NCBI GenBank assembly: GCA_001724025.1
Contig: MEDJ01000021.1
Span: forward strand, 1 to 64,000
DNA length: 64,000 bases
Source: Acidobacteria bacterium SCN 69-37
Lineage (GTDB): Bacteria > Acidobacteriota > Vicinamibacteria > Vicinamibacterales > SCN-69-37
Direction of reading: 5' to 3'
Below, piece by piece: positions 1 through 64,000 of this stretch. The notes under the pieces were generated by a model. It saw nothing but the letters and a program-made list of their open reading frames with translations, ran no database searches and was not told the DNA's origin. Each line of letters starts with the position of its first letter. Position 1 is the first letter of the stretch. The translations under genes and the position numbers were made by a program.

Positions 1-137
1 CCCGCCGCCGCGCGCCCGCGCCGCGCCCCGTGCCGCCCGCGGCCGCGCCGCCCGCCGCCGCCGCGCCGCCAATTCCTGATCCCCCGATCACAAACGATCA
101 CAAAACCGCCAACGACTTCGTCAGGGCCCAGGCGTGA
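1..137 (+). CDS. Possible C-terminal tail of an upstream gene (partial, Pro/Ala-rich)
   Basis: The first 70 bases are almost pure C and G. Read in frame 3 from base 3 they give a Pro/Ala-rich stretch followed by a mixed tail ending in DFVRAQA and a TGA at 135-137. A second open frame ends earlier, at base 79, with an Arg-rich tail. The frame-3 reading looks more like a protein end because it moves from low complexity to ordinary composition and keeps C or G in most third positions. The 5' end lies outside the window, so no function can be given. The tract could also be non-coding low-complexity DNA. Confidence 0.3.
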   Translation, partial: RRRAPAPRPVPPAAAPPAAAAPPIPDPPITNDHKTANDFVRAQA

Positions 138-160
138 CCATACGCGCCATGGAGGGTCCG

Positions 161-967
161 ATGACCAAGACCGATCGTGTCCGTTACGAAATGCTGTTGA
201 GAGTACGTGACTTCGGGGCGTCGCAGGGTGCGGCGTTTCCGGGGTCTTCGAAAGGTGGGCAGACCTTCGCCAGGGTGGCACAGGCGGTGGCCGATATCGA
301 CGCCCACGACACGGCGAGACTGCTCGCCGCTCACGAGGGCCGCCGCGCGAAGACCGCCGCGCGCCGGGACGTCAGACGATGGATGCTCGCCATCGCCATG
401 ACGGCCAGGGACCTCACCCGCGCAACGCCCGAACTGGAAAAGACGTTGCGTATGCCGCGGCGCTCCTCGGAAGTCGTCCTGTTGGGCGCAGCGCGGTCGT
501 TCCTCGAAGCGGCAGCCCGGATCGACAACGACCTTGTCGATCTCGGCCTGCCATCCACGTTCCTCGCTGATTTCCGCGAGGCGGTGGACACGTTCGAGGA
601 ACAGATGGGGGCACGACGCGCGGGTCGCGGTGCGGTTGCCGCGGCGCGGAAAGGGATCGATACCGCGCTTGCCGCGGGCATGAACGCCGCCCGCACGCTC
701 GACGTCGTCGTCACCAACACGGTGGGCCTCGACCCGGTCCTGTTCGCCAGATGGCAGCGCGATCGCCGCCTGGTGGATGGCCGGACCCGAGGCGCGGCGC
801 CGGTGGCCATTCCACCGGTCCAACCGGCCGTCGGCACGGAGACCAACACGCCTCCGGCCGACGCGGGCGGAATCGGCCACGAGCCGGTTCAGCCGTCGCC
901 GCAAGCCCTCGCCCTGGCGCCTGTGCCGACCAGCGACACGCCGCTGGACCTCGACAAGGCGTCCTGA
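161..967 (+). CDS. Hypothetical protein (268 aa)
   Basis: I do not recognise this family. The start at 161 is chosen because GGAGG lies 5 nt upstream; the ORF track begins 27 nt earlier at a GTG. The product has no signal peptide or membrane segment. Its first two thirds are rich in Ala, Arg and Asp and look mostly helical, with short motifs such as YEMLLRVRDFG near the N-terminus. The last 60 residues are a Pro/Ala-rich, probably disordered tail ending in DLDKAS. It is probably cytoplasmic. It stands alone on the plus strand and is followed by a strong hairpin at 990-1024. Confidence 0.7.
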   Translation: MTKTDRVRYEMLLRVRDFGASQGAAFPGSSKGGQTFARVAQAVADIDAHDTARLLAAHEGRRAKTAARRDVRRWMLAIAMTARDLTRATPELEKTLRMPRRSSEVVLLGAARSFLEAAARIDNDLVDLGLPSTFLADFREAVDTFEEQMGARRAGRGAVAAARKGIDTALAAGMNAARTLDVVVTNTVGLDPVLFARWQRDRRLVDGRTRGAAPVAIPPVQPAVGTETNTPPADAGGIGHEPVQPSPQALALAPVPTSDTPLDLDKAS

Positions 968-989
968 GGGTTCCACTCCTTTGCGCGAA

Positions 990-1024
990 CCGGACCTGCA
1001 GGATCACGATGCCTGCAGGTCCGG
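990..1024 (+). terminator. Hairpin, 13-bp perfect stem, after the hypothetical gene
   Basis: The arms CCGGACCTGCAGG and CCTGCAGGTCCGG pair perfectly around a 9-nt loop. The hairpin begins 22 bases after the stop codon of the 161-967 gene and ends just before the promoter of the next gene. There is no T-run, so intrinsic termination is inferred only from stem strength and position. Confidence 0.55.
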
Positions 1025-1037
1025 GGTGTTCGTGTCC

Positions 1038-1043
1038 TACAAT
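1038..1043 (+). promoter_or_regulatory. -10 box TACAAT, 7 nt before the start codon
   Basis: TACAAT is followed by 7 nt and then ATG at 1051. A start site at the usual distance from a -10 box would fall on or next to the ATG, which suggests a leaderless transcript. No convincing -35 element is seen. Confidence 0.5.
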
Positions 1044-1050
1044 GCCCGGC

Positions 1051-2508
1051 ATGCCCCAGGGCGGCGGATTCGCGTTCGGCGCGTTTCAGCTCGACGTCCG
1101 CTCTCGGCGCCTGTGCGGCAACGGCACCCTGGTCCCGCTGCGCCCCCGCCACTTCGAACTCCTTCACGAACTGATCGCCCACGCGGGTGACGTCGTCACG
1201 AAGGACCGGCTCATGACCGTCGCCTGGCCTGGCGTCGTCGTCGAGGAGAACACGCTGGCGCAGGCAATGTCGCAGCTTCGCGCGGCGCTCGACGCAGACG
1301 ATCCGAAGCACTTCATTCATACCGTGTCGGGCCACGGCTACCGGTTCGTGGCGCCCGTGAACCGCATGGACATCCGCGTCGACGCCGCAGACATCCAGCA
1401 GATGCTCGCGCCGTATCGCGCGCTCGTCGACGGGCGTGCCGCCGTCGAGACGCTCGAACTCGCACAGTTGACGCATGCGCGATCGCTCTTCGGCGAGGCG
1501 CTCGCGGCAGCCCCGGACGACGCGGCGCTGCACGTGGGACTCGCGAACGCCTGCGCGCTGATGTCCGAATCGACGCGCGGCGACCTCGCGCCCGACACCG
1601 CATCGCTGCACCTGGCCCTCGCGAGTGCACAGGAGGCCTGTCGCCTCGCACCGGAATACGCCGAAGCGTGGGCGACGCTGGGGTTTGCCTCCGGGTGCGC
1701 ACGGGCCACGGCCGACGCCATTGCGGCGCTTCGCCGCGCGACGGCACTCGAGCCGAACAACTGGCGGCACTGGCTGCGACTCGCGTACGTGAGCTGGGGC
1801 GAGGAACTCCTGCGTGCGGCCGAACGCACACTCGAGATGCTCCCCGGGTGCCCGATCCCGTACTGGCTGATGGCGAGAGTGCACGTCGCGCGCGGACGCG
1901 ACGCGTTCGCCCGGCGCGAACTGGCCAACGGTCTGGCGGCCCTCCCCGCGGCGTCGGATGGTCCCTCGCGATTCTCGGTCGTCGCCTTCCACCTGCTCGA
2001 TGGCCTGCTTCGCCTCGATGCCGGCGAAGACGACGACGCGCAGGCGGCGTTCGCGCGCGAACTGGCCGGTGAGTCGCGCGGGCATCTGTACGCGCGCGAA
2101 TGCTGCGCGCACACGTGGGCGTCGATTGGCGCGGGTCACCTGAGGCGCAGCCGGCGCAATCCGGCGATCGACGCGTTCGGTCAATCGCTCGCGCGCATGC
2201 CCTGTCATCCGACGGCGCGCGTCGGCCTGATGATTCTGGGCGTGATGGATCACCCGGCGCTCGTGGCCCTGCCGCACGACGCCGTCGCCGTGAACGGCCG
2301 GCATGTCGACGAAGCCATCGCACGTGCGGCATGGCTGTCGTTCAACGGCGATGTGCAGGCCGCCGTGCAGGTGGTGTCCGCGGCACTGGCGTCGGAGGCT
2401 CCCGGCAACGCCGGATGGAAGCTGCCGATCGAGCCGATGCTCGGCGTCCGTCAGGCACGCGACGCGTGGTCGCCCGTACTCGCGACCGTGCGGACGCGCG
2501 CGAGCTGA
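1051..2508 (+). CDS. Winged-helix (OmpR/CadC-type) regulator with TPR-like sensor domain
   Basis: Residues 5-100 form a transcriptional regulatory C-terminal winged helix, recognised by FGAFQLDVRSRRL, LRPRHFELL, VVEENTLAQAMSQLR and GHGYRFVAPV. The rest, about 380 residues, is made of Ala/Leu-rich helical pairs such as YAEAWATLGFASG and NNWRHWLRLAYVSWG, which read as degenerate TPRs. CadC-type proteins carry a membrane segment after the winged helix; none is obvious here, so this is probably a soluble DNA-binding protein that senses a protein or peptide partner. I chose ATG 1051 over ATG 1042 because a TACAAT box sits 7 nt upstream of 1051 and overlaps the earlier ATG. The downstream neighbour is a serine hydrolase 74 nt away, which may be a target. 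Confidence 0.85.
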   Translation: MPQGGGFAFGAFQLDVRSRRLCGNGTLVPLRPRHFELLHELIAHAGDVVTKDRLMTVAWPGVVVEENTLAQAMSQLRAALDADDPKHFIHTVSGHGYRFVAPVNRMDIRVDAADIQQMLAPYRALVDGRAAVETLELAQLTHARSLFGEALAAAPDDAALHVGLANACALMSESTRGDLAPDTASLHLALASAQEACRLAPEYAEAWATLGFASGCARATADAIAALRRATALEPNNWRHWLRLAYVSWGEELLRAAERTLEMLPGCPIPYWLMARVHVARGRDAFARRELANGLAALPAASDGPSRFSVVAFHLLDGLLRLDAGEDDDAQAAFARELAGESRGHLYARECCAHTWASIGAGHLRRSRRNPAIDAFGQSLARMPCHPTARVGLMILGVMDHPALVALPHDAVAVNGRHVDEAIARAAWLSFNGDVQAAVQVVSAALASEAPGNAGWKLPIEPMLGVRQARDAWSPVLATVRTRAS

Positions 2509-2582
2509 GAAGGCGCGGCCGGCGGCGCGTCGTATACCATCTCCCCACACCCGGACAGCATTCCTGGAGATCGAGAGCAGCC

Positions 2583-4172
2583 ATGGCCAATCGCAGGGAG
2601 TTCATCAGGCAGATCGGCGTCGGCACCGTCAGTCTCGGACTGGTGCCCTGGTTGGCCGCATGCGGCCGCGGAGACGAGGCTGCGCCGGGGCCGGGGCGTG
2701 CGCTGCCGCGCAGCGCGCCGGAAGCGCAGGGCATCAGTTCCGCGGGTATTACGACGTTTCTCGACGAGGTGGCCCGGAGCGGCATCGAATTCCACAGCAT
2801 CATGGTGCTGCGCCACGGGCACGTCGTGGCCGAGGGCTGGTGGGCGCCGTTCGCGGCGCCCTATCGCCACACGCTCTATTCGCTCAGCAAGAGCTTCACC
2901 TCGACGGCCGTCGGCATGGCCGTGGCCGACGGCCTGCTGAGTGTCGACGATCCCGTCACGAGGTTCTTCCCCGACGACCTGCCGTCGCCCATCGGTCCGA
3001 ACCTCGCGGCGATGAAGGTCCGGCACCTGCTGACCATGACGACCGGGCACGCGGCGGACACGATGGGAGCGCTCCGCGCGTCGAACGGCCGCTGGCCGAA
3101 GGCGTTCCTGGCCCTGGACGTGGACTTCGAACCCGGCACGCACTTTCTCTACAACACGGGCGCCACGTACATGCTGTCCGCCATCGTGCAGACGCTCACG
3201 GGCCGCACCGTGCACGATCTGCTCGGCGAACGACTGTTCGTGCCGCTCGGCATCGAAGGGTCGGACTGGGAAGCGGATCCCGCCGGCGTCAACGTCGGCG
3301 GCTACGGTCTGCGCGTCACCACGGAAGACATCGCGAAGTTCGGACAGGTGTATCTGGACCGTGGGCAGTGGCGCGGCCAGACGCTCGTGCCCGCGTCGTG
3401 GGTCGACGACGCCACCCGCACGCAGACGACGTCACAGAGTGGCGACAACGACTGGTCGCAGGGCTACGGCTACCAGTTCTGGCGCTGCAAGCCCGCACCC
3501 GGCTTCTATCGCGGCGATGGCGCGTTCGGCCAGTTCTGCATCGTCATTCCGCAGAAGGACGTGGTGATCGCGGTGACGAGCGAGTCGTCCGACATGCAGC
3601 GGTCCATGAACCTGATGTGGGATCACCTGCTGCCGGCGATTCACGACGACGCGACGCTGCCGGCTGATGCACCGGCGGAACGCGCACTCACGCAGGCGCT
3701 CGCCGCGCTCGCGCTTGCTCCCGCGGCGGGCGAGGCCTCGTCGCCGCGTGCGGCCGGGATCTCCGGCCGCACGTTCACGCTCGACGAGAACCCGCTCGGC
3801 GCGCGGACCGTCCGGTTCGACGTGACCGGTGACGGCTGCACGTTCACCGTCGACGGCACCAGTGGTCTCAGGTCCGTGGTGTGTGGCTGGGGACGCTGGG
3901 TGACGGCCGACAACCGGCGCACCGGACCCGACGACCTGTTCCCGGTGCAGGGGCGTACCGACATCGCCACGAAGATTGCCGCCAGCGCGGCGTGGCCGGA
4001 GCCAGACACGCTTGCCATGACGTGGCAGTACGTCGAGAACATCCACCACGACGACATCACCTGCACGTTCGACGGCAATCGCGTGACGATCACGTTCGCC
4101 GGCAGCGTGCAGACAATGCAGCGGCAGCCGGATCCGCGGCCGGTACTGGTGGGACGGCTGGCCGAGGCGTAG
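2583..4172 (+). CDS. Class C beta-lactamase-like serine hydrolase, exported lipoprotein
   Basis: This 529-residue protein belongs to the serine beta-lactamase/penicillin-binding-like family. The N-terminus has a twin-arginine stretch (NRREFIRQIG) and a lipobox ending LAAC at residue 27, so it is probably a Tat-exported lipoprotein. The catalytic SxxK is S100-L-S-K103 within the sequence YSLSKSFTS, and the second motif is Y190-N-T. The GDGAFGQ segment occupies the usual third-motif region. The family hydrolyses esters, amides or D-amino-acid peptides, and the substrate cannot be read here. The last 120 residues form an extra beta-rich domain beyond the typical catalytic core. The start at 2583 has GGAGAT upstream. 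It follows the winged-helix regulator in the same direction. Confidence 0.85.
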   Translation: MANRREFIRQIGVGTVSLGLVPWLAACGRGDEAAPGPGRALPRSAPEAQGISSAGITTFLDEVARSGIEFHSIMVLRHGHVVAEGWWAPFAAPYRHTLYSLSKSFTSTAVGMAVADGLLSVDDPVTRFFPDDLPSPIGPNLAAMKVRHLLTMTTGHAADTMGALRASNGRWPKAFLALDVDFEPGTHFLYNTGATYMLSAIVQTLTGRTVHDLLGERLFVPLGIEGSDWEADPAGVNVGGYGLRVTTEDIAKFGQVYLDRGQWRGQTLVPASWVDDATRTQTTSQSGDNDWSQGYGYQFWRCKPAPGFYRGDGAFGQFCIVIPQKDVVIAVTSESSDMQRSMNLMWDHLLPAIHDDATLPADAPAERALTQALAALALAPAAGEASSPRAAGISGRTFTLDENPLGARTVRFDVTGDGCTFTVDGTSGLRSVVCGWGRWVTADNRRTGPDDLFPVQGRTDIATKIAASAAWPEPDTLAMTWQYVENIHHDDITCTFDGNRVTITFAGSVQTMQRQPDPRPVLVGRLAEA

Positions 4173-4203
4173 CGTCCGCCGCCCGCCGCCCGCCGCCGTC
4201 AAT

Positions 4204-5175
4204 TCATCGTTCGCGCGGGATCTGGAACGACAGCCAGAGTGACTCGAGCGCCGCGGCGCGCATGTCGACGCTGCCGAGCCAGGCGGGCGACGACTCGGTG
4301 GGATCGAAATTCTCCGCCACGAATTCGTCGAAGAACTGCGGCTGGTACTGCCGGTAGATGCGGATGCCGAACCGCACCAGGTCCGTGGCTACCGGGCGGA
4401 AGCGATCGACCCCCTGCTGTTCCCACGCGCGTGCGAGCGCCAAACCCTCGTCGACGGCGTCGGTGGCCTCGTGGACGAGCGGCCGCCGCCACGCGTCGCC
4501 GGCGGCCGGACGCTCGGTCATCAGGCGCGCGATGGCCTGACACCAGACGTGACGGCCGATGAGCGCCGGCATCGCCGCGTCCACGTCGGTCGCGGCGCGC
4601 GAGGCGTCGACGGCGTCGACCGCGCGTCGTGCGGCCAGCCGCGCCGCTTCGGCCGCATCCGGTCGCTGACTCTCGAGCAACGCCTTGCCGAGGTTGCTCC
4701 ACACGGCCGCGCGCAGGCCCGTCACCTCCACCGGCCAGTCGATAGACGTGTCGTCGGCCAGGCGCGTCGCCATCTGCAGCGACGCGATCGCGTCGTCGGG
4801 CCTGCCGACCACGAGCAGCGCGAGGCCGCGGTTCTGGTGCGCGATGATCGAGCGTCGCCGCACGCGCGCGTCAGACAGGGGGAGCAGGGCGATCAGCGTC
4901 AGCGCCGTATCGTAGGCGTCGACGGCCAGGTGTCGCGACTCGGGATCGTCGAGGGCCGTCAGCGCTTCCGCCCGGTTCAGCCAGCCGGCCGCCAGGCCGT
5001 AGTTGTACGCCGGCATCGTGTCGAGCGGCATCTGTCCACGCAGGGCGATGGCCTGATCGAAGCAGGTCAGCGCCTCGCGCAGCGATGTCGGGGTCCGTTC
5101 GGCCACCAGGGCCATGCCGCGTTTCATGAACACCGAGGCGCGGGCATCCAGCGCCTGGATCTCGTCCAGCATCAT
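4204..5175 (-). CDS. TPR-like helical protein, function unknown (323 aa)
   Basis: No named family is recognised. The sequence is built of Ala/Leu-rich helical pairs with TPR spacing, for example ALTCFDQAIALRG, AVDAYDTALTLIA and AIASLQMATRLADD, and with Asn-Arg-Gly/Ala turns (AHQNRGLALL, NRAEALTALDD). There is no signal peptide, so it is probably a cytoplasmic scaffold. The C-terminal third is less repetitive and ends in the segment FQIPRER. The start codon pair ATGATG lies 6 nt after TAAAAT on the minus strand, which suggests a leaderless message. It converges with the serine hydrolase gene, leaving a 31-nt gap of CCGCCG-type sequence, and diverges from nothing obvious upstream. Confidence 0.7.
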   Translation of the reverse strand: MMLDEIQALDARASVFMKRGMALVAERTPTSLREALTCFDQAIALRGQMPLDTMPAYNYGLAAGWLNRAEALTALDDPESRHLAVDAYDTALTLIALLPLSDARVRRRSIIAHQNRGLALLVVGRPDDAIASLQMATRLADDTSIDWPVEVTGLRAAVWSNLGKALLESQRPDAAEAARLAARRAVDAVDASRAATDVDAAMPALIGRHVWCQAIARLMTERPAAGDAWRRPLVHEATDAVDEGLALARAWEQQGVDRFRPVATDLVRFGIRIYRQYQPQFFDEFVAENFDPTESSPAWLGSVDMRAAALESLWLSFQIPRER

Positions 5176-5181
5176 CCCATC

Positions 5182-5187
5182 ATTTTA
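5182..5187 (-). promoter_or_regulatory. -10 box TAAAAT, 6 nt before the start codon
   Basis: On the minus strand TAAAAT is followed by GATGGG and then ATG at 5175. This distance would place the transcription start on the A of the start codon. It is one of five such arrangements in the window. Confidence 0.5.
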
Positions 5188-5255
5188 TGTGGGCGGGCCC
5201 GGCCACCCCTCGGCCAGGTGCAGGGGCCGACTCCTGCGTCGGCCTGACCCGCCGA

Positions 5256-6122
5256 TCAGGCCCCGCCCTCGTGTCGTTCGTGGACCGCGCGGCGACGCAG
5301 GAATTTCACGCCCTCGAAGGCAATCGACTCCGGACCGGCCGGTTCGATATCGCGCCAGATGGCCGCGGCCGCGCTGAGGTCGCCCAGCGCAAAGCCGAAG
5401 CTTTCGATCGTCAGCCAGTCGTCGTAGCCGATGTCGCGGAGCGCGGCGAACACCTCGTCCCAGGCCACGTGTCCGGTGCCGGGTGTGCCGCGATCGTTCT
5501 CGCACGTGTGCACGTGCTTGATGTGCCGGCCGGCCGTGCGGATGGCGTCCCCGACGTGCTTCTCTTCGATGTTCGCGTGGAACGTATCGAACAGCAGCCC
5601 GACACGGGGATGGCTCACCGCGTCGCAGAGGGCCGCGCCGTCGGCCGCCGTGTTCAGGAAGAACGTCTCGAACCTGTTGAGCGCTTCGATGCCGAGCGAC
5701 ACGTCGTACGTCTCGAGTGTCTCGCCGAGCTGCTGATATCCCTCGATCGCGCGCTTCCACTCATCGTCCGTGCGACGCCGACCCGGCAGGTAGCCAACGG
5801 GCGCGTAGGACGGTCCGGTGAACAGGCGGGCGCCCAGCTCCGCCGTTGCCTGCACCACGTCGCGGAGGTGCTGCACTGTCCGTTGCCGGACGTCAGCGTC
5901 ATCGCTGATCAGGCTGAGGTCCGGCAGCAGCGAGGCAACGGCCGTCCGCTCGAGGCCCACGGCTTCGGCGCTGCGGCGGATGGTGGCGGCGGCGAACTGC
6001 GCGGGACGGAAGATGGGGATCTCGACGCCGTCGAAGCCGCCGGCCTTGATCCGCGGCAGCAGGTCGAGGTGTGCCGGCGTGAAGTCAGCCGACCAGATGT
6101 ACGTGTTGACGCCGAATTTCAT
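5256..6122 (-). CDS. Sugar epimerase, D-tagatose/D-psicose 3-epimerase-like
   Basis: This 288-residue TIM-barrel protein belongs to the xylose isomerase-like sugar isomerase/epimerase superfamily. Four candidate metal ligands are visible: E146 (GIEALNRFE), D179 (LLFDTFHANIEE), H205 (KHVHTCEND) and E240 (LTIESFG). From memory the Pseudomonas cichorii D-tagatose 3-epimerase ligands are E152, D185, H211 and E246, so each is offset by the same 6 residues. That argues for the same Mn-dependent C3 epimerisation of a ketose, though the exact sugar is unknown. No signal peptide is present, so it is cytoplasmic. It lies 36 nt downstream of the sulfatase gene on the same strand and is probably co-transcribed with it. 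Confidence 0.85.
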   Translation of the reverse strand: MKFGVNTYIWSADFTPAHLDLLPRIKAGGFDGVEIPIFRPAQFAAATIRRSAEAVGLERTAVASLLPDLSLISDDADVRQRTVQHLRDVVQATAELGARLFTGPSYAPVGYLPGRRRTDDEWKRAIEGYQQLGETLETYDVSLGIEALNRFETFFLNTAADGAALCDAVSHPRVGLLFDTFHANIEEKHVGDAIRTAGRHIKHVHTCENDRGTPGTGHVAWDEVFAALRDIGYDDWLTIESFGFALGDLSAAAAIWRDIEPAGPESIAFEGVKFLRRRAVHERHEGGA

Positions 6123-6158
6123 GCATGTGTCTCCGTGAGGATCGGGGCGCTGGCCCGG

Positions 6159-7559
6159 CTACCACTTCGGGATCCAGTCGGCCGAGTCGCGTCGTGCGGT
6201 CCGCAGGTACGCGTCGAGCCGGCTCGTGACGTCGGGCTGCGTCCCGGCCACGTCCGTCCGTTCAGCGGGATCGCTGCGCAGATCGAAGACGCGCAGCGGC
6301 GCGTCGGGACCGCCCTGCCGGATGCCCTTCCAGCGCCCCTGATAGAGCGCGGCCTGCTGGAAGCCGCCCTCGTGGAACTCCCAGTACAGGAAGTCGTGTG
6401 CGGCCTGCGTCGGCTGTCCGCGCAGCGTCGGCACGAAACTGATCGAATCGACGTCCGCCGGGACCGCGGCGCCCGCGAGCTCGGCGGCCGTGGCCATCAG
6501 ATCGCCGAAGTAGGCGACGTGATCGGAAACGCGCCCGGCGCCGATCGTGCCGGGCCACCAGGCAATGGCCGGCACACGGATGCCGCCGTCGGTGAGGCTG
6601 CGCTTGATGCCGCTGAACGGTCCGGACGGGTTGAAGCGATCGAGGTCGTGTCCCGACTCGCGGTGCGGGCCGTTGTCGCTCGTGAACACGACGAGCGTGT
6701 CGCGATCGAGATCGAGCCGGCGCAGCTGATCGAGCAGCCGTCCGACGGAGTCGTCGAGCCGCGTGATCATCGCCGCGTGTCCCTTGTCCGGATCGGGCCA
6801 CGATTCGCGCGCGTACTGACCGACGTCGGGCACCTCGGCGCCGTTCTTCAGGTCGCGGGTGCGTTCGTTGTTGGCGTGCGGAATCACCGGGCTCCAGTAC
6901 AGGAAGAACGGCTGGCGCTGGTGCGTCGCCACGTACCGCAGGACGTCGTCGGCAAACAGATCGTCAGCGAAGAAGACCGGATCCGTGCTGTAGCCGGCGC
7001 CGTCGCCGCCGACCGGCGTCAGCGGGTTCGGCAGCGCGAGGCGCGTCTCGTTGCGCCAGAGGAAATCGGGGAAGTGATTGTGTGCGTGGCGCTGGTTCAG
7101 GTAGCCGAAGAAGTAGTCGAAGCCCTGTCGGCCCGGCAGGCCGGACTCGGCAGCTCCCGTGTCGCCGAGTCCCCACTTGCCGATGAGCGCCGTGGTGTAG
7201 CCGCTGTTGCGCAGCACCTCGGCCACCGTCACGTCCTCCGGCCGCAGCGCCTGCGCGATCGGATTGGCCGCGCCGGCGTTGCCGCGCACGCGCGTGTGGC
7301 CGTGGTGCTGGCCGGTCATCAGCACGGATCGCGACGGGGCACACACGGTGGCGCCCGCGTAGAACTGCGTGAAGCGCAGGCCTTCGGCCGCCATCTGATC
7401 GATGCGCGGCGTCTGGATGACCCGCTGCCCGTACACCCCGATTTCGCCGTACCCCAGGTCGTCGGCCATCACCCAGACGATGTTCGGAGGACGCTGGGTG
7501 GCCGCGCCGGTGCCGAGACAGAGGACCGCCGCGATGAGGGCGAGGATCCGAATGGGCAT
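6159..7559 (-). CDS. Sulfatase (arylsulfatase family), exported
   Basis: The 466-residue product has a hydrophobic signal peptide (about residues 1-20) and the sulfatase fold. The formylglycine motif is C73-A-P-S-R, which is modified by a formylglycine-generating enzyme in active sulfatases. Metal-binding residues are expected at D33-D34 (VMADDLGYG) and in the FTSDNGPHRES segment. It should cleave sulfate esters from sugars or glycans in the periplasm. I moved the start to 7559 (MPIRILALIA): the longer ORF adds 37 Pro/Arg-rich residues that come from an intergenic repeat. It shares a divergent region with the oxidoreductase module at 7725 and is followed by an epimerase gene. Confidence 0.9.
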   Translation of the reverse strand: MPIRILALIAAVLCLGTGAATQRPPNIVWVMADDLGYGEIGVYGQRVIQTPRIDQMAAEGLRFTQFYAGATVCAPSRSVLMTGQHHGHTRVRGNAGAANPIAQALRPEDVTVAEVLRNSGYTTALIGKWGLGDTGAAESGLPGRQGFDYFFGYLNQRHAHNHFPDFLWRNETRLALPNPLTPVGGDGAGYSTDPVFFADDLFADDVLRYVATHQRQPFFLYWSPVIPHANNERTRDLKNGAEVPDVGQYARESWPDPDKGHAAMITRLDDSVGRLLDQLRRLDLDRDTLVVFTSDNGPHRESGHDLDRFNPSGPFSGIKRSLTDGGIRVPAIAWWPGTIGAGRVSDHVAYFGDLMATAAELAGAAVPADVDSISFVPTLRGQPTQAAHDFLYWEFHEGGFQQAALYQGRWKGIRQGGPDAPLRVFDLRSDPAERTDVAGTQPDVTSRLDAYLRTARRDSADWIPKW

Positions 7560-7600
7560 GGTGCCCGTCAGTGTGCGCCCGATTGCGGCGGATGCCAAGG

Positions 7601-7640
7601 GGAGGCGGGGAGGCTGCAGGCTGGGAGGAGGCGGGAAGGC
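7601..7640 (+). repeat. Dispersed GA-rich intergenic repeat, copy 1
   Basis: This segment contains GGCGGGGAGGC followed by GCTGGGAGGAG and GGAAGGC. The same block occurs at 24092, 40251 and, reverse-complemented, 29110, with a shortened copy at 40938. All copies are intergenic. Here it lies between the divergent sulfatase and oxidoreductase genes. Confidence 0.6.
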
Positions 7641-7689
7641 CCGGCCGTTCCGGCCGGATGGCTCCGCCACCTGTCAGAAAGGTTTGCGC

Positions 7690-7718
7690 TTGCGATCGAC
7701 GGGACGTCACGCTAGCAT
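7690..7718 (+). promoter_or_regulatory. Sigma-70-type promoter, leaderless arrangement
   Basis: TTGCGA (7690-7695) and TAGCAT (7713-7718) are separated by exactly 17 nt. The -10 box is followed by 6 nt and then ATG at 7725, so transcription should begin at or next to the start codon. This is the clearest of the leaderless-type promoters in the window because both hexamers are present. Confidence 0.6.
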
Positions 7719-7724
7719 GCCCAC

Positions 7725-8315
7725 ATGCAGCGCAGACAATTCATGCAGGCCTTGGCGACGGTGCCCGTGGCGACGGCACTGCCTCAGCAACCAGTACCGA
7801 CAGGCGGTGGTCGGCAGGGCGGCGGCCCGAGGCCTGGCGGCGCACCTCAGGCGCCTGGCGAGCCGCTCGACTACGCGGTGCCCGATGATGTGGGCGAGCC
7901 CGTCCCCCACTTCTTCCAGGCGGCGCAACTGGCGGCTCTGACGCGCCTTGGCGATCTGCTGGTGCCAGCTGCCGACGACGAGCCGGGTGCCGTCGTCGCT
8001 CGCGCACCCGAGTTCCTCGACTTCCTGCTGAGCCGATCGCCCGTCGAGCGCCAGACGCTGTACCGGACAGGGACCGACGCACTCAACGCGCAGGCGGCGC
8101 GCCAGTTTGGCAAGGCCTTTGGCGAGACGTCGGCCGCCGAAGCGGACGCGATCGTCGAGCCGTTGCGGAACGCCTGGAGTTACGCGCCCACCGATCCATT
8201 CGAGGCGTTCCTCCGGACCGCGTATCGCGATCTGCGGCAGGCCACGGCCAGTTCCCGTGCTCGCGCCGTGGCAACAGGCAACGTTCAGACCGTCCGTTGG
8301 CTGCGTCCGCTCTGA
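7725..8315 (+). CDS. Gluconate 2-dehydrogenase subunit 3 family protein (Tat-exported)
   Basis: This 196-residue protein is the small partner of a GMC-type membrane sugar or sugar-acid dehydrogenase. The N-terminus MQRRQFMQALATVPVATAL is a short Tat-like signal, and residues 26-45 form a Gly/Pro-rich linker. The domain follows with FFQAAQLAALTRLGDLLVPAADDEPGA and ends near FEAFLRTAYRDLRQA. In characterised FAD-glucose and lactose dehydrogenases this subunit carries the Tat signal and takes the flavoprotein across the membrane with it. The downstream GMC gene, 33 nt away, has no signal of its own, which fits. The start is supported by the promoter at 7690-7718. Confidence 0.85.
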   Translation: MQRRQFMQALATVPVATALPQQPVPTGGGRQGGGPRPGGAPQAPGEPLDYAVPDDVGEPVPHFFQAAQLAALTRLGDLLVPAADDEPGAVVARAPEFLDFLLSRSPVERQTLYRTGTDALNAQAARQFGKAFGETSAAEADAIVEPLRNAWSYAPTDPFEAFLRTAYRDLRQATASSRARAVATGNVQTVRWLRPL

Positions 8316-8348
8316 CGGTGCGGCGCGTTTTCGAGGTCTGGGTGAGAC

Positions 8349-9917
8349 ATGGCAGAAATCTATGACGTCATCGTAGTCGGATCGGGTGCCGCGGGGGGCA
8401 TGGCCGCCCACGCGCTCACGGCCAGGGGAGCCCGCGTGCTCGTCCTCGAAGCGGGCGCTCCCAATACCGATCGGACGTTCGAGCAGAAAGCGACATACGA
8501 CCTGCCGTTTCAGGGGTTCGGCGACCCGACGAAGGTCCCGCACGTCTTCCAGGCGTCGGAGGCCAACGAGAACCAGTGGGTGAGCGAGCGGCAGGTGCCG
8601 TACAGCTATCCGGCCGGCGTGCCCTACAACTGGGTGCGTGTCCGGATGACTGGCGGTCGTACGAACTACTGGGCGCGTATGTCGTTCCGCTTGAGCGACC
8701 TCGAGTTCAAGGGGAAGGACTTCGACGGGTTCGGCGAGAATTGGCCGCTCGATCACGCGGAACTGGCGCCGTTCTACGAACGCGCTGAAACGATCTTTCA
8801 GGTCGCTGGCAAGAGCGAGGGGCTTTCGCAATTGCCCGACGGCAAGTTCGTCGAACGAGACACCAACTACGGCCCCGTCGCGCAACGCCTCGTCGACATC
8901 GCCAAGGCACGTGGTATTCCGAACACGCTCACGCGCTCGGCCCTCGGACGCGGCGGTCAGGCGAGTTCGGCGAACCTGCTGCTGCCCGACGCTCTGAAAA
9001 CGGGCCGGCTGACGCTCGTGCCGAACGCTGTCGCGCGCGAGATCTCGGTCGATCGGCAGACGGGGCGCGTGAACGGCGTGCATTTCGTCGATCGGTTGTC
9101 GGGACGAGAGCGACATGCCCGCGGCCGGTTCGTCGTCGTGGGTGCGGGCTGTCTCGAGAGTACGCGTCTGCTGCTCAATTCGAACATCGCCAACTCGAGC
9201 GACGCGCTCGGCCGATACCTGCACGACCAGTTCTACATCACCAACACGATCTGGGCCATCAATCCTGACGTGCGTGACGGGAAGATTGCCAGGAACACCG
9301 CCGGCGGCAACGGCTACATGCCGCGGTTCCGTAACCTGCAGAAGAATGAGAAGCACGACTTCATCCGTGGGTACGCGCTGCAGTGGAGCCTCGGCGGATC
9401 GCCGGGCCTCGACTACTTCCCGGGATACGGCGAGTCGCAGCGCGCTGCCATGGAACGGCATCAGGGCGCCGGCTTCACGGCCACAGCCATGGGCGACGTA
9501 CTGCCGCGTGCGGACAATCGCGTCACGATTAACCGGGACGTTGTCGACGACTTCGGTATTCCGACGTTGCACATCGCCTGCAGGTACACGGACAACGAGT
9601 TCAACATGGCGGCCGATGCCGTCCGTGTACTCGAGGAGTTGTCGCACGAGATGGGGTTCGAGGTATTGACGCGCCGGCCGGAGATGTATCCGCCCGGGTA
9701 CAGCATTCACGAGGTCGGCACGTGCCGTATGGGCGACGACCCGAAGACGAGCGTTCTGAATCGCTGGAACCAGAGTCACGATATCCCGAACCTGCTCGTG
9801 GTCGACGGCAGCAGCTTCGTCAGTGCCGGCTATCAGAATCCGACGATGACCATCCTCGCGTTGTCGCTTCGAGCCTCGGAGCACCTCGCAGATCTCGTCG
9901 ACAAGCGCGACCTATGA
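8349..9917 (+). CDS. GMC-family FAD oxidoreductase
   Basis: The 522-residue flavoprotein has an N-terminal FAD-binding Rossmann motif (VVGSGAAGG, residues 9-17), the GMC segment MTGGRTNYWARM and a C-terminal IHEVGTCRMGDD motif with the expected catalytic His. It ends with QNPTMTILALSLRASEHL. The family oxidises alcohol groups of sugars or sugar acids and passes electrons to a cytochrome. The region matching the Cys cluster of the second GMC protein (25287-27122) reads ALGRGGQASSANLLL here and has no Cys, so a [3Fe-4S] cluster is not expected. It has no signal peptide and probably travels with the Tat-exported subunit encoded upstream. Its stop overlaps the next start (ATGA). Confidence 0.9.
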   Translation: MAEIYDVIVVGSGAAGGMAAHALTARGARVLVLEAGAPNTDRTFEQKATYDLPFQGFGDPTKVPHVFQASEANENQWVSERQVPYSYPAGVPYNWVRVRMTGGRTNYWARMSFRLSDLEFKGKDFDGFGENWPLDHAELAPFYERAETIFQVAGKSEGLSQLPDGKFVERDTNYGPVAQRLVDIAKARGIPNTLTRSALGRGGQASSANLLLPDALKTGRLTLVPNAVAREISVDRQTGRVNGVHFVDRLSGRERHARGRFVVVGAGCLESTRLLLNSNIANSSDALGRYLHDQFYITNTIWAINPDVRDGKIARNTAGGNGYMPRFRNLQKNEKHDFIRGYALQWSLGGSPGLDYFPGYGESQRAAMERHQGAGFTATAMGDVLPRADNRVTINRDVVDDFGIPTLHIACRYTDNEFNMAADAVRVLEELSHEMGFEVLTRRPEMYPPGYSIHEVGTCRMGDDPKTSVLNRWNQSHDIPNLLVVDGSSFVSAGYQNPTMTILALSLRASEHLADLVDKRDL

Positions 9918-10435
9918 CACGGCGGTTGGCGGCCGCGGCCCTCGTTGTCTGGGCCGCGGCGCTCGTGGCTGCACAGACGCCATCACCCACCAGCAACACC
10001 GGAGATGAGGGCCTCGTCGTCCTGTCGGAGGATGAACTGCTGCGCCTGCTGCCCCTGGCTCCAGGCCGAGAGACGGTACTGCGTGTCTGCGCCAGCGAGT
10101 GCCACGCGGCTGACCGTGTAGCGGCGCACGCCGGCAACCGTGACTACTGGGATCGCATCGTTCAGGACATGACGCTCCACGGTGCCCAGTTCACGAGTGA
10201 CGAGCAGGAGGAAATCGTCACCTACCTCGTCGATCAGTTGCCTGAGAAGGTCGATATCAACCTGCTGAGTGAGCGTCTGCTGCAGACACGGTTGATGTTC
10301 ACGCCGGAAGAGGCCGCAGCCATCGTCGCCTGGAGGGCAGCCAACGGGCCGATCCGATCGCTCGAACAGCTGCAGAATATTCCTGGCGTCTCTTCAGAAA
10401 AGGTCAGGTCCGTCAGCCGGCGACTCCTTTTCTGA
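9914..10435 (+). CDS. Small exported heme-site/helix-hairpin-helix protein
   Basis: The 173-residue product has a signal peptide (residues 1-20, ending ALVAAQ). A putative heme site follows at C59-A-S-E-C63-H64, which is CX3CH rather than the usual CX2CH. The surrounding sequence (YWDRIVQDMTLHGAQ, SDEQEEIVTYLVDQLP) resembles small cytochrome-like domains of quinohemoprotein type. The C-terminus (MFTPEEAAAIVAWRAANGPI, LQNIPGVSSEKVR) is a helix-hairpin-helix unit of the ComEA/T2SK type. It overlaps the GMC gene by 4 nt and is probably the electron acceptor or a structural partner of that enzyme. The GMC/subunit-3/heme-protein set resembles other periplasmic sugar dehydrogenases. Confidence 0.7.
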   Translation: MTRRLAAAALVVWAAALVAAQTPSPTSNTGDEGLVVLSEDELLRLLPLAPGRETVLRVCASECHAADRVAAHAGNRDYWDRIVQDMTLHGAQFTSDEQEEIVTYLVDQLPEKVDINLLSERLLQTRLMFTPEEAAAIVAWRAANGPIRSLEQLQNIPGVSSEKVRSVSRRLLF

Positions 10436-10455
10436 GCGTCCATCTCCGGTCGCGC

Positions 10456-10483
10456 GCCGCCAGAGGCCGTGGCTCCTGGCGGC
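10456..10483. terminator. Hairpin between convergent genes
   Basis: GCCGCCAG pairs with CTGGCGGC, with a partly paired 12-nt interior. It lies 20 nt after the stop of the heme-site protein and before the end of the minus-strand epimerase gene at 10501, so it could serve both directions. No T-run is present. Confidence 0.5.
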
Positions 10484-10500
10484 GTCTTCCCGGCCTTCGT

Positions 10501-11484
10501 CTACGCGACCGCGGCCCGACAGTAGTCGAGACACTTCGGGATTTCGACCATCGGATCACCCGGGTACTCGAACTCGATGTTGCCGGGGATGTTCCACGAC
10601 GGGTTCTGCTTCAACAGTTGCAGGACTTCTCGGACGGGGGTATCCCCTTCGCCGAATGGTGTATTTGCGCCGTTGTCCCGCCGGCGATCCTTGATGTGGA
10701 GGCTCATCACGCGCGGCCGCTGCTCCTTCAGGAACGCCACGGGATCGAAGTTGGCCGCCGCGAAATGGCCGATGTCGAGATTGATCATGTGGAACTTCGA
10801 CGGCGCGATACAGGCGGCGAAACTCGCCGGTGTCGCGATCTGTTCGGGATCGGTCAGATTCGAGTGGCCGTGGAAACCGACCATCAACTCGTGTCGATCG
10901 GCAAACGGCGCGAGACGGTTCGCCATCGCGACGGTCGTTGACGTCGTGATGCCGACGGCGCCGAGCGCTTTCGCCATCTGGAACGCGTACTCCAGTTCCT
11001 CGTCGCTCGTTGTTTTCACGTTGAAGTTGTAAACGAGGTAGGTGATGCCGATGCCGGCATCGGCGAACGCCTGGCGGACGGGAGCGAACGTGGAAGCGAC
11101 TGCCGCCATGGCGGTCTTCCGCCATGCGGTGGCCGCCTCCTGCGCGGCGCGCTGCGCCGCCTGGAACTCGGCAATCTGCTCCGGCGTGAGGCTGCCGCGG
11201 CCGCGCCCGCGGCCGCCGCCGAGCGGCGGCGGCGCGGGCGCGCCGGCCAGGGCCTCGGCATGATTGTTCATCAGCTCGGCTTCGGTGAAGCCGAGCTTAC
11301 GCATGCCGGCCACGATGTCGCGCGCATCGGTCATGCTGCGGAAACTGTAGGTCACCGCACCGACGCGGACACCGGGTACGGGGCCGCGCGGCGCGGCGCC
11401 CTGAAAGAGTGCCGCGCCCGCCAGGCGCGGCAATACGAGGCCCGCCAGGGCCAGCTTGCCGACTTCACGTCTCGAATAACGCAT
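10501..11484 (-). CDS. Exported sugar isomerase/epimerase-like TIM-barrel protein
   Basis: The 327-residue product starts with a Tat-like signal (SRREVGKLALAGLVLPRLAGAALF). It then follows the xylose isomerase-like TIM-barrel pattern: VGAVTYSFR near the first strand, LMVGFHGHSN, HMINLDIGHFAAAN, VMSLHIKDR and GNIEFEYPGDP. The His, Asp and Glu residues at the strand ends are where metal ligands lie in this superfamily. Residues around 80-100 carry a Pro/Gly/Arg-rich insertion (PPPLGGGRGRGRG). Secreted members are common next to GMC oxidoreductases, and some superfamily members act on 3-keto-glycosides; that role is inference here. GGAA lies 6 nt before the start. The gene converges with the oxidoreductase module. 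Confidence 0.8.
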   Translation of the reverse strand: MRYSRREVGKLALAGLVLPRLAGAALFQGAAPRGPVPGVRVGAVTYSFRSMTDARDIVAGMRKLGFTEAELMNNHAEALAGAPAPPPLGGGRGRGRGSLTPEQIAEFQAAQRAAQEAATAWRKTAMAAVASTFAPVRQAFADAGIGITYLVYNFNVKTTSDEELEYAFQMAKALGAVGITTSTTVAMANRLAPFADRHELMVGFHGHSNLTDPEQIATPASFAACIAPSKFHMINLDIGHFAAANFDPVAFLKEQRPRVMSLHIKDRRRDNGANTPFGEGDTPVREVLQLLKQNPSWNIPGNIEFEYPGDPMVEIPKCLDYCRAAVA

Positions 11485-11519
11485 AGGACTGTTCCTTTTC
11501 GTAGTGCGGTCTGACGGAC

Positions 11520-11549
11520 GCAGCGCCGCATCAGATGATGCGGCGCTGC
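11520..11549. terminator. Perfect 13-bp hairpin
   Basis: GCAGCGCCGCATC and GATGCGGCGCTGC pair perfectly around the 4-nt loop AGAT. On the minus strand it lies 45 nt downstream of the TonB receptor gene (ends 11595) and 35 nt upstream of the epimerase start (11484). It probably terminates the long receptor transcript. It lacks a clear T-run. Confidence 0.6.
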
Positions 11550-11594
11550 CATGTGTGTGCTGTCCCTTCAGGGCGGCGATTTTCCCGCGCGCCC

Positions 11595-14500
11595 CTAGAA
11601 CGAGAACCGCGCGGTCAACTGAACCGAACGTGGCGCCTGGTAACCGTTGACGACACCGAAGCCAGCCCCACGCGGACGAATACGTGCGTCGATCGGATTG
11701 CCGGCGGCGTCGAACGGCAGATTCGTGATCGTGACCGGATCGTTCGGGTTGCTGAAGTTCGCCGTACCGTTCCGGTTCGTGACGATGGCCGAGTTCGGCG
11801 CGTTGAACATGTCGACGCGCAGTTGCACCGCGCGGCCGCCGCCGAGGCGGATGTTGCGCGCGATCGACAGGTCGAGCACGCTCTGGAAGCAGCCCTTCAG
11901 ATAGTTATTGCTCGATTCGAGACCAACACTGCCCACGAGCGGCCCCTGGAACGACGACTGGTTGAACTGCCGGATCGCGTCTCCCGAGCACCCTGCTCCC
12001 GGATCGCCAACCACACGGATGCGCGCGCCGTAGTCCGGCGATCCGGTCAACTGGATATTGCCGCCGCCGCTCTGGTAGCCGAAGCCGAGCGAGTACGGTA
12101 CGCCCGTCGATCCCGACCACACGCCCGACAACTGCCAGTCGTTCACGATGGCTCCAACCACGCGCAATGCCACCCCGTCGCTCCGGAGATCGGGCAGATC
12201 CCAGACGAACGTGCCTCGCATGGTGTGCGTGGCGGTGTTCACCCCGCCCAGCAGCCGCTCCGCCTCCGCATAGTCGTCCCGGAACGTGTAGGAGCCATCC
12301 GGCGCATGGGCGAGCCTGGCGCCGATGTGCGAACGATTGTGGAGCGTGATCGTGTCGTTGAAGCCGAACGATACGCCGTTGCGGAATCGTCTGTTCAGCG
12401 ACATCTGGATCGAGTGGTACGTCTGCCAGCCGCGGTTGAGCTGCAGGTTGATGTTGTTGTAGCCGCGAATCGGTCGCAGCAGTTCGTTCGACAGCGCCGG
12501 GCGCGCCGCCTGCGTGTTGTCGAGGTTCGAGTCGAGAAACGCCGTGCCGAAGTCGATGGTATTGATGTTGGTGCCGACGAAGGTGTTGAAGCTGTGCTGT
12601 CCGACGTAGGACACGTCAAGGGCCGTGGCCCAGGGCAACGCCATCTGCACGCCGGTGTTCCACTGCGTGGACGACGGCAGCTTCGAATCGTACTGGAACG
12701 CTGACAGGTTCGGCGCACCCTGCGTGGTCAGACCGCCGCCGGATCCCAGATCCTGCAGACGCGAGTACCGGACGGTGACCGCCGACGATGTCGGCGGGTT
12801 GTTGACGCCGCCCGAGAAGGTCGTGCTGCTCGGGCGGTCGAAGAACAACCCGATGCCGCCTCGGACGATGAGGCGTTGATCGCCGGTCAAATCGTAGGCG
12901 GCACCGAGGCGAGGCGCGATGCCGAGCCACGGCGACGTGAACGTCGCGCGCGGCACGCCGTCCTGGCCGGGCAGGAACACGCCGTTGAGCGGATCGCCCG
13001 TTCCGGCGACGACGGTGCCGATCGCCAGTGTCGAGTTCGGGCCGAGGAACTGGCCGGTCAGCGGGTTCATGGCCTGTCGGTTGATACCCGTGCACGTCGC
13101 CGCGCCGTTGGCGCAACCGGGGACATACAAGGCCGGCGCCTGACTCTGCTGCCAGCGATCGGGCAGGAAGTTCGACGCCTGGCCGAACTTGTCGTACTGC
13201 GCCTGCTGGTGGGTGAATCGGAGACCGTAGTCGAGCGTCAGCCGATTGCTGAGCTTCCAGTTGTCCTGCGCGTACCACTCCGTGTTGTTGTAGACCGACG
13301 CCGTTTCGGCGTATGCCGTGGCCTGAAGGAACGATTGGAACGCTCCGGTCGCCGCGTTTGCGAACCCGAACGATGTATCGAAGGGATTCACGCCCACGGC
13401 GTCGTGACTGAAGTTGATGTTCCCGAACGCGTTGTTGCTCGTCTGCTCGGCCTTGAAACTGTTCGTGTTATAGAAACCGAACTTGAACGTGTGCCGGTTG
13501 TAGACCTTCGTCAGACTGATCGCGAAGTCGTGCGTCCTGTTGACGTTGAACCATCCCGGGAACCCGATGCCGGGCGGCGTGTTGGTCACGCGACTCCCCC
13601 ACCCGCCGATCGTCGGTACCTTGGACATCCTCGAGCCATCCCAGAACGGCGGCTGAATCTGGTTGAGCGCTTGCACGGCGTAGTAGCCGGGGTTGAGGAC
13701 CGTGGCGTTTGGGAACAGGAATGGCAGGTCCTCGAGGCCGGCACCTTCGAGGCTGGACTTCGGTCCCATCGGCACGGCTGACGTGCAGAAGATCGGTCCG
13801 GTCGACGACTGGGCCTGCGCGCAGCCGGCCAACTCGTTCTGCGCGCGACCGTACGTCGCCTCGAGGAACGTTGTCGAATTGAGCGTGTAGTTCACAGAGG
13901 TCGAGAAGTTGCTGACCGGTGCGTCCTGCATACGCGTGTCGTTGAAGCCCGGAATCGACCCGTTGAACTGCTGACTTCGCTGCTTCCAGAACGAATAGCG
14001 GAACGAGGCCCGAAGAGCGGACGTGGCCTGGTAGTCGAGTCGAACGGCCGGCTGCCACGACAGGATCTTCTCGGCCGGGCGTGTCAGCTCGAAGTTGTAC
14101 GCCTGTCCCGCGACCGTGCCGGTCGGCAGCGGCCACAGGTTCAGGATGGCCAGGCCCGGCTGATACAGCTGGTCGGCCGGGATGCGACCGACGACGCCGC
14201 CGTCGGCAAAACAGCCGGCGGTGTTGGCTGCGGTGCAGGGATCGGACGACCGCGGATCCTTCATGTAAGGATACGGGCTGCCGTTGTTGTCGAGCGTCTG
14301 CGAGAAGTCGCCCACACGCTCGAGCGCGGTGGGCACGCGGTACCGCACGACGTTGTTGCCACCGGTGCGCGGCGAGAACTCCTGGCTGTAGAAGAAGAAC
14401 AGCTTGTTGTTGCCGCCGGGGCGACCGGCAGGGCCGCCGAGCGAGAAGCCCCAGTCACGTTCCTTCACGATCGCTTTGGGGTCGCCGTTGACAATGTTCA

Positions 14501-15278
14501 CCTTGGTGTTCGAGTTCCAGTCCGAATTGCGCTCCACGTCGTACAGCGACCCGGAGAAGCGATTCGTACCACTCTTGGTGACGGCGTTCACCTGTACACC
14601 GCTCGACCGGCCGTACTCGGCCTGATACCCGGAGGTGAGCACCTTCACTTCGGCAATCGACTCCGTGTTCATCTGAAGGAGCGGCCGGTTGCTGCCCGTG
14701 TCGTTGCTCGACACCCCGTCCATCAGGATGTTGGTGGAGCCGCCGCCGCCAATGCGCGTCGGGGTGTTGTTGCCGTCGACGGTGACCCCGGGCGCGAGCG
14801 TGGCGAGTTGCGTGAAGCTGCGGCTGAAGATCGGCAGCGCCTCGACCGACTCGGTGGCCACCGTGTAGGAGCGCTCACCGCTGTAGGCCTGAATCTGCGG
14901 CGCCTCGGCCGTGACTTCGACGGTTTCGGTCGCCCCTCCGACTTCGATGGTCAGGGGCGGTACGGCGACGCGGTCCCCGGGACTCACCGCGATGCCGCCA
15001 CGGACGAGATTCCTGAACCCCGTCATCGACACCAACAGCCGGTAGGTGTCGGGCGCCAGATTGACGAACACGTAGTCGCCGGCGGTGTTGGTCACCACCG
15101 AGGGCACGCTCGTGCCACGCGACTCGCTTGTGAGGGTCACGGTTGCGCCGGGAATCACGCCTCCCTGCGCATCGCGGATCGATCCGGCTACGGTGCCCGT
15201 TGTCTGCGCCACCGCTGGCACGGACAACAGCACGACCATCGCCGCAGCTGTCAGCACGCGAATTGCCATCGTCATCAT
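11595..15278 (-). CDS. TonB-dependent receptor with carboxypeptidase-regulatory-like domain
   Basis: This 1227-residue outer-membrane receptor has a signal peptide ending near VPAVAQ. A carboxypeptidase-regulatory-like beta-sandwich follows at about residues 25-105 (GSIRDAQGGVIPGATVTL), then a plug domain (YTVATESVEALPI, LMDGVSSNDTG, YQAEYGRSSGVQVNAVTKSG) and a long beta-barrel ending RSVQLTARFSF with the terminal aromatic. It would import a large substrate, probably an oligosaccharide or peptide, using TonB energy. The start at 15278 has GGGGAGAG just upstream and a -35/-10 pair at 15351-15379. It is a close paralogue of the receptor at 20393-24091, and the two flank the AraC/PTS genes. Confidence 0.92.
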   Translation of the reverse strand: MMTMAIRVLTAAAMVVLLSVPAVAQTTGTVAGSIRDAQGGVIPGATVTLTSESRGTSVPSVVTNTAGDYVFVNLAPDTYRLLVSMTGFRNLVRGGIAVSPGDRVAVPPLTIEVGGATETVEVTAEAPQIQAYSGERSYTVATESVEALPIFSRSFTQLATLAPGVTVDGNNTPTRIGGGGSTNILMDGVSSNDTGSNRPLLQMNTESIAEVKVLTSGYQAEYGRSSGVQVNAVTKSGTNRFSGSLYDVERNSDWNSNTKVNIVNGDPKAIVKERDWGFSLGGPAGRPGGNNKLFFFYSQEFSPRTGGNNVVRYRVPTALERVGDFSQTLDNNGSPYPYMKDPRSSDPCTAANTAGCFADGGVVGRIPADQLYQPGLAILNLWPLPTGTVAGQAYNFELTRPAEKILSWQPAVRLDYQATSALRASFRYSFWKQRSQQFNGSIPGFNDTRMQDAPVSNFSTSVNYTLNSTTFLEATYGRAQNELAGCAQAQSSTGPIFCTSAVPMGPKSSLEGAGLEDLPFLFPNATVLNPGYYAVQALNQIQPPFWDGSRMSKVPTIGGWGSRVTNTPPGIGFPGWFNVNRTHDFAISLTKVYNRHTFKFGFYNTNSFKAEQTSNNAFGNINFSHDAVGVNPFDTSFGFANAATGAFQSFLQATAYAETASVYNNTEWYAQDNWKLSNRLTLDYGLRFTHQQAQYDKFGQASNFLPDRWQQSQAPALYVPGCANGAATCTGINRQAMNPLTGQFLGPNSTLAIGTVVAGTGDPLNGVFLPGQDGVPRATFTSPWLGIAPRLGAAYDLTGDQRLIVRGGIGLFFDRPSSTTFSGGVNNPPTSSAVTVRYSRLQDLGSGGGLTTQGAPNLSAFQYDSKLPSSTQWNTGVQMALPWATALDVSYVGQHSFNTFVGTNINTIDFGTAFLDSNLDNTQAARPALSNELLRPIRGYNNINLQLNRGWQTYHSIQMSLNRRFRNGVSFGFNDTITLHNRSHIGARLAHAPDGSYTFRDDYAEAERLLGGVNTATHTMRGTFVWDLPDLRSDGVALRVVGAIVNDWQLSGVWSGSTGVPYSLGFGYQSGGGNIQLTGSPDYGARIRVVGDPGAGCSGDAIRQFNQSSFQGPLVGSVGLESSNNYLKGCFQSVLDLSIARNIRLGGGRAVQLRVDMFNAPNSAIVTNRNGTANFSNPNDPVTITNLPFDAAGNPIDARIRPRGAGFGVVNGYQAPRSVQLTARFSF

Positions 15279-15350
15279 CCACTCTCCCCAAGGCGGACAG
15301 TCGAGCGGTGACACGGCCGCTCGTTGGATTGTTTTGTCCTATGGGGCGGG

Positions 15351-15379
15351 ATGTTACAGAGATGACGCGTCCGCTGCAA
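15351..15379 (-). promoter_or_regulatory. Sigma-70-type promoter for the TonB receptor
   Basis: On the minus strand TTGCAG and TAACAT are separated by exactly 17 nt. The expected start is near 15344, which gives a leader of about 65 nt to the ATG at 15278 with a strong ribosome-binding site. The palindrome at 15385-15399 lies just upstream of the -35 box. Confidence 0.6.
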
Positions 15380-15384
15380 GCGAA

Positions 15385-15399
15385 ACCTATTGAATAGGT
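15385..15399. promoter_or_regulatory. 15-bp palindrome ACCTATTGAATAGGT, operator candidate
   Basis: Seven-base arms ACCTATT and AATAGGT are perfectly inverted around one base. The site ends 6 nt upstream of the -35 box of the receptor promoter, a typical activator position. AraC proteins usually bind direct repeats, so the binding factor is not known. Confidence 0.45.
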
Positions 15400-15422
15400 C
15401 GACGGGGCTGGAGGCGGCCCTT

Positions 15423-16346
15423 CTACGGCACGACGCCGATCCGCGAATCCTCGACGGCAAGCCCCGTGCGGTACTGCATCGGCGTCATGCCGGTCACCTT
15501 GCGGAACACCCGGCAGAAGTACGTGGCGTCGCTGTAGCCCGAATTGGCGGCGACCTCTTTCAGGCTGCTTCGGTAGTTGCGCAGCATGAACTTCGCCTGG
15601 TTGACCCGGACGATGTTGAGGTAGTCGTTGAAGTGGCGGGAGCCTTCCCGGGTGAAGAGGCGGGAGATGTAGTTCGGCGCGAGCCCGAAGACGGACGCCA
15701 CCGACTCGCGATTCAGCTCGCGGTCCATGAAATGTTCGGCCACGTAGAGGCAGAGTGCCTCGTAGGTCAGCGTGGCCTTGCGGAGCGGCGGCGGCTCGAC
15801 GTGTTTGAGCAGCCGCACACAGGCGTGCAGCAGACTCTCCACCAGAAGCGGGGGGAGACGGCCGCCGGAACCATCCATGGCGCTTGCCATCAGCGCCTGA
15901 AGAATGCTGCGGCTCACGCCGTCGTGTGCGCCATGCACGCTCGTCTTGACTACCTCCGGAGGCGCGCCGGTCACAGCCTGCTTCACGAGACTGAAACCCG
16001 TCTGGCGATGGCCGAACATGCACGTCAGCGTGGTCGTCTCCGGCGACCACTGCGGCCGATCCCAGGCGTGCGCGGGAACGAGCACGGCGTGGCCGCGTTC
16101 GGCGGTGACCTTCTCGCTGCGGCCCCGATGCGCGAACTCGACCGCGAGCGCGCCGTCGATCGGAATCGACAACCGCGGGAAGGCCGTGACGTACGCTAGG
16201 GCCGGTGGGGGCGCACTGCCGTCGGCCACGTGCACGTGCCGGATGCGCAGCGTCCTGAGCAGGTGCTCGAGCGCGCCGGCTACCCGGTGACCGGCGTGTG
16301 CGCGGCCGCGGGCGGGCGGAAAGCCGGTCGTATGTTTGACTGACAT
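15423..16346 (-). CDS. AraC-family transcriptional regulator
   Basis: This 307-residue protein has an N-terminal cupin-like ligand-binding region (residues about 35-115, FPRLSIPIDGALAVEF, HAVLVPAHAWDRPQW). A C-terminal AraC double helix-turn-helix lies at about residues 200-298, recognised by LNRESVASVFGLAPNYISRLF, VRVNQAKFMLRN and the second-helix signature SGYSDATYFCRVFRKVTGMTPMQYR. It probably senses a sugar. It is divergent from the PTS gene at 16451 and lies upstream of, and on the same strand as, the TonB receptor. This makes it the natural candidate regulator of both. Confidence 0.9.
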   Translation of the reverse strand: MSVKHTTGFPPARGRAHAGHRVAGALEHLLRTLRIRHVHVADGSAPPPALAYVTAFPRLSIPIDGALAVEFAHRGRSEKVTAERGHAVLVPAHAWDRPQWSPETTTLTCMFGHRQTGFSLVKQAVTGAPPEVVKTSVHGAHDGVSRSILQALMASAMDGSGGRLPPLLVESLLHACVRLLKHVEPPPLRKATLTYEALCLYVAEHFMDRELNRESVASVFGLAPNYISRLFTREGSRHFNDYLNIVRVNQAKFMLRNYRSSLKEVAANSGYSDATYFCRVFRKVTGMTPMQYRTGLAVEDSRIGVVP

Positions 16347-16357
16347 GGGGCCGTGTT

Positions 16358-16387
16358 TTGAAAATGTTTGCTTTGTGCAATCAATAT
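16358..16387 (+). promoter_or_regulatory. Candidate PTS promoter with internal inverted repeat
   Basis: In the AT-richer gap between the divergent AraC and PTS genes, TTGAAA and CAATAT are 18 nt apart. The predicted start is about 55 nt before the TTG start codon. An inverted repeat TTGC-N5-GCAA (16368-16380) fills the spacer, so a bound protein there could block RNA polymerase. Confidence 0.4.
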
Positions 16388-16450
16388 CACATCTTTCCGT
16401 CTTGTCCGTCCGACGTCGTTCGGAAATGATCCTGCTCGGAGCCCACAGCT

Positions 16451-17818
16451 TTGAATGCGCTTGTCAGATTGCGTCAGCATCTGCTGACCGGGGTGTCGTA
16501 CGCGATCCCGTTCATCGCATGCGGCGGTGTCATGCTGGCGGCCGCCATTTCGCTGGCGCCGATGACGCCCACCGGACCGGACTTCGAGGCCACCCTCGTC
16601 GTGCGGACGCTTCACGATCTCGGTACCGCGGCTTTGACGTTGATGCTGCCGGTGCTTGCCGGCTACATCGCGTACGCCATCGCGAACAGGCCGGGACTCG
16701 TACCGGGGTTCGTCGGCGGCTGGATTGCGTCAGAGATCGGTGCGGGATTCCTCGGCGCCCTGCTCGCAGGTCTGTTCGCCGGACACGTGACCGAGTGGAT
16801 CAAGCGGCGGCGCGTGCCCTCGTGGGTCCGTCCCGTGATGCCGATCCTGATCCTCCCGATTCTCGCCACGACGGTAGTCGGTGTGTCGATGCTCTGGATC
16901 CTCGGCCCGCCCATTGCCGCGGTGATGGCCGGCGCGACGGCCGTGCTCGCCGACCTCAATGCCGGCAATCGTGCCGTGCTCGGACTGATCCTCGGCGGGA
17001 TGATTGCCATCGACATGGGCGGTCCCATCAACAAGACCGCCTTCTTCTTCGGTGCCGCCATGATTCAGGAGGGGGACCCGCGCATCATGGGCGCGTGCGC
17101 TGCGGCCATCTGCACGCCGCCGCTCGGTCTGGGCCTGGCCACCCTGGTGCGGCGGACGTGGTGGACGTCCGAGGAGCGCGAAGCCGGCGTCGCGAGTCTG
17201 ACCATGGGCGTCGTGGGAATCACCGAGGGCGCCATTCCGTTCGCTGCCGCCGATCCGCTGCGGGTGATTCCCTGCATCATGGCCGGCTCGATGGTGGCAT
17301 CGGCCATCGCGATTCTCGCCGGCGTCGGCGATCACGCCCCGCACGGGGGCCTGATCGTGCTGCCGGTGATCGAACAGAAAGTGGCGTACGTCCTGGCAAT
17401 CGTCGTGGGTACGGCAGTGACCGCTGTGGCCATGTGCGCTGTGCGCTATCGCGCGCAGAGGAAATCGGGACGCATTGGCAAGGGAGGCGCAATGAAGATC
17501 GTCGCAGTCACGGCGTGCCCCACGGGCATCGCTCACACCTACATGGCCGCTGAACACCTCGGAAAGTCCGCCCGCGCGCTCGGACACCAGATCAAGGTCG
17601 AGACGCAGGGCGCGATGGGCATCGAGAACGAGTTGTCGGAGCGCGATATCCGGGAGGCACAGGTCGCCATCTTCGCCATCGATATCGAGATCGAGAAGCG
17701 CGACCGCTTCAAAGCCATCAAGGTGGTCGAGGTATCGGTCCAGGAGGCGATTCGCGACGCGAACGGCCTCATTACGCGTGTGGTCGCCGAGCCCGAGAGT
17801 CTGAGTCTGAGAGCCTGA
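16451..17818 (+). CDS. PTS fructose-type transporter, fused IIC-IIB
   Basis: The 455-residue protein has an N-terminal membrane IIC domain (about residues 1-335, several hydrophobic helices, motifs GVSYAIPFIACGGVM and MGVVGITEGAIPFAAADPLR). A C-terminal IIB domain begins at MKIVAVTACPTGIAHTYMAA. The phosphorylated Cys is C356. Together they carry and phosphorylate a sugar of the fructose/mannitol class. Enterobacterial FruA has the order IIB'-IIB-IIC, so the order here is reversed. Start is TTG, with GGAG 9 nt upstream. The gene ends 4 nt before the HPr-EI-EIIA gene. No 1-phosphofructokinase gene is in the window, so the identity of the sugar is open. Confidence 0.9.
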   Translation: MNALVRLRQHLLTGVSYAIPFIACGGVMLAAAISLAPMTPTGPDFEATLVVRTLHDLGTAALTLMLPVLAGYIAYAIANRPGLVPGFVGGWIASEIGAGFLGALLAGLFAGHVTEWIKRRRVPSWVRPVMPILILPILATTVVGVSMLWILGPPIAAVMAGATAVLADLNAGNRAVLGLILGGMIAIDMGGPINKTAFFFGAAMIQEGDPRIMGACAAAICTPPLGLGLATLVRRTWWTSEEREAGVASLTMGVVGITEGAIPFAAADPLRVIPCIMAGSMVASAIAILAGVGDHAPHGGLIVLPVIEQKVAYVLAIVVGTAVTAVAMCAVRYRAQRKSGRIGKGGAMKIVAVTACPTGIAHTYMAAEHLGKSARALGHQIKVETQGAMGIENELSERDIREAQVAIFAIDIEIEKRDRFKAIKVVEVSVQEAIRDANGLITRVVAEPESLSLRA

Positions 17819-17822
17819 GCCT

Positions 17823-20342
17823 GTGTCCCGGCATCTGTACTTCACGTGTCCGTTGAGCGCGGGCCTGCACGCGCGGCCGGCCAGTCGCCTCGTGGAGATC
17901 GCGAGCGGCTTCACCGCGATCTGTTCGCTGATCAACACGCGATCCGGCGCGCGCGCGGATGCCAAGAGCGTGCTCGCCATCCTCGCGGCGGACGTCGGTG
18001 CGGGGGATGCGTGCGACCTCGAGGTCTGCGGGAGCGACGAGGCCGCGGCGCGGGCGGCGCTCGAGACGTTTCTGCGTGCGGAGTTGCCCGGCTACGAAGA
18101 GGCGTCGCCCTCGATTCCGGCCGAGACGTCAACGCTGCCGTGCGGACTGGAGCGATCCGGGGCGCGGTGGTCGCGCGGGCTCGCCGTCAGCCCCGGGGTC
18201 GGACTCGGGCGCGTGGTGCTCGTCGCCGCAGCGCCCTGGATTCGCGATCAGGCCGATCTGGCTGCATCGTCACCGCCCGATCTGGCTGCCGAACACCAGA
18301 AACTCGCGCGGGCCATCCATGCGGTCCGCGGGCGCCTCGAGGCGCGGCTGGCCGAGCGGCCGCCATCGGCCGAGGCCGCCATCCTGATGGCACACGAGGC
18401 GATGGTGACCGATCCGTGGCTGAGTGCCGCGATCGGTGAGGCCATCGATGGTGGTCAGTCGGCGGCTGCGGCCATCGTTGGTGCCGCCGATCGATTCTCT
18501 GCGTCCATGGCGCTTGCGCGGACGCGGGCTCTCCGCGAACGGGTCGCCGATGTACAGGGGATCTGCCGGCAACTGCTCGATGACGTCTGTGGCCTGTCTG
18601 GCGACGAGCGGATTCCGAACCTCGTCGGTCCATCCGTGATCGTGGCCGAGACGATGACGCCTCAGCAACTGCTCGGTCTCGATCGCACGCGGATTGTTGG
18701 AATCGTGCTCGAGAGCGCGGGGACGACATCTCACACGGTCATCCTCGCGCGGTCGCTCGGGATTCCGACGATCGTCGGCGCGGCCCGGGCGCGCGACGTC
18801 CTGCCGGCCGGTCTCGACGTCGTCGTCGATGGACACCGCGGCGTGATCGTCTCGGACCTGACGGTCGCCGCGCGCGAGTTCTACGCGCGCGAATTGACAC
18901 GGCTGCGCGCGCGCGCGGCGGTCCTGGCGCGGGCCGCCGTCGATCCCGTGACGACGGCCGACGGTCGGCCGTTCGAAGTCGGCGCCAACGTGTCGTCGAT
19001 CGAGGAACTCGACGCGGTCCGGCAGGGGGGCGCCGACGGGATCGGTCTCTTCCGGACGGAACTGCTCTTCCTGCGCGCGTCGGAACTGCCGTCCGAAGAG
19101 GCGCAGTTCGCCATCTACGGCGAGGCCGTCCGCGCGATGCAGGGACGGCCCGTCATCGTCCGCACGCTCGACCTCGGCGGCGACAAGCCCGTGGCGGCCG
19201 TGCCGATGCCGCAGGAGGCGAATCCGTTCCTCGGATATCGCGGCGTCCGGGCCTACGTCGAGCACCAGCAGTTGATCCGCACGCAGTTGCGCGCCATCGT
19301 CCGGGCCTCTGCCCTCGGGCCCATCGAACTGCTCCTGCCCATGGTGTCGTCGATCGAGGAGGTGCTCTGGGTCAAGGCGCAGATCGCCCACGTCCAGGAC
19401 GACCTCGCCACGCGCGGCGTGCCGTTCGATCGCGACATGCCGATCGGGATCATGCTCGAGGTCCCGGCGGTGTCGTTCGTGCTCGATCGGCTGTGCCGGG
19501 AAGTGGACTTCTTCAGCATCGGCACGAACGATCTCTGCCAGTACTTCTTTGCGGCCGACCGCGGCAACACCCGCGTGGCGCCGCTGGCCAACGTGACGCA
19601 CCCCGGCTTTCTGCGATTCCTGAAGCAGATTGTCGACGAGATCCGGACGCACGGCCGCTGGGTCGGGCTCTGCGGCGAGATGGCCGGCGATGTCCGGCTC
19701 CTGCCGTTGCTGATCGGGCTGGGACTCGACGAAATCAGCGCGGCGGGCCTCCGGATTCCCGTGTTGAAGGCGCGTATCGCCCGGCTGTCGGCGGTCGAGT
19801 GTGTCGATCTGTTCGCGCGGGCGACGCAGTGCCAGAGCAGCGACGAGGTCGACGCGTTGCTCGACGGCACGCGGACGATCGATCCGCCCCGGCCGCTCGT
19901 CGAGCCCGAGATCGTCCGGCTCGATGGGACGTGCGCGTCCAGGGAGGAGGCGATCCGGACGCTTGTCGATGCGCTGTACGTCGCCGGCCGCACGGAGGAT
20001 CCGTGTGCGCTCGAAGAGGCGGTGTGGCGGCGGGAGGAGGCGTACGCGACGACTGTCGGCGACGGTATCGCCGTGCCGCACTGCCGGACGGATGCCGTGA
20101 CGAGCGACTCGGTCGGCATCCTCAAGTTGCGGGAGCCGGTGCCCTGGGGAGGCGACGGGACACCCGTGCAGATGGTGTTCCTGCTGGCCATCAGGGAGAC
20201 GAGCCCGAGCCGTGCGCACATGCGGGTGTTCTCCCGGCTCGCGCGCATGTTGATCGACGCGGATTTCCGTGAAGACCTGCTGCGCGCTGCCGATCCGGCG
20301 AGCGTGATCGACCAGTTGTCTGCCGAACTGCAGGTGGTGTGA
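17823..20342 (+). CDS. Multiphosphoryl transfer protein HPr-EI-EIIA (PTS)
   Basis: The 839-residue protein contains all the soluble PTS steps. HPr is at residues 1-90 with phospho-His H16 (GLHARPA). Enzyme I is at about residues 115-670 with phospho-His H304 (GTTSHTVILAR) and the PEP-site segments GTNDLCQYFFAADRGN and GLCGEMAGD. A fructose-type EIIA follows at about 690-835 with H753 (GIAVPHCR). It would take phosphate from PEP to IIB of the adjacent transporter. Known fused FruB proteins, as I recall, place EIIA first, so a C-terminal EIIA is a different arrangement. The start is GTG, 4 nt after the IIC-IIB stop. Confidence 0.92.
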   Translation: MSRHLYFTCPLSAGLHARPASRLVEIASGFTAICSLINTRSGARADAKSVLAILAADVGAGDACDLEVCGSDEAAARAALETFLRAELPGYEEASPSIPAETSTLPCGLERSGARWSRGLAVSPGVGLGRVVLVAAAPWIRDQADLAASSPPDLAAEHQKLARAIHAVRGRLEARLAERPPSAEAAILMAHEAMVTDPWLSAAIGEAIDGGQSAAAAIVGAADRFSASMALARTRALRERVADVQGICRQLLDDVCGLSGDERIPNLVGPSVIVAETMTPQQLLGLDRTRIVGIVLESAGTTSHTVILARSLGIPTIVGAARARDVLPAGLDVVVDGHRGVIVSDLTVAAREFYARELTRLRARAAVLARAAVDPVTTADGRPFEVGANVSSIEELDAVRQGGADGIGLFRTELLFLRASELPSEEAQFAIYGEAVRAMQGRPVIVRTLDLGGDKPVAAVPMPQEANPFLGYRGVRAYVEHQQLIRTQLRAIVRASALGPIELLLPMVSSIEEVLWVKAQIAHVQDDLATRGVPFDRDMPIGIMLEVPAVSFVLDRLCREVDFFSIGTNDLCQYFFAADRGNTRVAPLANVTHPGFLRFLKQIVDEIRTHGRWVGLCGEMAGDVRLLPLLIGLGLDEISAAGLRIPVLKARIARLSAVECVDLFARATQCQSSDEVDALLDGTRTIDPPRPLVEPEIVRLDGTCASREEAIRTLVDALYVAGRTEDPCALEEAVWRREEAYATTVGDGIAVPHCRTDAVTSDSVGILKLREPVPWGGDGTPVQMVFLLAIRETSPSRAHMRVFSRLARMLIDADFREDLLRAADPASVIDQLSAELQVV

Positions 20343-20392
20343 TCCCACTGCGTGACCGTCGTGGGACGGGTGTGAAGGAACGAGGAGGAAGC

Positions 20393-23300
20393 ATGTATCA
20401 GAAGGTCCGTCACGTGATGTGGGCGATCGCAGGCGCCGTTGCGCTCCTGATCGCCGGCATCGGCACTCCGGCCCTGGCCCAGGTGGCCACGGGGACCGTC
20501 ACGGGCACCGTGCACGACGCCCAGGGGGGCGCGATGCCCGGGGCCACCGTCACGCTCACCAGCGCCACGCGCGGGACGAGCCTCGACGTGGTCACGAATA
20601 CGAGCGGCGAGTTCACGTTTCCGAACGTCGCTGCTGATACCTATCACGCCCGGGTCTCGATGACCGGATTCAAGGCACTCGAACGCCGCGACATCGCCGT
20701 CAGCCCCGGCGACCGCGTCGTCATCGGCACGCTGACGATCGAGGTCGGCGAGCTCTCCGAAACCATCACCGTCTCATCGGAAGCGCCGCTCATCCAGGCG
20801 CAGACCGGTGAGCGATCCTTCACGATCGGCACCGAGGCCATCCAGGGCCTGCCGATGTCGAACCGCGGCTGGAACGCGATGCTGGGGCTCACGCCTGGCG
20901 TCGTCGGATCGGTGCGGCTCGGCAGTCCGGGCGCGAACAACAACAACGTGATGATGGACGGCGTCGCCATCATGGACACCGGCAACAACGGACAGATGCT
21001 GTCGACGAACGTCGAGGCGATTGCCGAGGTCAAGATCCTCACGCAGGGGTACCAGGCCGAGTACGGCCGCGCGAGCGGCATGCAGATCACGGCCGTCACC
21101 AAGAGCGGCACGAACCGGTTCAACGGATCGGTCTACGACGTGGAGCGCAACTCGGACTGGAACGCCAACAGCTGGCAGAACATCGAGAACGGCATCGCGA
21201 AGTCGATCTCCAAGCAGCGTGACTGGGGCTACACGATCGGCGGACCCATCGGCCGGCCCGGCGGCGAGAACAAGCTGTTCTTCTTCTATGGCCACGAGTA
21301 CCGGCCACGCACCAGCGGCGGGAACGTGTCGCGGTTCCGCGTGCCGACCGCGCTCGAGCGGCAGGGCGACTTCTCGCAGAGCACGAACAACAACGGCGCG
21401 ATCGTCAACCTGATCCGCGACACGACCACGGGTCTGCCGTGCACGGCGGCCAACACCAGCGGCTGCTTCCAGGCCGACGGCGTGCTCGGCCGCATCCCGC
21501 AGGACCGGCTGTATCCGCTGGGCCTGAACATCCTGCGGCTCTGGCCCGAGCCCAACACGGAAGGGCTCAACTACAACTTCGAGTCGCGATCGCCTCTCGA
21601 CAAGCGCCTGACGCAGCAGCCGACCGTGCGTGTCGACTGGCAGGCGTCGTCGGCCTTCCGCGTCACGGGCAAGTACACGGGACAGGCCGGGACGGTGCGC
21701 AAGACCGTCGGATCGATCCCCGGCTTCAACGACACGATGAACCGGTACCCGTTCATCTACCAGCCGTCGGCCACCGTCAACTACACGGCCTCGTCGACGC
21801 TGTTCCTCGAGGTGACCTACGGATTCATCCAGAACCAGCTCGGCACGCCGATCGTCAGCGAGGCGAGCAACAGGTGCAACGTCGGGCTGTGCGACATCCC
21901 GCTGCTGTTCCCCGATGCCGGCGTGGTCAACCCGGCCTACTACAACCCGAAGGTGCTCGAGGCCATCGATTCGCCGATGTACGTCGACGGCCGCATCATG
22001 CTGCCGCCGAGCTTCAGCTGGGGCAACCTCGTGTCGAATGCGCCGCCGAACCTGATCTACCCGGCGTTCCTGAACCGGAACCGCACGCACAACCTGTCGG
22101 CGAGCGCCACGAAGCTGATGGGCCGTCACTCGCTGAAGGCGGGCGTGTACTGGTTCAGCGCACTCAAGAACGAGAACCTCGGCATCGCCGGAACGACGCC
22201 GTTCTACGGCAACATCAATTTCGGCAACGACACGAACAATCCACTCGATGCGGGCTTCGGCTTCGCGAACGCGGCACTGGGCGTGTTCTCGAGCTACGCG
22301 CAGCAGTCGAAGTTCGTCGAGGGCGCGTACGCCTACAACAACACCGAGTGGTACCTGCAGGACAACTGGCGCGTGAACGGCCGACTCACGCTCGACTACG
22401 GCGTGCGCTTCACGCACCAGCAGCCGCAGCACGATTCGCTGCACCAGGCCTCGAACTTCTTCCTGCCGGGCGAGGGCGGTCCCACGGCATGGTCGGCGGC
22501 CAATGCGCCGCGGCTCTACGTGCCGGGCTGCCTGGGCGCGTCGCCGTGCAGCGGCGCGAACCGCGTGGCCGTCGATCCGGCCACGGGACAGTCGCTCGGT
22601 GCGGGATCCGCGCTGGCCATCGCGACACTCGTACCCGGCAGCGGCGACATCGCCAATGGTGTCGTGCCGGCCGGGCAGGGCATTGCCCCCGAAAACTATG
22701 TCTGGCCGGCCGTCGTCGCGGCTCCGCGATTCGGAGTGGCCTATGACCTGACCGGCGACCAGTCGATGGTCGTACGCGGCAGCGTCGGCATGTTCTTCGA
22801 TCGGCCCGAAGGCAACACCACGTCGAACCAGATCGGCAACGTGCCGAACTCGACGAACACGACGGTGCGCTACTCGCGTCTCCAGGAACTCGGCCAGGGT
22901 GGACTGGCGACACAGGCGCCAGCCACGCTCAACGTCTTCACGTACGACGCGAAGATCCCGACGTCGCTGCAGTGGAGCGCGGGCGTGCAGATGGCGCTGC
23001 CGTGGGCCTCGGCTCTCGACGTCTCGTACGTCGGGACGCACGGCTACAACCTGATGAATCCGTTCAACCAGACGATCGACATCAACGCGGTCCCGTTCGG
23101 TGCGGCGTTCAGGTCGGAGAACCAGGACCCGACGCTGGCCGCGTCGGCCATTCCCGGCAACACGGCGCTGTCGACCGACCTGCTGCGGCCCCTGTCCGGC
23201 TACGGGCAGATCCAGCGGCAGATCCCGGGGTTCTGGACCGATTTCCACTCGATCCAGGCCTCGCTCAACCGCCGCTTCCGCAACGGGCTCCAGTTCAACG

Positions 23301-24091
23301 TGAACTACACGCTGACGATGCGGCAGGCGGGCACGAACACGCTCAACAGCAACGAGGGGATGCGGCTCGTGCTCGACCCGGACACGCTCACGCTCAGCGA
23401 ACACCCGAGCTGGGCCGAGGCCGAGCGGCTGCTCGGCGAGAACAATGGCCTGCGCCGGCACACCATGCGCGGCAACGTCGTGTGGGACATGCCGGATCTG
23501 CGATCCGACTCGGCCGCCGGGCGCGTGGTGGGCGCGATCGTCAACGACTGGTCGCTCGGCGCGGTGCTCACGCTCGGATCGGGCGCCCCGTACACCGTGG
23601 GCTACAGCTACACGACGGCCGGCGGCAGCCTGAATCTGACCGGCACGCCGAACTACGCGGCGCGCGTGAACATCGTGGGGGACCCGGGCAGCGGCTGCGA
23701 TCGCGGCAACCAGTACCGGCAGTTCAACACGGACGCGTTCGCCGGTCCGACGACAGGCAGCGTCGGGACCGAGTCGGGACGCAACTACCTGAGCGCGTGC
23801 GGGGATCGGAACATCGATCTGGCGCTGTCGCGGACGATCCGCCTCGGCGGCGGGCGCGCGATCGAACTGCAGGCGCAGTTCTTCAACGTGTTCAACATCG
23901 TGAACTACAGCGGGCGGAGCACGACGATGCAGATGAACAACCCGACCGCGCAGACCGTGCAGAACTTCCAGTACAACGCGGATGGATCGATCAACGACAG
24001 CCGGACGCGGCCGCAGAACGCGGGCTTCGGTGCGGTCAGCTCGGCGCAGGCCATGCGATCGACGCAACTGCAGGTACGCTTCAGGTTCTAG
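20393..24091 (+). CDS. TonB-dependent receptor with carboxypeptidase-regulatory-like domain
   Basis: This 1232-residue receptor has a signal peptide ending TPALAQ, a carboxypeptidase-regulatory-like domain (GTVHDAQGGAMPGATVTL), a plug (FTIGTEAIQGLPM, MMDGVAIMDTGNN, YQAEYGRASGMQITAVTKSG) and a barrel ending MRSTQLQVRFRF. It is closely similar to the receptor at 11595-15278, sharing VSMTGF, IAVSPGDRV and LTIEVG at matching positions, so a duplication around the PTS genes is likely. The start at 20393 has a consensus AGGAGGAAGC. The gene lies 50 nt after the PTS gene and could be in the same transcript. The next gene follows after one copy of the GA-rich repeat. Confidence 0.92.
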   Translation: MYQKVRHVMWAIAGAVALLIAGIGTPALAQVATGTVTGTVHDAQGGAMPGATVTLTSATRGTSLDVVTNTSGEFTFPNVAADTYHARVSMTGFKALERRDIAVSPGDRVVIGTLTIEVGELSETITVSSEAPLIQAQTGERSFTIGTEAIQGLPMSNRGWNAMLGLTPGVVGSVRLGSPGANNNNVMMDGVAIMDTGNNGQMLSTNVEAIAEVKILTQGYQAEYGRASGMQITAVTKSGTNRFNGSVYDVERNSDWNANSWQNIENGIAKSISKQRDWGYTIGGPIGRPGGENKLFFFYGHEYRPRTSGGNVSRFRVPTALERQGDFSQSTNNNGAIVNLIRDTTTGLPCTAANTSGCFQADGVLGRIPQDRLYPLGLNILRLWPEPNTEGLNYNFESRSPLDKRLTQQPTVRVDWQASSAFRVTGKYTGQAGTVRKTVGSIPGFNDTMNRYPFIYQPSATVNYTASSTLFLEVTYGFIQNQLGTPIVSEASNRCNVGLCDIPLLFPDAGVVNPAYYNPKVLEAIDSPMYVDGRIMLPPSFSWGNLVSNAPPNLIYPAFLNRNRTHNLSASATKLMGRHSLKAGVYWFSALKNENLGIAGTTPFYGNINFGNDTNNPLDAGFGFANAALGVFSSYAQQSKFVEGAYAYNNTEWYLQDNWRVNGRLTLDYGVRFTHQQPQHDSLHQASNFFLPGEGGPTAWSAANAPRLYVPGCLGASPCSGANRVAVDPATGQSLGAGSALAIATLVPGSGDIANGVVPAGQGIAPENYVWPAVVAAPRFGVAYDLTGDQSMVVRGSVGMFFDRPEGNTTSNQIGNVPNSTNTTVRYSRLQELGQGGLATQAPATLNVFTYDAKIPTSLQWSAGVQMALPWASALDVSYVGTHGYNLMNPFNQTIDINAVPFGAAFRSENQDPTLAASAIPGNTALSTDLLRPLSGYGQIQRQIPGFWTDFHSIQASLNRRFRNGLQFNVNYTLTMRQAGTNTLNSNEGMRLVLDPDTLTLSEHPSWAEAERLLGENNGLRRHTMRGNVVWDMPDLRSDSAAGRVVGAIVNDWSLGAVLTLGSGAPYTVGYSYTTAGGSLNLTGTPNYAARVNIVGDPGSGCDRGNQYRQFNTDAFAGPTTGSVGTESGRNYLSACGDRNIDLALSRTIRLGGGRAIELQAQFFNVFNIVNYSGRSTTMQMNNPTAQTVQNFQYNADGSINDSRTRPQNAGFGAVSSAQAMRSTQLQVRFRF

Positions 24092-24131
24092 AAAGGCGGG
24101 GAGGCGGCGGGCTGGGAGGAGGCCGGAAGGC
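24092..24131 (+). repeat. Dispersed GA-rich intergenic repeat, copy 2
   Basis: Starts directly after the receptor stop codon with AAAGGCGGGGAGGC, then GCTGGGAGGAGGCC and GGAAGGC. It is nearly identical to the copies at 7601 and 40251. Confidence 0.6.
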
Positions 24132-24183
24132 TTCTCGACGTTCTCCCGGCCTGCCGCATCCGTTGTCTGACGAAGGAGTGATT

Positions 24184-25203
24184 ATGTGTCGCACGATCGA
24201 TCGTCGACAGTTCATCGAGCGGACCGCGCTCGGGGCGGCCGGGCTCGTCGCGGCCGGGACGGCACCGGCGCTGGCCCGCACGCCGCAGGCACCGGGCGGC
24301 ATGTTCATCTCGCTCGCGCCGTGGGCCACGGCGCGCGGCGTCGGGTGGCCGGAACAGGCGCGACTGGCCTCGAGGGTGGGGTATCGCGGCATCGACTACG
24401 CGTGGGGCCCGGTGAAGGAGGCGGGCGTCGAGGCCACGCGCGCCCTGATGAACGAACTCAATCTGGTGCCCACGATCTGCAACCTGCCGACGCCCAACCC
24501 ACTCAACGGGGACGACGCGGCGTTCAAGGCGCGCATGGCCACGATGGCTGACGACGCGGCGTTCAGCGCGGCGATTGGCAGCCGGCGCTTTCAGCTCGTG
24601 CTCGGCGCGACGACGCCGGGTGGACGGCCGAAGGCGGAGCACTGGAAGCTCGTCCGCGATCGGCTGGCCGCCGTCTCCGAGGTGTTCGTGAAGCACGACG
24701 TCCATCTCAGCCTCGAGTTTCTCGGGCCGCTCGTGTTCAGAGCCGGACGTGGCGGCGGTGGCCGGCGCGGGGGCGGGCCGCCGGATCCGAATGCGCCGCC
24801 GGCACCACCGGTCCCGTTCGTCTGGACGCTGACCGAGACGGCGAAGCTCTGCGAAGAGGTGGGGCCGAACATCGGCGTCACGCTCGACGCCTGGCACTGG
24901 TATCACTCGGGCGGGACGGTGGCCGACATCCTGGCCACGCCGCGCGAGCGCATCGTGCACGTGCACGTGTCGGACGCGCGCGAGATGCCGCCTGCCGAAG
25001 TGCAGGACAACATGCGGCTGCTGCCGGGTGAGGGCGTGATCGATCTCGTCGGGTTCTTCCGGGCGCTGCAGCAGATCCGGTGGACCGGCGGCGTGGCGTG
25101 CGAAACGATCGGCGCGCGTCTCGACGACGTGGCGCCGGAAGAACAGGCACGGCTGGGCCTCGCATCGACGAGGGCCGTGATGGAGAAGGCCGGCGTCCTG
25201 TAG
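24184..25203 (+). CDS. Exported sugar isomerase/epimerase-like TIM-barrel protein
   Basis: The 339-residue product has a Tat-type signal (TIDRRQFIERTALGAAGLVAAG). The barrel pattern includes VGYRGIDYAW, RFQLVLGATTPGG, VHLSLEFLGP, NIGVTLDAWHWYHSG, IVHVHVSDA and GGVACETIG; the Glu, Asp, His and Glu in these segments are the expected metal ligands. Residues about 185-205 carry a Gly/Arg/Pro-rich insertion (GRGGGGRRGGG). A periplasmic place beside a GMC dehydrogenase suggests it processes the oxidised sugar, as superfamily members that isomerise or eliminate 3-keto-glycosides do; that is inference. GGAG lies 5 nt before the start codon. The GMC gene begins 83 nt downstream. Confidence 0.82.
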   Translation: MCRTIDRRQFIERTALGAAGLVAAGTAPALARTPQAPGGMFISLAPWATARGVGWPEQARLASRVGYRGIDYAWGPVKEAGVEATRALMNELNLVPTICNLPTPNPLNGDDAAFKARMATMADDAAFSAAIGSRRFQLVLGATTPGGRPKAEHWKLVRDRLAAVSEVFVKHDVHLSLEFLGPLVFRAGRGGGGRRGGGPPDPNAPPAPPVPFVWTLTETAKLCEEVGPNIGVTLDAWHWYHSGGTVADILATPRERIVHVHVSDAREMPPAEVQDNMRLLPGEGVIDLVGFFRALQQIRWTGGVACETIGARLDDVAPEEQARLGLASTRAVMEKAGVL

Positions 25204-25286
25204 ACTGTCGGTCTCATATTCATGACATCGGACGCGGGCGCCGCAGGGCGTCCTGTCGTCCGGGACTTCGAGGAAGAGGTCGCCAT

Positions 25287-27122
25287 ATGGCCCAAGGGGC
25301 AAATTCCACTGTTCACGACGTCGTCATCATCGGCTCGGGAGCCGGCGGCGGTACCGTCACCAAGGTCCTCGCCGACATGGGGATCAAGGTGCTGTTGATG
25401 GAGGCCGGCCCCATGATCGACATGTCGGACTTCAAGACGATGATGGGGCCGTCCGATGTCTGGCATCGCGGGGCTGGCGACGCGGCGGAGTTGTACACGG
25501 AGGGGCGGGCTGCCGCACTCAACTACTCCGCGAGTTTCTCCGCCAACATGGCCGACGAGCCGTACACGGTGGCGCCCGGCAGCCAGTTCCGGCTCTTCCG
25601 GTCGCGCGTGATCGGCGGCCGCACGAATCACTACGCGCGCGTGCAGCTGCGCTATTCCGACTACGACTTCAAGCCGCGGTCGATGAACGACGTCGGATGG
25701 GACTGGCCGATCTCGTACGCCGACGTGGCGCCGTACTACGACAAGGCCGAGCGGCTGATTGGCGTGACCGGCAGGCCCGAGGGGCTGCGCAGCGCACCCG
25801 ACGGCATTTTCCAGACGCCCGCGCCGTTCAAGGTCCACGAGGAACTGCTGTATCGATCGTGCGCGAAGCTCGGCATCAAGGCGACGAGCGCGCGGCAGGC
25901 CGTCATCACCCATGCGCTCAACGGCCGGCCCGGCTGCATCTACTGCGGGCAGTGCGGGCGCGGCTGCCGCTTCGGATCGAACTACGCCTCGACGTACGTC
26001 CAGATCTTCCCCGCGATGCGCACGGGCAACGTGACGGTGCTGGCCAACGCGATGGCCCGCGAGCTCATCACCGACGCGTCGGGCAAGGTGACGGCCGTGT
26101 CGTACGTCGACAAGACCACGGGCACCGAGCGCCAGGTGCGGTGCCGGACGGTGGTGCTGTCGGCCGCGTCGTGCGAATCGGCGCGCCTGCTCCTGAACTC
26201 GAAGTCGTCGCGTCACCCGGACGGCCTCGCCAATTCGGCGGGTCAGGTCGGCAAGTACCTCACCGACACGGTCGGCTTCGGCCTGTCGGCCACGGTGCCG
26301 TACCTGCGCGGCACGCCGATCCACAACACCGACGGCTATGGGGCGCACCTCTACATTCCGTGGTGGATGGCCGACAGGCACCGTGAACTCGACTTCCCGC
26401 TGGGCTACCACGTCGAGGTGGGCGGCGGCGGGTTCGGTCAGCCGACGCTCGGCTTCGGGGCGCAGGCCCTCAACCAGGCGGAAGGGTACGGCCTGCCGAT
26501 GAAGCAGGCGATCCGCGAGTCGTACGGCGGCATCAACATCAGCCTGACCGGCCGCGGGTCGATGGTGCCGAACGAGGATTCGTACTGCGAGATCGATCCC
26601 GAAGTGAAGGACAAGTGGGGGATTCCGGCCCTGCGCTTCCACTGGAAGTGGAGCGACTACGAGCGCAACCAGGCGCGGCACATGCGCGAGAGCTTCCGCG
26701 CGATCCTCGAGACGCTGGGCGGCACCGTGAACGCGCCACCCGCGGGACGTGGCGGCGGGGCCGGGGCGCGCGGGCAGGGCGCCGCGGGACGGGCCGGTGG
26801 GGCCGGGGCCGCCGGTGCGCCGCAGGCCGCGGCGGGGCGCGGCGCGATCAACCCGCCTGGTGTCGATCCGAACGACGATCGGCCGCAGCTCGGGCCCGGC
26901 GGCGGCATCATCCACGAGGTGGGCTGCGTGCGCATGGGAGACGATCCGAAGACGAGCGTGCTGAACCGTTTCTGCCAGACGCACGAGGTCAGCAACGTGT
27001 TTTCGGCCGATGGTGGGCCGTTCGTCAGTCACGGCGACAAGAACCCGACGCACACCATCATCGCGCTCGCGTGGCGCACGGCCGAGTACCTGGCCGAAGA
27101 AATGAGGAAGGGCAATGTCTGA
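25287..27122 (+). CDS. GMC-family FAD oxidoreductase with Cys cluster (LacA/FAD-GDH-like)
   Basis: The 611-residue flavoprotein has the FAD motif IGSGAGGG (residues 15-22), the GMC segment VIGGRTNHYARV and the C-terminal catalytic region IIHEVGCVRMGDD with KNPTHTIIALAWR. Cys residues 217, 220, 223 and 227 (PGCIYCGQCGRGC) form a compact cluster suited to an iron-sulfur centre. Bacterial FAD-glucose dehydrogenases carry a [3Fe-4S] centre in this region. It should oxidise a sugar or glycoside in the periplasm and pass electrons to the cytochrome c encoded downstream. A 38-residue Gly/Ala/Arg-rich insertion interrupts the C-terminal half. There is no signal peptide, so export with the Tat-bearing subunit is likely. 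It overlaps the next gene by 8 nt. The ribosome-binding site is AGGAAGAGG. Confidence 0.9.
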   Translation: MAQGANSTVHDVVIIGSGAGGGTVTKVLADMGIKVLLMEAGPMIDMSDFKTMMGPSDVWHRGAGDAAELYTEGRAAALNYSASFSANMADEPYTVAPGSQFRLFRSRVIGGRTNHYARVQLRYSDYDFKPRSMNDVGWDWPISYADVAPYYDKAERLIGVTGRPEGLRSAPDGIFQTPAPFKVHEELLYRSCAKLGIKATSARQAVITHALNGRPGCIYCGQCGRGCRFGSNYASTYVQIFPAMRTGNVTVLANAMARELITDASGKVTAVSYVDKTTGTERQVRCRTVVLSAASCESARLLLNSKSSRHPDGLANSAGQVGKYLTDTVGFGLSATVPYLRGTPIHNTDGYGAHLYIPWWMADRHRELDFPLGYHVEVGGGGFGQPTLGFGAQALNQAEGYGLPMKQAIRESYGGINISLTGRGSMVPNEDSYCEIDPEVKDKWGIPALRFHWKWSDYERNQARHMRESFRAILETLGGTVNAPPAGRGGGAGARGQGAAGRAGGAGAAGAPQAAAGRGAINPPGVDPNDDRPQLGPGGGIIHEVGCVRMGDDPKTSVLNRFCQTHEVSNVFSADGGPFVSHGDKNPTHTIIALAWRTAEYLAEEMRKGNV

Positions 27123-27705
27123 CATCACCAGACGCGACGCACTGAAGGGGCTGGCCGTCGCCTTTGCGACGGCTGGCGTCATCGATCACCTGGCCGCGGC
27201 CGACGCCCACGCCATGGTTTCGCAGATCACGGCCGTCGGTCCGTACACGCCGAAGGCGCTGACGCCGCACCAGTACCAGACGCTGCTGACGCTGACCGAC
27301 TTCATCGTGCCTGTCGAGAACAACAAGCCCGGGGCCGCGCAGGCGGGGGTGCCCGGGTGGATCGACTCGCTGCTGGCCGTGAATGCCGACCTGAAGAAGC
27401 GCTACGTCGACGGGCTCGGCTGGATCGATCAGACGATGACGTCACGGCACGGCACGGACTTTCTCGGCGGGGCGCGCGGGCAGCAGACGGGATTGCTCGA
27501 TCAGATCGCGTTCCAGAAGAACCGATCGGCCGCGCTCGATCCGGGGATCGACTTCTTCATCCTGCTGCGGCGCATGACCGTGGACGGCTTCTACACGAGC
27601 CCGATCGGCCAGCGCGACATCTATCCCGGCAACATGGCCCGCAGCGAGTTCGTCGTCCCGAAGGAGGCGATGGACTATGTCATCAACCGCAGTCCGCTGC
27701 GATAG
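27115..27705 (+). CDS. Gluconate 2-dehydrogenase subunit 3 family protein (Tat-exported)
   Basis: The 196-residue small subunit begins with a Tat signal (TRRDALKGLAVAFATAG). The domain shows LTPHQYQTLLTLTDFIVPVENNKPGA, then FFILLRRMTVDGFYTSPIGQRDI. It is paralogous to the protein at 7725. It overlaps the GMC gene by 8 nt, so the two are translationally coupled and probably form one complex. In lactose 3-dehydrogenase of Caulobacter the matching subunit is LacC; the equivalence is inference from gene order and family. Confidence 0.87.
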   Translation: MSDITRRDALKGLAVAFATAGVIDHLAAADAHAMVSQITAVGPYTPKALTPHQYQTLLTLTDFIVPVENNKPGAAQAGVPGWIDSLLAVNADLKKRYVDGLGWIDQTMTSRHGTDFLGGARGQQTGLLDQIAFQKNRSAALDPGIDFFILLRRMTVDGFYTSPIGQRDIYPGNMARSEFVVPKEAMDYVINRSPLR

Positions 27706-27711
27706 GCTCGG

Positions 27712-28149
27712 ATGATGCGGATGGGAACGCGCCGGCTCGCGCCGGTCTGGGTGGGTGTGGCGATCGGGATCCTGATGGTCGCGGCGCCCATCGCGCGTGC
27801 TGGAGACAGGCAGGACGACGCCGCGGGCGGTGCCGGCGTGATGGACGAACTGTTCGACGAGGGATCGGTCGTGTTCGGGACGCACTGTGTGGCGTGCCAC
27901 GACTCGGCGGGCGGCGATGGCCAGGCGCCGGCCCTGTCGGGGCATCCGTCGATGGGGGCGAAGGATCACATCGTCCGCCAGGTGCTGCGGGGGAACCTCG
28001 AGAAGGGGATGCCGGCATTCGCCAGCCAGTTGAGCGACAGGCAGGTGGCCGCGGTTGCGACCTACATCCGCAACGCCTGGGAGAACGGCTACGGCGTGGT
28101 GCTCGAAGCCGACGCGAAGCGGATCCGCGCCGAGGTCAAGGCCGAGTAG
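27712..28149 (+). CDS. Small periplasmic cytochrome c
   Basis: The 145-residue protein has an N-terminal hydrophobic signal (APVWVGVAIGILMVAAPIARA) and one heme c site, CVACH, with a likely axial Met in LEKGMPAFA. It ends with a lysine- and arginine-rich helix. It lies 6 nt after the subunit-3 gene and is the probable electron acceptor of the GMC dehydrogenase. This completes a flavoprotein/small subunit/cytochrome set. Three in-frame ATGs lie at the start; the first is given. Its last 14 nt overlap the end of the convergent gene at 28136. Confidence 0.87.
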   Translation: MMRMGTRRLAPVWVGVAIGILMVAAPIARAGDRQDDAAGGAGVMDELFDEGSVVFGTHCVACHDSAGGDGQAPALSGHPSMGAKDHIVRQVLRGNLEKGMPAFASQLSDRQVAAVATYIRNAWENGYGVVLEADAKRIRAEVKAE

Positions 28150-29002
28150 CGCGGTCTTCGAGCACGGACCGACACGCCGCCAGCACGCGTTCGGCATCGT
28201 CCGGCCACGCGTCGGTCGATGCGGCGATCTCGAGGGACAGCGGGAGCGCGTCCGCGCGCGCGCGCATCGCGTGCAGCAGGCGCCGCGTCGCGTCGGTGAC
28301 CACGTCGCCGGCTGCGTGGGCGTTGCGCAGCAGGACGTACGCGAGGCGTCCGTCGTGGGCTTCGAGCGCCGCGGACCACCAGTCGGGACCGTCCGGGGCC
28401 TGGGCGTCGACCGCGAGGATCAGATCGACGAGCGGATCGGCCTGCAGCAGGTCGTGATGGTCGCGCGCGCTCGTCGAGGCGTCGATCGCCAGACCGAGGC
28501 GGAGCCCGTGGCGCTGCGCGCCGGGGGCGATTCGCCGCGGCGCCGCCGGTGACGCGGTCGTGGCGAGACGCCGCGCCCCGCACGCGGCGGCGACGCGCGC
28601 GGCATAGTCGAGCTCCGCGTCGGACCAGGCCACGAGATCGGGCGCCGTGATCGCGTCGATGGCCACGCCGCGGGTCGTGCGGAGCGAGGTCAGCGCGGCG
28701 AGTGAGGCCCCTGTGCGCCAGTGGCGCCTGCGCGCGTCGAACGTCTCGCGCGCCAGCGTGTACGCGTCCTGCAGGACTTCTTCTTCCAGCTCGAGCAGGC
28801 CGAAGGCCAGGCCGTCGATCGTGGGCGGATCGAGCGGGACCGCGGGCTCCGGGGCGCCCAGCTCACGTTCGACGAGCCGGATGTCGACGGCCACGGACGC
28901 GACCCGCAGCGCGCGCGCCTCGTCGAGCAACGCCCGAAGCGGGCGCCCATCGTCGCCAACGGACAGGCTGACGCCGAACGGGACGTCGTCTGCTGGAGCC
29001 AT
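28136..29002 (-). CDS. Unknown protein, possibly a degenerate TIM barrel
   Basis: I do not recognise this 288-residue protein with confidence. It has no signal peptide. Alternating segments such as ASVAVDIRLV, RGVAIDAITAPDLVAWSDAELDYAARVAAACGARRLATTA, GLRLGLAIDAS, DLILAVDA and LPLSLEIAAS have the strand-helix rhythm of the sugar isomerase/epimerase barrel, but the usual metal-ligand residues are mostly absent. It could be a non-catalytic relative. The ORF track starts at 29011, but TAGCAT lies 7 nt upstream of the ATG at 29002, which I prefer. The gene converges on and overlaps the cytochrome gene by 14 nt. Confidence 0.6.
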   Translation of the reverse strand: MAPADDVPFGVSLSVGDDGRPLRALLDEARALRVASVAVDIRLVERELGAPEPAVPLDPPTIDGLAFGLLELEEEVLQDAYTLARETFDARRRHWRTGASLAALTSLRTTRGVAIDAITAPDLVAWSDAELDYAARVAAACGARRLATTASPAAPRRIAPGAQRHGLRLGLAIDASTSARDHHDLLQADPLVDLILAVDAQAPDGPDWWSAALEAHDGRLAYVLLRNAHAAGDVVTDATRRLLHAMRARADALPLSLEIAASTDAWPDDAERVLAACRSVLEDRATRP

Positions 29003-29009
29003 GATGGCC

Positions 29010-29015
29010 ATGCTA
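29010..29015 (-). promoter_or_regulatory. -10 box TAGCAT, 7 nt before the start codon
   Basis: On the minus strand TAGCAT is followed by 7 nt and ATG at 29002. A weak -35 match (TTCAGC) 17 nt further upstream lies inside the REP-like repeat. Confidence 0.45.
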
Positions 29016-29025
29016 GCCCAGTCCT

Positions 29026-29106
29026 CCCCGAGGCTGAAGCCTCGGGGCTCCGAAGAGAAGCTGAAGCGTCGGCGCTCCGGAGAAGCTGAAGCCCTGGGGC
29101 TCCGAA
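29026..29106. repeat. REP-like palindrome cluster (three units)
   Basis: The first unit has arms CCCCGAGGC and GCCTCGGGG with CTCCG after it. Two degenerate copies follow, each containing GAAGCTGAAGC and ending GGCGCTCCG or GGGGCTCCG. The same unit is at 44283-44416 and inside a coding region at 59251. The cluster fills the divergent gap between the unknown gene and pheA. Confidence 0.65.
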
Positions 29107-29109
29107 AAC

Positions 29110-29146
29110 GCTTCCGGCCTCCTCCCAGCCCGCCGCCTCCCCGCCT
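29110..29146 (-). repeat. Dispersed GA-rich intergenic repeat, copy 3 (reverse)
   Basis: Reverse complement of the block found at 7601, 24092 and 40251 (CTTCCGGCCTCCTCCCAGCC, then GCCTCCCCGCC). It lies just upstream of the pheA -10 box. Confidence 0.55.
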
Positions 29147-29161
29147 CCTGTCAATCAGGCA

Positions 29162-29167
29162 TAGAAT
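29162..29167 (+). promoter_or_regulatory. pheA: -10 box TAGAAT, 8 nt before pheA
   Basis: TAGAAT is followed by 8 nt and the pheA ATG at 29176, so the leader would be absent or 1-2 nt long. No -35 match is seen in the GC-rich repeat upstream. Confidence 0.45.
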
Positions 29168-29175
29168 TGCCCGTT

Positions 29176-30324
29176 ATGCCCGAAGAGTCTCTCGACGATC
29201 TGCGGAAGCAGATCGACGACATCGACGATCAGCTGGTCGATCTGCTGGCGCACCGCCAGGCCGTGGTCGGCCATGTGGCCGACTTCAAAGCCCGGACGAA
29301 TGCGCCGCTGCGCGACGTGCTGCGCGAGGCGCGGCAGATCGCGCGTCTGGCCCAGCGTGCCCGTGCGGCCGGACTCGACGAGTTGTACGTCGCGCGCGTG
29401 GTACGCGAGGTGCTCGATCACTCGGTCCGCACGCAGGAAACGCGGATTGGGGCTGCCGAGCGGCCCGCGCGGGCGCGGCCCGTGCAGGTGCTCTTCCAGG
29501 GCACCGACGGCGCCTTCAGCCACATCGCGGGGCGCCGGTTTTTCGGACCGCGCCAGGCGCCGGCCACGTTTCGCGGCGTGCAGACGTTCCGCGCGATGCT
29601 CGAGGAAGTGCGCGCCGGAACGGCCGACTACGCGATGCTGCCGATCGAGAACACGACGTCGGGATCGGTGCACGACGCGTACGACGCGCTCTCGCACACG
29701 GACCTGGCGATCATCGGCGAAGAAGTGCTGCGCATCGAACTGTGCCTGATTGGCATCACGGACGTACCGCTCGACCAGCTCCGTCGCGTGTACTCGCACC
29801 CGCAGGCGCTGTCGCAGAGCACGGCGTTCCTCGCCTCGCTGCCGCACGTCGTGGTCGAGACGTTCGTCGACACGGCGATGAGCGTCGAGCGCATCAAGGC
29901 GGAAGACGACCCCACGCACGCCGCCATTGCCAGTGCCGAGGCCGCGGCCCTGCACGGCCTGCACGTGCTGCGGCGCGACATCGCGAATCACCGCGAGAAC
30001 TACACCCGGTTCCTCGTCATCGCCCGCGAGCCGGAGCCGTGGGATCGGCGCGTGCCGTGCAAGACGTCCGTGATGTTCGTGACGTCGCACGAGCGTGGTG
30101 CGCTCCTGGCCGTGCTCGACGTCGTCGCGGGGCACGGGCTGAACCTGACGAAGCTCGAATCGCGCCCGCGCCCGGGGCGGCCGTTCGAGTACCTCTTCTA
30201 CGTCGACTTCGAGGGCAACGTCGCCGAGCCGAACGTGCAGCAGGCGCTCGACGAGATTGCCGGCCTGACGAGGTCGCTGAAGATCTTCGGGTCCTATCCG
30301 GCCAGGACGGTCCGGGCGGAATGA
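29176..30324 (+). CDS. pheA: Bifunctional chorismate mutase/prephenate dehydratase
   Basis: The 382-residue protein converts chorismate to prephenate and then to phenylpyruvate for phenylalanine synthesis. Residues 5-88 form an AroQ-type chorismate mutase (LDDLRKQIDDIDDQLVDLL). Prephenate dehydratase follows at about 103-280 (FQGTDGAFSH, LPIENTTSGSVHDAYD, NYTRFLVIAREP, where the Thr and Arg of the TRF motif are catalytic). An ACT domain lies at about 295-372 (FVTSHERGALLAVLDV, LTKLESRPRPGRPFEYLFYVD) and should bind phenylalanine for feedback control. The ORF track begins 9 nt earlier; the ATG at 29176 fits the family and the -10 box. It overlaps the aldo/keto reductase gene by 4 nt. Confidence 0.95.
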   Translation: MPEESLDDLRKQIDDIDDQLVDLLAHRQAVVGHVADFKARTNAPLRDVLREARQIARLAQRARAAGLDELYVARVVREVLDHSVRTQETRIGAAERPARARPVQVLFQGTDGAFSHIAGRRFFGPRQAPATFRGVQTFRAMLEEVRAGTADYAMLPIENTTSGSVHDAYDALSHTDLAIIGEEVLRIELCLIGITDVPLDQLRRVYSHPQALSQSTAFLASLPHVVVETFVDTAMSVERIKAEDDPTHAAIASAEAAALHGLHVLRRDIANHRENYTRFLVIAREPEPWDRRVPCKTSVMFVTSHERGALLAVLDVVAGHGLNLTKLESRPRPGRPFEYLFYVDFEGNVAEPNVQQALDEIAGLTRSLKIFGSYPARTVRAE

Positions 30325-31355
30325 TGGAACAACGCCTGCTCGGCGACTCGGGTCTCAGCGTCTCCGTGCTCAGTTTCGGCACGATGACCGTTGGCGGTCG
30401 CGATCGCTTCGGCACGATGGGCACCCTCGGCGTGGCCGAGACGTCGCACCTGCTCGATCTCTGCCGGGACGCCGGCGTGACGACGATCGATACGGCGGAC
30501 ATGTATTCGGCGGGCGCGGCCGAGGAGATCCTGGGCGAGGCGTTGAGAGGCCGTCGGCAGCAGTTCGTCCTGGCCACGAAGGCGTTCATCCGCATGGGGC
30601 CGGGCCCGCACGACGTCGGCCTGTCGCGCCGGCACCTGATGGAAGCCTGCGAGGCGAGCCTGCGCCGGCTGCAGACCGACTGCATCGATCTCTATATCTG
30701 CCATCAGCCCGACCAACTCGTCCCTGTCGACGAGACGATGCGGGCGTACGACGATTTGGTGGCGCAGGGCAAGGTCCGCTACGTCGGCTGCTCGAATCAC
30801 TCGGCGTGGCACGTGATGAAGGCCCTCGGCGTGTCCGAGCGTCGCGGGTTCGTCAGGTACGTGTGTCAGCAGGTCAACTACTCGCTCGTCGCGAGGGACG
30901 TCGAGCACGAGATCGTGCCGATGGGACTCGATCAGGGTGTCGGCATCATGGCGTGGAGTCCGCTCCAGGCCGGTCTGCTCACGGGCAAATTCCGCCGCGA
31001 CGCGCGCCCGGCCGTCAGCCGCCTCAACACGCTGGATGCGCCGGGCACCATCGACTACGACCGTCTCTACCGCATCGTCGACGTGCTGGAGGCGATTGCG
31101 CAGGAGCGCGGGGCGACGTCGGCGCAGGTCGCGCTCAACTGGGTCATGAACAAGCCGGGCGTCGACACGGTGATCGTGGGCGCGCGGCACGAAGCGCAGC
31201 TGCGCGACAATCTTGCCGCGGCCAGCTGGCAGCTGACGGCCGAGGAGATGGCGCGGCTCGACGAGGTCAGCGCGCTGCCCGAACCGTATCCGCACTGGCA
31301 TCAGCACAAGTTCGGCATCGAGCGGAATCCACCGACGCCCCGGCTGCGGAGCTGA
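30321..31355 (+). CDS. Aldo/keto reductase
   Basis: The 344-residue NAD(P)H-dependent reductase has the catalytic tetrad residues D57 and Y62 (TIDTADMY), K87 (VLATKAF) and H128 (YICHQPD). The barrel continues through VRYVGCSNHSAWH and VGIMAWSPLQAGLLTGKF and ends with a cofactor-binding segment (VDTVIVGARHEAQLRDNLAA). It is cytoplasmic. Substrate is not evident; relatives reduce sugars, ketones or aldehydes. The start codon overlaps the pheA stop (ATGA), and aroA follows after 15 nt, so the enzyme sits inside an aromatic amino acid operon. The upstream part of the long ORF in the track is a shadow frame. Confidence 0.9.
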   Translation: MMEQRLLGDSGLSVSVLSFGTMTVGGRDRFGTMGTLGVAETSHLLDLCRDAGVTTIDTADMYSAGAAEEILGEALRGRRQQFVLATKAFIRMGPGPHDVGLSRRHLMEACEASLRRLQTDCIDLYICHQPDQLVPVDETMRAYDDLVAQGKVRYVGCSNHSAWHVMKALGVSERRGFVRYVCQQVNYSLVARDVEHEIVPMGLDQGVGIMAWSPLQAGLLTGKFRRDARPAVSRLNTLDAPGTIDYDRLYRIVDVLEAIAQERGATSAQVALNWVMNKPGVDTVIVGARHEAQLRDNLAAASWQLTAEEMARLDEVSALPEPYPHWHQHKFGIERNPPTPRLRS

Positions 31356-31370
31356 CGTCTGCCCGTGACG

Positions 31371-32666
31371 ATGCCGCCTGGTCCGTTGCGTCTGCACCCG
31401 CTGCCCGAGCCGCCCCGCGGCGAGTGGCGCGTGCCGGGCTCGAAGAGCATCACGAATCGCGCCCTGCTGCTTGCGGCCATGGCCGACGGCGAGAGCCGGC
31501 TCGAGGGCGTGCTGCAGAGCGACGACACGCGCCACATGCGCGAGGCGCTCGTGGCGCTCGGCGTCGAGATCGTCGAGGCAGACGAGACGACGTGGATCGT
31601 GCGCGGCGGCCGGGCGCGGCTGCGGCCGGCCTCGGGGGCCCTGTTCGTCGGCAACAGCGGCACCACCGTGCGGTTCCTGGCGGCGCTGGCCGCGCTCGTG
31701 CCGGGCGCCGTGACGCTCGTCGGCGACGAGCACATGGCGAAGCGACCGATTCAGGATCTCGTCGATGCGCTGCGTCAGCTCGGCGTGCGCGTCGATTGCC
31801 CGACAGGTTGCCCGCCGCTGACGGTCCACGGCGGGTCGCTGCCCGGCGGCCGCGTGTCGATGCGCGGCGATCGATCGAGTCAGTACCTCTCGGCCCTGCT
31901 CATGGCTGGCGTCGTCGCCGATGCGCCGATCGAGATTGCGATTGAAGGGACGCTCGTCAGCCGTCCGTACGTCGGCATCACCGAACGGATGGTGACCGAC
32001 TTCGGCGGTCGCGTGGTTTTCGATCAGGGACGGTTCGTGGTGACGCCGGTGCCCGCGCTTCGTCCGCGAACCTACGTTGTCGAACCCGATGCCTCGGCGG
32101 CGAGCTATCCGCTGGCGCTGGCCGCGGCGTCTGGCGGGGATCTGATCGTGCCAGGACTCGGACCGGACGCGATGCAGGGGGACGTGGCGTTTGTGGACGT
32201 GCTGGCGCGTGCCGGGGCCCTGGTTACGGGCGACGCGCGCGGTCTTCGGGTCGAGGGGCACGGCCTGCGCGGCGTCGACGAGGACATGCACCACATCTCG
32301 GATACGGTGATGACGCTGGCCGCCATCGCGCCGCTGGCCGACGGACCGACCACGATCCGCAACGTGGCCAATATCCGCATCAAGGAGACCGATCGGCTCG
32401 CGGCCACGGTTGCCGAGTTGCAGCGCCTGGGCCAGCACGTCACGCACGGCAGCGACTGGTTGCGGATCGAGCCGCGGCCCATCGTGCCGGCGGTCGTGCA
32501 GTGTTACAACGACCATCGGATGGCCATGAGCTTTGCCGTGCTCGGCGCTGTCCGCGCGGGTGTCACGATCGACGATCCCGCGTGCGTCGCCAAGACGTAC
32601 CCCGGCTTCTGGGACGATCTCGGGCGCATCTACGCGTCACAGGGCGCGCCGATGACCCCGGAGTGA
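31371..32666 (+). CDS. aroA: 3-phosphoshikimate 1-carboxyvinyltransferase (EPSP synthase)
   Basis: The 431-residue enzyme joins shikimate 3-phosphate and PEP to give EPSP in the shikimate pathway. Visible family motifs are VPGSKSITNRALLLAA at the N-terminus (phosphate-binding Lys and Ser), FVGNSGTTVRFLAALA in the PEP/glyphosate-binding loop, DRSSQYLSALLMA, NIRIKETDRL and YNDHRMAMSFAV. Length agrees with the usual 420-445 residues. The ORF track uses GTG at 31365; ATG at 31371 is equally possible and is given here. It is the last gene of the pheA/reductase/aroA run, and a strong hairpin follows at 32735. Confidence 0.95.
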   Translation: MPPGPLRLHPLPEPPRGEWRVPGSKSITNRALLLAAMADGESRLEGVLQSDDTRHMREALVALGVEIVEADETTWIVRGGRARLRPASGALFVGNSGTTVRFLAALAALVPGAVTLVGDEHMAKRPIQDLVDALRQLGVRVDCPTGCPPLTVHGGSLPGGRVSMRGDRSSQYLSALLMAGVVADAPIEIAIEGTLVSRPYVGITERMVTDFGGRVVFDQGRFVVTPVPALRPRTYVVEPDASAASYPLALAAASGGDLIVPGLGPDAMQGDVAFVDVLARAGALVTGDARGLRVEGHGLRGVDEDMHHISDTVMTLAAIAPLADGPTTIRNVANIRIKETDRLAATVAELQRLGQHVTHGSDWLRIEPRPIVPAVVQCYNDHRMAMSFAVLGAVRAGVTIDDPACVAKTYPGFWDDLGRIYASQGAPMTPE

Positions 32667-32734
32667 CGCTTGTCACGGTGAACCGTGGAGGGATGGAGAG
32701 ATGGAGGCGTCTCTCCTCGGTCCCGGACGGTCGC

Positions 32735-32755
32735 CGCCCGGGCTTCGCCCGGGCG
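32735..32755 (+). terminator. Hairpin after aroA
   Basis: CGCCCGGGC and GCCCGGGCG form a 9-bp stem around TTC, 68 nt after the aroA stop. It lies upstream of the ECF-type promoter and probably separates the two transcripts. Confidence 0.5.
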
Positions 32756-32810
32756 CGCTCGTCGGCGGCTGTCCTCCATGACCTTCGTGTCCTCTATGGT
32801 TGGAGTCCCC

Positions 32811-32837
32811 GGGAACGCCGGAGCGGCCGGCTGCATC
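32811..32837 (+). promoter_or_regulatory. ECF-type promoter GGGAACG-N14-TGCATC upstream of the sigma gene
   Basis: GGGAACG at 32811 and TGCATC at 32832 are 14 nt apart. The same two blocks with the same spacing lie upstream of the DUF4142 gene. GGAAC-type -35 boxes are typical of ECF sigma factors, and this one is placed for autoregulation of the sigma gene. Confidence 0.6.
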
Positions 32838-32860
32838 TATCCTTCTGGAGGAGCCCTGCA

Positions 32861-33571
32861 ATGAATCCGGCCACCCATCAGGATCACGGTGCACCAGGTC
32901 ATGCGGGCGCGTCAGACTCGGTTCTGCTGGCGCGCCTGGCCGACGGCGACCATGGCGCGTTCGAGACGTTGATGCGCCGCCACAACCAGCGCCTGTTCCG
33001 CACGGCTCGCGCCATCCTGAGGGATGACGCCGACGCGGAAGACGTCCTGCAGGAGGCGTACATCGACGCATACCGGCACGCTGCCGGATTCCGCGGCGAG
33101 GCCCAGGTGGTGACCTGGCTCACGCGGATTGTCGTCAATGCCGCCCTGATGCGTCTGCGCCGGCAGCGGACGCACCCGGTGCTCGTCCCGTTCACGTCCA
33201 CGACCGCGGAAGAATCCGCCGGAGGCACGACCGCGATGACCGATCACGCCGAGACGGCCGACGGCCGGGTCCTGCGGGCGGAGGTCCGACGCCTGCTCGA
33301 ACGACGCATCGACGAACTGCCCACGACGTTCCGGGCGGTGTTCGTCATGCGTGACGTGGAGGACATGACGAGCCAGGAGGTGGCCGACGCCCTGTCGCTG
33401 CCCGTGGCGACCGTGCGCACGCGGCTGTTCCGGGCCCGTTCGCTGCTGCGCGCGGCACTCGCCCGCGACATGGACGTGGCCTCTGTCGGTGTTTTCGGGT
33501 TCGATGGGGCGCGATGCGATCGCATCGTCGCGTCCGTGATCGCGCGCGTCTCGTCCGAGACAGTCCGCTGA
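32861..33571 (+). CDS. ECF-type RNA polymerase sigma factor
   Basis: The 236-residue protein has sigma region 2 at about residues 35-80 (LMRRHNQRLFRTARAILRDDADAEDVLQEAYIDAYRH) and region 4 at about 145-200 (LPTTFRAVFVMRDVEDMTSQEVADALSLPVATVRTRLFRARSLL). Linker residues between them are longer than average, and a C-terminal tail of about 35 residues follows region 4. No anti-sigma gene is adjacent. The start at 32861 has GGAGGAG 7 nt upstream. The sigma gene and the next gene share a promoter pattern (32811 and 33590), so autoregulation and control of DUF4142 plus cupredoxin genes are likely. Confidence 0.92.
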   Translation: MNPATHQDHGAPGHAGASDSVLLARLADGDHGAFETLMRRHNQRLFRTARAILRDDADAEDVLQEAYIDAYRHAAGFRGEAQVVTWLTRIVVNAALMRLRRQRTHPVLVPFTSTTAEESAGGTTAMTDHAETADGRVLRAEVRRLLERRIDELPTTFRAVFVMRDVEDMTSQEVADALSLPVATVRTRLFRARSLLRAALARDMDVASVGVFGFDGARCDRIVASVIARVSSETVR

Positions 33572-33589
33572 ACGGCCGCGGCGGCCGCC

Positions 33590-33616
33590 GGGAACGTTCG
33601 CGCCCCGGCGTGCATC
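33590..33616 (+). promoter_or_regulatory. ECF-type promoter GGGAACG-N14-TGCATC upstream of DUF4142
   Basis: GGGAACG (33590) and TGCATC (33611) have the same 14-nt gap as the promoter at 32811, while the gap sequence differs. The motif starts 19 nt after the sigma stop and gives a leader of roughly 70 nt to the ATG at 33696. Confidence 0.6.
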
Positions 33617-33695
33617 CAATCGAGTAGAAGCAGAGAACACGCACGACGCACTTCCGCGCTGTCGTGCTCTCCCGCCCTCGTTCAGGAGATCGCTG

Positions 33696-34214
33696 ATGAA
33701 GTCCTCGACAGTTGTACTGGCGGGCGCGTTCGCGCTCGTCGCGGCCGTGGCCTGCGCACAAGCGCCTACCGACGCCCAGATCGCGTCCATCGTTGTCACG
33801 GCCAACCAGGTGGATATCGACGCCGGCGTCCTTGCCGCCGATCGCGGCACGCAGGCGGACGTGAAGGCGTTCGGCCAGATGATGGCGACCGATCACGCGG
33901 GCGTCAACAAGGCTGCCGTCGAACTCGTGACGCGCCTGAAGGTCACACCGGAAGACAACGCGACGAGCCGCAGCCTGAAGGAGGGCGGCGACAAGAACCT
34001 CGCGCACCTGCGCACGCTGTCCGGCGCGGCATTCGATCGTGCGTACATCGCGCAGGAAGTGGCCTATCACCAGGCCGTGCTCGATGCGCTGGACAAGACG
34101 CTGGTACCGAACGCGAAGAACGCGGATCTCAAGGCGCTGCTCGTCAAGGTACGGCCGGCGTTCGTGGCGCACCTCGAGCGCGCGCAGCAGATCCAGACGG
34201 CGCTGGGACGATAG
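33696..34214 (+). CDS. DUF4142 exported protein (ferritin-like helical)
   Basis: The 172-residue protein has a signal peptide ending near AAVACAQ, possibly a lipoprotein site at the Cys. A single DUF4142 domain follows: IASIVVTANQVDIDAGVLAADRG, VKAFGQMMATDHAGVNKAAVELV, AFDRAYIAQEVAYHQAVLDALD and VRPAFVAHLERAQQIQ. DUF4142 proteins are four-helix bundles, often in stress-linked operons, with unclear biochemical role. The conserved His residues in DHAGVN and AYHQAVL are present. Control by the upstream ECF sigma factor is likely from the promoter pair. The cupredoxin gene follows after 2 nt. Confidence 0.87.
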   Translation: MKSSTVVLAGAFALVAAVACAQAPTDAQIASIVVTANQVDIDAGVLAADRGTQADVKAFGQMMATDHAGVNKAAVELVTRLKVTPEDNATSRSLKEGGDKNLAHLRTLSGAAFDRAYIAQEVAYHQAVLDALDKTLVPNAKNADLKALLVKVRPAFVAHLERAQQIQTALGR

Positions 34215-34216
34215 CC

Positions 34217-34540
34217 GTGCGGGCCATCGTCGCGGCGGCGCTGCTCCTGCTGGTGGGGGCGTGCCGCACCGCGCCAGAGCCCGTCGTGCACACGGTGACG
34301 ATCGAGGGGTCCGCATTCTCCCCGGCGGTCGTCACCGCACACGTCGGCGACCGCGTGGTGTGGATCAACAAGGACTTCTTCCCGCACACGGCCACGGGCC
34401 CTGACGGCACCTTCGACTCGGGCCTCCTGTCGCCGGACGCGTCGTGGACGCTCACGATCGAGACGCGCGGGACGATCGACTACATCTGCACGTATCACCC
34501 GACGATGCACGGCACGCTGCAGGTAGAGGACGCACGGTAG
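34217..34540 (+). CDS. Cupredoxin (plastocyanin/pseudoazurin-like) lipoprotein
   Basis: The 107-residue blue copper protein has all four type-1 copper ligands: H57 (FFPHTAT), C91, H94 and M97 (YICTYHPTMHG), with the CX2HX2M spacing of short-loop cupredoxins. A lipobox (LLVGAC, Cys 16) indicates a lipid-anchored periplasmic protein. It should carry single electrons. The start is GTG, 2 nt after the DUF4142 stop, so the two are co-transcribed. Together with the sigma factor they look like an oxidative or envelope stress set. Confidence 0.9.
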   Translation: MRAIVAAALLLLVGACRTAPEPVVHTVTIEGSAFSPAVVTAHVGDRVVWINKDFFPHTATGPDGTFDSGLLSPDASWTLTIETRGTIDYICTYHPTMHGTLQVEDAR

Positions 34541-34606
34541 CGGCGGTCGGCGTCGGGGCCTTCACGTTCGAGTTTCCCGGTCGCCGATCAGCGCCGACGG
34601 ACGTGG

Positions 34607-34830
34607 TCAGGCCGACGTGGTCGCGCGTTGCAGGTCGTCCGGCAGCACGTCGCGCAGCCGGAGCCGCATTTCGAGGCGGATGATGCGAAGCTGCGCGCGT
34701 AGATCGCTATCGCCAACAGGGCCACCGACACGATTGCTGCCCGAACGCTGGTTACTGTCAGCCCGGCGATCGGGTCGTAGAAACTCCACAGGGCATTGAT
34801 GGCCAGTACGCCCAGGCCCCTTGCCTCCCG
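34607..34830 (-). pseudogene. Frameshifted remnant of a DUF6526-like membrane protein
   Basis: Downstream of the ADOP stop on the minus strand, one frame reads a short linker and two hydrophobic stretches (LAINALWSF, RAAIVSVALLAIAIYAR) without a start codon. About ten residues later another frame continues with IIRLEMRLRLRDVLPDDLQ and a stop at 34607. The two parts match, from memory, the membrane segments and the IRLEERLR region of DUF6526 family proteins, whose N-terminus is missing here. An internal deletion causing a frame change is the simplest explanation. It also lacks its own promoter. Confidence 0.45.
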
Positions 34831-37248
34831 TCACTCTCTCAGCTGTACCACCGCGCTCCACATCGCCTTCACGAATGGGGCGAGTGCGCCTGACTGGCCG
34901 GCCGCGTAGAGGGTCGCGGCCACCGCGACGAGGCTGATCGGATCCCACAGGTGCAGCGTGGGGAAGTAGCGCAGGATCAGCGAAGCGAGGAACAGGCCGC
35001 CCAGGCAGCCGATGCCGACGCCCAAGCCGAGCATGCGGCTGTGTTCGCGGTGCAGCATGCGGCACAGCGTCGCTGTCGTCGCACCGAGCGCGCGGCGGAT
35101 GCCGATTTCGCGCTGCCGCAACGCCGCCAGGTGCGCGCTCAGCCCGTAGAGTCCGCCCATCGCGACCATGAAGACGAGCACACCGATCACGCCGTAGATC
35201 CGTGCCCAGAACGTCGCGGTGCCGAGTTGTTCGTCGAGTTCCTCGCGCATCGATCGCACGTGGAGGAAGCCGGTGTCGGGCAGTTCGGTGCGGTAGGCCT
35301 CGCGCACGCGCGCGGCCAGCCGCGCGCCGTCGTCGTTGGCGCGGGCGATGATGCCGACGGCGCGGGACACAGGACGATGCGCAAGCGGCACGTAGATATC
35401 GCCCAGTTTGTCGCGCCGGTTGCTCAGCATCGATGTCACGTCCTCGACCACACCGATGACGATGAACAGCTGATTGTCACTGTCGGGCCCCGTGAACCGC
35501 AGGTGTTGCCCGATGGCCTCGTCGTCAGGCCAGAGTCGCGCGGCGGCCGTCGCACTCACGACGGCGACGTGCGCTCCTGCGAGATCCTCATCGTCGGTGA
35601 ACATCCGGCCCGCGAGCAGCGGCCGTCCGAGAACTGCCAGTCCGTTGGCGGTCGTGTAGCAGGGATGGACGTATCGTCGATTCGTATCGGCGACGCCCGG
35701 GGGGCCCGGGGATACGCGGGCCGAGAACCTGTTGTCGCCCGGCAGCATCGTGGTGACGGCCGCGTCCATGACACCTGGTGTTTCGCGCGTGGCCTGCAGC
35801 GCCCGGCGCACGATGGCGTTCGATCCGGCGGGCGTTGACGGCAGCGCTGTCTCGTCGAGCCACGCGACAGCACTGCGATCGGCGTCGAGTCCCGGCAGTG
35901 GATCGGTACCAGTCAGGATCGTCCGGCCCAGCATGACCGCCACGAGCAGCAGGCCCGCGGACACGGCCGTCTGGGCGATGACGAGCCGGCTCGTCTCGCG
36001 TGTCGTCCGCTGCGTCGAACTGCCCACGCCGCTCGTGGCCACCATCGATCCGAGTGCTTCGAGACTGCGCAGGTTCCACGCGAGCTTCGCAACCACCATG
36101 AAGGTCGCGCCGAAGGTCGTCGCGGCTGTGTAGGCGACGAGACGCCAGTCCGGCGACAGATCGGGCGCGAGCGCCATGCCGCTGGCGCTGATGAGCTGCG
36201 TCACGAACAGGCTCGACAGCAACGTGCCGACCCAGACCGCAACGACGGTTGCGCCGGCAGCCAGAAGACCGGATTCGACCGCCAGCATCTGCGTCAAATC
36301 GCGTGCTGTCGCCCCAAGCGCGAGCCGGATCGACAGGTCGCCCTGACCCGACAGCAGGCGGGCGAACAACAGCAGCGAGAAGCTGCCGGCCGCGACGAGC
36401 GAGATCGCGATGCCGACGATAAGCATCACCACGAGCTGCGCGTACACCCGCTCGTTCAAATCACCGAGCTCGGGGCCCGCGCCTTGACGTGCGCCCAGCA
36501 CGCGTGGGCCGGCGGTGTCCCCCTGTTGCAGGGGCGACGCATGCGTCGTCCTGACCGATCGCAAGGCGACGTCGGCATCGGCCTGCTCGATCGACACGCC
36601 TGGACGCAGCCGGCCGAACAGCTCCGTCGGCGGCGTGATGGTGGCCGGTACCCACGCATCTCGACGTTGGACGCGGCGCCAGGTTGGTGCGGCATCGTAC
36701 TCATCGGAGATGACGCCGACGATGGTGACCCGTCGTCCGCCAAGGATGATGGATGTGCCAATCGCATCAGCGCCCTGCGCAAACGCCACCCGCCACAGTC
36801 GTTCACTGATCAGCGCGACGCCCCGTTCGTCCCGCTCATCGTCGGGGGTGAGCAGCCGGCCGGCCAGGGGAATGGTTGGGAATTCGGCGAAGTACGGCCC
36901 GGCTACGCCTTCGACAGTGACGCGCAGGGAGACGCCGTCGATCACGGCCGTCGTGTGTCTCGAGCCGGAGCCCAGCAGTACAGAGAACGACTCCGGAGGA
37001 TTCGACAGCACCGCGTCGATCTCGTTCGACGCGATGATGACGCCGCCGTGACCGTTGACGACAATTCGTACGTAATCGCGTCCAGCCGCCGCGGGCTTCA
37101 GCAGCTGGACGTTGATGATGTTGAAGAGCGGGAGGCCGAGCCCGACGCCGATGCCCAGCAGCAGGATGGCTGCGAGCGTGAACATCGGCGCCCGTCGCAG
37201 GCGGCGATATGCGAGCGCCAAGTGGCCTGCCGTGTCGAGTGAAAGCAT
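34831..37248 (-). CDS. ABC transporter permease, ADOP/MacB type (orphan)
   Basis: The 805-residue protein has the duplicated FtsX/MacB permease plan. An N-terminal membrane segment (FTLAAILLLGIGVGLGLPLFNIINV) is followed by a periplasmic domain (about 50-250), three helices, an inserted single helix (LVIAQTAVSAGLLLVAVMLG), a second periplasmic domain and three final helices (IGVLVFMVAMGGLYGLSAHL). The sequence ALRQREIGIRRALGATTATL marks the cytoplasmic coupling loop, and DLSIRLALGATARDL is its counterpart in the first half. This is typical of the acidobacterial duplicated orphan permease family. No ATPase gene is in the window. A small PadR-like domain present in some members is absent. Confidence 0.88.
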   Translation of the reverse strand: MLSLDTAGHLALAYRRLRRAPMFTLAAILLLGIGVGLGLPLFNIINVQLLKPAAAGRDYVRIVVNGHGGVIIASNEIDAVLSNPPESFSVLLGSGSRHTTAVIDGVSLRVTVEGVAGPYFAEFPTIPLAGRLLTPDDERDERGVALISERLWRVAFAQGADAIGTSIILGGRRVTIVGVISDEYDAAPTWRRVQRRDAWVPATITPPTELFGRLRPGVSIEQADADVALRSVRTTHASPLQQGDTAGPRVLGARQGAGPELGDLNERVYAQLVVMLIVGIAISLVAAGSFSLLLFARLLSGQGDLSIRLALGATARDLTQMLAVESGLLAAGATVVAVWVGTLLSSLFVTQLISASGMALAPDLSPDWRLVAYTAATTFGATFMVVAKLAWNLRSLEALGSMVATSGVGSSTQRTTRETSRLVIAQTAVSAGLLLVAVMLGRTILTGTDPLPGLDADRSAVAWLDETALPSTPAGSNAIVRRALQATRETPGVMDAAVTTMLPGDNRFSARVSPGPPGVADTNRRYVHPCYTTANGLAVLGRPLLAGRMFTDDEDLAGAHVAVVSATAAARLWPDDEAIGQHLRFTGPDSDNQLFIVIGVVEDVTSMLSNRRDKLGDIYVPLAHRPVSRAVGIIARANDDGARLAARVREAYRTELPDTGFLHVRSMREELDEQLGTATFWARIYGVIGVLVFMVAMGGLYGLSAHLAALRQREIGIRRALGATTATLCRMLHREHSRMLGLGVGIGCLGGLFLASLILRYFPTLHLWDPISLVAVAATLYAAGQSGALAPFVKAMWSAVVQLRE

Positions 37249-37316
37249 GCGCGTCTCACCTTCCCGGCCACCTGGCGTTCCGGACTGCTGGCTTCTGTCT
37301 TCGGGCTTCTGGCTTT

Positions 37317-37342
37317 GGAGCCTGCGTTTGTCGGCAGGCTCC
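37317..37342 (-). terminator. Hairpin overlapping the stop of the lipoprotein gene
   Basis: GGAGCCTGC and GCAGGCTCC form a 9-bp stem with an 8-nt loop. One arm begins at the last base of the stop codon of the 37342-38403 gene. It separates that gene from the ADOP permease gene downstream. Confidence 0.45.
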
Positions 37343-38403
37343 TAGTCGGCCCAGCGGACGAAGACGACGTTGCTGCGTTCGTTGGTGCTGGTCATGTTCG
37401 GCCAGGCGCGCGCGGGCGTGGTGACCATGACGGCGAACTGTTCGCCGGGACGCGGCACCCAGGAGCGCAGCGGCTCCATGTTATCGCCGTAGAACGCGTC
37501 GCGGCCGATCGACTGCGCGTCGACGGCCTTGCACTCCTGGCCGGGCCGCACCCACTCGCCCGCGCCGCCGACCCACTGGCCGCCGATGTTCGCGAACACC
37601 CACTGGCTGGCCTCGACGTACGCGGTCGTGTCGAAGAAGCGGACCAGCGGCCAGGCGCCCAGCTTCGTGTGGTTGACGCAGAGCTGGCCTCCGCCCGAGC
37701 GGACGCCGATGACCGTCGACGTCTGCGGCCACGCGGCCACGCTCGACGGGCCCAGGACGATACGCGCCGCGCGCAGGTCGATCGCGTCGGCCGAGGTCGC
37801 CGGCGGTGTCGTCGAGGGCGGCGGCTCGGGCGCAGGCGGCGGTGCCGGGGCCGGGGGCGGTTCGGGCGACGGGAAGATGTCGCTCTTGCGCAGCGTTTCG
37901 AGGCCGGTGAACCGGCCCAGGCAGGTGTCGGCCGTGAAGGGCAGCCGGATGATGTCGCCCTCGAGCGTCGCGTCGGACACGACGTTGACCGGGCAGGCGC
38001 CGACGCCGCTGACGGTCGTCGATCCCGCCAGTTCGATGTGTGCCGACGTGCGGCTCGTGATCGTGCCGGTGGCGGTTCCCGTGATCGAGTACGCCCCGAG
38101 ACAGACGACCGAGAACGTGCCCGTGGCGACGTTGCCCGTCTGCGACGTGACGCGCAGATCGAAGTTGTCGCACGACGACAGCTTCGCGACGGCCGATGTC
38201 GTGGCGGACGGCCGGCTCGACGGCGTGGCGCTGGCCGAGGTCCAGTGACCGGTCAGCTCCGCTGTCGACGACGTGGAGGGCGTCGATGGTGTCGCCGGTG
38301 ATGGGGCGGCCGGTGAGTTCGAGCCGCGACGGGCCTCGCAGGCCAGGGACATCGTGAGCGTGCTGGCCAGACACAGGAGCAGGGCCGAAGAGCGTGTCGT
38401 CAT
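37342..38403 (-). CDS. Hypothetical exported lipoprotein with Pro-rich linker
   Basis: The 353-residue protein has a lipoprotein signal (LLLCLASTLTMSLAC, Cys 22). A Ser/Thr/Pro-rich spacer and a beta-rich domain follow, about residues 45-175 (LSSCDNFDLRVTSQTGNVATGTFSV, ITSRTSAHIELAGSTTV). A second Pro/Glu/Ala-rich linker (SPEPPPAPAPPPAPEPPP) joins a C-terminal domain of about 150 residues (VIGVRSGGGQLCVNHTKLGAWPLVRF, WVRPGQECKAVDAQSIGRDAFYG). No named domain is recognised. The ORF track starts 60 nt earlier; ATG 38403 is preferred because it gives the signal and has GGGGAGA upstream with a TACACT box before it. Confidence 0.75.
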   Translation of the reverse strand: MTTRSSALLLCLASTLTMSLACEARRGSNSPAAPSPATPSTPSTSSTAELTGHWTSASATPSSRPSATTSAVAKLSSCDNFDLRVTSQTGNVATGTFSVVCLGAYSITGTATGTITSRTSAHIELAGSTTVSGVGACPVNVVSDATLEGDIIRLPFTADTCLGRFTGLETLRKSDIFPSPEPPPAPAPPPAPEPPPSTTPPATSADAIDLRAARIVLGPSSVAAWPQTSTVIGVRSGGGQLCVNHTKLGAWPLVRFFDTTAYVEASQWVFANIGGQWVGGAGEWVRPGQECKAVDAQSIGRDAFYGDNMEPLRSWVPRPGEQFAVMVTTPARAWPNMTSTNERSNVVFVRWAD

Positions 38404-38563
38404 GAGGTGCGTCAGTCTCCCCGAAGTGTATCGGCCACTCGGGAGGAAGCGGCCCGCGAACACAAAGCGAATCTTGTACCGCTGAGCGGGTGTTGCGCGG
38501 ACCAGCGCACGTCGGTTGCCGGCGCTGGCTGTCGAACGAAAACGGTGTGGTTCTTACAGGGTT

Positions 38564-38599
38564 GTCATCCCCGGGGCGTCACGCGCGCCCCGGGGTGAC
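38564..38599 (-). terminator. Strong hairpin after the MoaD-ThiF-rhodanese gene
   Basis: CCCCGGGGCG and CGCCCCGGGG form a 10-bp stem, extended by GTCA/TGAC with one bulge. The hairpin begins 20 nt after the stop codon at 38619 in the direction of transcription. The arms resemble those of the REP-like repeats. Confidence 0.55.
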
Positions 38600-38618
38600 G
38601 GTCGTCGGTTGCGGGGGT

Positions 38619-40067
38619 TCAGTACGTCGGCTGATCCGGATCGAGCCGCGCGTTCCACTCGAGGATGCCGCCGCGGACGTTCCGGACGCGGGTGAAGCCC
38701 TTCTCGCGAAGCAGGTTCACGGCCTTCGCGCTGCGGACGCCGGACTTGCAGTGCACCGCCACGTCGCGGTCCGTCGGGATCTCATCGAGCCGCTTCGGCA
38801 GTTCACCCAGCGGGATGAGCGTCGAGCCTTCGATCTTCGTGATTTCGGCTTCGCGCGGCTCGCGCACGTCGAGCAGCCAGATATCGCCCGCGTCGAGCCG
38901 CTGCTTGAGGTCCGTCACCGAGATTTCGAGGTCGGGCGAGACGGCACCGGCGTCGGCGGCCTTGACCTGCGGGGTGATGCCGCAGAACTGCTCGTAATCG
39001 ATCAGCTTCGTCACCGTCGGGTGATCGCCGCAGACAGGGCAATCCGGATCGCGCTGGAGCTTCAACGTGCGGAACGTCATGTCCAGGGCATCGAACAGGA
39101 GCAGCCGGCCGATGAGCGGATCGCCGGCGCCGAGGATCAATTTGATCGCTTCCGTGGCCTGAATCGTGCCAACGACCCCGGGCAGCACGCCGAGCACGCC
39201 ACCCTCGGCGCAGCTCGGGACCAGTCCAGGCGGGGGTGGCTCGGGATAGAGGCACCGGTAGCAGGGGCCACCCTTGGTGGCGAAGATGGAAACCTGGCCG
39301 TCGAAGCGGAAGATGCTGCCGTAGACGTTCGGCTTGCCGAGCAGCACGCAGGCGTCGTTCGTCAGATAGCGCGTCGGGAAGTTGTCGGTGCCGTCGAGGA
39401 TGACGTCGTAGTCGCGGAAGATGTCGAGGGCATTGGCCGAGGTCAGGGCCGTCTCGTGCTCGATGATCCGCAGGTTCGGATTGAGCCCGCGCAGCCGTTC
39501 GGCCGCGGCCTTGATCTTCGACCGGCCCACGTCGGCGGTGCTGAACAGCACCTGGCGCTGCAGGTTGCTGAAGTCGACGGCGTCGAAGTCGATCAGCCCC
39601 AGCGTGCCCACCCCGGCGGCGGCCAGATACAGCGAAGCCGGCGATCCCAACCCGCCGGCTCCAATGCACAGGACTCTGGCCTGTTTGAGCTTGCGCTGCC
39701 CCGCGACCCCGACCTCCGGCATGATCAGGTGCCGGCTGTAGCGCCGGACCTCGTCATTATTGAGCTCGGGCGCGGCGGGATCGCCCGAAGGCGATCCCCC
39801 GGCGACCGACGGGACGATGCTGACCGTATCGCCCGCGCCGACGGCTGTCTGTTCCTTCTTCAGGTACCGGATGTCCTCGTCATTGACGTACACGTTGACG
39901 AAGCTGCGGAGCTTGTTTTCCGCGTTGTAGAGGTGGTTCTTCAGCTCGGGGTGAACCGCGACGAGGTTCTGGAGCACTTCGCCCACATTCGAGCCGGCCA
40001 CCTGGACGGTCGCCTGCTGGTCCGTGAACGGACGAAGCGGGGTGGGAATGAACACAGTGGTTGCCAT
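38619..40067 (-). CDS. MoaD/ThiS-like ubiquitin fold fused to ThiF/MoeB adenylyltransferase and rhodanese
   Basis: This 482-residue protein joins three sulfur-transfer domains. Residues 1-91 are a MoaD/CysO-like sulfur carrier (FTDQQATVQVAGSNVGEVLQ, FVNVYVNDEDIRYL) ending V-A-G90-G91. Residues 104-350 are an E1-like adenylyltransferase (SRHLIMPEVG, CIGAGGLGSPASLYL, FDAVDFSNLQRQ) with zinc Cys pairs C269/C272 and C343/C346 and C286 in PSCAEGG. Residues 383-478 are a rhodanese with active Cys C440 (HCKSGVRS). The carrier Gly-Gly is internal, so cleavage after G91 may be needed before adenylation. Roles could be molybdopterin, cysteine (CysO-like) or thiamin sulfur transfer. The ORF track adds 7 residues. 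A terminator-like hairpin lies in its leader. Confidence 0.9.
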   Translation of the reverse strand: MATTVFIPTPLRPFTDQQATVQVAGSNVGEVLQNLVAVHPELKNHLYNAENKLRSFVNVYVNDEDIRYLKKEQTAVGAGDTVSIVPSVAGGSPSGDPAAPELNNDEVRRYSRHLIMPEVGVAGQRKLKQARVLCIGAGGLGSPASLYLAAAGVGTLGLIDFDAVDFSNLQRQVLFSTADVGRSKIKAAAERLRGLNPNLRIIEHETALTSANALDIFRDYDVILDGTDNFPTRYLTNDACVLLGKPNVYGSIFRFDGQVSIFATKGGPCYRCLYPEPPPPGLVPSCAEGGVLGVLPGVVGTIQATEAIKLILGAGDPLIGRLLLFDALDMTFRTLKLQRDPDCPVCGDHPTVTKLIDYEQFCGITPQVKAADAGAVSPDLEISVTDLKQRLDAGDIWLLDVREPREAEITKIEGSTLIPLGELPKRLDEIPTDRDVAVHCKSGVRSAKAVNLLREKGFTRVRNVRGGILEWNARLDPDQPTY

Positions 40068-40095
40068 GCTGGGTGTCCTCGGAAACAAACGAAAC

Positions 40096-40126
40096 GGGCC
40101 CGGAACGAGTCACTCGTTCCGGGCCC
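40096..40126 (-). terminator. Hairpin with T-rich tail in the leader of the sulfur-transfer gene
   Basis: A perfect inverted repeat of 15-nt arms (GGGCCCGGAACGAGT) surrounds one base. On the minus strand it is followed by GTTTCGTTTGTTT, a T-rich tract, and then by the start codon 29 nt downstream. It could end the cytochrome transcript or act as an attenuator for the sulfur-transfer gene. Confidence 0.55.
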
Positions 40127-40250
40127 CGGGAAGCGCCGCCGATGCTGAGATCAGAATCGGCCCGCAGATGCGCACGCCACCCCGTTGCCCGCAGGCAGGC
40201 AACAACAGGAATGGACGCTTCCGGAGGCAGACATCCTCTAGTACATACCT

Positions 40251-40293
40251 GAAAGGCGGGGAGGCTGCAAGGCTGGGAGGAGACCGGAAGGCC
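40251..40293 (+). repeat. Dispersed GA-rich intergenic repeat, copy 4
   Basis: AAAGGCGGGGAGGCTGC followed by GGCTGGGAGGAG and CGGAAGGCC. It matches the copies at 7601 and 24092. A partial reverse copy (CCTTCCAGCCTCC) continues to about 40310. Confidence 0.6.
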
Positions 40294-40327
40294 TTCCAGC
40301 CTCCTTCCAGGCTGCAGGCTCCCAGCC

Positions 40328-40921
40328 TTACTTGCCCCCCAGCACGTACGCCACCAGGCTGTCGATGTCGTCGAGGCTGTGTTCGGCCACGAGTCCTTCG
40401 GGCATCAGGGAGACCGTCGATTCGGTCCGGTCCTGGATGCGGCCGACCGCGATGGGGAGCGGCCGGTCGAGGTGTTCGGCGTTCTTGAGGTACACGGCCC
40501 GGGCGTCTTCGCGGATGACGACGCCGCTCGCGTAGGTCCCGTCGGTGAGTTCGAAGATCGTCACCGCGTACTGATCGGAGATGGTCCGCGACGGCCAGAG
40601 GATCGAGTCGAGCACGTCGCGCTTGCCGAACCGGCTCGAGAGCGTCGTCAGGTCGGGACCGACGGACGTGCCGACATCGCCGAAAATGTGGCAGCTCGAG
40701 CACAGGTCCTCGTAGAGCTGGCGGCCGCGCTCGACCGACACGGTGGTTCCCGGCTTGTCGGAACCGAGCGTGTCGAGAACCTGCTGCCGGGTCATCTTCG
40801 ACCCGGGCATCGGCTCCTCGGGCGGATCCTGGCCCGCCGATCGGACCGTCGACATGCCGGCCGTGAAGAGCAGCGCGCCGATCGACGCGGCCACGAGAAA
40901 CGGAGTGCGGTGGCGATGCAT
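40328..40921 (-). CDS. Exported c-type cytochrome, PVC-type heme-binding domain
   Basis: The 197-residue protein has a signal peptide (about residues 1-28) and one heme site C-S-S-C-H at about residue 75. The pattern after it (VGPDLTTLSSRFGKRDVLDSILWPSRTISDQY, TDGTYASGVVIRED) belongs to the heme-binding domain common in Planctomycetes and Acidobacteria. It is also present at the C-terminus of the next protein (40972-43998) and in the protein at 59162. It is a probable electron carrier for the propeller oxidoreductase encoded 50 nt upstream. The ORF track merges the two genes in another frame; the start at 40921 has AAGG upstream. Confidence 0.82.
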   Translation of the reverse strand: MHRHRTPFLVAASIGALLFTAGMSTVRSAGQDPPEEPMPGSKMTRQQVLDTLGSDKPGTTVSVERGRQLYEDLCSSCHIFGDVGTSVGPDLTTLSSRFGKRDVLDSILWPSRTISDQYAVTIFELTDGTYASGVVIREDARAVYLKNAEHLDRPLPIAVGRIQDRTESTVSLMPEGLVAEHSLDDIDSLVAYVLGGK

Positions 40922-40937
40922 GAATAGAGACCTTTCT

Positions 40938-40970
40938 GAAGGCTGGGAGGCGACAGGCTGCCCGCCTCCT
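40938..40970 (+). repeat. Truncated copy of the GA-rich repeat
   Basis: GAAGGCTGGGAGGC is followed by CAGGCTGCCCGCCTCCTG. It fills the gap between two genes and matches the middle of the repeat at 7601. Confidence 0.4.
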
Positions 40971-40971
40971 G

Positions 40972-43900
40972 TCATGGCTGCAGGAACGCGAGCAGGTTCG
41001 TCAACTGGGCCTGACTCATGGCGTCGGTCAGGGAATCCAGCATGACGGTGGCCTGTTCGCGCGTGTGCGCCCGCACGGGCTTCGTCACGGTCGTCGTCGT
41101 GCCGTCGGTGCGCAGCACGGTGAAGGCCTGCGCCGTCTCGGCCACCACGAGGCCGCGGACCGTGGTGCCGTCGTTGGCCGTGAGCACGCTCGTGCGCAGC
41201 TCGGGGGCGACCTGCCGCGACGGGAACATGATGGACTCGAGCAGATCGCGGCGATTTGCCGCACGGGCCGACGACGTCAGATCGAGGGCGGCCACGCCAT
41301 GGTCGTCGCCGAGGCCGCCCGCACGATGGCACGAGGCGCAGCTGGCCTCGAAGATCGTGCGGCCGGCAGCTGCGTCGGGCTGCTGCGTGCGCGGCGTGTA
41401 GATCACCTCGTCGAAGACTTCGCCCTTGTCCAGCACGCGTCCCTGCGTGCGCGCCTGGATGCCCGTGCTGGCGCCGCGTCCGCCGCCGGGCCCCGCCGCG
41501 CCAACGGCGGCACCACGACCGGCCGCCGCGGCCGCTCCGCGGCCCGCTGCCGCCGGCGCCCCACCGGCCCTGCCTGCCGCGCCGCCGCGTCCGGCCGGCG
41601 CCATCGCGTTCAGTTCCTCGTCGGTCAGCGGCGCGAAGTCCGGCGCCTTTGCGTAGAGCATCTTCTTCTCCGCGTCGGTCACGTAGAGCGGATCGAATGC
41701 CTGGAAATACTGGCCCAGGAAGTTGGCGAACTGCGCGCCGCCCCGCCACCGGCTCGTCTGCCCGAGCACTTCCGCCAGCCGCTCCTTCTGCGCGGCCGTC
41801 CAGCCGCTCTGGACCGCGCGGAGCGCGTAGAGGTAGTGGAGCGTCAGTTCCTGGTTCGAGTTGCCCTCGGGCATCGCGGCCAGGATCTTCGTGACCGCCT
41901 CGGGCTGGCCGCCGTACGCGAGCATGAGCGCCAGCTGGCGGTTGAGCCGTTCGTCGGTCGACGGGAAGCGGTTGATGAGCGCCGCGTGCAGCCGCTGTCG
42001 ATCCGCTGCCGGCAGGCCCTCCCCGCCCGGCAGGAACGTCGTCGTGAGCATGAAGGCCCTGTAGAGCCGGAGCTGGTCGTCGACCGACCCGGCGGCCTGT
42101 TCGATCAGGGCGAGCTGGCGGTCGATGAGCGGCCGCACGCTGGCCGTGCCCGCCGTCCGCGCCCAGGCCACCATGGCCTCGGGCGCGCTGGTCGCGTTCG
42201 TATCCGTCAGCACGCGGGCCTGCCAGTCGGCGCGGCGCGTGTGCTCGAGCAGGAGGCGGCCGGCAAAGCGGACGAAACGATCGCTGTTGCCGAGCAGCGC
42301 GTAGATGTCGTCGACGGGCGCGAGGCTCTCGCGATCGGGCGACTGGCCGAGACGCACGAGCGCTTCGGCCGCGCGCCGCGTCACCATGGGATCGGCGTCG
42401 CGCAGGCCCGCGGCGGCCGTCGTGCGCACGTCCGCGCCCCCCTGCACGCCGACGACGAACATGGCGGCGGCGCGCACCATCGGCTGCGCATCGGTCGCCA
42501 GCGCGGCGAGCAGGGCCGCCGTCGGGGCGGCGCCGTGGCGCTGCATCTCGTACAGCGCGCGCGTCCGATCTGTCACGTCCGCCGACGCGTTGCGGGCGAC
42601 CTGCTCGAGCGCACTGCCGAAGGCCTGGGCTCCCATCGACGTCTTCACGCGCTCGATGGCCGCCCAGCCCCAGCTCGAGAGCGGCTGCGCCTGTCGCGTG
42701 ACGGCCAGGATGCCGGTCTTGTCGGGAGCGGCCGGGGCCGTGCCCGTGTAGCGCAGGCGCCACAGACCGCCGCGCGTGTTCCGGCCGCCGGTCGAGAAGT
42801 ACAGCATGCCGTCGGGCCCGACTTCCATGTCGGTCACGTTGAGCGGTTCCCCGTGGATCAGCTCGGCGCGATCGGTGCGCGTCGTGTAGGTGGCGCCGGC
42901 CCGCGTCAGCGGCGTGTAGAGGATGCGGCCGCGTGACCAGTCGGCTTCGAACAGCATGTCGAAGAACTGGCGCGGGTACGCGTCGCTCTGGTACGTCTCG
43001 ACCCCGACGGGAGAGCCGCGGCCCAGATCGCGGACCGGGGGCAGCGAGTCGACGTAGTAGGCCGGGTACTTACCCGATCCGTCGCGATAGCCGTAGTCCC
43101 CGTTGAGAATCTGGTGCACGGTGCGGACCTCGCGGTACCAGGGCAGGCCGATGTCCCACTCCATGTCGCTGTCGAAGAGGAACGCCTCGCCGTCGAGGTT
43201 GTAGGCGAAGTCGTACGCATTGCGGTTCCCGCCCGAGAACACGCGGAACTTGCGCTGTGCCTGATCCCACTCGAACAGCGCGCTGTGCGCTCCCTGGCGG
43301 GCACTGCGACCGAAGTTCGCGAAGTAGGGAAGGAACTGGCCGTCGACGTCTTTCAGTACGGACGACGAGAGATCCAGGTAGGGATCGGCAATCGTCTCGT
43401 TGTTGCCGACCACCACCATCCAGCTGCCGGACGGCGTGCGGCGAATCGCGTGCGGGCCGTGCTCCTGGATCGAGCCGGCCATCGCCAGCGTCTCGAACGT
43501 ATCGGCCACGTCGTCGCCGTTGGTGTCCGCCATGCGGAAGATGCCGGCGGGTGCGGCCGGACCGCGTCCGCCACGGCCGCCGGCGGCGGGCGGCGTGGTG
43601 GGCGCCGGCGGATTGGCCATCGCGCACGAGCCATACAGCACGGGGCCGTCGAACCACAGGCCCTGGCAGTTGCGGACCTGCTCGCTGATGACCTTTTCGC
43701 TCTCGTAGATGCCGTCCCCGTCGTTGTCGAGCAGCAGGCGCGGGAAGTCGTTCTCCTTCGACACGACGAGCCGCCCCTGGCTGTCGAAGGTCAGCACCAC
43801 GTAGCTGTCGCTGCGATCGACGGGGTTCACCCGCTCGATCGTGAAGTCGGGCAGCGTCCCGAACCGGACGCTGGCCACCGTCCGTTCGACGAGGCCCTCG

Positions 43901-43998
43901 AACTGGTTCTGCGAGAGTCCCTGGGAGTGGCCGGGAATCTGGTTGGCCAGCAGCAGACCGGCTGCCGCCGTCACCACAAGCATGCGTCGTCTCACCAT
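40972..43998 (-). CDS. Propeller/HEAT/cytochrome c oxidoreductase (PVC-type heme protein)
   Basis: The 1008-residue protein has a signal peptide (MLVVTAAAGLLLANQ). A six-bladed propeller-like domain of the sugar dehydrogenase type spans about 30-410 (YVVLTFDSQGRLVVSKEND, LLLDNDGDGIYESEKV, SPVGVETYQSDAYPRQ, MEVGPDGMLYFSTGGR). HEAT-like helices follow at about 430-770. A Gly/Ala/Arg-rich linker precedes the C-terminal heme domain, C887-A-S-C-H. This is the PVC-type heme-binding plan of putative membrane-linked sugar or alcohol dehydrogenases. The partner cytochrome is encoded downstream. Upstream lie the palindromes at 44129 and 44237, and a TATAGT -10 box lies inside the first. Substrate is unknown. 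Confidence 0.86.
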   Translation of the reverse strand: MVRRRMLVVTAAAGLLLANQIPGHSQGLSQNQFEGLVERTVASVRFGTLPDFTIERVNPVDRSDSYVVLTFDSQGRLVVSKENDFPRLLLDNDGDGIYESEKVISEQVRNCQGLWFDGPVLYGSCAMANPPAPTTPPAAGGRGGRGPAAPAGIFRMADTNGDDVADTFETLAMAGSIQEHGPHAIRRTPSGSWMVVVGNNETIADPYLDLSSSVLKDVDGQFLPYFANFGRSARQGAHSALFEWDQAQRKFRVFSGGNRNAYDFAYNLDGEAFLFDSDMEWDIGLPWYREVRTVHQILNGDYGYRDGSGKYPAYYVDSLPPVRDLGRGSPVGVETYQSDAYPRQFFDMLFEADWSRGRILYTPLTRAGATYTTRTDRAELIHGEPLNVTDMEVGPDGMLYFSTGGRNTRGGLWRLRYTGTAPAAPDKTGILAVTRQAQPLSSWGWAAIERVKTSMGAQAFGSALEQVARNASADVTDRTRALYEMQRHGAAPTAALLAALATDAQPMVRAAAMFVVGVQGGADVRTTAAAGLRDADPMVTRRAAEALVRLGQSPDRESLAPVDDIYALLGNSDRFVRFAGRLLLEHTRRADWQARVLTDTNATSAPEAMVAWARTAGTASVRPLIDRQLALIEQAAGSVDDQLRLYRAFMLTTTFLPGGEGLPAADRQRLHAALINRFPSTDERLNRQLALMLAYGGQPEAVTKILAAMPEGNSNQELTLHYLYALRAVQSGWTAAQKERLAEVLGQTSRWRGGAQFANFLGQYFQAFDPLYVTDAEKKMLYAKAPDFAPLTDEELNAMAPAGRGGAAGRAGGAPAAAGRGAAAAAGRGAAVGAAGPGGGRGASTGIQARTQGRVLDKGEVFDEVIYTPRTQQPDAAAGRTIFEASCASCHRAGGLGDDHGVAALDLTSSARAANRRDLLESIMFPSRQVAPELRTSVLTANDGTTVRGLVVAETAQAFTVLRTDGTTTTVTKPVRAHTREQATVMLDSLTDAMSQAQLTNLLAFLQP

Positions 43999-44128
43999 CT
44001 CGAGCTCCGTCTGGCCGGGACACAGCCCGACAATGATGTGTCGGGGTGTGTGATGGCCGCGTGGGTTGGAACGCTCAGCCTGGGCCGGCCGTCGTCGAGA
44101 CGCAAGCCCGGGAACCGTGTTGCGATGG

Positions 44129-44145
44129 GTTCCACTATACGAAAC
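44129..44145 (-). promoter_or_regulatory. Degenerate operator GTTTCG-N5-TGGAAC containing a TATAGT -10 box
   Basis: On the minus strand the site reads GTTTCGTATAGTGGAAC, extended to GGG/CCC on each side. One half is identical to the GTTTCG arm at 44237 and 47349. The -10-like TATAGT lies within it, so a repressor bound here would cover the promoter of the 43998 gene, about 130 nt upstream of its ATG. Confidence 0.5.
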
Positions 44146-44236
44146 CCTGACAATGCGTGGAGCGCCCGGGAGTGCCGCACCCGTTGCGCCGCCCGCGTCG
44201 ACGGCCCAGGCGCAAGGTATTCGGGGATCCGCACGT

Positions 44237-44253
44237 GTTTCGGTGCGCGAAAC
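44237..44253. promoter_or_regulatory. 17-bp palindrome GTTTCG-N5-CGAAAC, operator candidate
   Basis: A perfect 6-bp inverted repeat with spacer GTGCG, 239 nt upstream of the 43998 gene. It has the same arms as the site between lutA and the hybrid regulator. Confidence 0.55.
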
Positions 44254-44282
44254 ATGAAAGAGCGGCCCGCGGCCGCTGCATC

Positions 44283-44416
44283 CCCCGAGGCTGAAGCCTC
44301 GGGGCTCCGGATGTCGGATGAGGCGACGTGAGCCCGTCGGAGCCCTGGGGCTTCAGCCCCAGGGGGCGCGTCGGTGTGCCCGTCCCATCCCCGAGGCTGA
44401 AGCCTCGGGGCTCCGG
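44283..44416. repeat. REP-like palindrome array (three units)
   Basis: Two direct units with arms CCCCGAGGC/GCCTCGGGG (44283 and 44389) flank one inverted unit with CCTGGGGCTTCAGCCCCAGG (44341). The array occupies the gap between the end of lutC and the upstream region of the 43998 gene. Confidence 0.65.
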
Positions 44417-44430
44417 ATGGCCTCCCGGCC

Positions 44431-45108
44431 TTACACGAGGATCACGTGCACCTCGCCCGGCCCGTGGACCCCGCGGCTGAGGGTGTGCTCGATGTCGGCG
44501 GTGCGGCTCGGGCCGGTGATGCAGATCAGGTTGGAGCCGGCCTCGGCCAGGTCCGGCCGGGTCAGCAGCAGATCGGGCAACGAGCGCACCAGGCGCGTGC
44601 GCTCCACGAGCGCGACGTGAATCGGCGGCAGCAGCGACGCCAGCCGCCCGCGGCCCGGTCCCGACACCAGGACGAGCGAGCCGGTTTCGGCCAGCATCGC
44701 GTCGGCACCCGTCACGCCGACGGTAGCCGTCGCGAGGGCGTCGCGAGCCGGTCCGGGACCGGCGTCGGCCTCCTGCCGGCTGATGACGAACCCGCGCGCG
44801 ACGAGCGCGTTGGCCACGCCGGGCACCGGCAGGTGGGCATCGTCCCAGAGCAGGGCGTGCCGGGACGCGGTGTCGCCCGCGATGTCGGCGATGAGCGCGG
44901 CCACGTGGTCGGCATCGATCGCCGGCGGGACGTGGACCGCCCCGCCGACCGTCTCCAGTTCCGTCGTGAAACGCGCGAGCAGATCGGCCGGCTCGGCGTC
45001 GGTCCGGTGATAGCCGCCAGGGGCATCGGGCGTGGCACCGGGCAGGACCGCGGTCTTCAGCGCGGTCCGCAGGATGTCGCGCATCTGCTGGCGGGCCTCG
45101 GGGGACAT
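44431..45108 (-). CDS. lutC: Lactate utilization protein C
   Basis: The 225-residue LUD-domain protein is the third component of the LutABC system that oxidises L-lactate. The domain includes HVPPAIDADHVAALIADIAG, ATATVGVTGADAMLAETGSLVLVS, LPPIHVALVERTRLV and NLICITGPSRTADIEHTLSRGVHGP, ending with HVILV. The last segment is the conserved LutC signature. The ORF track starts far upstream in another reading; ATG 45108 overlaps the lutB stop (TGATG), so translation is coupled. It is the last gene of the lut operon and is followed by the REP array. Confidence 0.9.
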   Translation of the reverse strand: MSPEARQQMRDILRTALKTAVLPGATPDAPGGYHRTDAEPADLLARFTTELETVGGAVHVPPAIDADHVAALIADIAGDTASRHALLWDDAHLPVPGVANALVARGFVISRQEADAGPGPARDALATATVGVTGADAMLAETGSLVLVSGPGRGRLASLLPPIHVALVERTRLVRSLPDLLLTRPDLAEAGSNLICITGPSRTADIEHTLSRGVHGPGEVHVILV

Positions 45109-46544
45109 CACGACTGCGGCCCCCCCGGCTTGCCGGTCTGACGTTTCTTCCAGCGGTCCTGGAAGGAATCCCCGGCCATCACGGGGAAGTCGCGCGACGC
45201 CGTCCAGCCGGCCAGCGGGCCCGGCAGGCGGCGGATCCAGCCACGCGAGGCGAGCAGGCGTGTGCCGAACGCCGCGGCCCGGCCCGCCGCGCCAAACAGC
45301 CACGGCCGCGCGGCCACGCGCCGGAACATCGCCAGCCCCTGCCCGATCCACGACGGGGCCCGTCCCTCGTCGACGCCCTTCGCGCGCAGCGTCAGCAACA
45401 TGCGCGGGATGTCGATGCGCACGGGACACACCTCGCGGCACGCGCCGCAGAGGCTGCTGGCGTGCGGCAGATCCGTCCACTCGTCCTGCCCCCACAGCGC
45501 CGGCGTGAGCACGGCGCCGACCGGACCCGGGTAGACGCTGCCGTACGCGTGCCCGCCAATCTGCTGATAGACGGGGCAGACGTTGAGACACGCGCCGCAG
45601 CGGATGCAGTAGAGGATCTCGGCCTCGGTGCTGCCGAGCACCGTCGACCGGCCGTTGTCGACGAGCACGACGTGCAGTTCTTCCGGCCCGTCGAACTCGT
45701 CCGGCCGCCGGGGCCCGGTGAGCAGGTTCGTGTAGACGGTCAGGTTCTGGCCCGTGGCGCTGCGCGCGAGCACCTGGAGTACGGTGCCGAGCGACGGAAT
45801 GTCCGGCACCAGCCGTTCGATGCCCATCATCGCCACGTGCACGCGCGGCAGCGTCGTCACCAGGCGGCCGTTGCCCTCGTTGGTGCAGATGCAGAGCGTG
45901 CCCGTACCCGCCACGCCGAAGTTCACGCCGCTGATGCCGAGATCGGCCGAGAGGAACTCCGGCCGCAGCCGTGCGCGTGCGAGCTTCGTCATCGCCGGCA
46001 CGTCGGCCACCTCCTCGTCGGTGGCCCCGAGCGTGCGGCGGAACAGGTCGGCCACGTCACTGGCCGACTTGTGGATGATCGGCATGATCACGTGCGACGG
46101 GTGATCCTGCGCGAGCTGTACGACCCACTCGCCGAGGTCCGTCTCCACGACCTGCAGACCCGCGCGTTCGAGGTGATCGTTGAGGTGGATCTCCTCGCTG
46201 ATCATCGACTTCGACTTGACGGCCTTCGTCAGGCCCCGGGCCCTGGCCAGGTCCGTGACGTAGGTGACCGCGTCCTCGGCCGTGCGCGCGTAGTGCACGT
46301 GCCCTCCGCGCGCCTCGACGTTGGTGACGAACTCGTCGAGATAGCGATCGAGGTGGGCCAGCGTGTGGGCACGGATGCGGCGCGCGTGATCGCGCCAGTC
46401 GTCGGACGCCGGCAGCCGCTCGAGACCGGCCGTCCGGCTGTCGAGGACCCGCGCGGTCACCCGGCGCAGCGTCTGGTTCAGGTGCGCGTCGGCCAGCGCC
46501 GCTTCGGTGCGCTGATGAAACGGCTGCGGGGCAGGCGTGGTCAC
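45108..46544 (-). CDS. lutB: Lactate utilization iron-sulfur protein B
   Basis: The 478-residue protein has an N-terminal LUD domain (about 70-310; KSKSMISEEIHLNDHLERAG, GVNFGVAGTGTLCICTNEGNGR, LPRVHVAMMGIERLVP). Two [4Fe-4S] binding motifs follow in the C-terminal part: CIRCGACLNVCPVYQ and CGACREVCPVRIDIP. It is the electron-transfer subunit of LutABC. The GTG start at 46544 overlaps the lutA stop (GTGA) and has GGGAG 7 nt upstream. The 584-residue ORF in the track includes non-coding upstream sequence. Confidence 0.92.
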   Translation of the reverse strand: MTTPAPQPFHQRTEAALADAHLNQTLRRVTARVLDSRTAGLERLPASDDWRDHARRIRAHTLAHLDRYLDEFVTNVEARGGHVHYARTAEDAVTYVTDLARARGLTKAVKSKSMISEEIHLNDHLERAGLQVVETDLGEWVVQLAQDHPSHVIMPIIHKSASDVADLFRRTLGATDEEVADVPAMTKLARARLRPEFLSADLGISGVNFGVAGTGTLCICTNEGNGRLVTTLPRVHVAMMGIERLVPDIPSLGTVLQVLARSATGQNLTVYTNLLTGPRRPDEFDGPEELHVVLVDNGRSTVLGSTEAEILYCIRCGACLNVCPVYQQIGGHAYGSVYPGPVGAVLTPALWGQDEWTDLPHASSLCGACREVCPVRIDIPRMLLTLRAKGVDEGRAPSWIGQGLAMFRRVAARPWLFGAAGRAAAFGTRLLASRGWIRRLPGPLAGWTASRDFPVMAGDSFQDRWKKRQTGKPGGPQS

Positions 46545-47284
46545 GACGGGTCTCCCGGATCGAGCAGGTCGGCCACGTGCCGGACCGTCACCGGACTGCC
46601 GCGCCGGTGCAGGCCGCCGGCCATGTGCATGGCGCAGCTGACGTCGGTCACCGCGATTGTCGACGCCCCGCAGCGCTCGATGCAGTCGAGCTTGCGCGCG
46701 AGCATCGCCGACGAGATGTCGGACATCTTCACGGCGAACAGGCCGCCGAACCCGCAGCAGACGTCGTGTTCGGGCAGCGGCACGCGCGTCAGGCCGTCCA
46801 CGTGATCGATCAGCGTCGTCGGCTGATCGCGGATGCCGAGGCCGCGCAGGCCGTGGCAGCACGCGTGATACGCGACGGTCCCCTCGCCGGTGCGGCCCAG
46901 ATCCGTGACGCCGAGCTGCTCGACGAGGAACTGCGTGAACTCGAACGTCCGCGCCGCCAGGTCACGCGCGCGCGTCGCATAGACCGGGTCGTCGGCCAGC
47001 AGCGCGGCGTACTGGTGAATCACCATGTCCCCGCACGAACCCGACGGAATGACGACAGGCGCCGGGCTGGCGCTGAACACGTCGACCGTGTGCCGCGCCA
47101 GGGCCCGGGCATCGTCGCGGAAGCCGGCGTTGAAGGCCGGCTGTCCGCAGCAGGTCTGGGCGGCGGGACAGTCGACAGCAACCCCCAGCTTTTCGAGGAT
47201 GCGGACCACGGCCATCCCGGTCTCCGGGAAGAGACGATCGACCAGGCACGTGACGAGCAGTTGAACGCGGGCGATGCGGGGCAT
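46541..47284 (-). CDS. lutA: Lactate utilization protein A (Fe-S oxidoreductase)
   Basis: The 247-residue protein has two CCG domains: TCCGQPAFNAGFRDDA near residue 42 and YHACCHGLRGLG/DVCCGFGGLFAVKM in the second half. These Cys bind an iron-sulfur centre in the heterodisulfide-reductase-like family. It is the first gene of lutABC, which converts L-lactate to pyruvate. A TAGGAT -10-like box lies 12 nt before its ATG. The palindrome at 47349 lies about 65 nt upstream, and the divergent regulator gene begins at 47524, so regulation by that protein is likely. Confidence 0.93.
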   Translation of the reverse strand: MPRIARVQLLVTCLVDRLFPETGMAVVRILEKLGVAVDCPAAQTCCGQPAFNAGFRDDARALARHTVDVFSASPAPVVIPSGSCGDMVIHQYAALLADDPVYATRARDLAARTFEFTQFLVEQLGVTDLGRTGEGTVAYHACCHGLRGLGIRDQPTTLIDHVDGLTRVPLPEHDVCCGFGGLFAVKMSDISSAMLARKLDCIERCGASTIAVTDVSCAMHMAGGLHRRGSPVTVRHVADLLDPGDPS

Positions 47285-47348
47285 GGGATGACTCGGATCC
47301 TAGCAGCCCGCGCCCGTGAAGGGGGGATGGGAGGCTGGATGGGGCAGT

Positions 47349-47365
47349 GTTTCGCCTGCCGAAAC
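47349..47365. promoter_or_regulatory. 17-bp palindrome GTTTCG-N5-CGAAAC between lutA and the hybrid regulator
   Basis: A perfect inverted repeat with spacer CCTGC. It sits in the 239-nt divergent region, 65 nt upstream of lutA and 159 nt upstream of the regulator. Its position suits control of both genes. Related sites are at 44129, 44237, 48671, 52845 and 62118. Confidence 0.6.
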
Positions 47366-47523
47366 GCCGAGAATCGGAAAACCCATGGAAACAGGCCTGA
47401 ATTCGTCTTCGAGATCCCTCGGCGTGAAGCGGCGTGTCGCACCGTGCTACATTCCGCGCACCCCAGCAGGCAGAGGGATCCGGTCGCGATGGGCGCCGCC
47501 GGGTCGGAAAGCCGTATAGACGT

Positions 47524-48660
47524 ATGTCCAAGACCAGCCGTCCGTCCTATGTGATTCAGTCGGTGGTGCACGCGTCGGACGTGCTGCGGGCGTTCCGATC
47601 GCGCGGCGAGGCGCTGCGGCTCCGCGACATCGTGGAGCGCACCGGGTTCAACAAGGGGCTGTGCTTTCGCCTGCTGCACACCCTGCGGCACTGCGGGCTC
47701 GTGGAGAAGGTGGACGAGACCCGGTACCGCCTCACGTCCGAGATGCACCGCCGCAAGCGCTACCGCATCGGGTACGCGGCGCTCGGCCACGACAGTTCGT
47801 TCCAGCGGGCCGTCCAGGAGAGCCTCGTGTGGACGGCGAAGAACGAGGACATCGAACTGCTGGTGCTCGACAACCGGCGCAGTGCGAAGACCGCGCTGCG
47901 CAATGCCGATCACCTGATCCGGGAAAAGGTCGATCTGGCCATCGAATACCAGATCGACGAGGCGGCGGCCGCCGCGATCTCCGCGCGGTACGTGCAGGCC
48001 GGCATCCCGTTCATCGCCGTCCACGTGCCGCATCCGGGCGCGACCTACTACGGCGCGAACAACTACCAGGCCGGATTGCTGGCGGGCCACTACCTGGGGC
48101 GATGGGCGAAGAGCCGGTGGAACGGCCAGGTCGACGAGGTGCTGCTCATCGAGGCCGCGCGGGCCGGATCGCTCGTGCACGGCCGGCTCGACGGTGTGCT
48201 GGCCGGGCTGCGCGAGAGCCTGCGCGAGGTGATGACGACCTGCCCGGTGGTGAGCCTGGACGGCGACGGCGAGTTCAACAGGACGCTCGAGCGCGTGCGC
48301 CAGCACCTGCGCCGGTCCGATCGGAAGCGCGTACTCGTGGGCGCGATGAACGACTCGAGCGCGCTCGGCGCCACGCGCGCGTTCCAGGAATCGGGGCGCG
48401 CGGCCACCTGCGCCATCGTCGGGCAGAACGCCGAACCCGACGCGCGCGCCGAACTGCGCCAGTCGCGGACGCCGCTCATCGGATCGGTCGCGTATTTCCC
48501 CGAGCGGTACGGCGAAGAATTGATCGCCCTGGCGCTCGACGTGCTGGGGCAGCGGCCCACACCCCCGGCCAAGTTCGTGCGGCACCAGGTCATCACGGCC
48601 GGCAACCTGCACCACTTCTATCCGAACGACGCGCTGATGACGTCGGCCGCTGCCCTCTGA
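47524..48660 (+). CDS. Hybrid regulator: IclR-type HTH fused to LacI-like sugar-binding domain
   Basis: The 378-residue protein starts with an IclR-type winged helix (residues about 9-72: VIQSVVHASDVLRAF, LRLRDIVERTGFNKGLCFRLLHTLRHCGLVEKV). The C-terminal domain is not the IclR effector (GAF-like) domain but a type 1 periplasmic-binding-protein fold (residues about 85-370). It is seen in DIELLVLDNRR, VDLAIEYQIDEAAAAAISARYVQAGIPFIAVHVPHPGATYYGANNYQAGLLAGHYL, RVLVGAMNDSSALGATRAFQ and LIGSVAYFPERYGEELIALALDVL. There is no signal peptide, so it is cytoplasmic. It probably binds a sugar. Divergent from lutABC and close to a TonB receptor, it likely controls both; the palindromes around it are candidate operators. 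Confidence 0.85.
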   Translation: MSKTSRPSYVIQSVVHASDVLRAFRSRGEALRLRDIVERTGFNKGLCFRLLHTLRHCGLVEKVDETRYRLTSEMHRRKRYRIGYAALGHDSSFQRAVQESLVWTAKNEDIELLVLDNRRSAKTALRNADHLIREKVDLAIEYQIDEAAAAAISARYVQAGIPFIAVHVPHPGATYYGANNYQAGLLAGHYLGRWAKSRWNGQVDEVLLIEAARAGSLVHGRLDGVLAGLRESLREVMTTCPVVSLDGDGEFNRTLERVRQHLRRSDRKRVLVGAMNDSSALGATRAFQESGRAATCAIVGQNAEPDARAELRQSRTPLIGSVAYFPERYGEELIALALDVLGQRPTPPAKFVRHQVITAGNLHHFYPNDALMTSAAAL

Positions 48661-48670
48661 ACGCGCAGGC

Positions 48671-48687
48671 GTTTCGCTGCGCGAACC
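48671..48687. promoter_or_regulatory. Operator-like site GTTTCG-N5-CGAACC
   Basis: One mismatch from the GTTTCG-N5-CGAAAC palindrome, 11 nt after the regulator stop and 251 nt before the TonB receptor start. It would fit control of that receptor. Confidence 0.45.
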
Positions 48688-48937
48688 ACGCCGCAGGTCC
48701 GCGCGGCGTGGCCGCGGCGCCGCACGCGCCCGTGTAACCGGTATTCCCGCCAGTTTTCCCGTTGTCCGCCCCGACGCCACAGGTTTTGCTGCTGTAAACG
48801 TCGTCTCCGGCCATGGCCGGCTGTTGCGACAGACGTGCACCGGCCCCACACTGCGCCCATCGCACAACCGAAGACCGCCGGCACACCTGCACGTTTCCGG
48901 CGGTGTCGTCTCGTGAAGTGGGCTCCAGGAGGATTCT

Positions 48938-51900
48938 GTGAGAACTCGATTCAGGACGTGGCAAGGTCTGGCGTGTTTGCTGGTGCTGGTGTTGGCCGGT
49001 GGAGGGGGATTTCCATCGGTCGCAGCGGCGCAAACACTGACCGGTCAGATCGGCGGGACCGTCGTTGACGATCAGGGGGCGGCCGTTCCGGGCGCCACCG
49101 TGACCGCCGTGAATACGTCGACGCGCGCGAGCCGCGACGCGACGACAGATGCGCAGGGTGCATTCGTCATTACGGGCATCCTGGCGGGAACCTATGACCT
49201 CCGCGTGAGCCTGACCGGCTTCGCACCCTACGAGCAGACCGGCATTCCCGTGTCGGCCACCGAACGTGCGGCGCTGCCGACCATCCGGTTGACGGTCGGC
49301 GGCCTGGCGGAGACGGTGTCGGTGACCGCCGACGCCGCCCGGATCCAGACCCAGTCGGGCGAACGGTCGGCGACCATCAACGCCGACCAGATCCAGGACA
49401 TCGGGCTCAAGGGCCGCGACTTCATGGGCACGCTCCAGCTGCTGCCCGGCGTCATCGATACGCGCAACCGCGAGGCCCCAGGCTGGGGATCGGTCGGCAA
49501 CATGACCATCAACGGCCAGAGCTCGTTCAACTTCTCGTACGACGGCATCGTGTCGAAGGACACCGGATCGAACTCCGGCAATTACGCGGCCCCGGCGCTC
49601 GATTCGATCGCGGAAGTGAAGGTGCAGACGTCGAACTTCCAGGCCGAGTACGGCCGCAGCTCTGGCGCCAGTATCACCGTGGTCACCAAGAGCGGCAGCA
49701 GCCAGTTCCACGGCAGCGGCGCGTACTACAAGCGCCACGAAGGGCTCAACGCGAACACCTGGGAACGCGAGCGCCAGTGCAAGGCGGGCCAGCAGGCAAG
49801 CTGCGCGACACCGAGGTACCGATACGACAACATCGCGTGGACGATTGGCGGACCGGTGCTCCTGCCCGGCACTTCGTTCAACTCGAACCGCGACAAGCTG
49901 TTCTTCTTCTTTTCTCAGGACCTGCTGCCGCGCACCGATCCGGGGAATCTCCAGTTCGGACACATGCCGACCGCGGCCGAGCGCGCGGGAGACTTCTCGC
50001 AGACGGTCAACTCGTCGGGCCAGTTGCGGTACATCCGCGACCCGCTCTCGAACCTGCCGTGCAACGTGAACTCCGGCGGCGCGGGGTGCTTCCCGGGCAA
50101 CATCATCCCGGCTGACCGCATCAACCCGATCGGGCAGATGATGCTGAACCTGCTGCCACTGCCCAACGCGGATGATCCGACAGGCAACCGCGCGTACAAC
50201 TACACCTACCAGAACTATCTCGAGAAGCCGAAGCACGACAACGTGGCGCGCATCGACTGGAACGCCGCACCCGGTTCGACCTACTACACCCGGTTCGGGT
50301 TCTCGAACGAGGTCAACTCGCGCGGTGCCAATGCGTTTCTCGGCGCGGGCACCGGCAACGGCGGCAACGTCGGCTGGCCGCAGTTCGAAACGTCGTACGG
50401 CATCAAGACGTTCAGCTGGGTGAACACGTTCCTGCGCACGATCAACCCGACCACGGTGGCCGAGGTGACCATTGGGATGAACTGGGCGAAGCAGTACGTC
50501 GAGATGGTCAGCGACGAGTCGTACCGCCGGAACGACAGGCGCGCGGTGCTCGACAGCCTGCCGCAGTTCTTCCCCGAGGCCAACCCGCAGTACCTGATCC
50601 CGAACATGTCCTGGGCCGGGACCAACGCGTTGACCGACACGCGCGGCATCGCGATTTCCAACAGGTTCCCGTTCAATGCCAAGAACATCATCTGGAACTA
50701 CAACGCCAGCCTGACGAAGATCGCGGGCAGTCACAACCTGAAGGCCGGCGTGTTCATCGAGCGAACGGCGCGTCCGGCGCCGCGCGCGTCGACGTTCCAG
50801 GGGAGCTACAACTTCAACGGCAATGTCAGCAATCCGTTCGACACGAACCTCGGCTGGGCCAACGGCCTGCTCGGGTACATCAACAACTACACCGAGTCGA
50901 CGGCCAAGCCGTTCGCCGAAGGCCGCTACAACCAGACAGAGGCATTCGTTCAGGACAACTGGCGCGTCCGTCGCAACTTCACGCTCGACTACGGCGTACG
51001 CTTCTACTACATGGGCCCGACGTTCGTGGCCGATCAGGAGGTGGCGTTCTTCAATCCCGGCGATTGGAGCAGCACTTCGGCGCCGCTGCTCTTCCAGCCG
51101 GTCTGTTCGAACGGAGCCGCAAACTGTTCGGGCGCCTTGCGTGTGGCGCGCAACCCGCTGACGGGTGAAGTAGTGAACAACACCTTCATCGGCAAGCTCG
51201 TGCCGGGCAGTGGCGAGTTCACCAATGGCATGAACGTCGCGCGTCAGACGGTCTACGAGCCCACCGGCATCCTGTTCGCGCCGCGTGTCGGGTTCGCGTG
51301 GGACGTGACGGGAGACGGCCGTACGGCCATCCGCGGCGGCGCCGGTATCTTCTACGACCGGTACAGCGACGACATCATCCTGTCGCTCGTGGAACAGCCG
51401 CCGCTGATGGACACACGGCAGACCGACTTCACGACCATCCCGACGCTGCTCCAGTCGCAGCTCATCCAGAGCCCGCGCGGTGTCGAGGCGTTCGACGAGT
51501 TCAAGGTGCCGACCGTCTACAACTGGAGTTTCGGCGTGCAGCGCCAGTTGCCGTGGCAGATCGTGGCCGATGTGGCCTATGTCGGGAACGCCAACCGCAA
51601 CAACCCGACACAGATGCCGATCAACAGCTTCGCCTACGGCACGACTCGGACCGACCTCAATCCACAGAACATCGATGCGACGAATGGCACTCAATCGATG
51701 CCTGCAGACTATCTGCGGCCGTATCGCGGCTTCGGCGGCATCAACCTGCGCCAGTGGAACGGGTACGCGAACTATCACTCGATTCAGGTGTCGGTGAATC
51801 GCCGGCTCTCGAACGGCTTCGCGTGGGGGCTGTCCTACACCGGATCGCGTCGCTTCAGCCGGGGCGCCGTGAATCCGTTCTTCAGCGAGGCGCAGGACGA

Positions 51901-52531
51901 AGCTCGCAACTACAGCAAGAACGGGAGCCGGCCGCACGTCTGGAACATCAACTACAACTACATCGTGCCCGACGCCAGCCAACTGTGGGACAACCTGCTG
52001 GTGCGCGGCGTCCTCGACGGCTGGCAGGTATCAGGACAGACGCAGATCTTCTCGGGCACCTGGACGACGTTCTCCTACGGCTTCACGGGAGCGCCGTTCA
52101 GCGACATGACGGGCGGGGGTGTGGCCAATACCTCCCGCGTGGCGCTCGTCTGCGATCCGACGTTGCCGCGCGGCGAGCGGACTCTGGAACGTCAGTTCCG
52201 GACCGAGTGCGTCCAGATGCCCGGGCCAACGACCGATCCGAACGACATCTACTATCTGGGCACCGACAACAATGCCCAGTGGTTGAACGCGGGCTACGTC
52301 AATCACGACCTGACGTTGTTCAAGAATTTCCGGATGAGCGGTAGTCGTAACCTGCAGGTCCGCGTCGAGTTCTACAACCTCTTGAATTCGAACCAGTTCA
52401 CGAGCATCGACACCAGTGCGCAGTTCAATTTCGCCACTGGCGCGCAGACCGACGGCAACTTTGGCACCGTGACCGGCACGCGCGCGGCGTCGGCGCGGGT
52501 CATCCAACTCGGCCTGCGGTTCACGTTCTGA
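48938..52531 (+). CDS. TonB-dependent receptor with carboxypeptidase-regulatory-like domain
   Basis: This 1197-residue receptor has a signal peptide ending VAAAQ. A carboxypeptidase-regulatory-like domain (GTVVDDQGAAVPGATVTAV) is followed by a plug (ATINADQIQDIGLKGRDFMG, YDGIVSKDTGSN, FQAEYGRSSGASITVVTKSG) and a barrel ending RVIQLGLRFTF. It starts with GTG, and AGGAGG lies 5 nt upstream. It follows the hybrid regulator, with an operator-like site between them. The inner-barrel sequence differs from the receptors at 11595 and 20393, so the substrate probably differs. Confidence 0.92.
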   Translation: MRTRFRTWQGLACLLVLVLAGGGGFPSVAAAQTLTGQIGGTVVDDQGAAVPGATVTAVNTSTRASRDATTDAQGAFVITGILAGTYDLRVSLTGFAPYEQTGIPVSATERAALPTIRLTVGGLAETVSVTADAARIQTQSGERSATINADQIQDIGLKGRDFMGTLQLLPGVIDTRNREAPGWGSVGNMTINGQSSFNFSYDGIVSKDTGSNSGNYAAPALDSIAEVKVQTSNFQAEYGRSSGASITVVTKSGSSQFHGSGAYYKRHEGLNANTWERERQCKAGQQASCATPRYRYDNIAWTIGGPVLLPGTSFNSNRDKLFFFFSQDLLPRTDPGNLQFGHMPTAAERAGDFSQTVNSSGQLRYIRDPLSNLPCNVNSGGAGCFPGNIIPADRINPIGQMMLNLLPLPNADDPTGNRAYNYTYQNYLEKPKHDNVARIDWNAAPGSTYYTRFGFSNEVNSRGANAFLGAGTGNGGNVGWPQFETSYGIKTFSWVNTFLRTINPTTVAEVTIGMNWAKQYVEMVSDESYRRNDRRAVLDSLPQFFPEANPQYLIPNMSWAGTNALTDTRGIAISNRFPFNAKNIIWNYNASLTKIAGSHNLKAGVFIERTARPAPRASTFQGSYNFNGNVSNPFDTNLGWANGLLGYINNYTESTAKPFAEGRYNQTEAFVQDNWRVRRNFTLDYGVRFYYMGPTFVADQEVAFFNPGDWSSTSAPLLFQPVCSNGAANCSGALRVARNPLTGEVVNNTFIGKLVPGSGEFTNGMNVARQTVYEPTGILFAPRVGFAWDVTGDGRTAIRGGAGIFYDRYSDDIILSLVEQPPLMDTRQTDFTTIPTLLQSQLIQSPRGVEAFDEFKVPTVYNWSFGVQRQLPWQIVADVAYVGNANRNNPTQMPINSFAYGTTRTDLNPQNIDATNGTQSMPADYLRPYRGFGGINLRQWNGYANYHSIQVSVNRRLSNGFAWGLSYTGSRRFSRGAVNPFFSEAQDEARNYSKNGSRPHVWNINYNYIVPDASQLWDNLLVRGVLDGWQVSGQTQIFSGTWTTFSYGFTGAPFSDMTGGGVANTSRVALVCDPTLPRGERTLERQFRTECVQMPGPTTDPNDIYYLGTDNNAQWLNAGYVNHDLTLFKNFRMSGSRNLQVRVEFYNLLNSNQFTSIDTSAQFNFATGAQTDGNFGTVTGTRAASARVIQLGLRFTF

Positions 52532-52594
52532 CACACATCCCGTCGTGGCGGCGTGCGGATCACGTCGCCACGACAGGACACAGTCTTCGGCGCC

Positions 52595-52616
52595 CCCCGG
52601 GGCTTCGGCCCCGGGG
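52595..52616 (+). terminator. REP-like hairpin with TTCG tetraloop
   Basis: CCCCGGGGC and GCCCCGGGG form a 9-bp stem closed by a TTCG loop, 64 nt after the receptor stop. The arms match those of the REP-like repeats. It probably terminates the receptor transcript. Confidence 0.5.
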
Positions 52617-52844
52617 ACGCGGACACGACTCCGGACCGATCGCATCATCTGCCGCTGGCGGAACTCCGATGACTCGGCTCTCGCCGGCAGCCTCTCATCC
52701 GCGACGGACACCGTGCCACTTGCAGCCTCGCCCCTGACGCCCCGCCGGTCTACAGAGCAAAACAAATCGCAGGCGAAGAAGCGCGGACATCGGGCGCGTG
52801 GGCTGGAAACGCGGTTGTGATACCGGTCCCATCGACTGTTCATT

Positions 52845-52861
52845 GTTTTGCTTGGCGGAAC
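52845..52861. promoter_or_regulatory. Operator-like site GTTTTG-N5-CGGAAC
   Basis: One mismatch in each arm relative to GTTTCG-N5-CGAAAC with the same spacing. It lies 134 nt before the winged-helix/propeller regulator. Confidence 0.35.
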
Positions 52862-52994
52862 GATCGGCCGGGATCCCAGGCCGCGTCGCATTCTCCCGGC
52901 CGCCGGGCGACAATATCGCCCTCGACTCATTCGTCGTTTCGATCTGGCCCGTGTCAGCCGTCGGGACGACCGCGGTGTCTGTGGGGGGGGGGCC

Positions 52995-55307
52995 GTGACC
53001 GACGACCGTGCTGGCGACGCCAGTTGCTATCGCTTTGGACGCTTTGTCCTCGACGTCCATCGGCTTCGCCTGTGGTGCGACGACGAGGTGGTGTCGGTGC
53101 CGCAGAAGGCATTCGACGTCCTCGCCGTGCTCGTGGCCCGGCACGGGGAACTGGTGACGAAGGACCAGCTGCTGGCCGAAGTCTGGCCGCAGACCACGGT
53201 CGAGGAGAACAACCTGCCGCGCCAGATCTCGACGTTGCGTCGGATTCTGGGCGACACGCGCGAGCACCACGCGTTCATTGCCACGGTGCCTGGTGCCGGT
53301 TATCGGTTCGTCGCCCCCGTCGTCGTGCTGGTCGCTGCCGGGCGTGTCGATGATGTGCCACTCGACGTCGACGTACCGGCCCTGCCCGATGAGGCAAGCG
53401 TCGAGCCGTTCGACGATCGGGCTGCGGCTGCGTCGCTGCCTGCGTCCCCGATCTGGCGCGTGTGGCGCAGCGGGCTGGCGGCGACGGTGGCGCTGGCGCT
53501 CGTGGCGCTGCCGATCCTCGGCACCAGCCGCGCGCATCAACCCGTCGCGCCCGATGCCCGTGCCGTTGGCGGTCGCCTGGTGCGGCTGACGTACGGCGCG
53601 GGTCTTCAGCATCAGCCGGCCTGGTCACCCGATGGCCGGCGCGTGGCGTTCACGTCCGATGCCGCGGGGAACGCCGACATCTGGATTCAGGAGGTGGGGC
53701 AACCGCTGCCGGTGGCCGTGACCACCTCGTCCAGCACGGACTGGCAGCCCGCGTGGTCGCCCGACGGGCGCTGGCTCGCGTTCCGTTCGGAGCGCGACGG
53801 CGGCGGCGTGTATGTCGTGGCCGCCAGCGGTGGTGAGCCTCGCCGCGTGACGACGTTCGGATTCCGCCCGCGGTGGTCGCCATCAGGGGCGTCCCTGCTG
53901 CTTGCGAGCTCGATCCTCGATGTATCGAAGTCGACGATGTGGATTGTCCCGGCCGCGGGCGGGTCGCCACGGGTCCTGCGTCCGGACGTCCTGGGCGCGT
54001 ACGCCTCTCCGCACGTGGCGTGGCGACCCGGTGAGGATCGGTTATCGGTGTGGGGCCGGCGCGAGGGACAGTGGACCTTTTCGACGTTCTCCCCGTACGA
54101 CAACGAGCCGCCGGTCGTCTCTGCCATGCCCGACGATGTCCGCGCTGCGATGCAGGGGACGGGGCTCAGGCTGGGCGCGTTCAGTTGGGCGCCCGCGGGC
54201 ACGCACCTGTACTTCGAGGGCCGGGCGGGTGACGTCGCGAACCTGTGGCGCGTGTCTATCGATCCGCACACGCTCGGGTGGCTCGAGGGGCCCGAACGCG
54301 TGACGATCGGACCCGGCACCGATCGCGACTTCGCGATTTCACCGGATGGTCGACGTGTGGCGTTTTCCTCTGTCTCGGAGCGGACGCGGCTCTGGTCGAT
54401 CGGGATCGACGCGGCCGGCCGATTCAACGGACACGCCGAGGCCGTCACGTCGGGCGTCGCCGGCGAGTACGACGCGGCTGCCCCGCGTGACGGTGACCGG
54501 TTGACCTTCCGCACGAGTCGGGGCGGGCAGCAGCAGTTGTGGGAGCGCTCGGTCTCCGATGGCGCCGAGCGGATCCTGCTTGCCGGGCCGGCGGCCCCGT
54601 CGAGTTCGCCGCGCTGGTCGCCCGATGGCCGGACGATTGCGTATGCGCGGCGCCGGGACCCGGCCGAGGGGGATGCGATCGGACTGTTCGATGCGGCAAC
54701 GGGGCGGGAACGCGTCGTGGGTGTATCGCCGCACTGGTGGCTGGTCCCTGACGACTGGTCGTCCGATGGATCGATGTTGCTGGCTGCGTGCCGCGAGCGC
54801 GGCGCGTCGGTGCGCACCGGATTTGGCACGTGCCTCGTCACGCTCGGTCAGGGCCACGGCCCGGTGCAGGTACGAACGATTGCCGCGGATCCGGCGCGGT
54901 CGTTGATCTGCCAGCGCTTTTCGCCCGACGAGCGCTGGATCAGCTTCATGGCCGTCGATAGGCGCCGGCCGGGCGTGTCGACGCTGTACGTGATGCCGTC
55001 GCAGGGCGGGCCGTGGATCCCGGTCACCGACGGCCGATCCTACGATGACAAGCCGCGCTGGTCGGCCGACGGGCGCTTCCTGTATTACATCTCCGATCGT
55101 GGCGGGCCCCTCGACGTGTGGGCGCAGCCGTTCGATCCGCGCGCCGGTGCGCCCGACGGCCCACCGGTCCGCGTGACGTCGTTCGACGATCCGAGCCGCC
55201 TGATCAGCACGGATCTCGGGCGCGTCGAGATCGCCGTCGCGACCGACCGGATCTTCCTGCCGATGACCGAGGCGGCAGGGGAGATCTGGGTGCTCGAGGT
55301 GGAGTAA
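52995..55307 (+). CDS. Winged-helix regulator with membrane segment and WD40-like propeller
   Basis: The 770-residue protein has a winged helix of the OmpR/CadC type at about residues 11-110 (YRFGRFVLDVHRLRLWCDD, PQKAFDVLAVLVARHGELVTKDQLLAEVWP, GAGYRFVAPV). One membrane segment lies at about 159-176 (GLAATVALALVALPILGT). A periplasmic beta-propeller of TolB/PD40 repeats follows, with units such as QHQPAWSPDGRRVAFTSD, WQPAWSPDGRWLAFRSE and DKPRWSADGRFLYYISDRGG. It should pass an outside signal to DNA directly. The GTG start at 52995 is chosen because the domain begins soon after; the ORF track begins 147 nt earlier. A run of ten G bases lies just upstream. It may regulate the receptor at 55474. 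Confidence 0.85.
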   Translation: MTDDRAGDASCYRFGRFVLDVHRLRLWCDDEVVSVPQKAFDVLAVLVARHGELVTKDQLLAEVWPQTTVEENNLPRQISTLRRILGDTREHHAFIATVPGAGYRFVAPVVVLVAAGRVDDVPLDVDVPALPDEASVEPFDDRAAAASLPASPIWRVWRSGLAATVALALVALPILGTSRAHQPVAPDARAVGGRLVRLTYGAGLQHQPAWSPDGRRVAFTSDAAGNADIWIQEVGQPLPVAVTTSSSTDWQPAWSPDGRWLAFRSERDGGGVYVVAASGGEPRRVTTFGFRPRWSPSGASLLLASSILDVSKSTMWIVPAAGGSPRVLRPDVLGAYASPHVAWRPGEDRLSVWGRREGQWTFSTFSPYDNEPPVVSAMPDDVRAAMQGTGLRLGAFSWAPAGTHLYFEGRAGDVANLWRVSIDPHTLGWLEGPERVTIGPGTDRDFAISPDGRRVAFSSVSERTRLWSIGIDAAGRFNGHAEAVTSGVAGEYDAAAPRDGDRLTFRTSRGGQQQLWERSVSDGAERILLAGPAAPSSSPRWSPDGRTIAYARRRDPAEGDAIGLFDAATGRERVVGVSPHWWLVPDDWSSDGSMLLAACRERGASVRTGFGTCLVTLGQGHGPVQVRTIAADPARSLICQRFSPDERWISFMAVDRRRPGVSTLYVMPSQGGPWIPVTDGRSYDDKPRWSADGRFLYYISDRGGPLDVWAQPFDPRAGAPDGPPVRVTSFDDPSRLISTDLGRVEIAVATDRIFLPMTEAAGEIWVLEVE

Positions 55308-55473
55308 CGCCCGCCTCAGAACGATTCAGAACTCTTCAAGGCCCGAAACAAAGACTCGCGACCCGTCACTCCCTAGACTCGCCGCACATCGCAATCCTGC
55401 GAGTGCAAATCGGCCCGGAAGGCGTGGGCCGTCGATGGCGCGGCTCCTCCGGAGCGGGCGCCGGGAGGACGAC

Positions 55474-58400
55474 GTGCGAAGGCTGTTGTGCATCGGCTCA
55501 CTCGTGGCCCTGGCGATGCTGGTCGCGACGACCAGCGCCTGGGCCCAGGCGGGTGAGCAGGGATCCATCACCGGCAACCTCACCGACGATCAGGGCGGCG
55601 CGCTGCCCGGCGTGACGGTGTCGGCCGTGAACCTCGCCACCAACGTGTCGACGACAGGCGTGACCAACGCGTCGGGCGTGTACCTGCTCTCTCCGATTAC
55701 CGCGGGGCGCTATCGCGTCACGTTCTCGTTGACGGGATTCACGACGGCCACGCGCGAGATCGAGGCTCGTGCCGGTGACCGCCTCCGCCTGGACGTGCCG
55801 CTGCGCGTGGGTGGGGTCGCCGAACAGGTGTCGGTCGTGGCCGAAACGCCGCTGCTCGAAACCACGACGGCCACGCGCAGCCAGGTCATCGACCAGGCGC
55901 TCGTGCAGAACCTGCCCTCGTCGGGACGCAACCCGTTCACGCTCTCGCAGAACGTCCCGGGCGTCGTCGGCGAGGCGGGGAACCGGCAGAGCATCTCGCT
56001 CCGGCCGTTCGACAACGGCGGCATGGACGGGATGAGCATCAATGGCGGCGTGGTGCGGTCGAACGCGTTCACGCTCGACGGCGCCCCGAACACCAGCCGG
56101 GAGGGGGGCACGAGCGGGAGCCTGGCGTTCGTGCCGTCGCCGGACGCCGTGCAGGAAGTGCGCGTGCAGACGAGCACCTACGACGCGCAGTTCGGCCGCA
56201 CCGGCGGCGGCACGGTGGCCGTGTCCATCAGGAGCGGGACGAACGAGTTCCGAGGGTCGGCGTATTACATCCATCGCGATGCCAACCTGAACGCGAACCT
56301 GTACCAGAACATCCGCAACGGCATCCCGAAGAGCGAGATCTTCCACTACCAGCCGGGTGGCACGATTGGCGGGCCGATCAAGCGCGATCGCACCTTCTTC
56401 TTCTATTCATTCGAGGGGCTGAAGTCCGGGCTTCCCTCCGGGGGATCGCAGCGGACGCCGACCGAACTCGAGCGCCGCGGTGACTTCTCGCAGTCGGGCG
56501 TCACCATCTATGACGTCCTGAACACGATCGACGGTGTGCCGCAGCCGTTCCCCGGCAACGTCATCCCGCAGGATCGGCTCGACCCGGTGGCGATGAACCT
56601 CCTGCAGTACATGCCCCTGCCGAACGCCGAGCCGGATGCGGCCGGGAACAACTACGTGTATCCCTCGGGCAACTCGCGCTTCGACACCTACACGTCGGGC
56701 ATCCTGCGGGTCGATCACAACTTTTCGAACAACACGCGGATCTTCGGCCGATATGCGCACAACGGGCGCCGCGAGACGCGCGCATACAACGGGCGCGAGC
56801 CTGTGGCGCGGACCGGTGGCTATCACCACCGCTGGAACAACGTGTTCAGCATCGACCTGACCTCGACCCTCACGCCTACGACCGTGTCGACGACACGCGC
56901 CGGCTGGACGCGGCATCGCCGCCTCGACAGCTCGACGGCCGAGGACATCGGCGGCTTCGACGCGTCCGTGCTCGGCTATCCGTCGTCGTTCCTCTCGGGA
57001 CTGCCGAGCCGCTTCGTACCGGTGTCGGCGACCGATTACGGCGGTGCGAGCCTCGGGCAGGGCGGCGGACAGGACGGCGTGGCCGATGACTACTACGTGT
57101 CGCAGACGTTCACGCAGATTCGCGGCCGGCACCAGTTGAAGGTCGGTGCCGAATACCGCACGGCGCGCAGCCTGGTCGAAAATCCGTATCGTGGCGCCAC
57201 GCTCGGCACCTTCACGCACAGCCGACAGTTCACGTCGCTGCGGCCGACAGTGGCCAACCTGGCGGCGGCGGACGGCGGCAACGCCTTCGCGTCGTTCCTG
57301 CTCGGCTACACGGCGTCGGGATCGGTGACGCGATCCGATCCGTTCAACTGGCGCAACTCGTACGTGGCCACGTTCATCCAGGACGACTGGCGCGTGTCGA
57401 ACCGCCTGACCGTGAATCTTGGCCTGCGCTGGGACTACGAGGTGCCGACGACCGAGCGCGACAACCGTGTGAACAACGGGTTCGATCCCGCGGCAGTGGC
57501 ACTGGTCTGTCCTGCCTGTCCGGCATCGGGTCTGGCGGCCGAACTGCGCGGCGGCCTGACGTTCGCCAACGGGGCCATCTACGATCGCGACCTGAACGAC
57601 TTCGGGCCGCGTGCCGGCTTCACGTTCCAACTGAACCAGCAGACGGTCGTGCGCGGCGGCTACGGCCTGACGTACCTGCCGGCCGATACCGACAGGGGCA
57701 CGGTGACAGGCTTCAGCCGGCAGACGCCGTACGTCGCGTCGCTCGACAGCGGGCGCACGCCCGCCAACAGGCTCAGCAACCCGTACCCGAACGGCATCCT
57801 GCAGCCGATCGGCGCCGAGGGAGGCGCGGCCACGGCCCTCGGGACCGCCATCAACTATCACACGCGCGGCCGGGAGATTCCCGAGTTCCACCAGTACTCG
57901 ATCGGCATCCAGCGCCAGTTGCCGTGGCGGAGCGTGCTCGACGTCAGCTTCGTGGGCAGCGCGACGCGCAAGCGGCCGGTGTCGCTGCCGGTCAACGATC
58001 TGTCGCCCGATCAGATCGCGCTCGGGGACGCGTACCTGAACGCGCTGGTGTCGAATCCCTTCGTCGGCCTGATGCCGGACGGTGGCGCCCTCAACACCGC
58101 GGCCACCGTGCAGCGTCGTCAGCTGCTGCGACCGTACCCGCAGTTCGGCGATATGAACGAGCAGTTGCTGCCGCTCGGCACGGCCGACTACGCCGGCATT
58201 CAGGTGACGTGGGAGAAGCGCCTGTCGCAGGGGATCCACGTGCTGCTCGGGTACACGGGATCGCGAAGCACCGAGGCACTCTCGCCGCTCAACCAGGGCG
58301 AGCCGCTCTACAACCAGCTGACGTCGACGCATCGGCCGCACGTGCTGCGTATCTCCGGCGGCTGGACCGTACCGGACTTCGACGATCGCGGCTGGTTCAT

Positions 58401-58878
58401 GCGGCACATCGTCGGCGGCTGGTCCCTGAACGCGGTGACTTTCCTCCGATCGGGCACGCCGATCAACATGCCGGGCAACGTGGATCTGATTGGCGACCCG
58501 AAGGTCGCTCACCCGACACCGGCGCGCTGGTTCAACACGTGCACACTGACGGTGGCGGGCACGCGTCAGGGGTGCGTGAGCGACAGCGAGCAGCCAGCCT
58601 TCCAGATCCGGCCCGACAACGCGCTCGACACCACGGGCGACCGGCTCGAGGGCGTGATGCGTCACGATCCGTTCTACATGGATTTCTCGTTCTTCAAGAC
58701 GATCCGGACCGCGAGCCGGGTCGACTTCCAGATTCGTGTCGAGATGTTCAATGCCACCAACGTCGTGCAGTGGGGCACCCCCAACACGACGGTCGCGAAC
58801 GTGAATTTCGGCACGATCGCCGAGAACCAGGCGAACGATCCGCGATCCGTCCAGCTCCAGTTCAGGGTGAGCTACTGA
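55474..58878 (+). CDS. TonB-dependent receptor with carboxypeptidase-regulatory-like domain
   Basis: This 1134-residue receptor has a signal peptide ending SAWAQ, a carboxypeptidase-regulatory-like domain (GNLTDDQGGALPGVTVSAV), a plug (RSQVIDQALVQNLPSSGRNPF, FTLDGAPNTSREGG, YDAQFGRTGGGTVAVSIRSG) and a barrel ending SVQLQFRVSY. The start is placed at GTG 55474, with GGGAGG 5 nt upstream; the ORF track uses ATG 55435, which lacks a site of this quality. A perfect 12-bp hairpin follows at 58943. It lies after the winged-helix/propeller regulator and before the cytochrome/propeller protein genes. Confidence 0.92.
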   Translation: MRRLLCIGSLVALAMLVATTSAWAQAGEQGSITGNLTDDQGGALPGVTVSAVNLATNVSTTGVTNASGVYLLSPITAGRYRVTFSLTGFTTATREIEARAGDRLRLDVPLRVGGVAEQVSVVAETPLLETTTATRSQVIDQALVQNLPSSGRNPFTLSQNVPGVVGEAGNRQSISLRPFDNGGMDGMSINGGVVRSNAFTLDGAPNTSREGGTSGSLAFVPSPDAVQEVRVQTSTYDAQFGRTGGGTVAVSIRSGTNEFRGSAYYIHRDANLNANLYQNIRNGIPKSEIFHYQPGGTIGGPIKRDRTFFFYSFEGLKSGLPSGGSQRTPTELERRGDFSQSGVTIYDVLNTIDGVPQPFPGNVIPQDRLDPVAMNLLQYMPLPNAEPDAAGNNYVYPSGNSRFDTYTSGILRVDHNFSNNTRIFGRYAHNGRRETRAYNGREPVARTGGYHHRWNNVFSIDLTSTLTPTTVSTTRAGWTRHRRLDSSTAEDIGGFDASVLGYPSSFLSGLPSRFVPVSATDYGGASLGQGGGQDGVADDYYVSQTFTQIRGRHQLKVGAEYRTARSLVENPYRGATLGTFTHSRQFTSLRPTVANLAAADGGNAFASFLLGYTASGSVTRSDPFNWRNSYVATFIQDDWRVSNRLTVNLGLRWDYEVPTTERDNRVNNGFDPAAVALVCPACPASGLAAELRGGLTFANGAIYDRDLNDFGPRAGFTFQLNQQTVVRGGYGLTYLPADTDRGTVTGFSRQTPYVASLDSGRTPANRLSNPYPNGILQPIGAEGGAATALGTAINYHTRGREIPEFHQYSIGIQRQLPWRSVLDVSFVGSATRKRPVSLPVNDLSPDQIALGDAYLNALVSNPFVGLMPDGGALNTAATVQRRQLLRPYPQFGDMNEQLLPLGTADYAGIQVTWEKRLSQGIHVLLGYTGSRSTEALSPLNQGEPLYNQLTSTHRPHVLRISGGWTVPDFDDRGWFMRHIVGGWSLNAVTFLRSGTPINMPGNVDLIGDPKVAHPTPARWFNTCTLTVAGTRQGCVSDSEQPAFQIRPDNALDTTGDRLEGVMRHDPFYMDFSFFKTIRTASRVDFQIRVEMFNATNVVQWGTPNTTVANVNFGTIAENQANDPRSVQLQFRVSY

Positions 58879-58942
58879 GGAAGTTGACTGCGCGGGCTGC
58901 GGGCTACGGGCCGCGGGCTGCACGGACGACTTCTCCCACACA

Positions 58943-58969
58943 CATGCCGGACCCCGTGGGTCCGGCATG
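58943..58969 (+). terminator. Perfect 12-bp hairpin after the TonB receptor
   Basis: CATGCCGGACCC and GGGTCCGGCATG pair around CGT, 65 nt after the receptor stop. No T-run follows. Confidence 0.55.
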
Positions 58970-59161
58970 AGATTCCGCTATCCTCCAGTCCACAGCCGCG
59001 TGTCCCGGTGCAGCGGGGCACGCGGCCCTTCGGAGCGGCTTCGGTTGTCGGTCGATGGAGGCCACGGGTTTCAGCCCCTGGCGCACCCGCACGCTGAAGC
59101 CCATGCGGTCCATCCGGATAAGCCGGCCGCTCGAGGGCCAGACCAGACAGGAAGCTGCTCG

Positions 59162-59824
59162 ATGGTTCGACGTTTCGCTTCACCGTTCGTCCTCCTGCTG
59201 TTCGTCGCCACGATCGGGGCGCGGTCGGCGGGCACGCGGGTGCTTGTGTTCCCCGGGGCTGAAGCCCCGGGGCTCCATCTGATCGAGCCGGCGCCCGGCG
59301 CTCAGGTGCCGGATCGGCCGTGGACGATGGAGGAACTGTTGCCGGCGATGGCTGATCTCGAATCGGGACGGAACTGGATGCAGGGTGGTCGCGTTTTCGA
59401 GCAGGCGGGCTGCGGTATCTGCCACGCGATGAGTACGTACTGGGGCGGCAACGGTCTGGCGCCCGACCTGACAGCTGTGGCCTCCAAGATGACGCGCGAC
59501 GCGATCCTGCAGTCGATCCTCGAACCTTCGGCCGCGTTGAACGGGCAGTATTACCACACCGAGTTCACGCTGAAAGACGGGACCGTCGTCCGTGGAACGG
59601 TCGTCGACGCCGAGGGCAACGCCCTGATCGTCGCGCCCGTGATGATGGTGCCCGACGTCACGATCCGCATCGCGAAGGCCGACATCGCGTCCGAAGCGCC
59701 GTCGCCGGTCTCGCCGATGCCGGCCGGTCTGCTCAATCCGTTTTCGCGAGGACAGATTCTCGATCTCTTGGCTTTTCTCGACGCCGGCGGCAATCCCGAC
59801 GCGGCGGTCTATCAGCGGCGGTAA
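59162..59824 (+). CDS. Exported c-type cytochrome, PVC-type heme-binding domain
   Basis: The 220-residue protein has a signal-like N-terminus (FASPFVLLLFVATIGARSAG) and one heme site C-G-I-C-H at about residue 84. The domain continues with LAPDLTAVASKMTRDAILQSILEPSAALNGQYY and KDGTVVRGTVVDAEGNA, as in the proteins at 40328 and 40972. A REP-like palindrome lies inside the gene at 59251-59276 and is read as VFPGAEAPGLH, just after the signal peptide. This gene is followed after 18 nt by a propeller protein without a heme site, so the pair is a split form of the 40972 protein plan. Confidence 0.82.
   Translation: MVRRFASPFVLLLFVATIGARSAGTRVLVFPGAEAPGLHLIEPAPGAQVPDRPWTMEELLPAMADLESGRNWMQGGRVFEQAGCGICHAMSTYWGGNGLAPDLTAVASKMTRDAILQSILEPSAALNGQYYHTEFTLKDGTVVRGTVVDAEGNALIVAPVMMVPDVTIRIAKADIASEAPSPVSPMPAGLLNPFSRGQILDLLAFLDAGGNPDAAVYQRR
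59251..59276. repeat. REP-like palindrome inside a coding region
   Basis: The unit has arms CCCCGGGGC and GCCCCGGGG around TGAA, followed by TCC, and is the same type as at 29026 and 44283. It keeps the reading frame of the cytochrome gene and adds about nine residues after the signal peptide. Confidence 0.65.
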
Positions 59825-59842
59825 GACGTCCGCCAGGAGTAC

Positions 59843-62110
59843 ATGTCAATGCGTGTCGACCGATTTCGACTCAGAGGCTTCATCGCGGCTGTACTGGCTG
59901 CCACCGCGCTGCTGACGAGCGCCTCGCCCCGGCTGGCCGGCGAGCAGGGCGCCTCGCCGTCGCCGGGGCAGGGCCCGGGAGGCGGCCGCAACTTCTCGCT
60001 GATCCAGGAATATCCCGACGACCCCAACGAGGTGATCCAGGCGCTCGACGGCTTCACCGTCGAGATCGTGGCGAAAGCCGACCGCGTGAAGCAGGGCTCG
60101 TGGATCAGCCTCACCGAGGACGATCAGGGGCGTTTGATTCTCGGCGCGAACGAGCAGCAGCCGTTCACGCGGCTCACGCTCGACGCACAGGGGCGCGTGA
60201 CGAAGAACGAGACCATCTTCACGCCCGTCTCCGAATCGATGGGCACGCTCTGGCACGACGGCGCGCTCTACGTGCAGGGCGGACGCCTGCCGCAGACGTT
60301 CACCGAGACGATCGACAACCCCGGCTTCGGCAGGCAGAGCGGTCAGGCGGGTCTGCACGTACTCCGCGATCCGAAGAGTGACGGCTCGTTCACCGACGTC
60401 GAGACGCTGCGGACGTGGGATGGTCATGAGGGCGGACACAGCGACCACGGCATCCACGACCTGCAGGTGGCGCCCGACGGGCAGCACTTCTACATCATCA
60501 ACGGCAACGGCGTGGTGCCGCCGTCCGACGTGTCGCCGAACTCGCCGCTCCGCCACTACGGCGACGATCGGATCATCCCGAAACTCGGCGACTTCACGGA
60601 TCGGATCAACGGCGAGCGTCCGCCGGCGGGATACCTCGCCCGTACGGATTTCCAGGCGAAGGACCTGCACCTGGTCGCCGGCGGCATGCGGAATGCGCTG
60701 CACTTCGCCTGGAACGCCGACGGCGACATTTTCTCGTTCGACAGCGACATGGAACCCGAATTCGGCGTGCCGTGGTACCGGCCGGTGCGCGTCTTCTGGA
60801 TGCCGAGCGGCGCGGACCTCGGCTACCGCGGCAACAGCGGCAAGTACCCGACGTACTACGAGGACACCATCCCCCCGCTCGTCGACATCGGGCTCGGCAG
60901 CCCCGTGGGCGTCACCTTTGGCTACGAGACGCGCTTCCCGGCGGCGTACCAGCGCGCGTTCTTCGTCGCGGACAACAACTACGGCCGGATCATCGCCGTC
61001 CACCTGACCCCGCAGGGCAGCGGCTGGGCCGCGACGAGCTGGGAGAATTTCGTCTGGCCGAAGTCGCTTTACGACAACGCACAGTCAATGCCGCACAACG
61101 TGACCGACATGCTGGTGGCGCGCGACGGCACGTTCTACTACGTCATCGGCAACAGGCGGACGCAGTCGTACCTGATGCGCGTCAGGTACACGGGCACGCA
61201 GTCGACGGCCAGAGTCGAGTATCGCCACCAGGACGGCGCGCAGGCACGGGCCGTGCGGCGGTCGCTCGAGGCGTTCCACTGGACGACAGGCGATTCCCGG
61301 GCCGTCGACGCGGCCTGGCCGCACCTGGGCAGCGAGGATCGATTCCTCCGCTATGCCGCCCGCGTCGCGCTCGAAACCGTCCCGTCATCGTCGTGGCAGG
61401 CACGGGCCACGGGCGAGCGGGATGCCGCCACCGCGATGGGCGCATTGCTGGCGCTGGCGCGTGTGGGCGGGCCTGACGCCAGCGAGGCCGTGTTCACGGC
61501 GCTCGCGCGCTTCCCACTGTCGGCACTATCGGATCCGTTGCGGATGCGGAAGCTGCGCATTATCGAGGTGGCCGTCAGCCGGAACGGCCGACCCTCGACC
61601 GATGCCGTGGCGCGTGTGGTGGCGGACGTCGACGGCGTGTTTCCGGGATCGTCGTTCGAGCTCAACACCGAGATGTCGCAGATCCTCGCGGCCTTCGACG
61701 CCTCGTCGGTCGTCCCCAAGACGATGCGCCTGGTGCGACAGTCGCCGATCTACCAGGAGCAGTTCGCCTATCGCTACAACATCCGCGGGGTGACGACGGG
61801 GTGGACGCCCGACCTGCGGCGCGAGTTCTTCCAGTGGTTCAACGAGGACCACACCAACACCCCGAAGGCGTACTTCTACCGCGAGTGGTTCACGCGCGTG
61901 AACCAGCAGCCGCGCCTGGCCGGGAACGCGGGGCCATTGAACACGCTGCGGGCGCAGGCGATCGAGACGCTGACGGATGCGGAGAAGGGCGACGCGTCAC
62001 TGGCTGCCGTACTCGACGCCTATACGCCACCAGCGGCAGGCCGCGGACGTGGCAACAACCCGTTCGGCGGCGCCCCACCGGTACCCGGTCGCGGGCAAGG
62101 CGCGCCATGA
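59843..62110 (+). CDS. Propeller/HEAT-like oxidoreductase without a heme domain
   Basis: The 755-residue protein has a signal peptide ([22 protein letters not shown]) and a propeller of the PVC-type heme protein family at about 60-450: [77 protein letters not shown] and [14 protein letters not shown]. The same segments occur in the protein at 40972. Helical repeats fill the remainder, with a Gly/Arg/Pro-rich C-terminal tail. It has no CXXCH. It probably pairs with the cytochrome encoded directly upstream. Substrate is unknown. The ribosome-binding site is AGGAG. Confidence 0.83.
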
Positions 62111-62414
62111 CGATTCCGTTCCGCGTGACGAAACACATGGACGCGTCGGCACCTGTCGGGCCGGAGGAGCCATTGCACCAGAAAAACCGCACCTGTCGTG
62201 GCGATCGCGGACTTCGTCCTGCTGCCCGCATCCATGGATGTGTTCCGGTCAGCAGAACATTGGCCCGTCTTCCCGAGAGGGCTTGCGTCGTCATCCCGAC
62301 CTGTCGCACGCTGGCGTCCTCACAACGGGTTTCAGACAGGCCGGCGGGCGAGGGGCTCGCGTGGTCTGGCCGCACTCTGGCGCCAGGCGCCCGGGGCGAC
62401 AGGAGAACGAGAGC
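62111..62414. other. 304-nt intergenic region
   Basis: Apart from the operator-like site at 62118-62134 I see nothing coding or structured here. Short frames exist on both strands but lack ribosome-binding sites and recognisable sequence. Confidence 0.4.
62118..62134. promoter_or_regulatory. Operator-like site GTTCCG-N5-CGAAAC
   Basis: One mismatch from GTTTCG-N5-CGAAAC with identical spacing. It lies 8 nt after the propeller gene stop and 280 nt upstream of the DUF1080 gene. Confidence 0.4.
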
Positions 62415-63350
62415 ATGAGGCACGCGCGGGGTTCAGGGATGAGAGCGACGTCGATGTGGATGCCGGTGATCGCCCTGGCCGTGGCCACGGCCGGCACGAT
62501 GGCCGTCACGACGAGCGTGCAGGCGGACGAGCAGGCGGCGTCGGCGCCGGGCGGTCGTCAGGCCGGGCCCGGACGTGCCGGCGGGCAGGGAGGCCGCGGC
62601 GGCGGAACACCGCAGGGCGGGGCGCCCATCGCATGGGAGGACACGACAGGCTTTCGATCGATGTTCGACGGCCGGAGTCTCGATGGCTGGGACGGCGATC
62701 CGGCCTTCTGGCGTGTCGAGGGCGGAGCGATTGTCGGCGAGAGCACGGCGGAGACGCCGGTCACCGAGAACAACTTCCTCATCTGGCGCGGCGGCCGCAC
62801 GGCGGACTTCGATCTGAAGCTCGAGTTCCGGCTCAATGCCGGCAACAGCGGCGTGCAGTATCGCAGTCGTCAGCTCGTGCCTGGCGGGCCCGAGGGCGTG
62901 AAGGGGCAGTGGGTGCTCGCCGGGTACCAGGCGGACATCGACTTCAACAACCAGTACACCGGCATGCTCTACGAGGAGCGCGGGCGCGGCTTCCTCGCGC
63001 CGCGCGGCCAGTTCAACTACATCGGCGCGAACCAGGCCCCGGCTGTCGGTCGCGGCCAGCCGCCGCCGCAGCCGCGGCCTGGCGATCCGCCGTTCGGCGT
63101 GCGCGGGCAGCTCGGCGCGCTCAACGCGAACGATGCATTGCGCGCGCTGATCAAGCAGAATGACTGGAATCAGTTCCAGGTGGTCGCGCGGGGCAACGTG
63201 CTCATCCACATGCTCAACGGCCAGGTCACGGCGGTGCTCGTCGACGATGACGTGACGGGCCGTGCACTCGATGGATTGCTGGGGCTGCAGATTCACGTGG
63301 GGCCGCCCATGAAGGTCGAGTTCCGGAACATTTACATCCGGCAGCACTGA
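62415..63350 (+). CDS. DUF1080 (3-keto-disaccharide hydrolase) family exported protein
   Basis: The 311-residue protein has a signal peptide with cleavage near SVQA-DE. A Gly/Arg-rich linker follows ([19 protein letters not shown]), then the DUF1080 fold: [81 protein letters not shown] and [23 protein letters not shown]. Members of this family have been shown to hydrolyse 3-keto-glycosides or glycosidic bonds in sugar-oxidation pathways. That fits the GMC dehydrogenases elsewhere in the window. A Pro/Gly insertion interrupts the middle ([12 protein letters not shown]). The gene lies upstream of an epimerase gene, with a short dispersed-repeat-like segment between. Confidence 0.85.
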
Positions 63351-63397
63351 ACGGCGGTCCGGCAGCGCTGGAACCAGGAGGCCCCGGGGACGAGCGC

Positions 63398-63440
63398 GTA
63401 GCGTAGCCTGCCGCGCCGTAGCCTTGGCGAAGGCGGGAGC
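63398..63440. repeat. Possible dispersed repeat segment
   Basis: The segment containing GCCGTAGCCTTGGCGAAGGCGG encodes DAPAFAKATARQA on the minus strand, a peptide I recall as common in spurious ORFs of related genomes. Only this copy is in the window, so the repeat status is recalled rather than seen. Confidence 0.25.
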
Positions 63441-63517
63441 GTCGAGGGGGCAGGCGAGAGTGCGGCCAGGCGTGGGGGTGGGGCCCCGCGCCATTGAGAA
63501 GAAGAGGGGACGAGTCG

Positions 63518-64000
63518 ATGCAGGTAGCGATGCACAACTGGATGCGGGCCGAGCCGATCGAGGTGACGATTGCCCGTCTGGCGAAGTGTGGATACGACGC
63601 GATCGAAATCAGCGGCGAACCCGAGAAGTACGATACGAAGCACATCGGCAAGCTGCTGAAGGATCACGGGCTCGTCTGCTGGGGCAGCGTCACCCTGATG
63701 ATGGGCGATCGCAACCTGCTCGCGAAGAGCGAGAAGAACCGCGCGATGTCCGTGAAGTACGTCAAGGACACGATCACGATGGTGAAGGAGCTGGGCGGCC
63801 AGGAGATCACCATCGTCCCGTGCACCGTCGGCAAGCTCGTGGCCGAGGCGGGAGCCGAGGAGGAGTGGAACTGGGCGGTCGAGAGCCTGAAGCAGTGCTA
63901 CGAGCATGGGATGAAGGAAGGCGTGCGCCTGGCGATCGAGCCGCTCAACAGGTTCGAGACCTACTTCATCAGCCGTCACGATCAGGCCCTGGCCCTGGCC
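63518..64000 (+). CDS. Sugar isomerase/epimerase (N-terminal 161 residues; cut by window end)
   Basis: This gene is absent from the ORF track because its stop lies beyond the window. The start at 63518 has AGAGGGGA 8 nt upstream. The reading frame is open to base 64000. The sequence (MHNWMR, LAKCGYDAIEISGEPEKY, VKYVKDTITMVKELGGQEITIV, LAIEPLNRFETYF) is of the TIM-barrel epimerase superfamily. E141 in the sequence AIEPLNRFE corresponds to the first metal ligand of D-tagatose 3-epimerase-type enzymes, as in the gene at 5256. No signal peptide is visible, so it is cytoplasmic. It follows the DUF1080 gene and is probably part of the same carbohydrate pathway. Confidence 0.85.
   Translation, partial: MQVAMHNWMRAEPIEVTIARLAKCGYDAIEISGEPEKYDTKHIGKLLKDHGLVCWGSVTLMMGDRNLLAKSEKNRAMSVKYVKDTITMVKELGGQEITIVPCTVGKLVAEAGAEEEWNWAVESLKQCYEHGMKEGVRLAIEPLNRFETYFISRHDQALALA

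Follow-up and report, generated by a model that had tools for sequence, protein, structure and literature searches.

The four-gene set at 24184-28149 of the window, by which we mean the whole 64-kb stretch analysed (the first 64 kb of contig C21, from a 4.43-Mb genome in 25 contigs), probably encodes a periplasmic sugar or glycoside dehydrogenase together with a keto-sugar isomerase. Judged from sequence comparison, the module stands on a branch of its own, apart from the known lactose/glycoside 3-dehydrogenase. The branch is marked by four cysteines and a flavin histidine, and among the enzymes compared it contained none that has been characterised.

Table 1. Genes of the module and related genes in the window.
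Feature	Position	Strand	Basis
TonB-dependent receptor (CarboxypepD_reg + OMP_b-brl_4 barrel)	20396..24091	+	Pfam; start codon inferred
Tat-type signal + xylose-isomerase-like TIM barrel, 339 aa	24184..25203	+	Pfam, conserved residues, fold model
GMC flavoprotein dehydrogenase, 611 aa, without signal	25287..27122	+	Pfam, alignment, trees
Tat-bearing subunit 3 (PF13618), hitchhiker-type partner	27115..27705	+	Pfam, tree
Exported monohaem cytochrome c (CVACH), 145 aa	27712..28149	+	Pfam
Ketose 3-epimerase-like TIM barrel without signal	5256..6122	-	78% orthologue in G003

All four genes that a first-pass annotation had placed here are present and coding, and third-codon GC is 0.86-0.90 in the flavoprotein, subunit-3 and cytochrome genes. 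Pfam searches matched the TIM barrel to AP_endonuc_2 (E 3e-30), the flavoprotein to GMC_oxred_C (E 1e-18) and GMC_oxred_N (E 2e-12), subunit 3 to Gluconate_2-dh3 (E 4e-23) and the cytochrome to cytochrome c of the CBB3 type (E 1e-13). A gap of 83 nt separates the TIM-barrel gene from the flavoprotein gene that follows. The flavoprotein stop and the subunit-3 start overlap by 8 nt and a gap of 6 nt follows before the cytochrome gene, so the last three genes were correctly described as one tight run. By eye, twin-arginine-type signals are present at the N-termini of subunit 3 (MSDITRRDALKGLAVA) and of the TIM barrel (MCRTIDRRQFIERTALG), and none was seen at that of the flavoprotein, as expected if it is exported together with the Tat-bearing subunit. 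The set falls within the broad group in which signal-less GMC domains are paired with a Tat-bearing PF13618 protein. On domains and signals, the GMC protein, subunit 3 and cytochrome c are indeed the parts of a periplasmic dehydrogenase, accompanied by an epimerase-like protein that is secreted. Subunit 3 itself had no sequence match among PDB chains, and its model (pLDDT 80) had no fold match at E <= 0.001.

The enzyme parts had been assigned to the LacA/LacC/LacB type of glycoside 3-dehydrogenase. As anchors for that type we used the lac clusters of two Caulobacter genomes, relatives of C. crescentus rather than that strain itself; the genomes were picked via their S-layer protein and then searched with the window flavoprotein, and the clusters were chosen for their fit to the description of the C. 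crescentus cluster (PMC9007349). The anchor cluster runs DUF1080, LacI-type regulator, MFS transporter, Tat-type TIM barrel, Gfo/Idh/MocA-type gene, second TIM barrel, LacB, DUF1080, LacA, LacC (TIM barrels called by Pfam, DUF1080 by profile, MFS and the others by similarity clustering and inspection). Identity between the flavoprotein and LacA is 30%, below the 40% from which Price et al. count a protein as LacA-like. In a 66-protein tree it fell within a 37-member branch (SH-aLRT 99), apart from both the LacA clade (100) and the FDH/gluconate-dehydrogenase clade, and a 23-protein tree gave the same placement. Forcing it together with LacA in the smaller tree cost 193 log-likelihood units (p-AU 2e-35), and forcing it with FDH/GADH was weakly disfavoured (p-AU 0.038). 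Subunit 3, 32% identical to LacC, lies outside the LacC clade, with a tree split that matches that of the flavoprotein. The window cytochrome had no BLASTP match to LacB at E <= 1, and the TIM barrel matched one of the lac TIM barrels marginally (BLAST E 0.01). This genome encodes its LacA-type proteins (58% identical to LacA) elsewhere, on contigs C2 and C5; a subunit 3 that groups with LacC accompanies each of them, and a LacA-type 3-keto-glycoside pathway is therefore to be sought there. The phylogeny that had been proposed as a check thus does not place the subunits with gluconate 2-dehydrogenase; it puts both outside the LacA and LacC clades as well, in an uncharacterised branch, so that the LacA/LacC/LacB identity is not borne out.

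Alignment of the flavoprotein revealed a CX2CX2CX3C motif (C217/C220/C223/C227), a histidine, H115, aligned with the covalent-FAD histidine of FDH/GADH, and a conserved catalytic-type pair, H543/N586; a Gly/Arg-rich insert occupies residues ~488-520. The four cysteines and H115 are invariant in all 37 of the aligned proteins from its own and sister branches, and the same sites were found in branch members outside the class wherever the motif was read. The best match in a plasmid collection (41%, Hymenobacter) has the same four cysteines, and a third group (n=7) keeps them with M or T at the histidine site. The second cysteine position is occupied by R in LacA-type and by N in FDH/GADH-type proteins; at the flavin-histidine site the former carry M, T or L and the latter His. 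Both the LacA type and the FDH/GDH type have three ligand cysteines, where the window branch has four cysteines in the motif. In BcGDH, the three matching cysteines hold a [3Fe-4S] cluster, FAD is bound by His105, and an additional cysteine, Cys213, is disulfide-bonded to the small subunit (PMC6719666). The window subunit 3 contains no cysteine, which rules out a disulfide of the BcGDH type here and makes the fourth cysteine more likely a ligand. These residues lead us to predict that the flavoprotein has a [4Fe-4S] cluster and covalently bound FAD, although CX2CX2CX3C alone is no proof of [4Fe-4S]. The literature, where our coverage was short on subscription papers and absence is accordingly weak evidence, yielded no useful report of a GMC/DUF1080 or GMC/4Fe-4S combination.

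Nearly every related locus has the flavoprotein together with subunit 3, and the trees of the two proteins agree. In a genome of the same genus (G003) the run is conserved at 67-81% identity: the pair and the cytochrome are kept, and the two genes downstream correspond to 29167 and 31365 of the window. The upstream side carries, in divergent orientation, the TIM-barrel gene (76%) and, after a further 5 nt, the orthologue of the second, signal-less TIM-barrel gene of Table 1. In the window that gene is 18 kb away, and its membership of the module is a weaker claim. In a genome from another family (G071), the flavoprotein and subunit-3 genes stand in one run with those of the TIM barrel and a TonB receptor, and no cytochrome gene lies beside the pair; genome G151 has the TIM barrel next to a TonB receptor and the flavoprotein on another short contig. 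This type of TIM barrel is rare, being present in 7/149 genomes of the class, and adjoins the flavoprotein in only three genomes. The TonB receptor gene of the window falls outside the interval covered by the first-pass annotation. Its closest matches come from G151 (61%), where the receptor gene neighbours that of the TIM barrel, and from G071 (53%), where it neighbours that of subunit 3; the receptor therefore probably belongs to the module, where it would probably serve as substrate importer.

The DUF1080 gene at 62415 (PF06439, E 1e-33) had been proposed as the part that cleaves the 3-keto product. It lies 34 kb from the module and is one of about 13 DUF1080 genes in the genome. In G003 its orthologue (71-74%) lies away from the flavoprotein module, on a separate contig, in a cluster with a regulator, a TonB receptor and a TIM barrel of its own; orthologues of window genes 45108, 47434, 48938 and 63494 are found there, together with UPF0261 and FAD_binding_4 genes. 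The window thus holds two separate modules, and synteny rules out the DUF1080 gene as a member of this one, although its product could act in trans. Within the 8-20 kb fetched per locus, DUF1080 genes occur in 15/26 loci of the sister branch and 0/11 loci of the window's sub-branch (Fisher p 0.0009; relatedness among the loci and the short length of some of the stretches make this value overstate the evidence). Sister-branch loci hold DUF1080, Gfo/Idh/MocA, MFS and TIM-barrel genes, as the Caulobacter lac cluster does. The suggested link to 3-keto-glycoside genes is therefore real for the sister branch, and it makes C3 specificity of the module plausible by analogy. Members 55% identical to the flavoprotein, from the f5 genomes, keep only the pair, among housekeeping rather than sugar genes, so the window's sub-branch may have a different role.

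These results bear on the reading that the module is a genuine glycoside 3-dehydrogenase of the LacABC/FAD-GO kind, with the DUF1080 protein from 62415 cleaving its 3-keto product. The fold and subunit plan are alike, the catalytic histidine is conserved, a DUF1080 gene is present in the window, and LacA-type and four-cysteine-type genes adjoin in some clusters, for example L095 and the genome's own C5. Against this stand the low identity to LacA (30%, compared with 58% for the C2 and C5 paralogues) and the rejection of a joint clade (p-AU 2e-35), four cysteines rather than three, H115 rather than T, M or L, IIHEVG rather than GIHEMGTARMG, a cytochrome unlike LacB, and a DUF1080 gene that sits in a conserved cluster of its own and has no counterpart near 11/11 sub-branch members. 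We consequently regard LacABC membership as largely refuted and this whole reading as very improbable.

The model of the module's TIM barrel (pLDDT 79) has 3u0h and IolI as its best PDB folds, followed by many ketose 3-epimerases. Four of its residues, E178, D235, H261 and E307, are invariant, in line with the metal-binding site found in sugar isomerases and epimerases. Such a barrel might instead catalyse beta-elimination after oxidation at C3, since AtOGE and the C-glycoside eliminases (CGE) are Mn2+ TIM barrels, the AtOGE operon includes a flavin glycoside dehydrogenase (PMC10628242), and the same fold class is encoded beside the dehydrogenase here. Compared by strand position rather than superposition, however, the strand matching AtOGE His132/His134 reads E178-F-L180, invariant in the 7 homologues, so that the AtOGE base histidine is missing, and no OGE or CGE structure appeared among the PDB profile matches or the best 50 fold matches. 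The missing base disfavours OGE-like cleavage and favours isomerisation or epimerisation of the keto product, which leaves the eliminative reading improbable; sequence and model suggest that the barrel is of the keto-sugar isomerase/epimerase type.

A further possibility, which we consider unlikely, is that the flavoprotein acts on another polyol (a cyclitol/inositol or a sugar acid) and that the TIM barrel is an IolI-like inosose isomerase. This would fit the second rank of IolI among the structural and profile matches of the barrel, and the housekeeping context of the nearest sub-branch, which carries no sugar signal. It fits less well with the ties of the sister branch to 3-keto-glycoside genes or with a TonB receptor, which suggests a large or scarce substrate, and membership of the FDH/GADH clade is also disfavoured, though weakly (p-AU 0.04).

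If the module is a sugar or glycoside dehydrogenase coupled to a keto-sugar isomerase, as we favour, the TonB receptor would import a sugar or glycoside through the outer membrane, and subunit 3 would take the GMC flavoprotein through the Tat pathway. The flavoprotein would then oxidise a secondary hydroxyl, with C3 as the likeliest guess, and electrons would pass from FAD to an Fe-S cluster on the four cysteines and on to cytochrome c, the probable electron acceptor. The secreted TIM barrel, as a putative metal enzyme, would isomerise or epimerise the keto product in the periplasm. Weighing against this reading are the rarity of the TIM barrel and of its adjacency to the flavoprotein, the lack of a cytochrome gene beside the pair in G071, and the housekeeping setting of the f5 members.

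Genomes of this group encode numerous uncharacterised GMC/subunit-3 pairs, which are usually annotated, by resemblance, as gluconate 2-dehydrogenase or lactose 3-dehydrogenase. Four cysteines and a flavin histidine together form a two-site signature that sets apart a large branch of them and provides a target ready for assay. More tentatively, the four-cysteine branch might constitute a separate class of periplasmic sugar dehydrogenases, found widely in the phylum, with a [4Fe-4S] cluster, covalent FAD and a site or substrate preference unlike that of LacA, coupled here to a secreted keto-sugar isomerase such that glycoside oxidation and isomerisation would both be extracytoplasmic.

The module shares with Caulobacter LacABC (PMC9007349) a signal-less GMC flavoprotein, a Tat subunit 3, a cytochrome c and a secreted TIM barrel in the cluster, but it has four cysteines instead of three, a histidine at the flavin-ligand position and no DUF1080 gene in the cluster. 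Both Caulobacter LacA proteins combine CX5CX3C with GIHEMGTARMG, whereas the window flavoprotein combines CX2CX2CX3C with GIIHEVGCVRMG, and the window cytochrome and TIM barrel are not homologous to their lac counterparts by BLAST. FAD-GO and GlycDH (PMC4650693, PMC10628242) likewise pair a GMC protein with a TAT partner from overlapping genes (8 nt and an RR signal here) and have the catalytic histidine. FAD-GO, as read from a printed primer only, has APGMGIHEMGTAR like LacA in place of GIIHEVGCVRMG; in a comparison limited to its GIHEMGTAR motif around catalytic His493, the window protein keeps the histidine in a different motif. The closest solved structures by sequence are Burkholderia FAD-GDH and Gluconobacter FDH (6a2u, 7w2j; E 5e-39, 2e-46). 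These enzymes share with the window flavoprotein a histidine at the covalent-FAD position and a cysteine loop at the same place (PMC6719666), but they hold a [3Fe-4S] cluster with three cysteines and belong to a different clade, and the GDH cytochrome subunit carries three haems, compared with one CXXCH in the 145 aa of the window cytochrome. With AtOGE (PMC10628242) the module has in common a metal TIM barrel encoded beside a flavin glycoside dehydrogenase, with Glu and Leu standing in the window protein where AtOGE has its ligand His132 and base His134.

Besides the module at 24184-28149, we found a second module in the left part of the window, whose GMC flavoprotein is missing all four Fe-S cysteines. 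Relatives of its TIM barrel occur in the DUF1080 clusters of other genomes. The DUF1080 gene in the right part of the window belongs to a separate conserved cluster, which is unbroken in the same-genus genome G003 and is split here by 52848-62110. Immediately upstream of the TonB receptor (20396-24091) lie PTS genes, an unexpected neighbor for a periplasmic oxidation module; in G003 they are not found beside the module.

Modules, neighboring genes and low-complexity inserts
Feature	Coordinates	Content or residues
Second module	7725-11484, with 5256-7670	Tat subunit 3, GMC flavoprotein, divergent Tat TIM barrel; sulfatase-like and ketose 3-epimerase-like genes
PTS genes	16451-20342	lactose/cellobiose-type IIB domain protein; fused HPr-EI-IIA protein
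DUF1080 cluster	45108-52531; 62415 to C21:67332 (L085, running on along the contig past the window)	LUD/LutB-like protein, IclR-type/periplasmic-binding regulator, TonB receptor, DUF1080, TIM barrel, UPF0261, FAD_binding_4 protein
Insert, TIM barrel	24184-25203	residues 186-206
Insert, GMC flavoprotein	25287-27122	residues 488-520
Inserts, other proteins	7725, 10501, 40972, 61977	

Several window proteins, many of them exported, carry low-complexity inserts rich in Gly, Arg, Ala and Pro; homologues of the 24184-25203 TIM barrel in the f10 genome group lack the insert. Because PDB searches by sequence and fold returned no match to subunit 3 (27115-27705), its family, PF13618, seems to be without a solved structure.

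Flavoproteins of the LacA type (or LacA side) and of the four-Cys type (CX2CX2CX3C) adjoin one another elsewhere in this genome (C5:14526-19085, locus L081), on contig C61 of G003 and at two further loci, L095 and L088. This adjacency suggests that their roles are complementary, not redundant.
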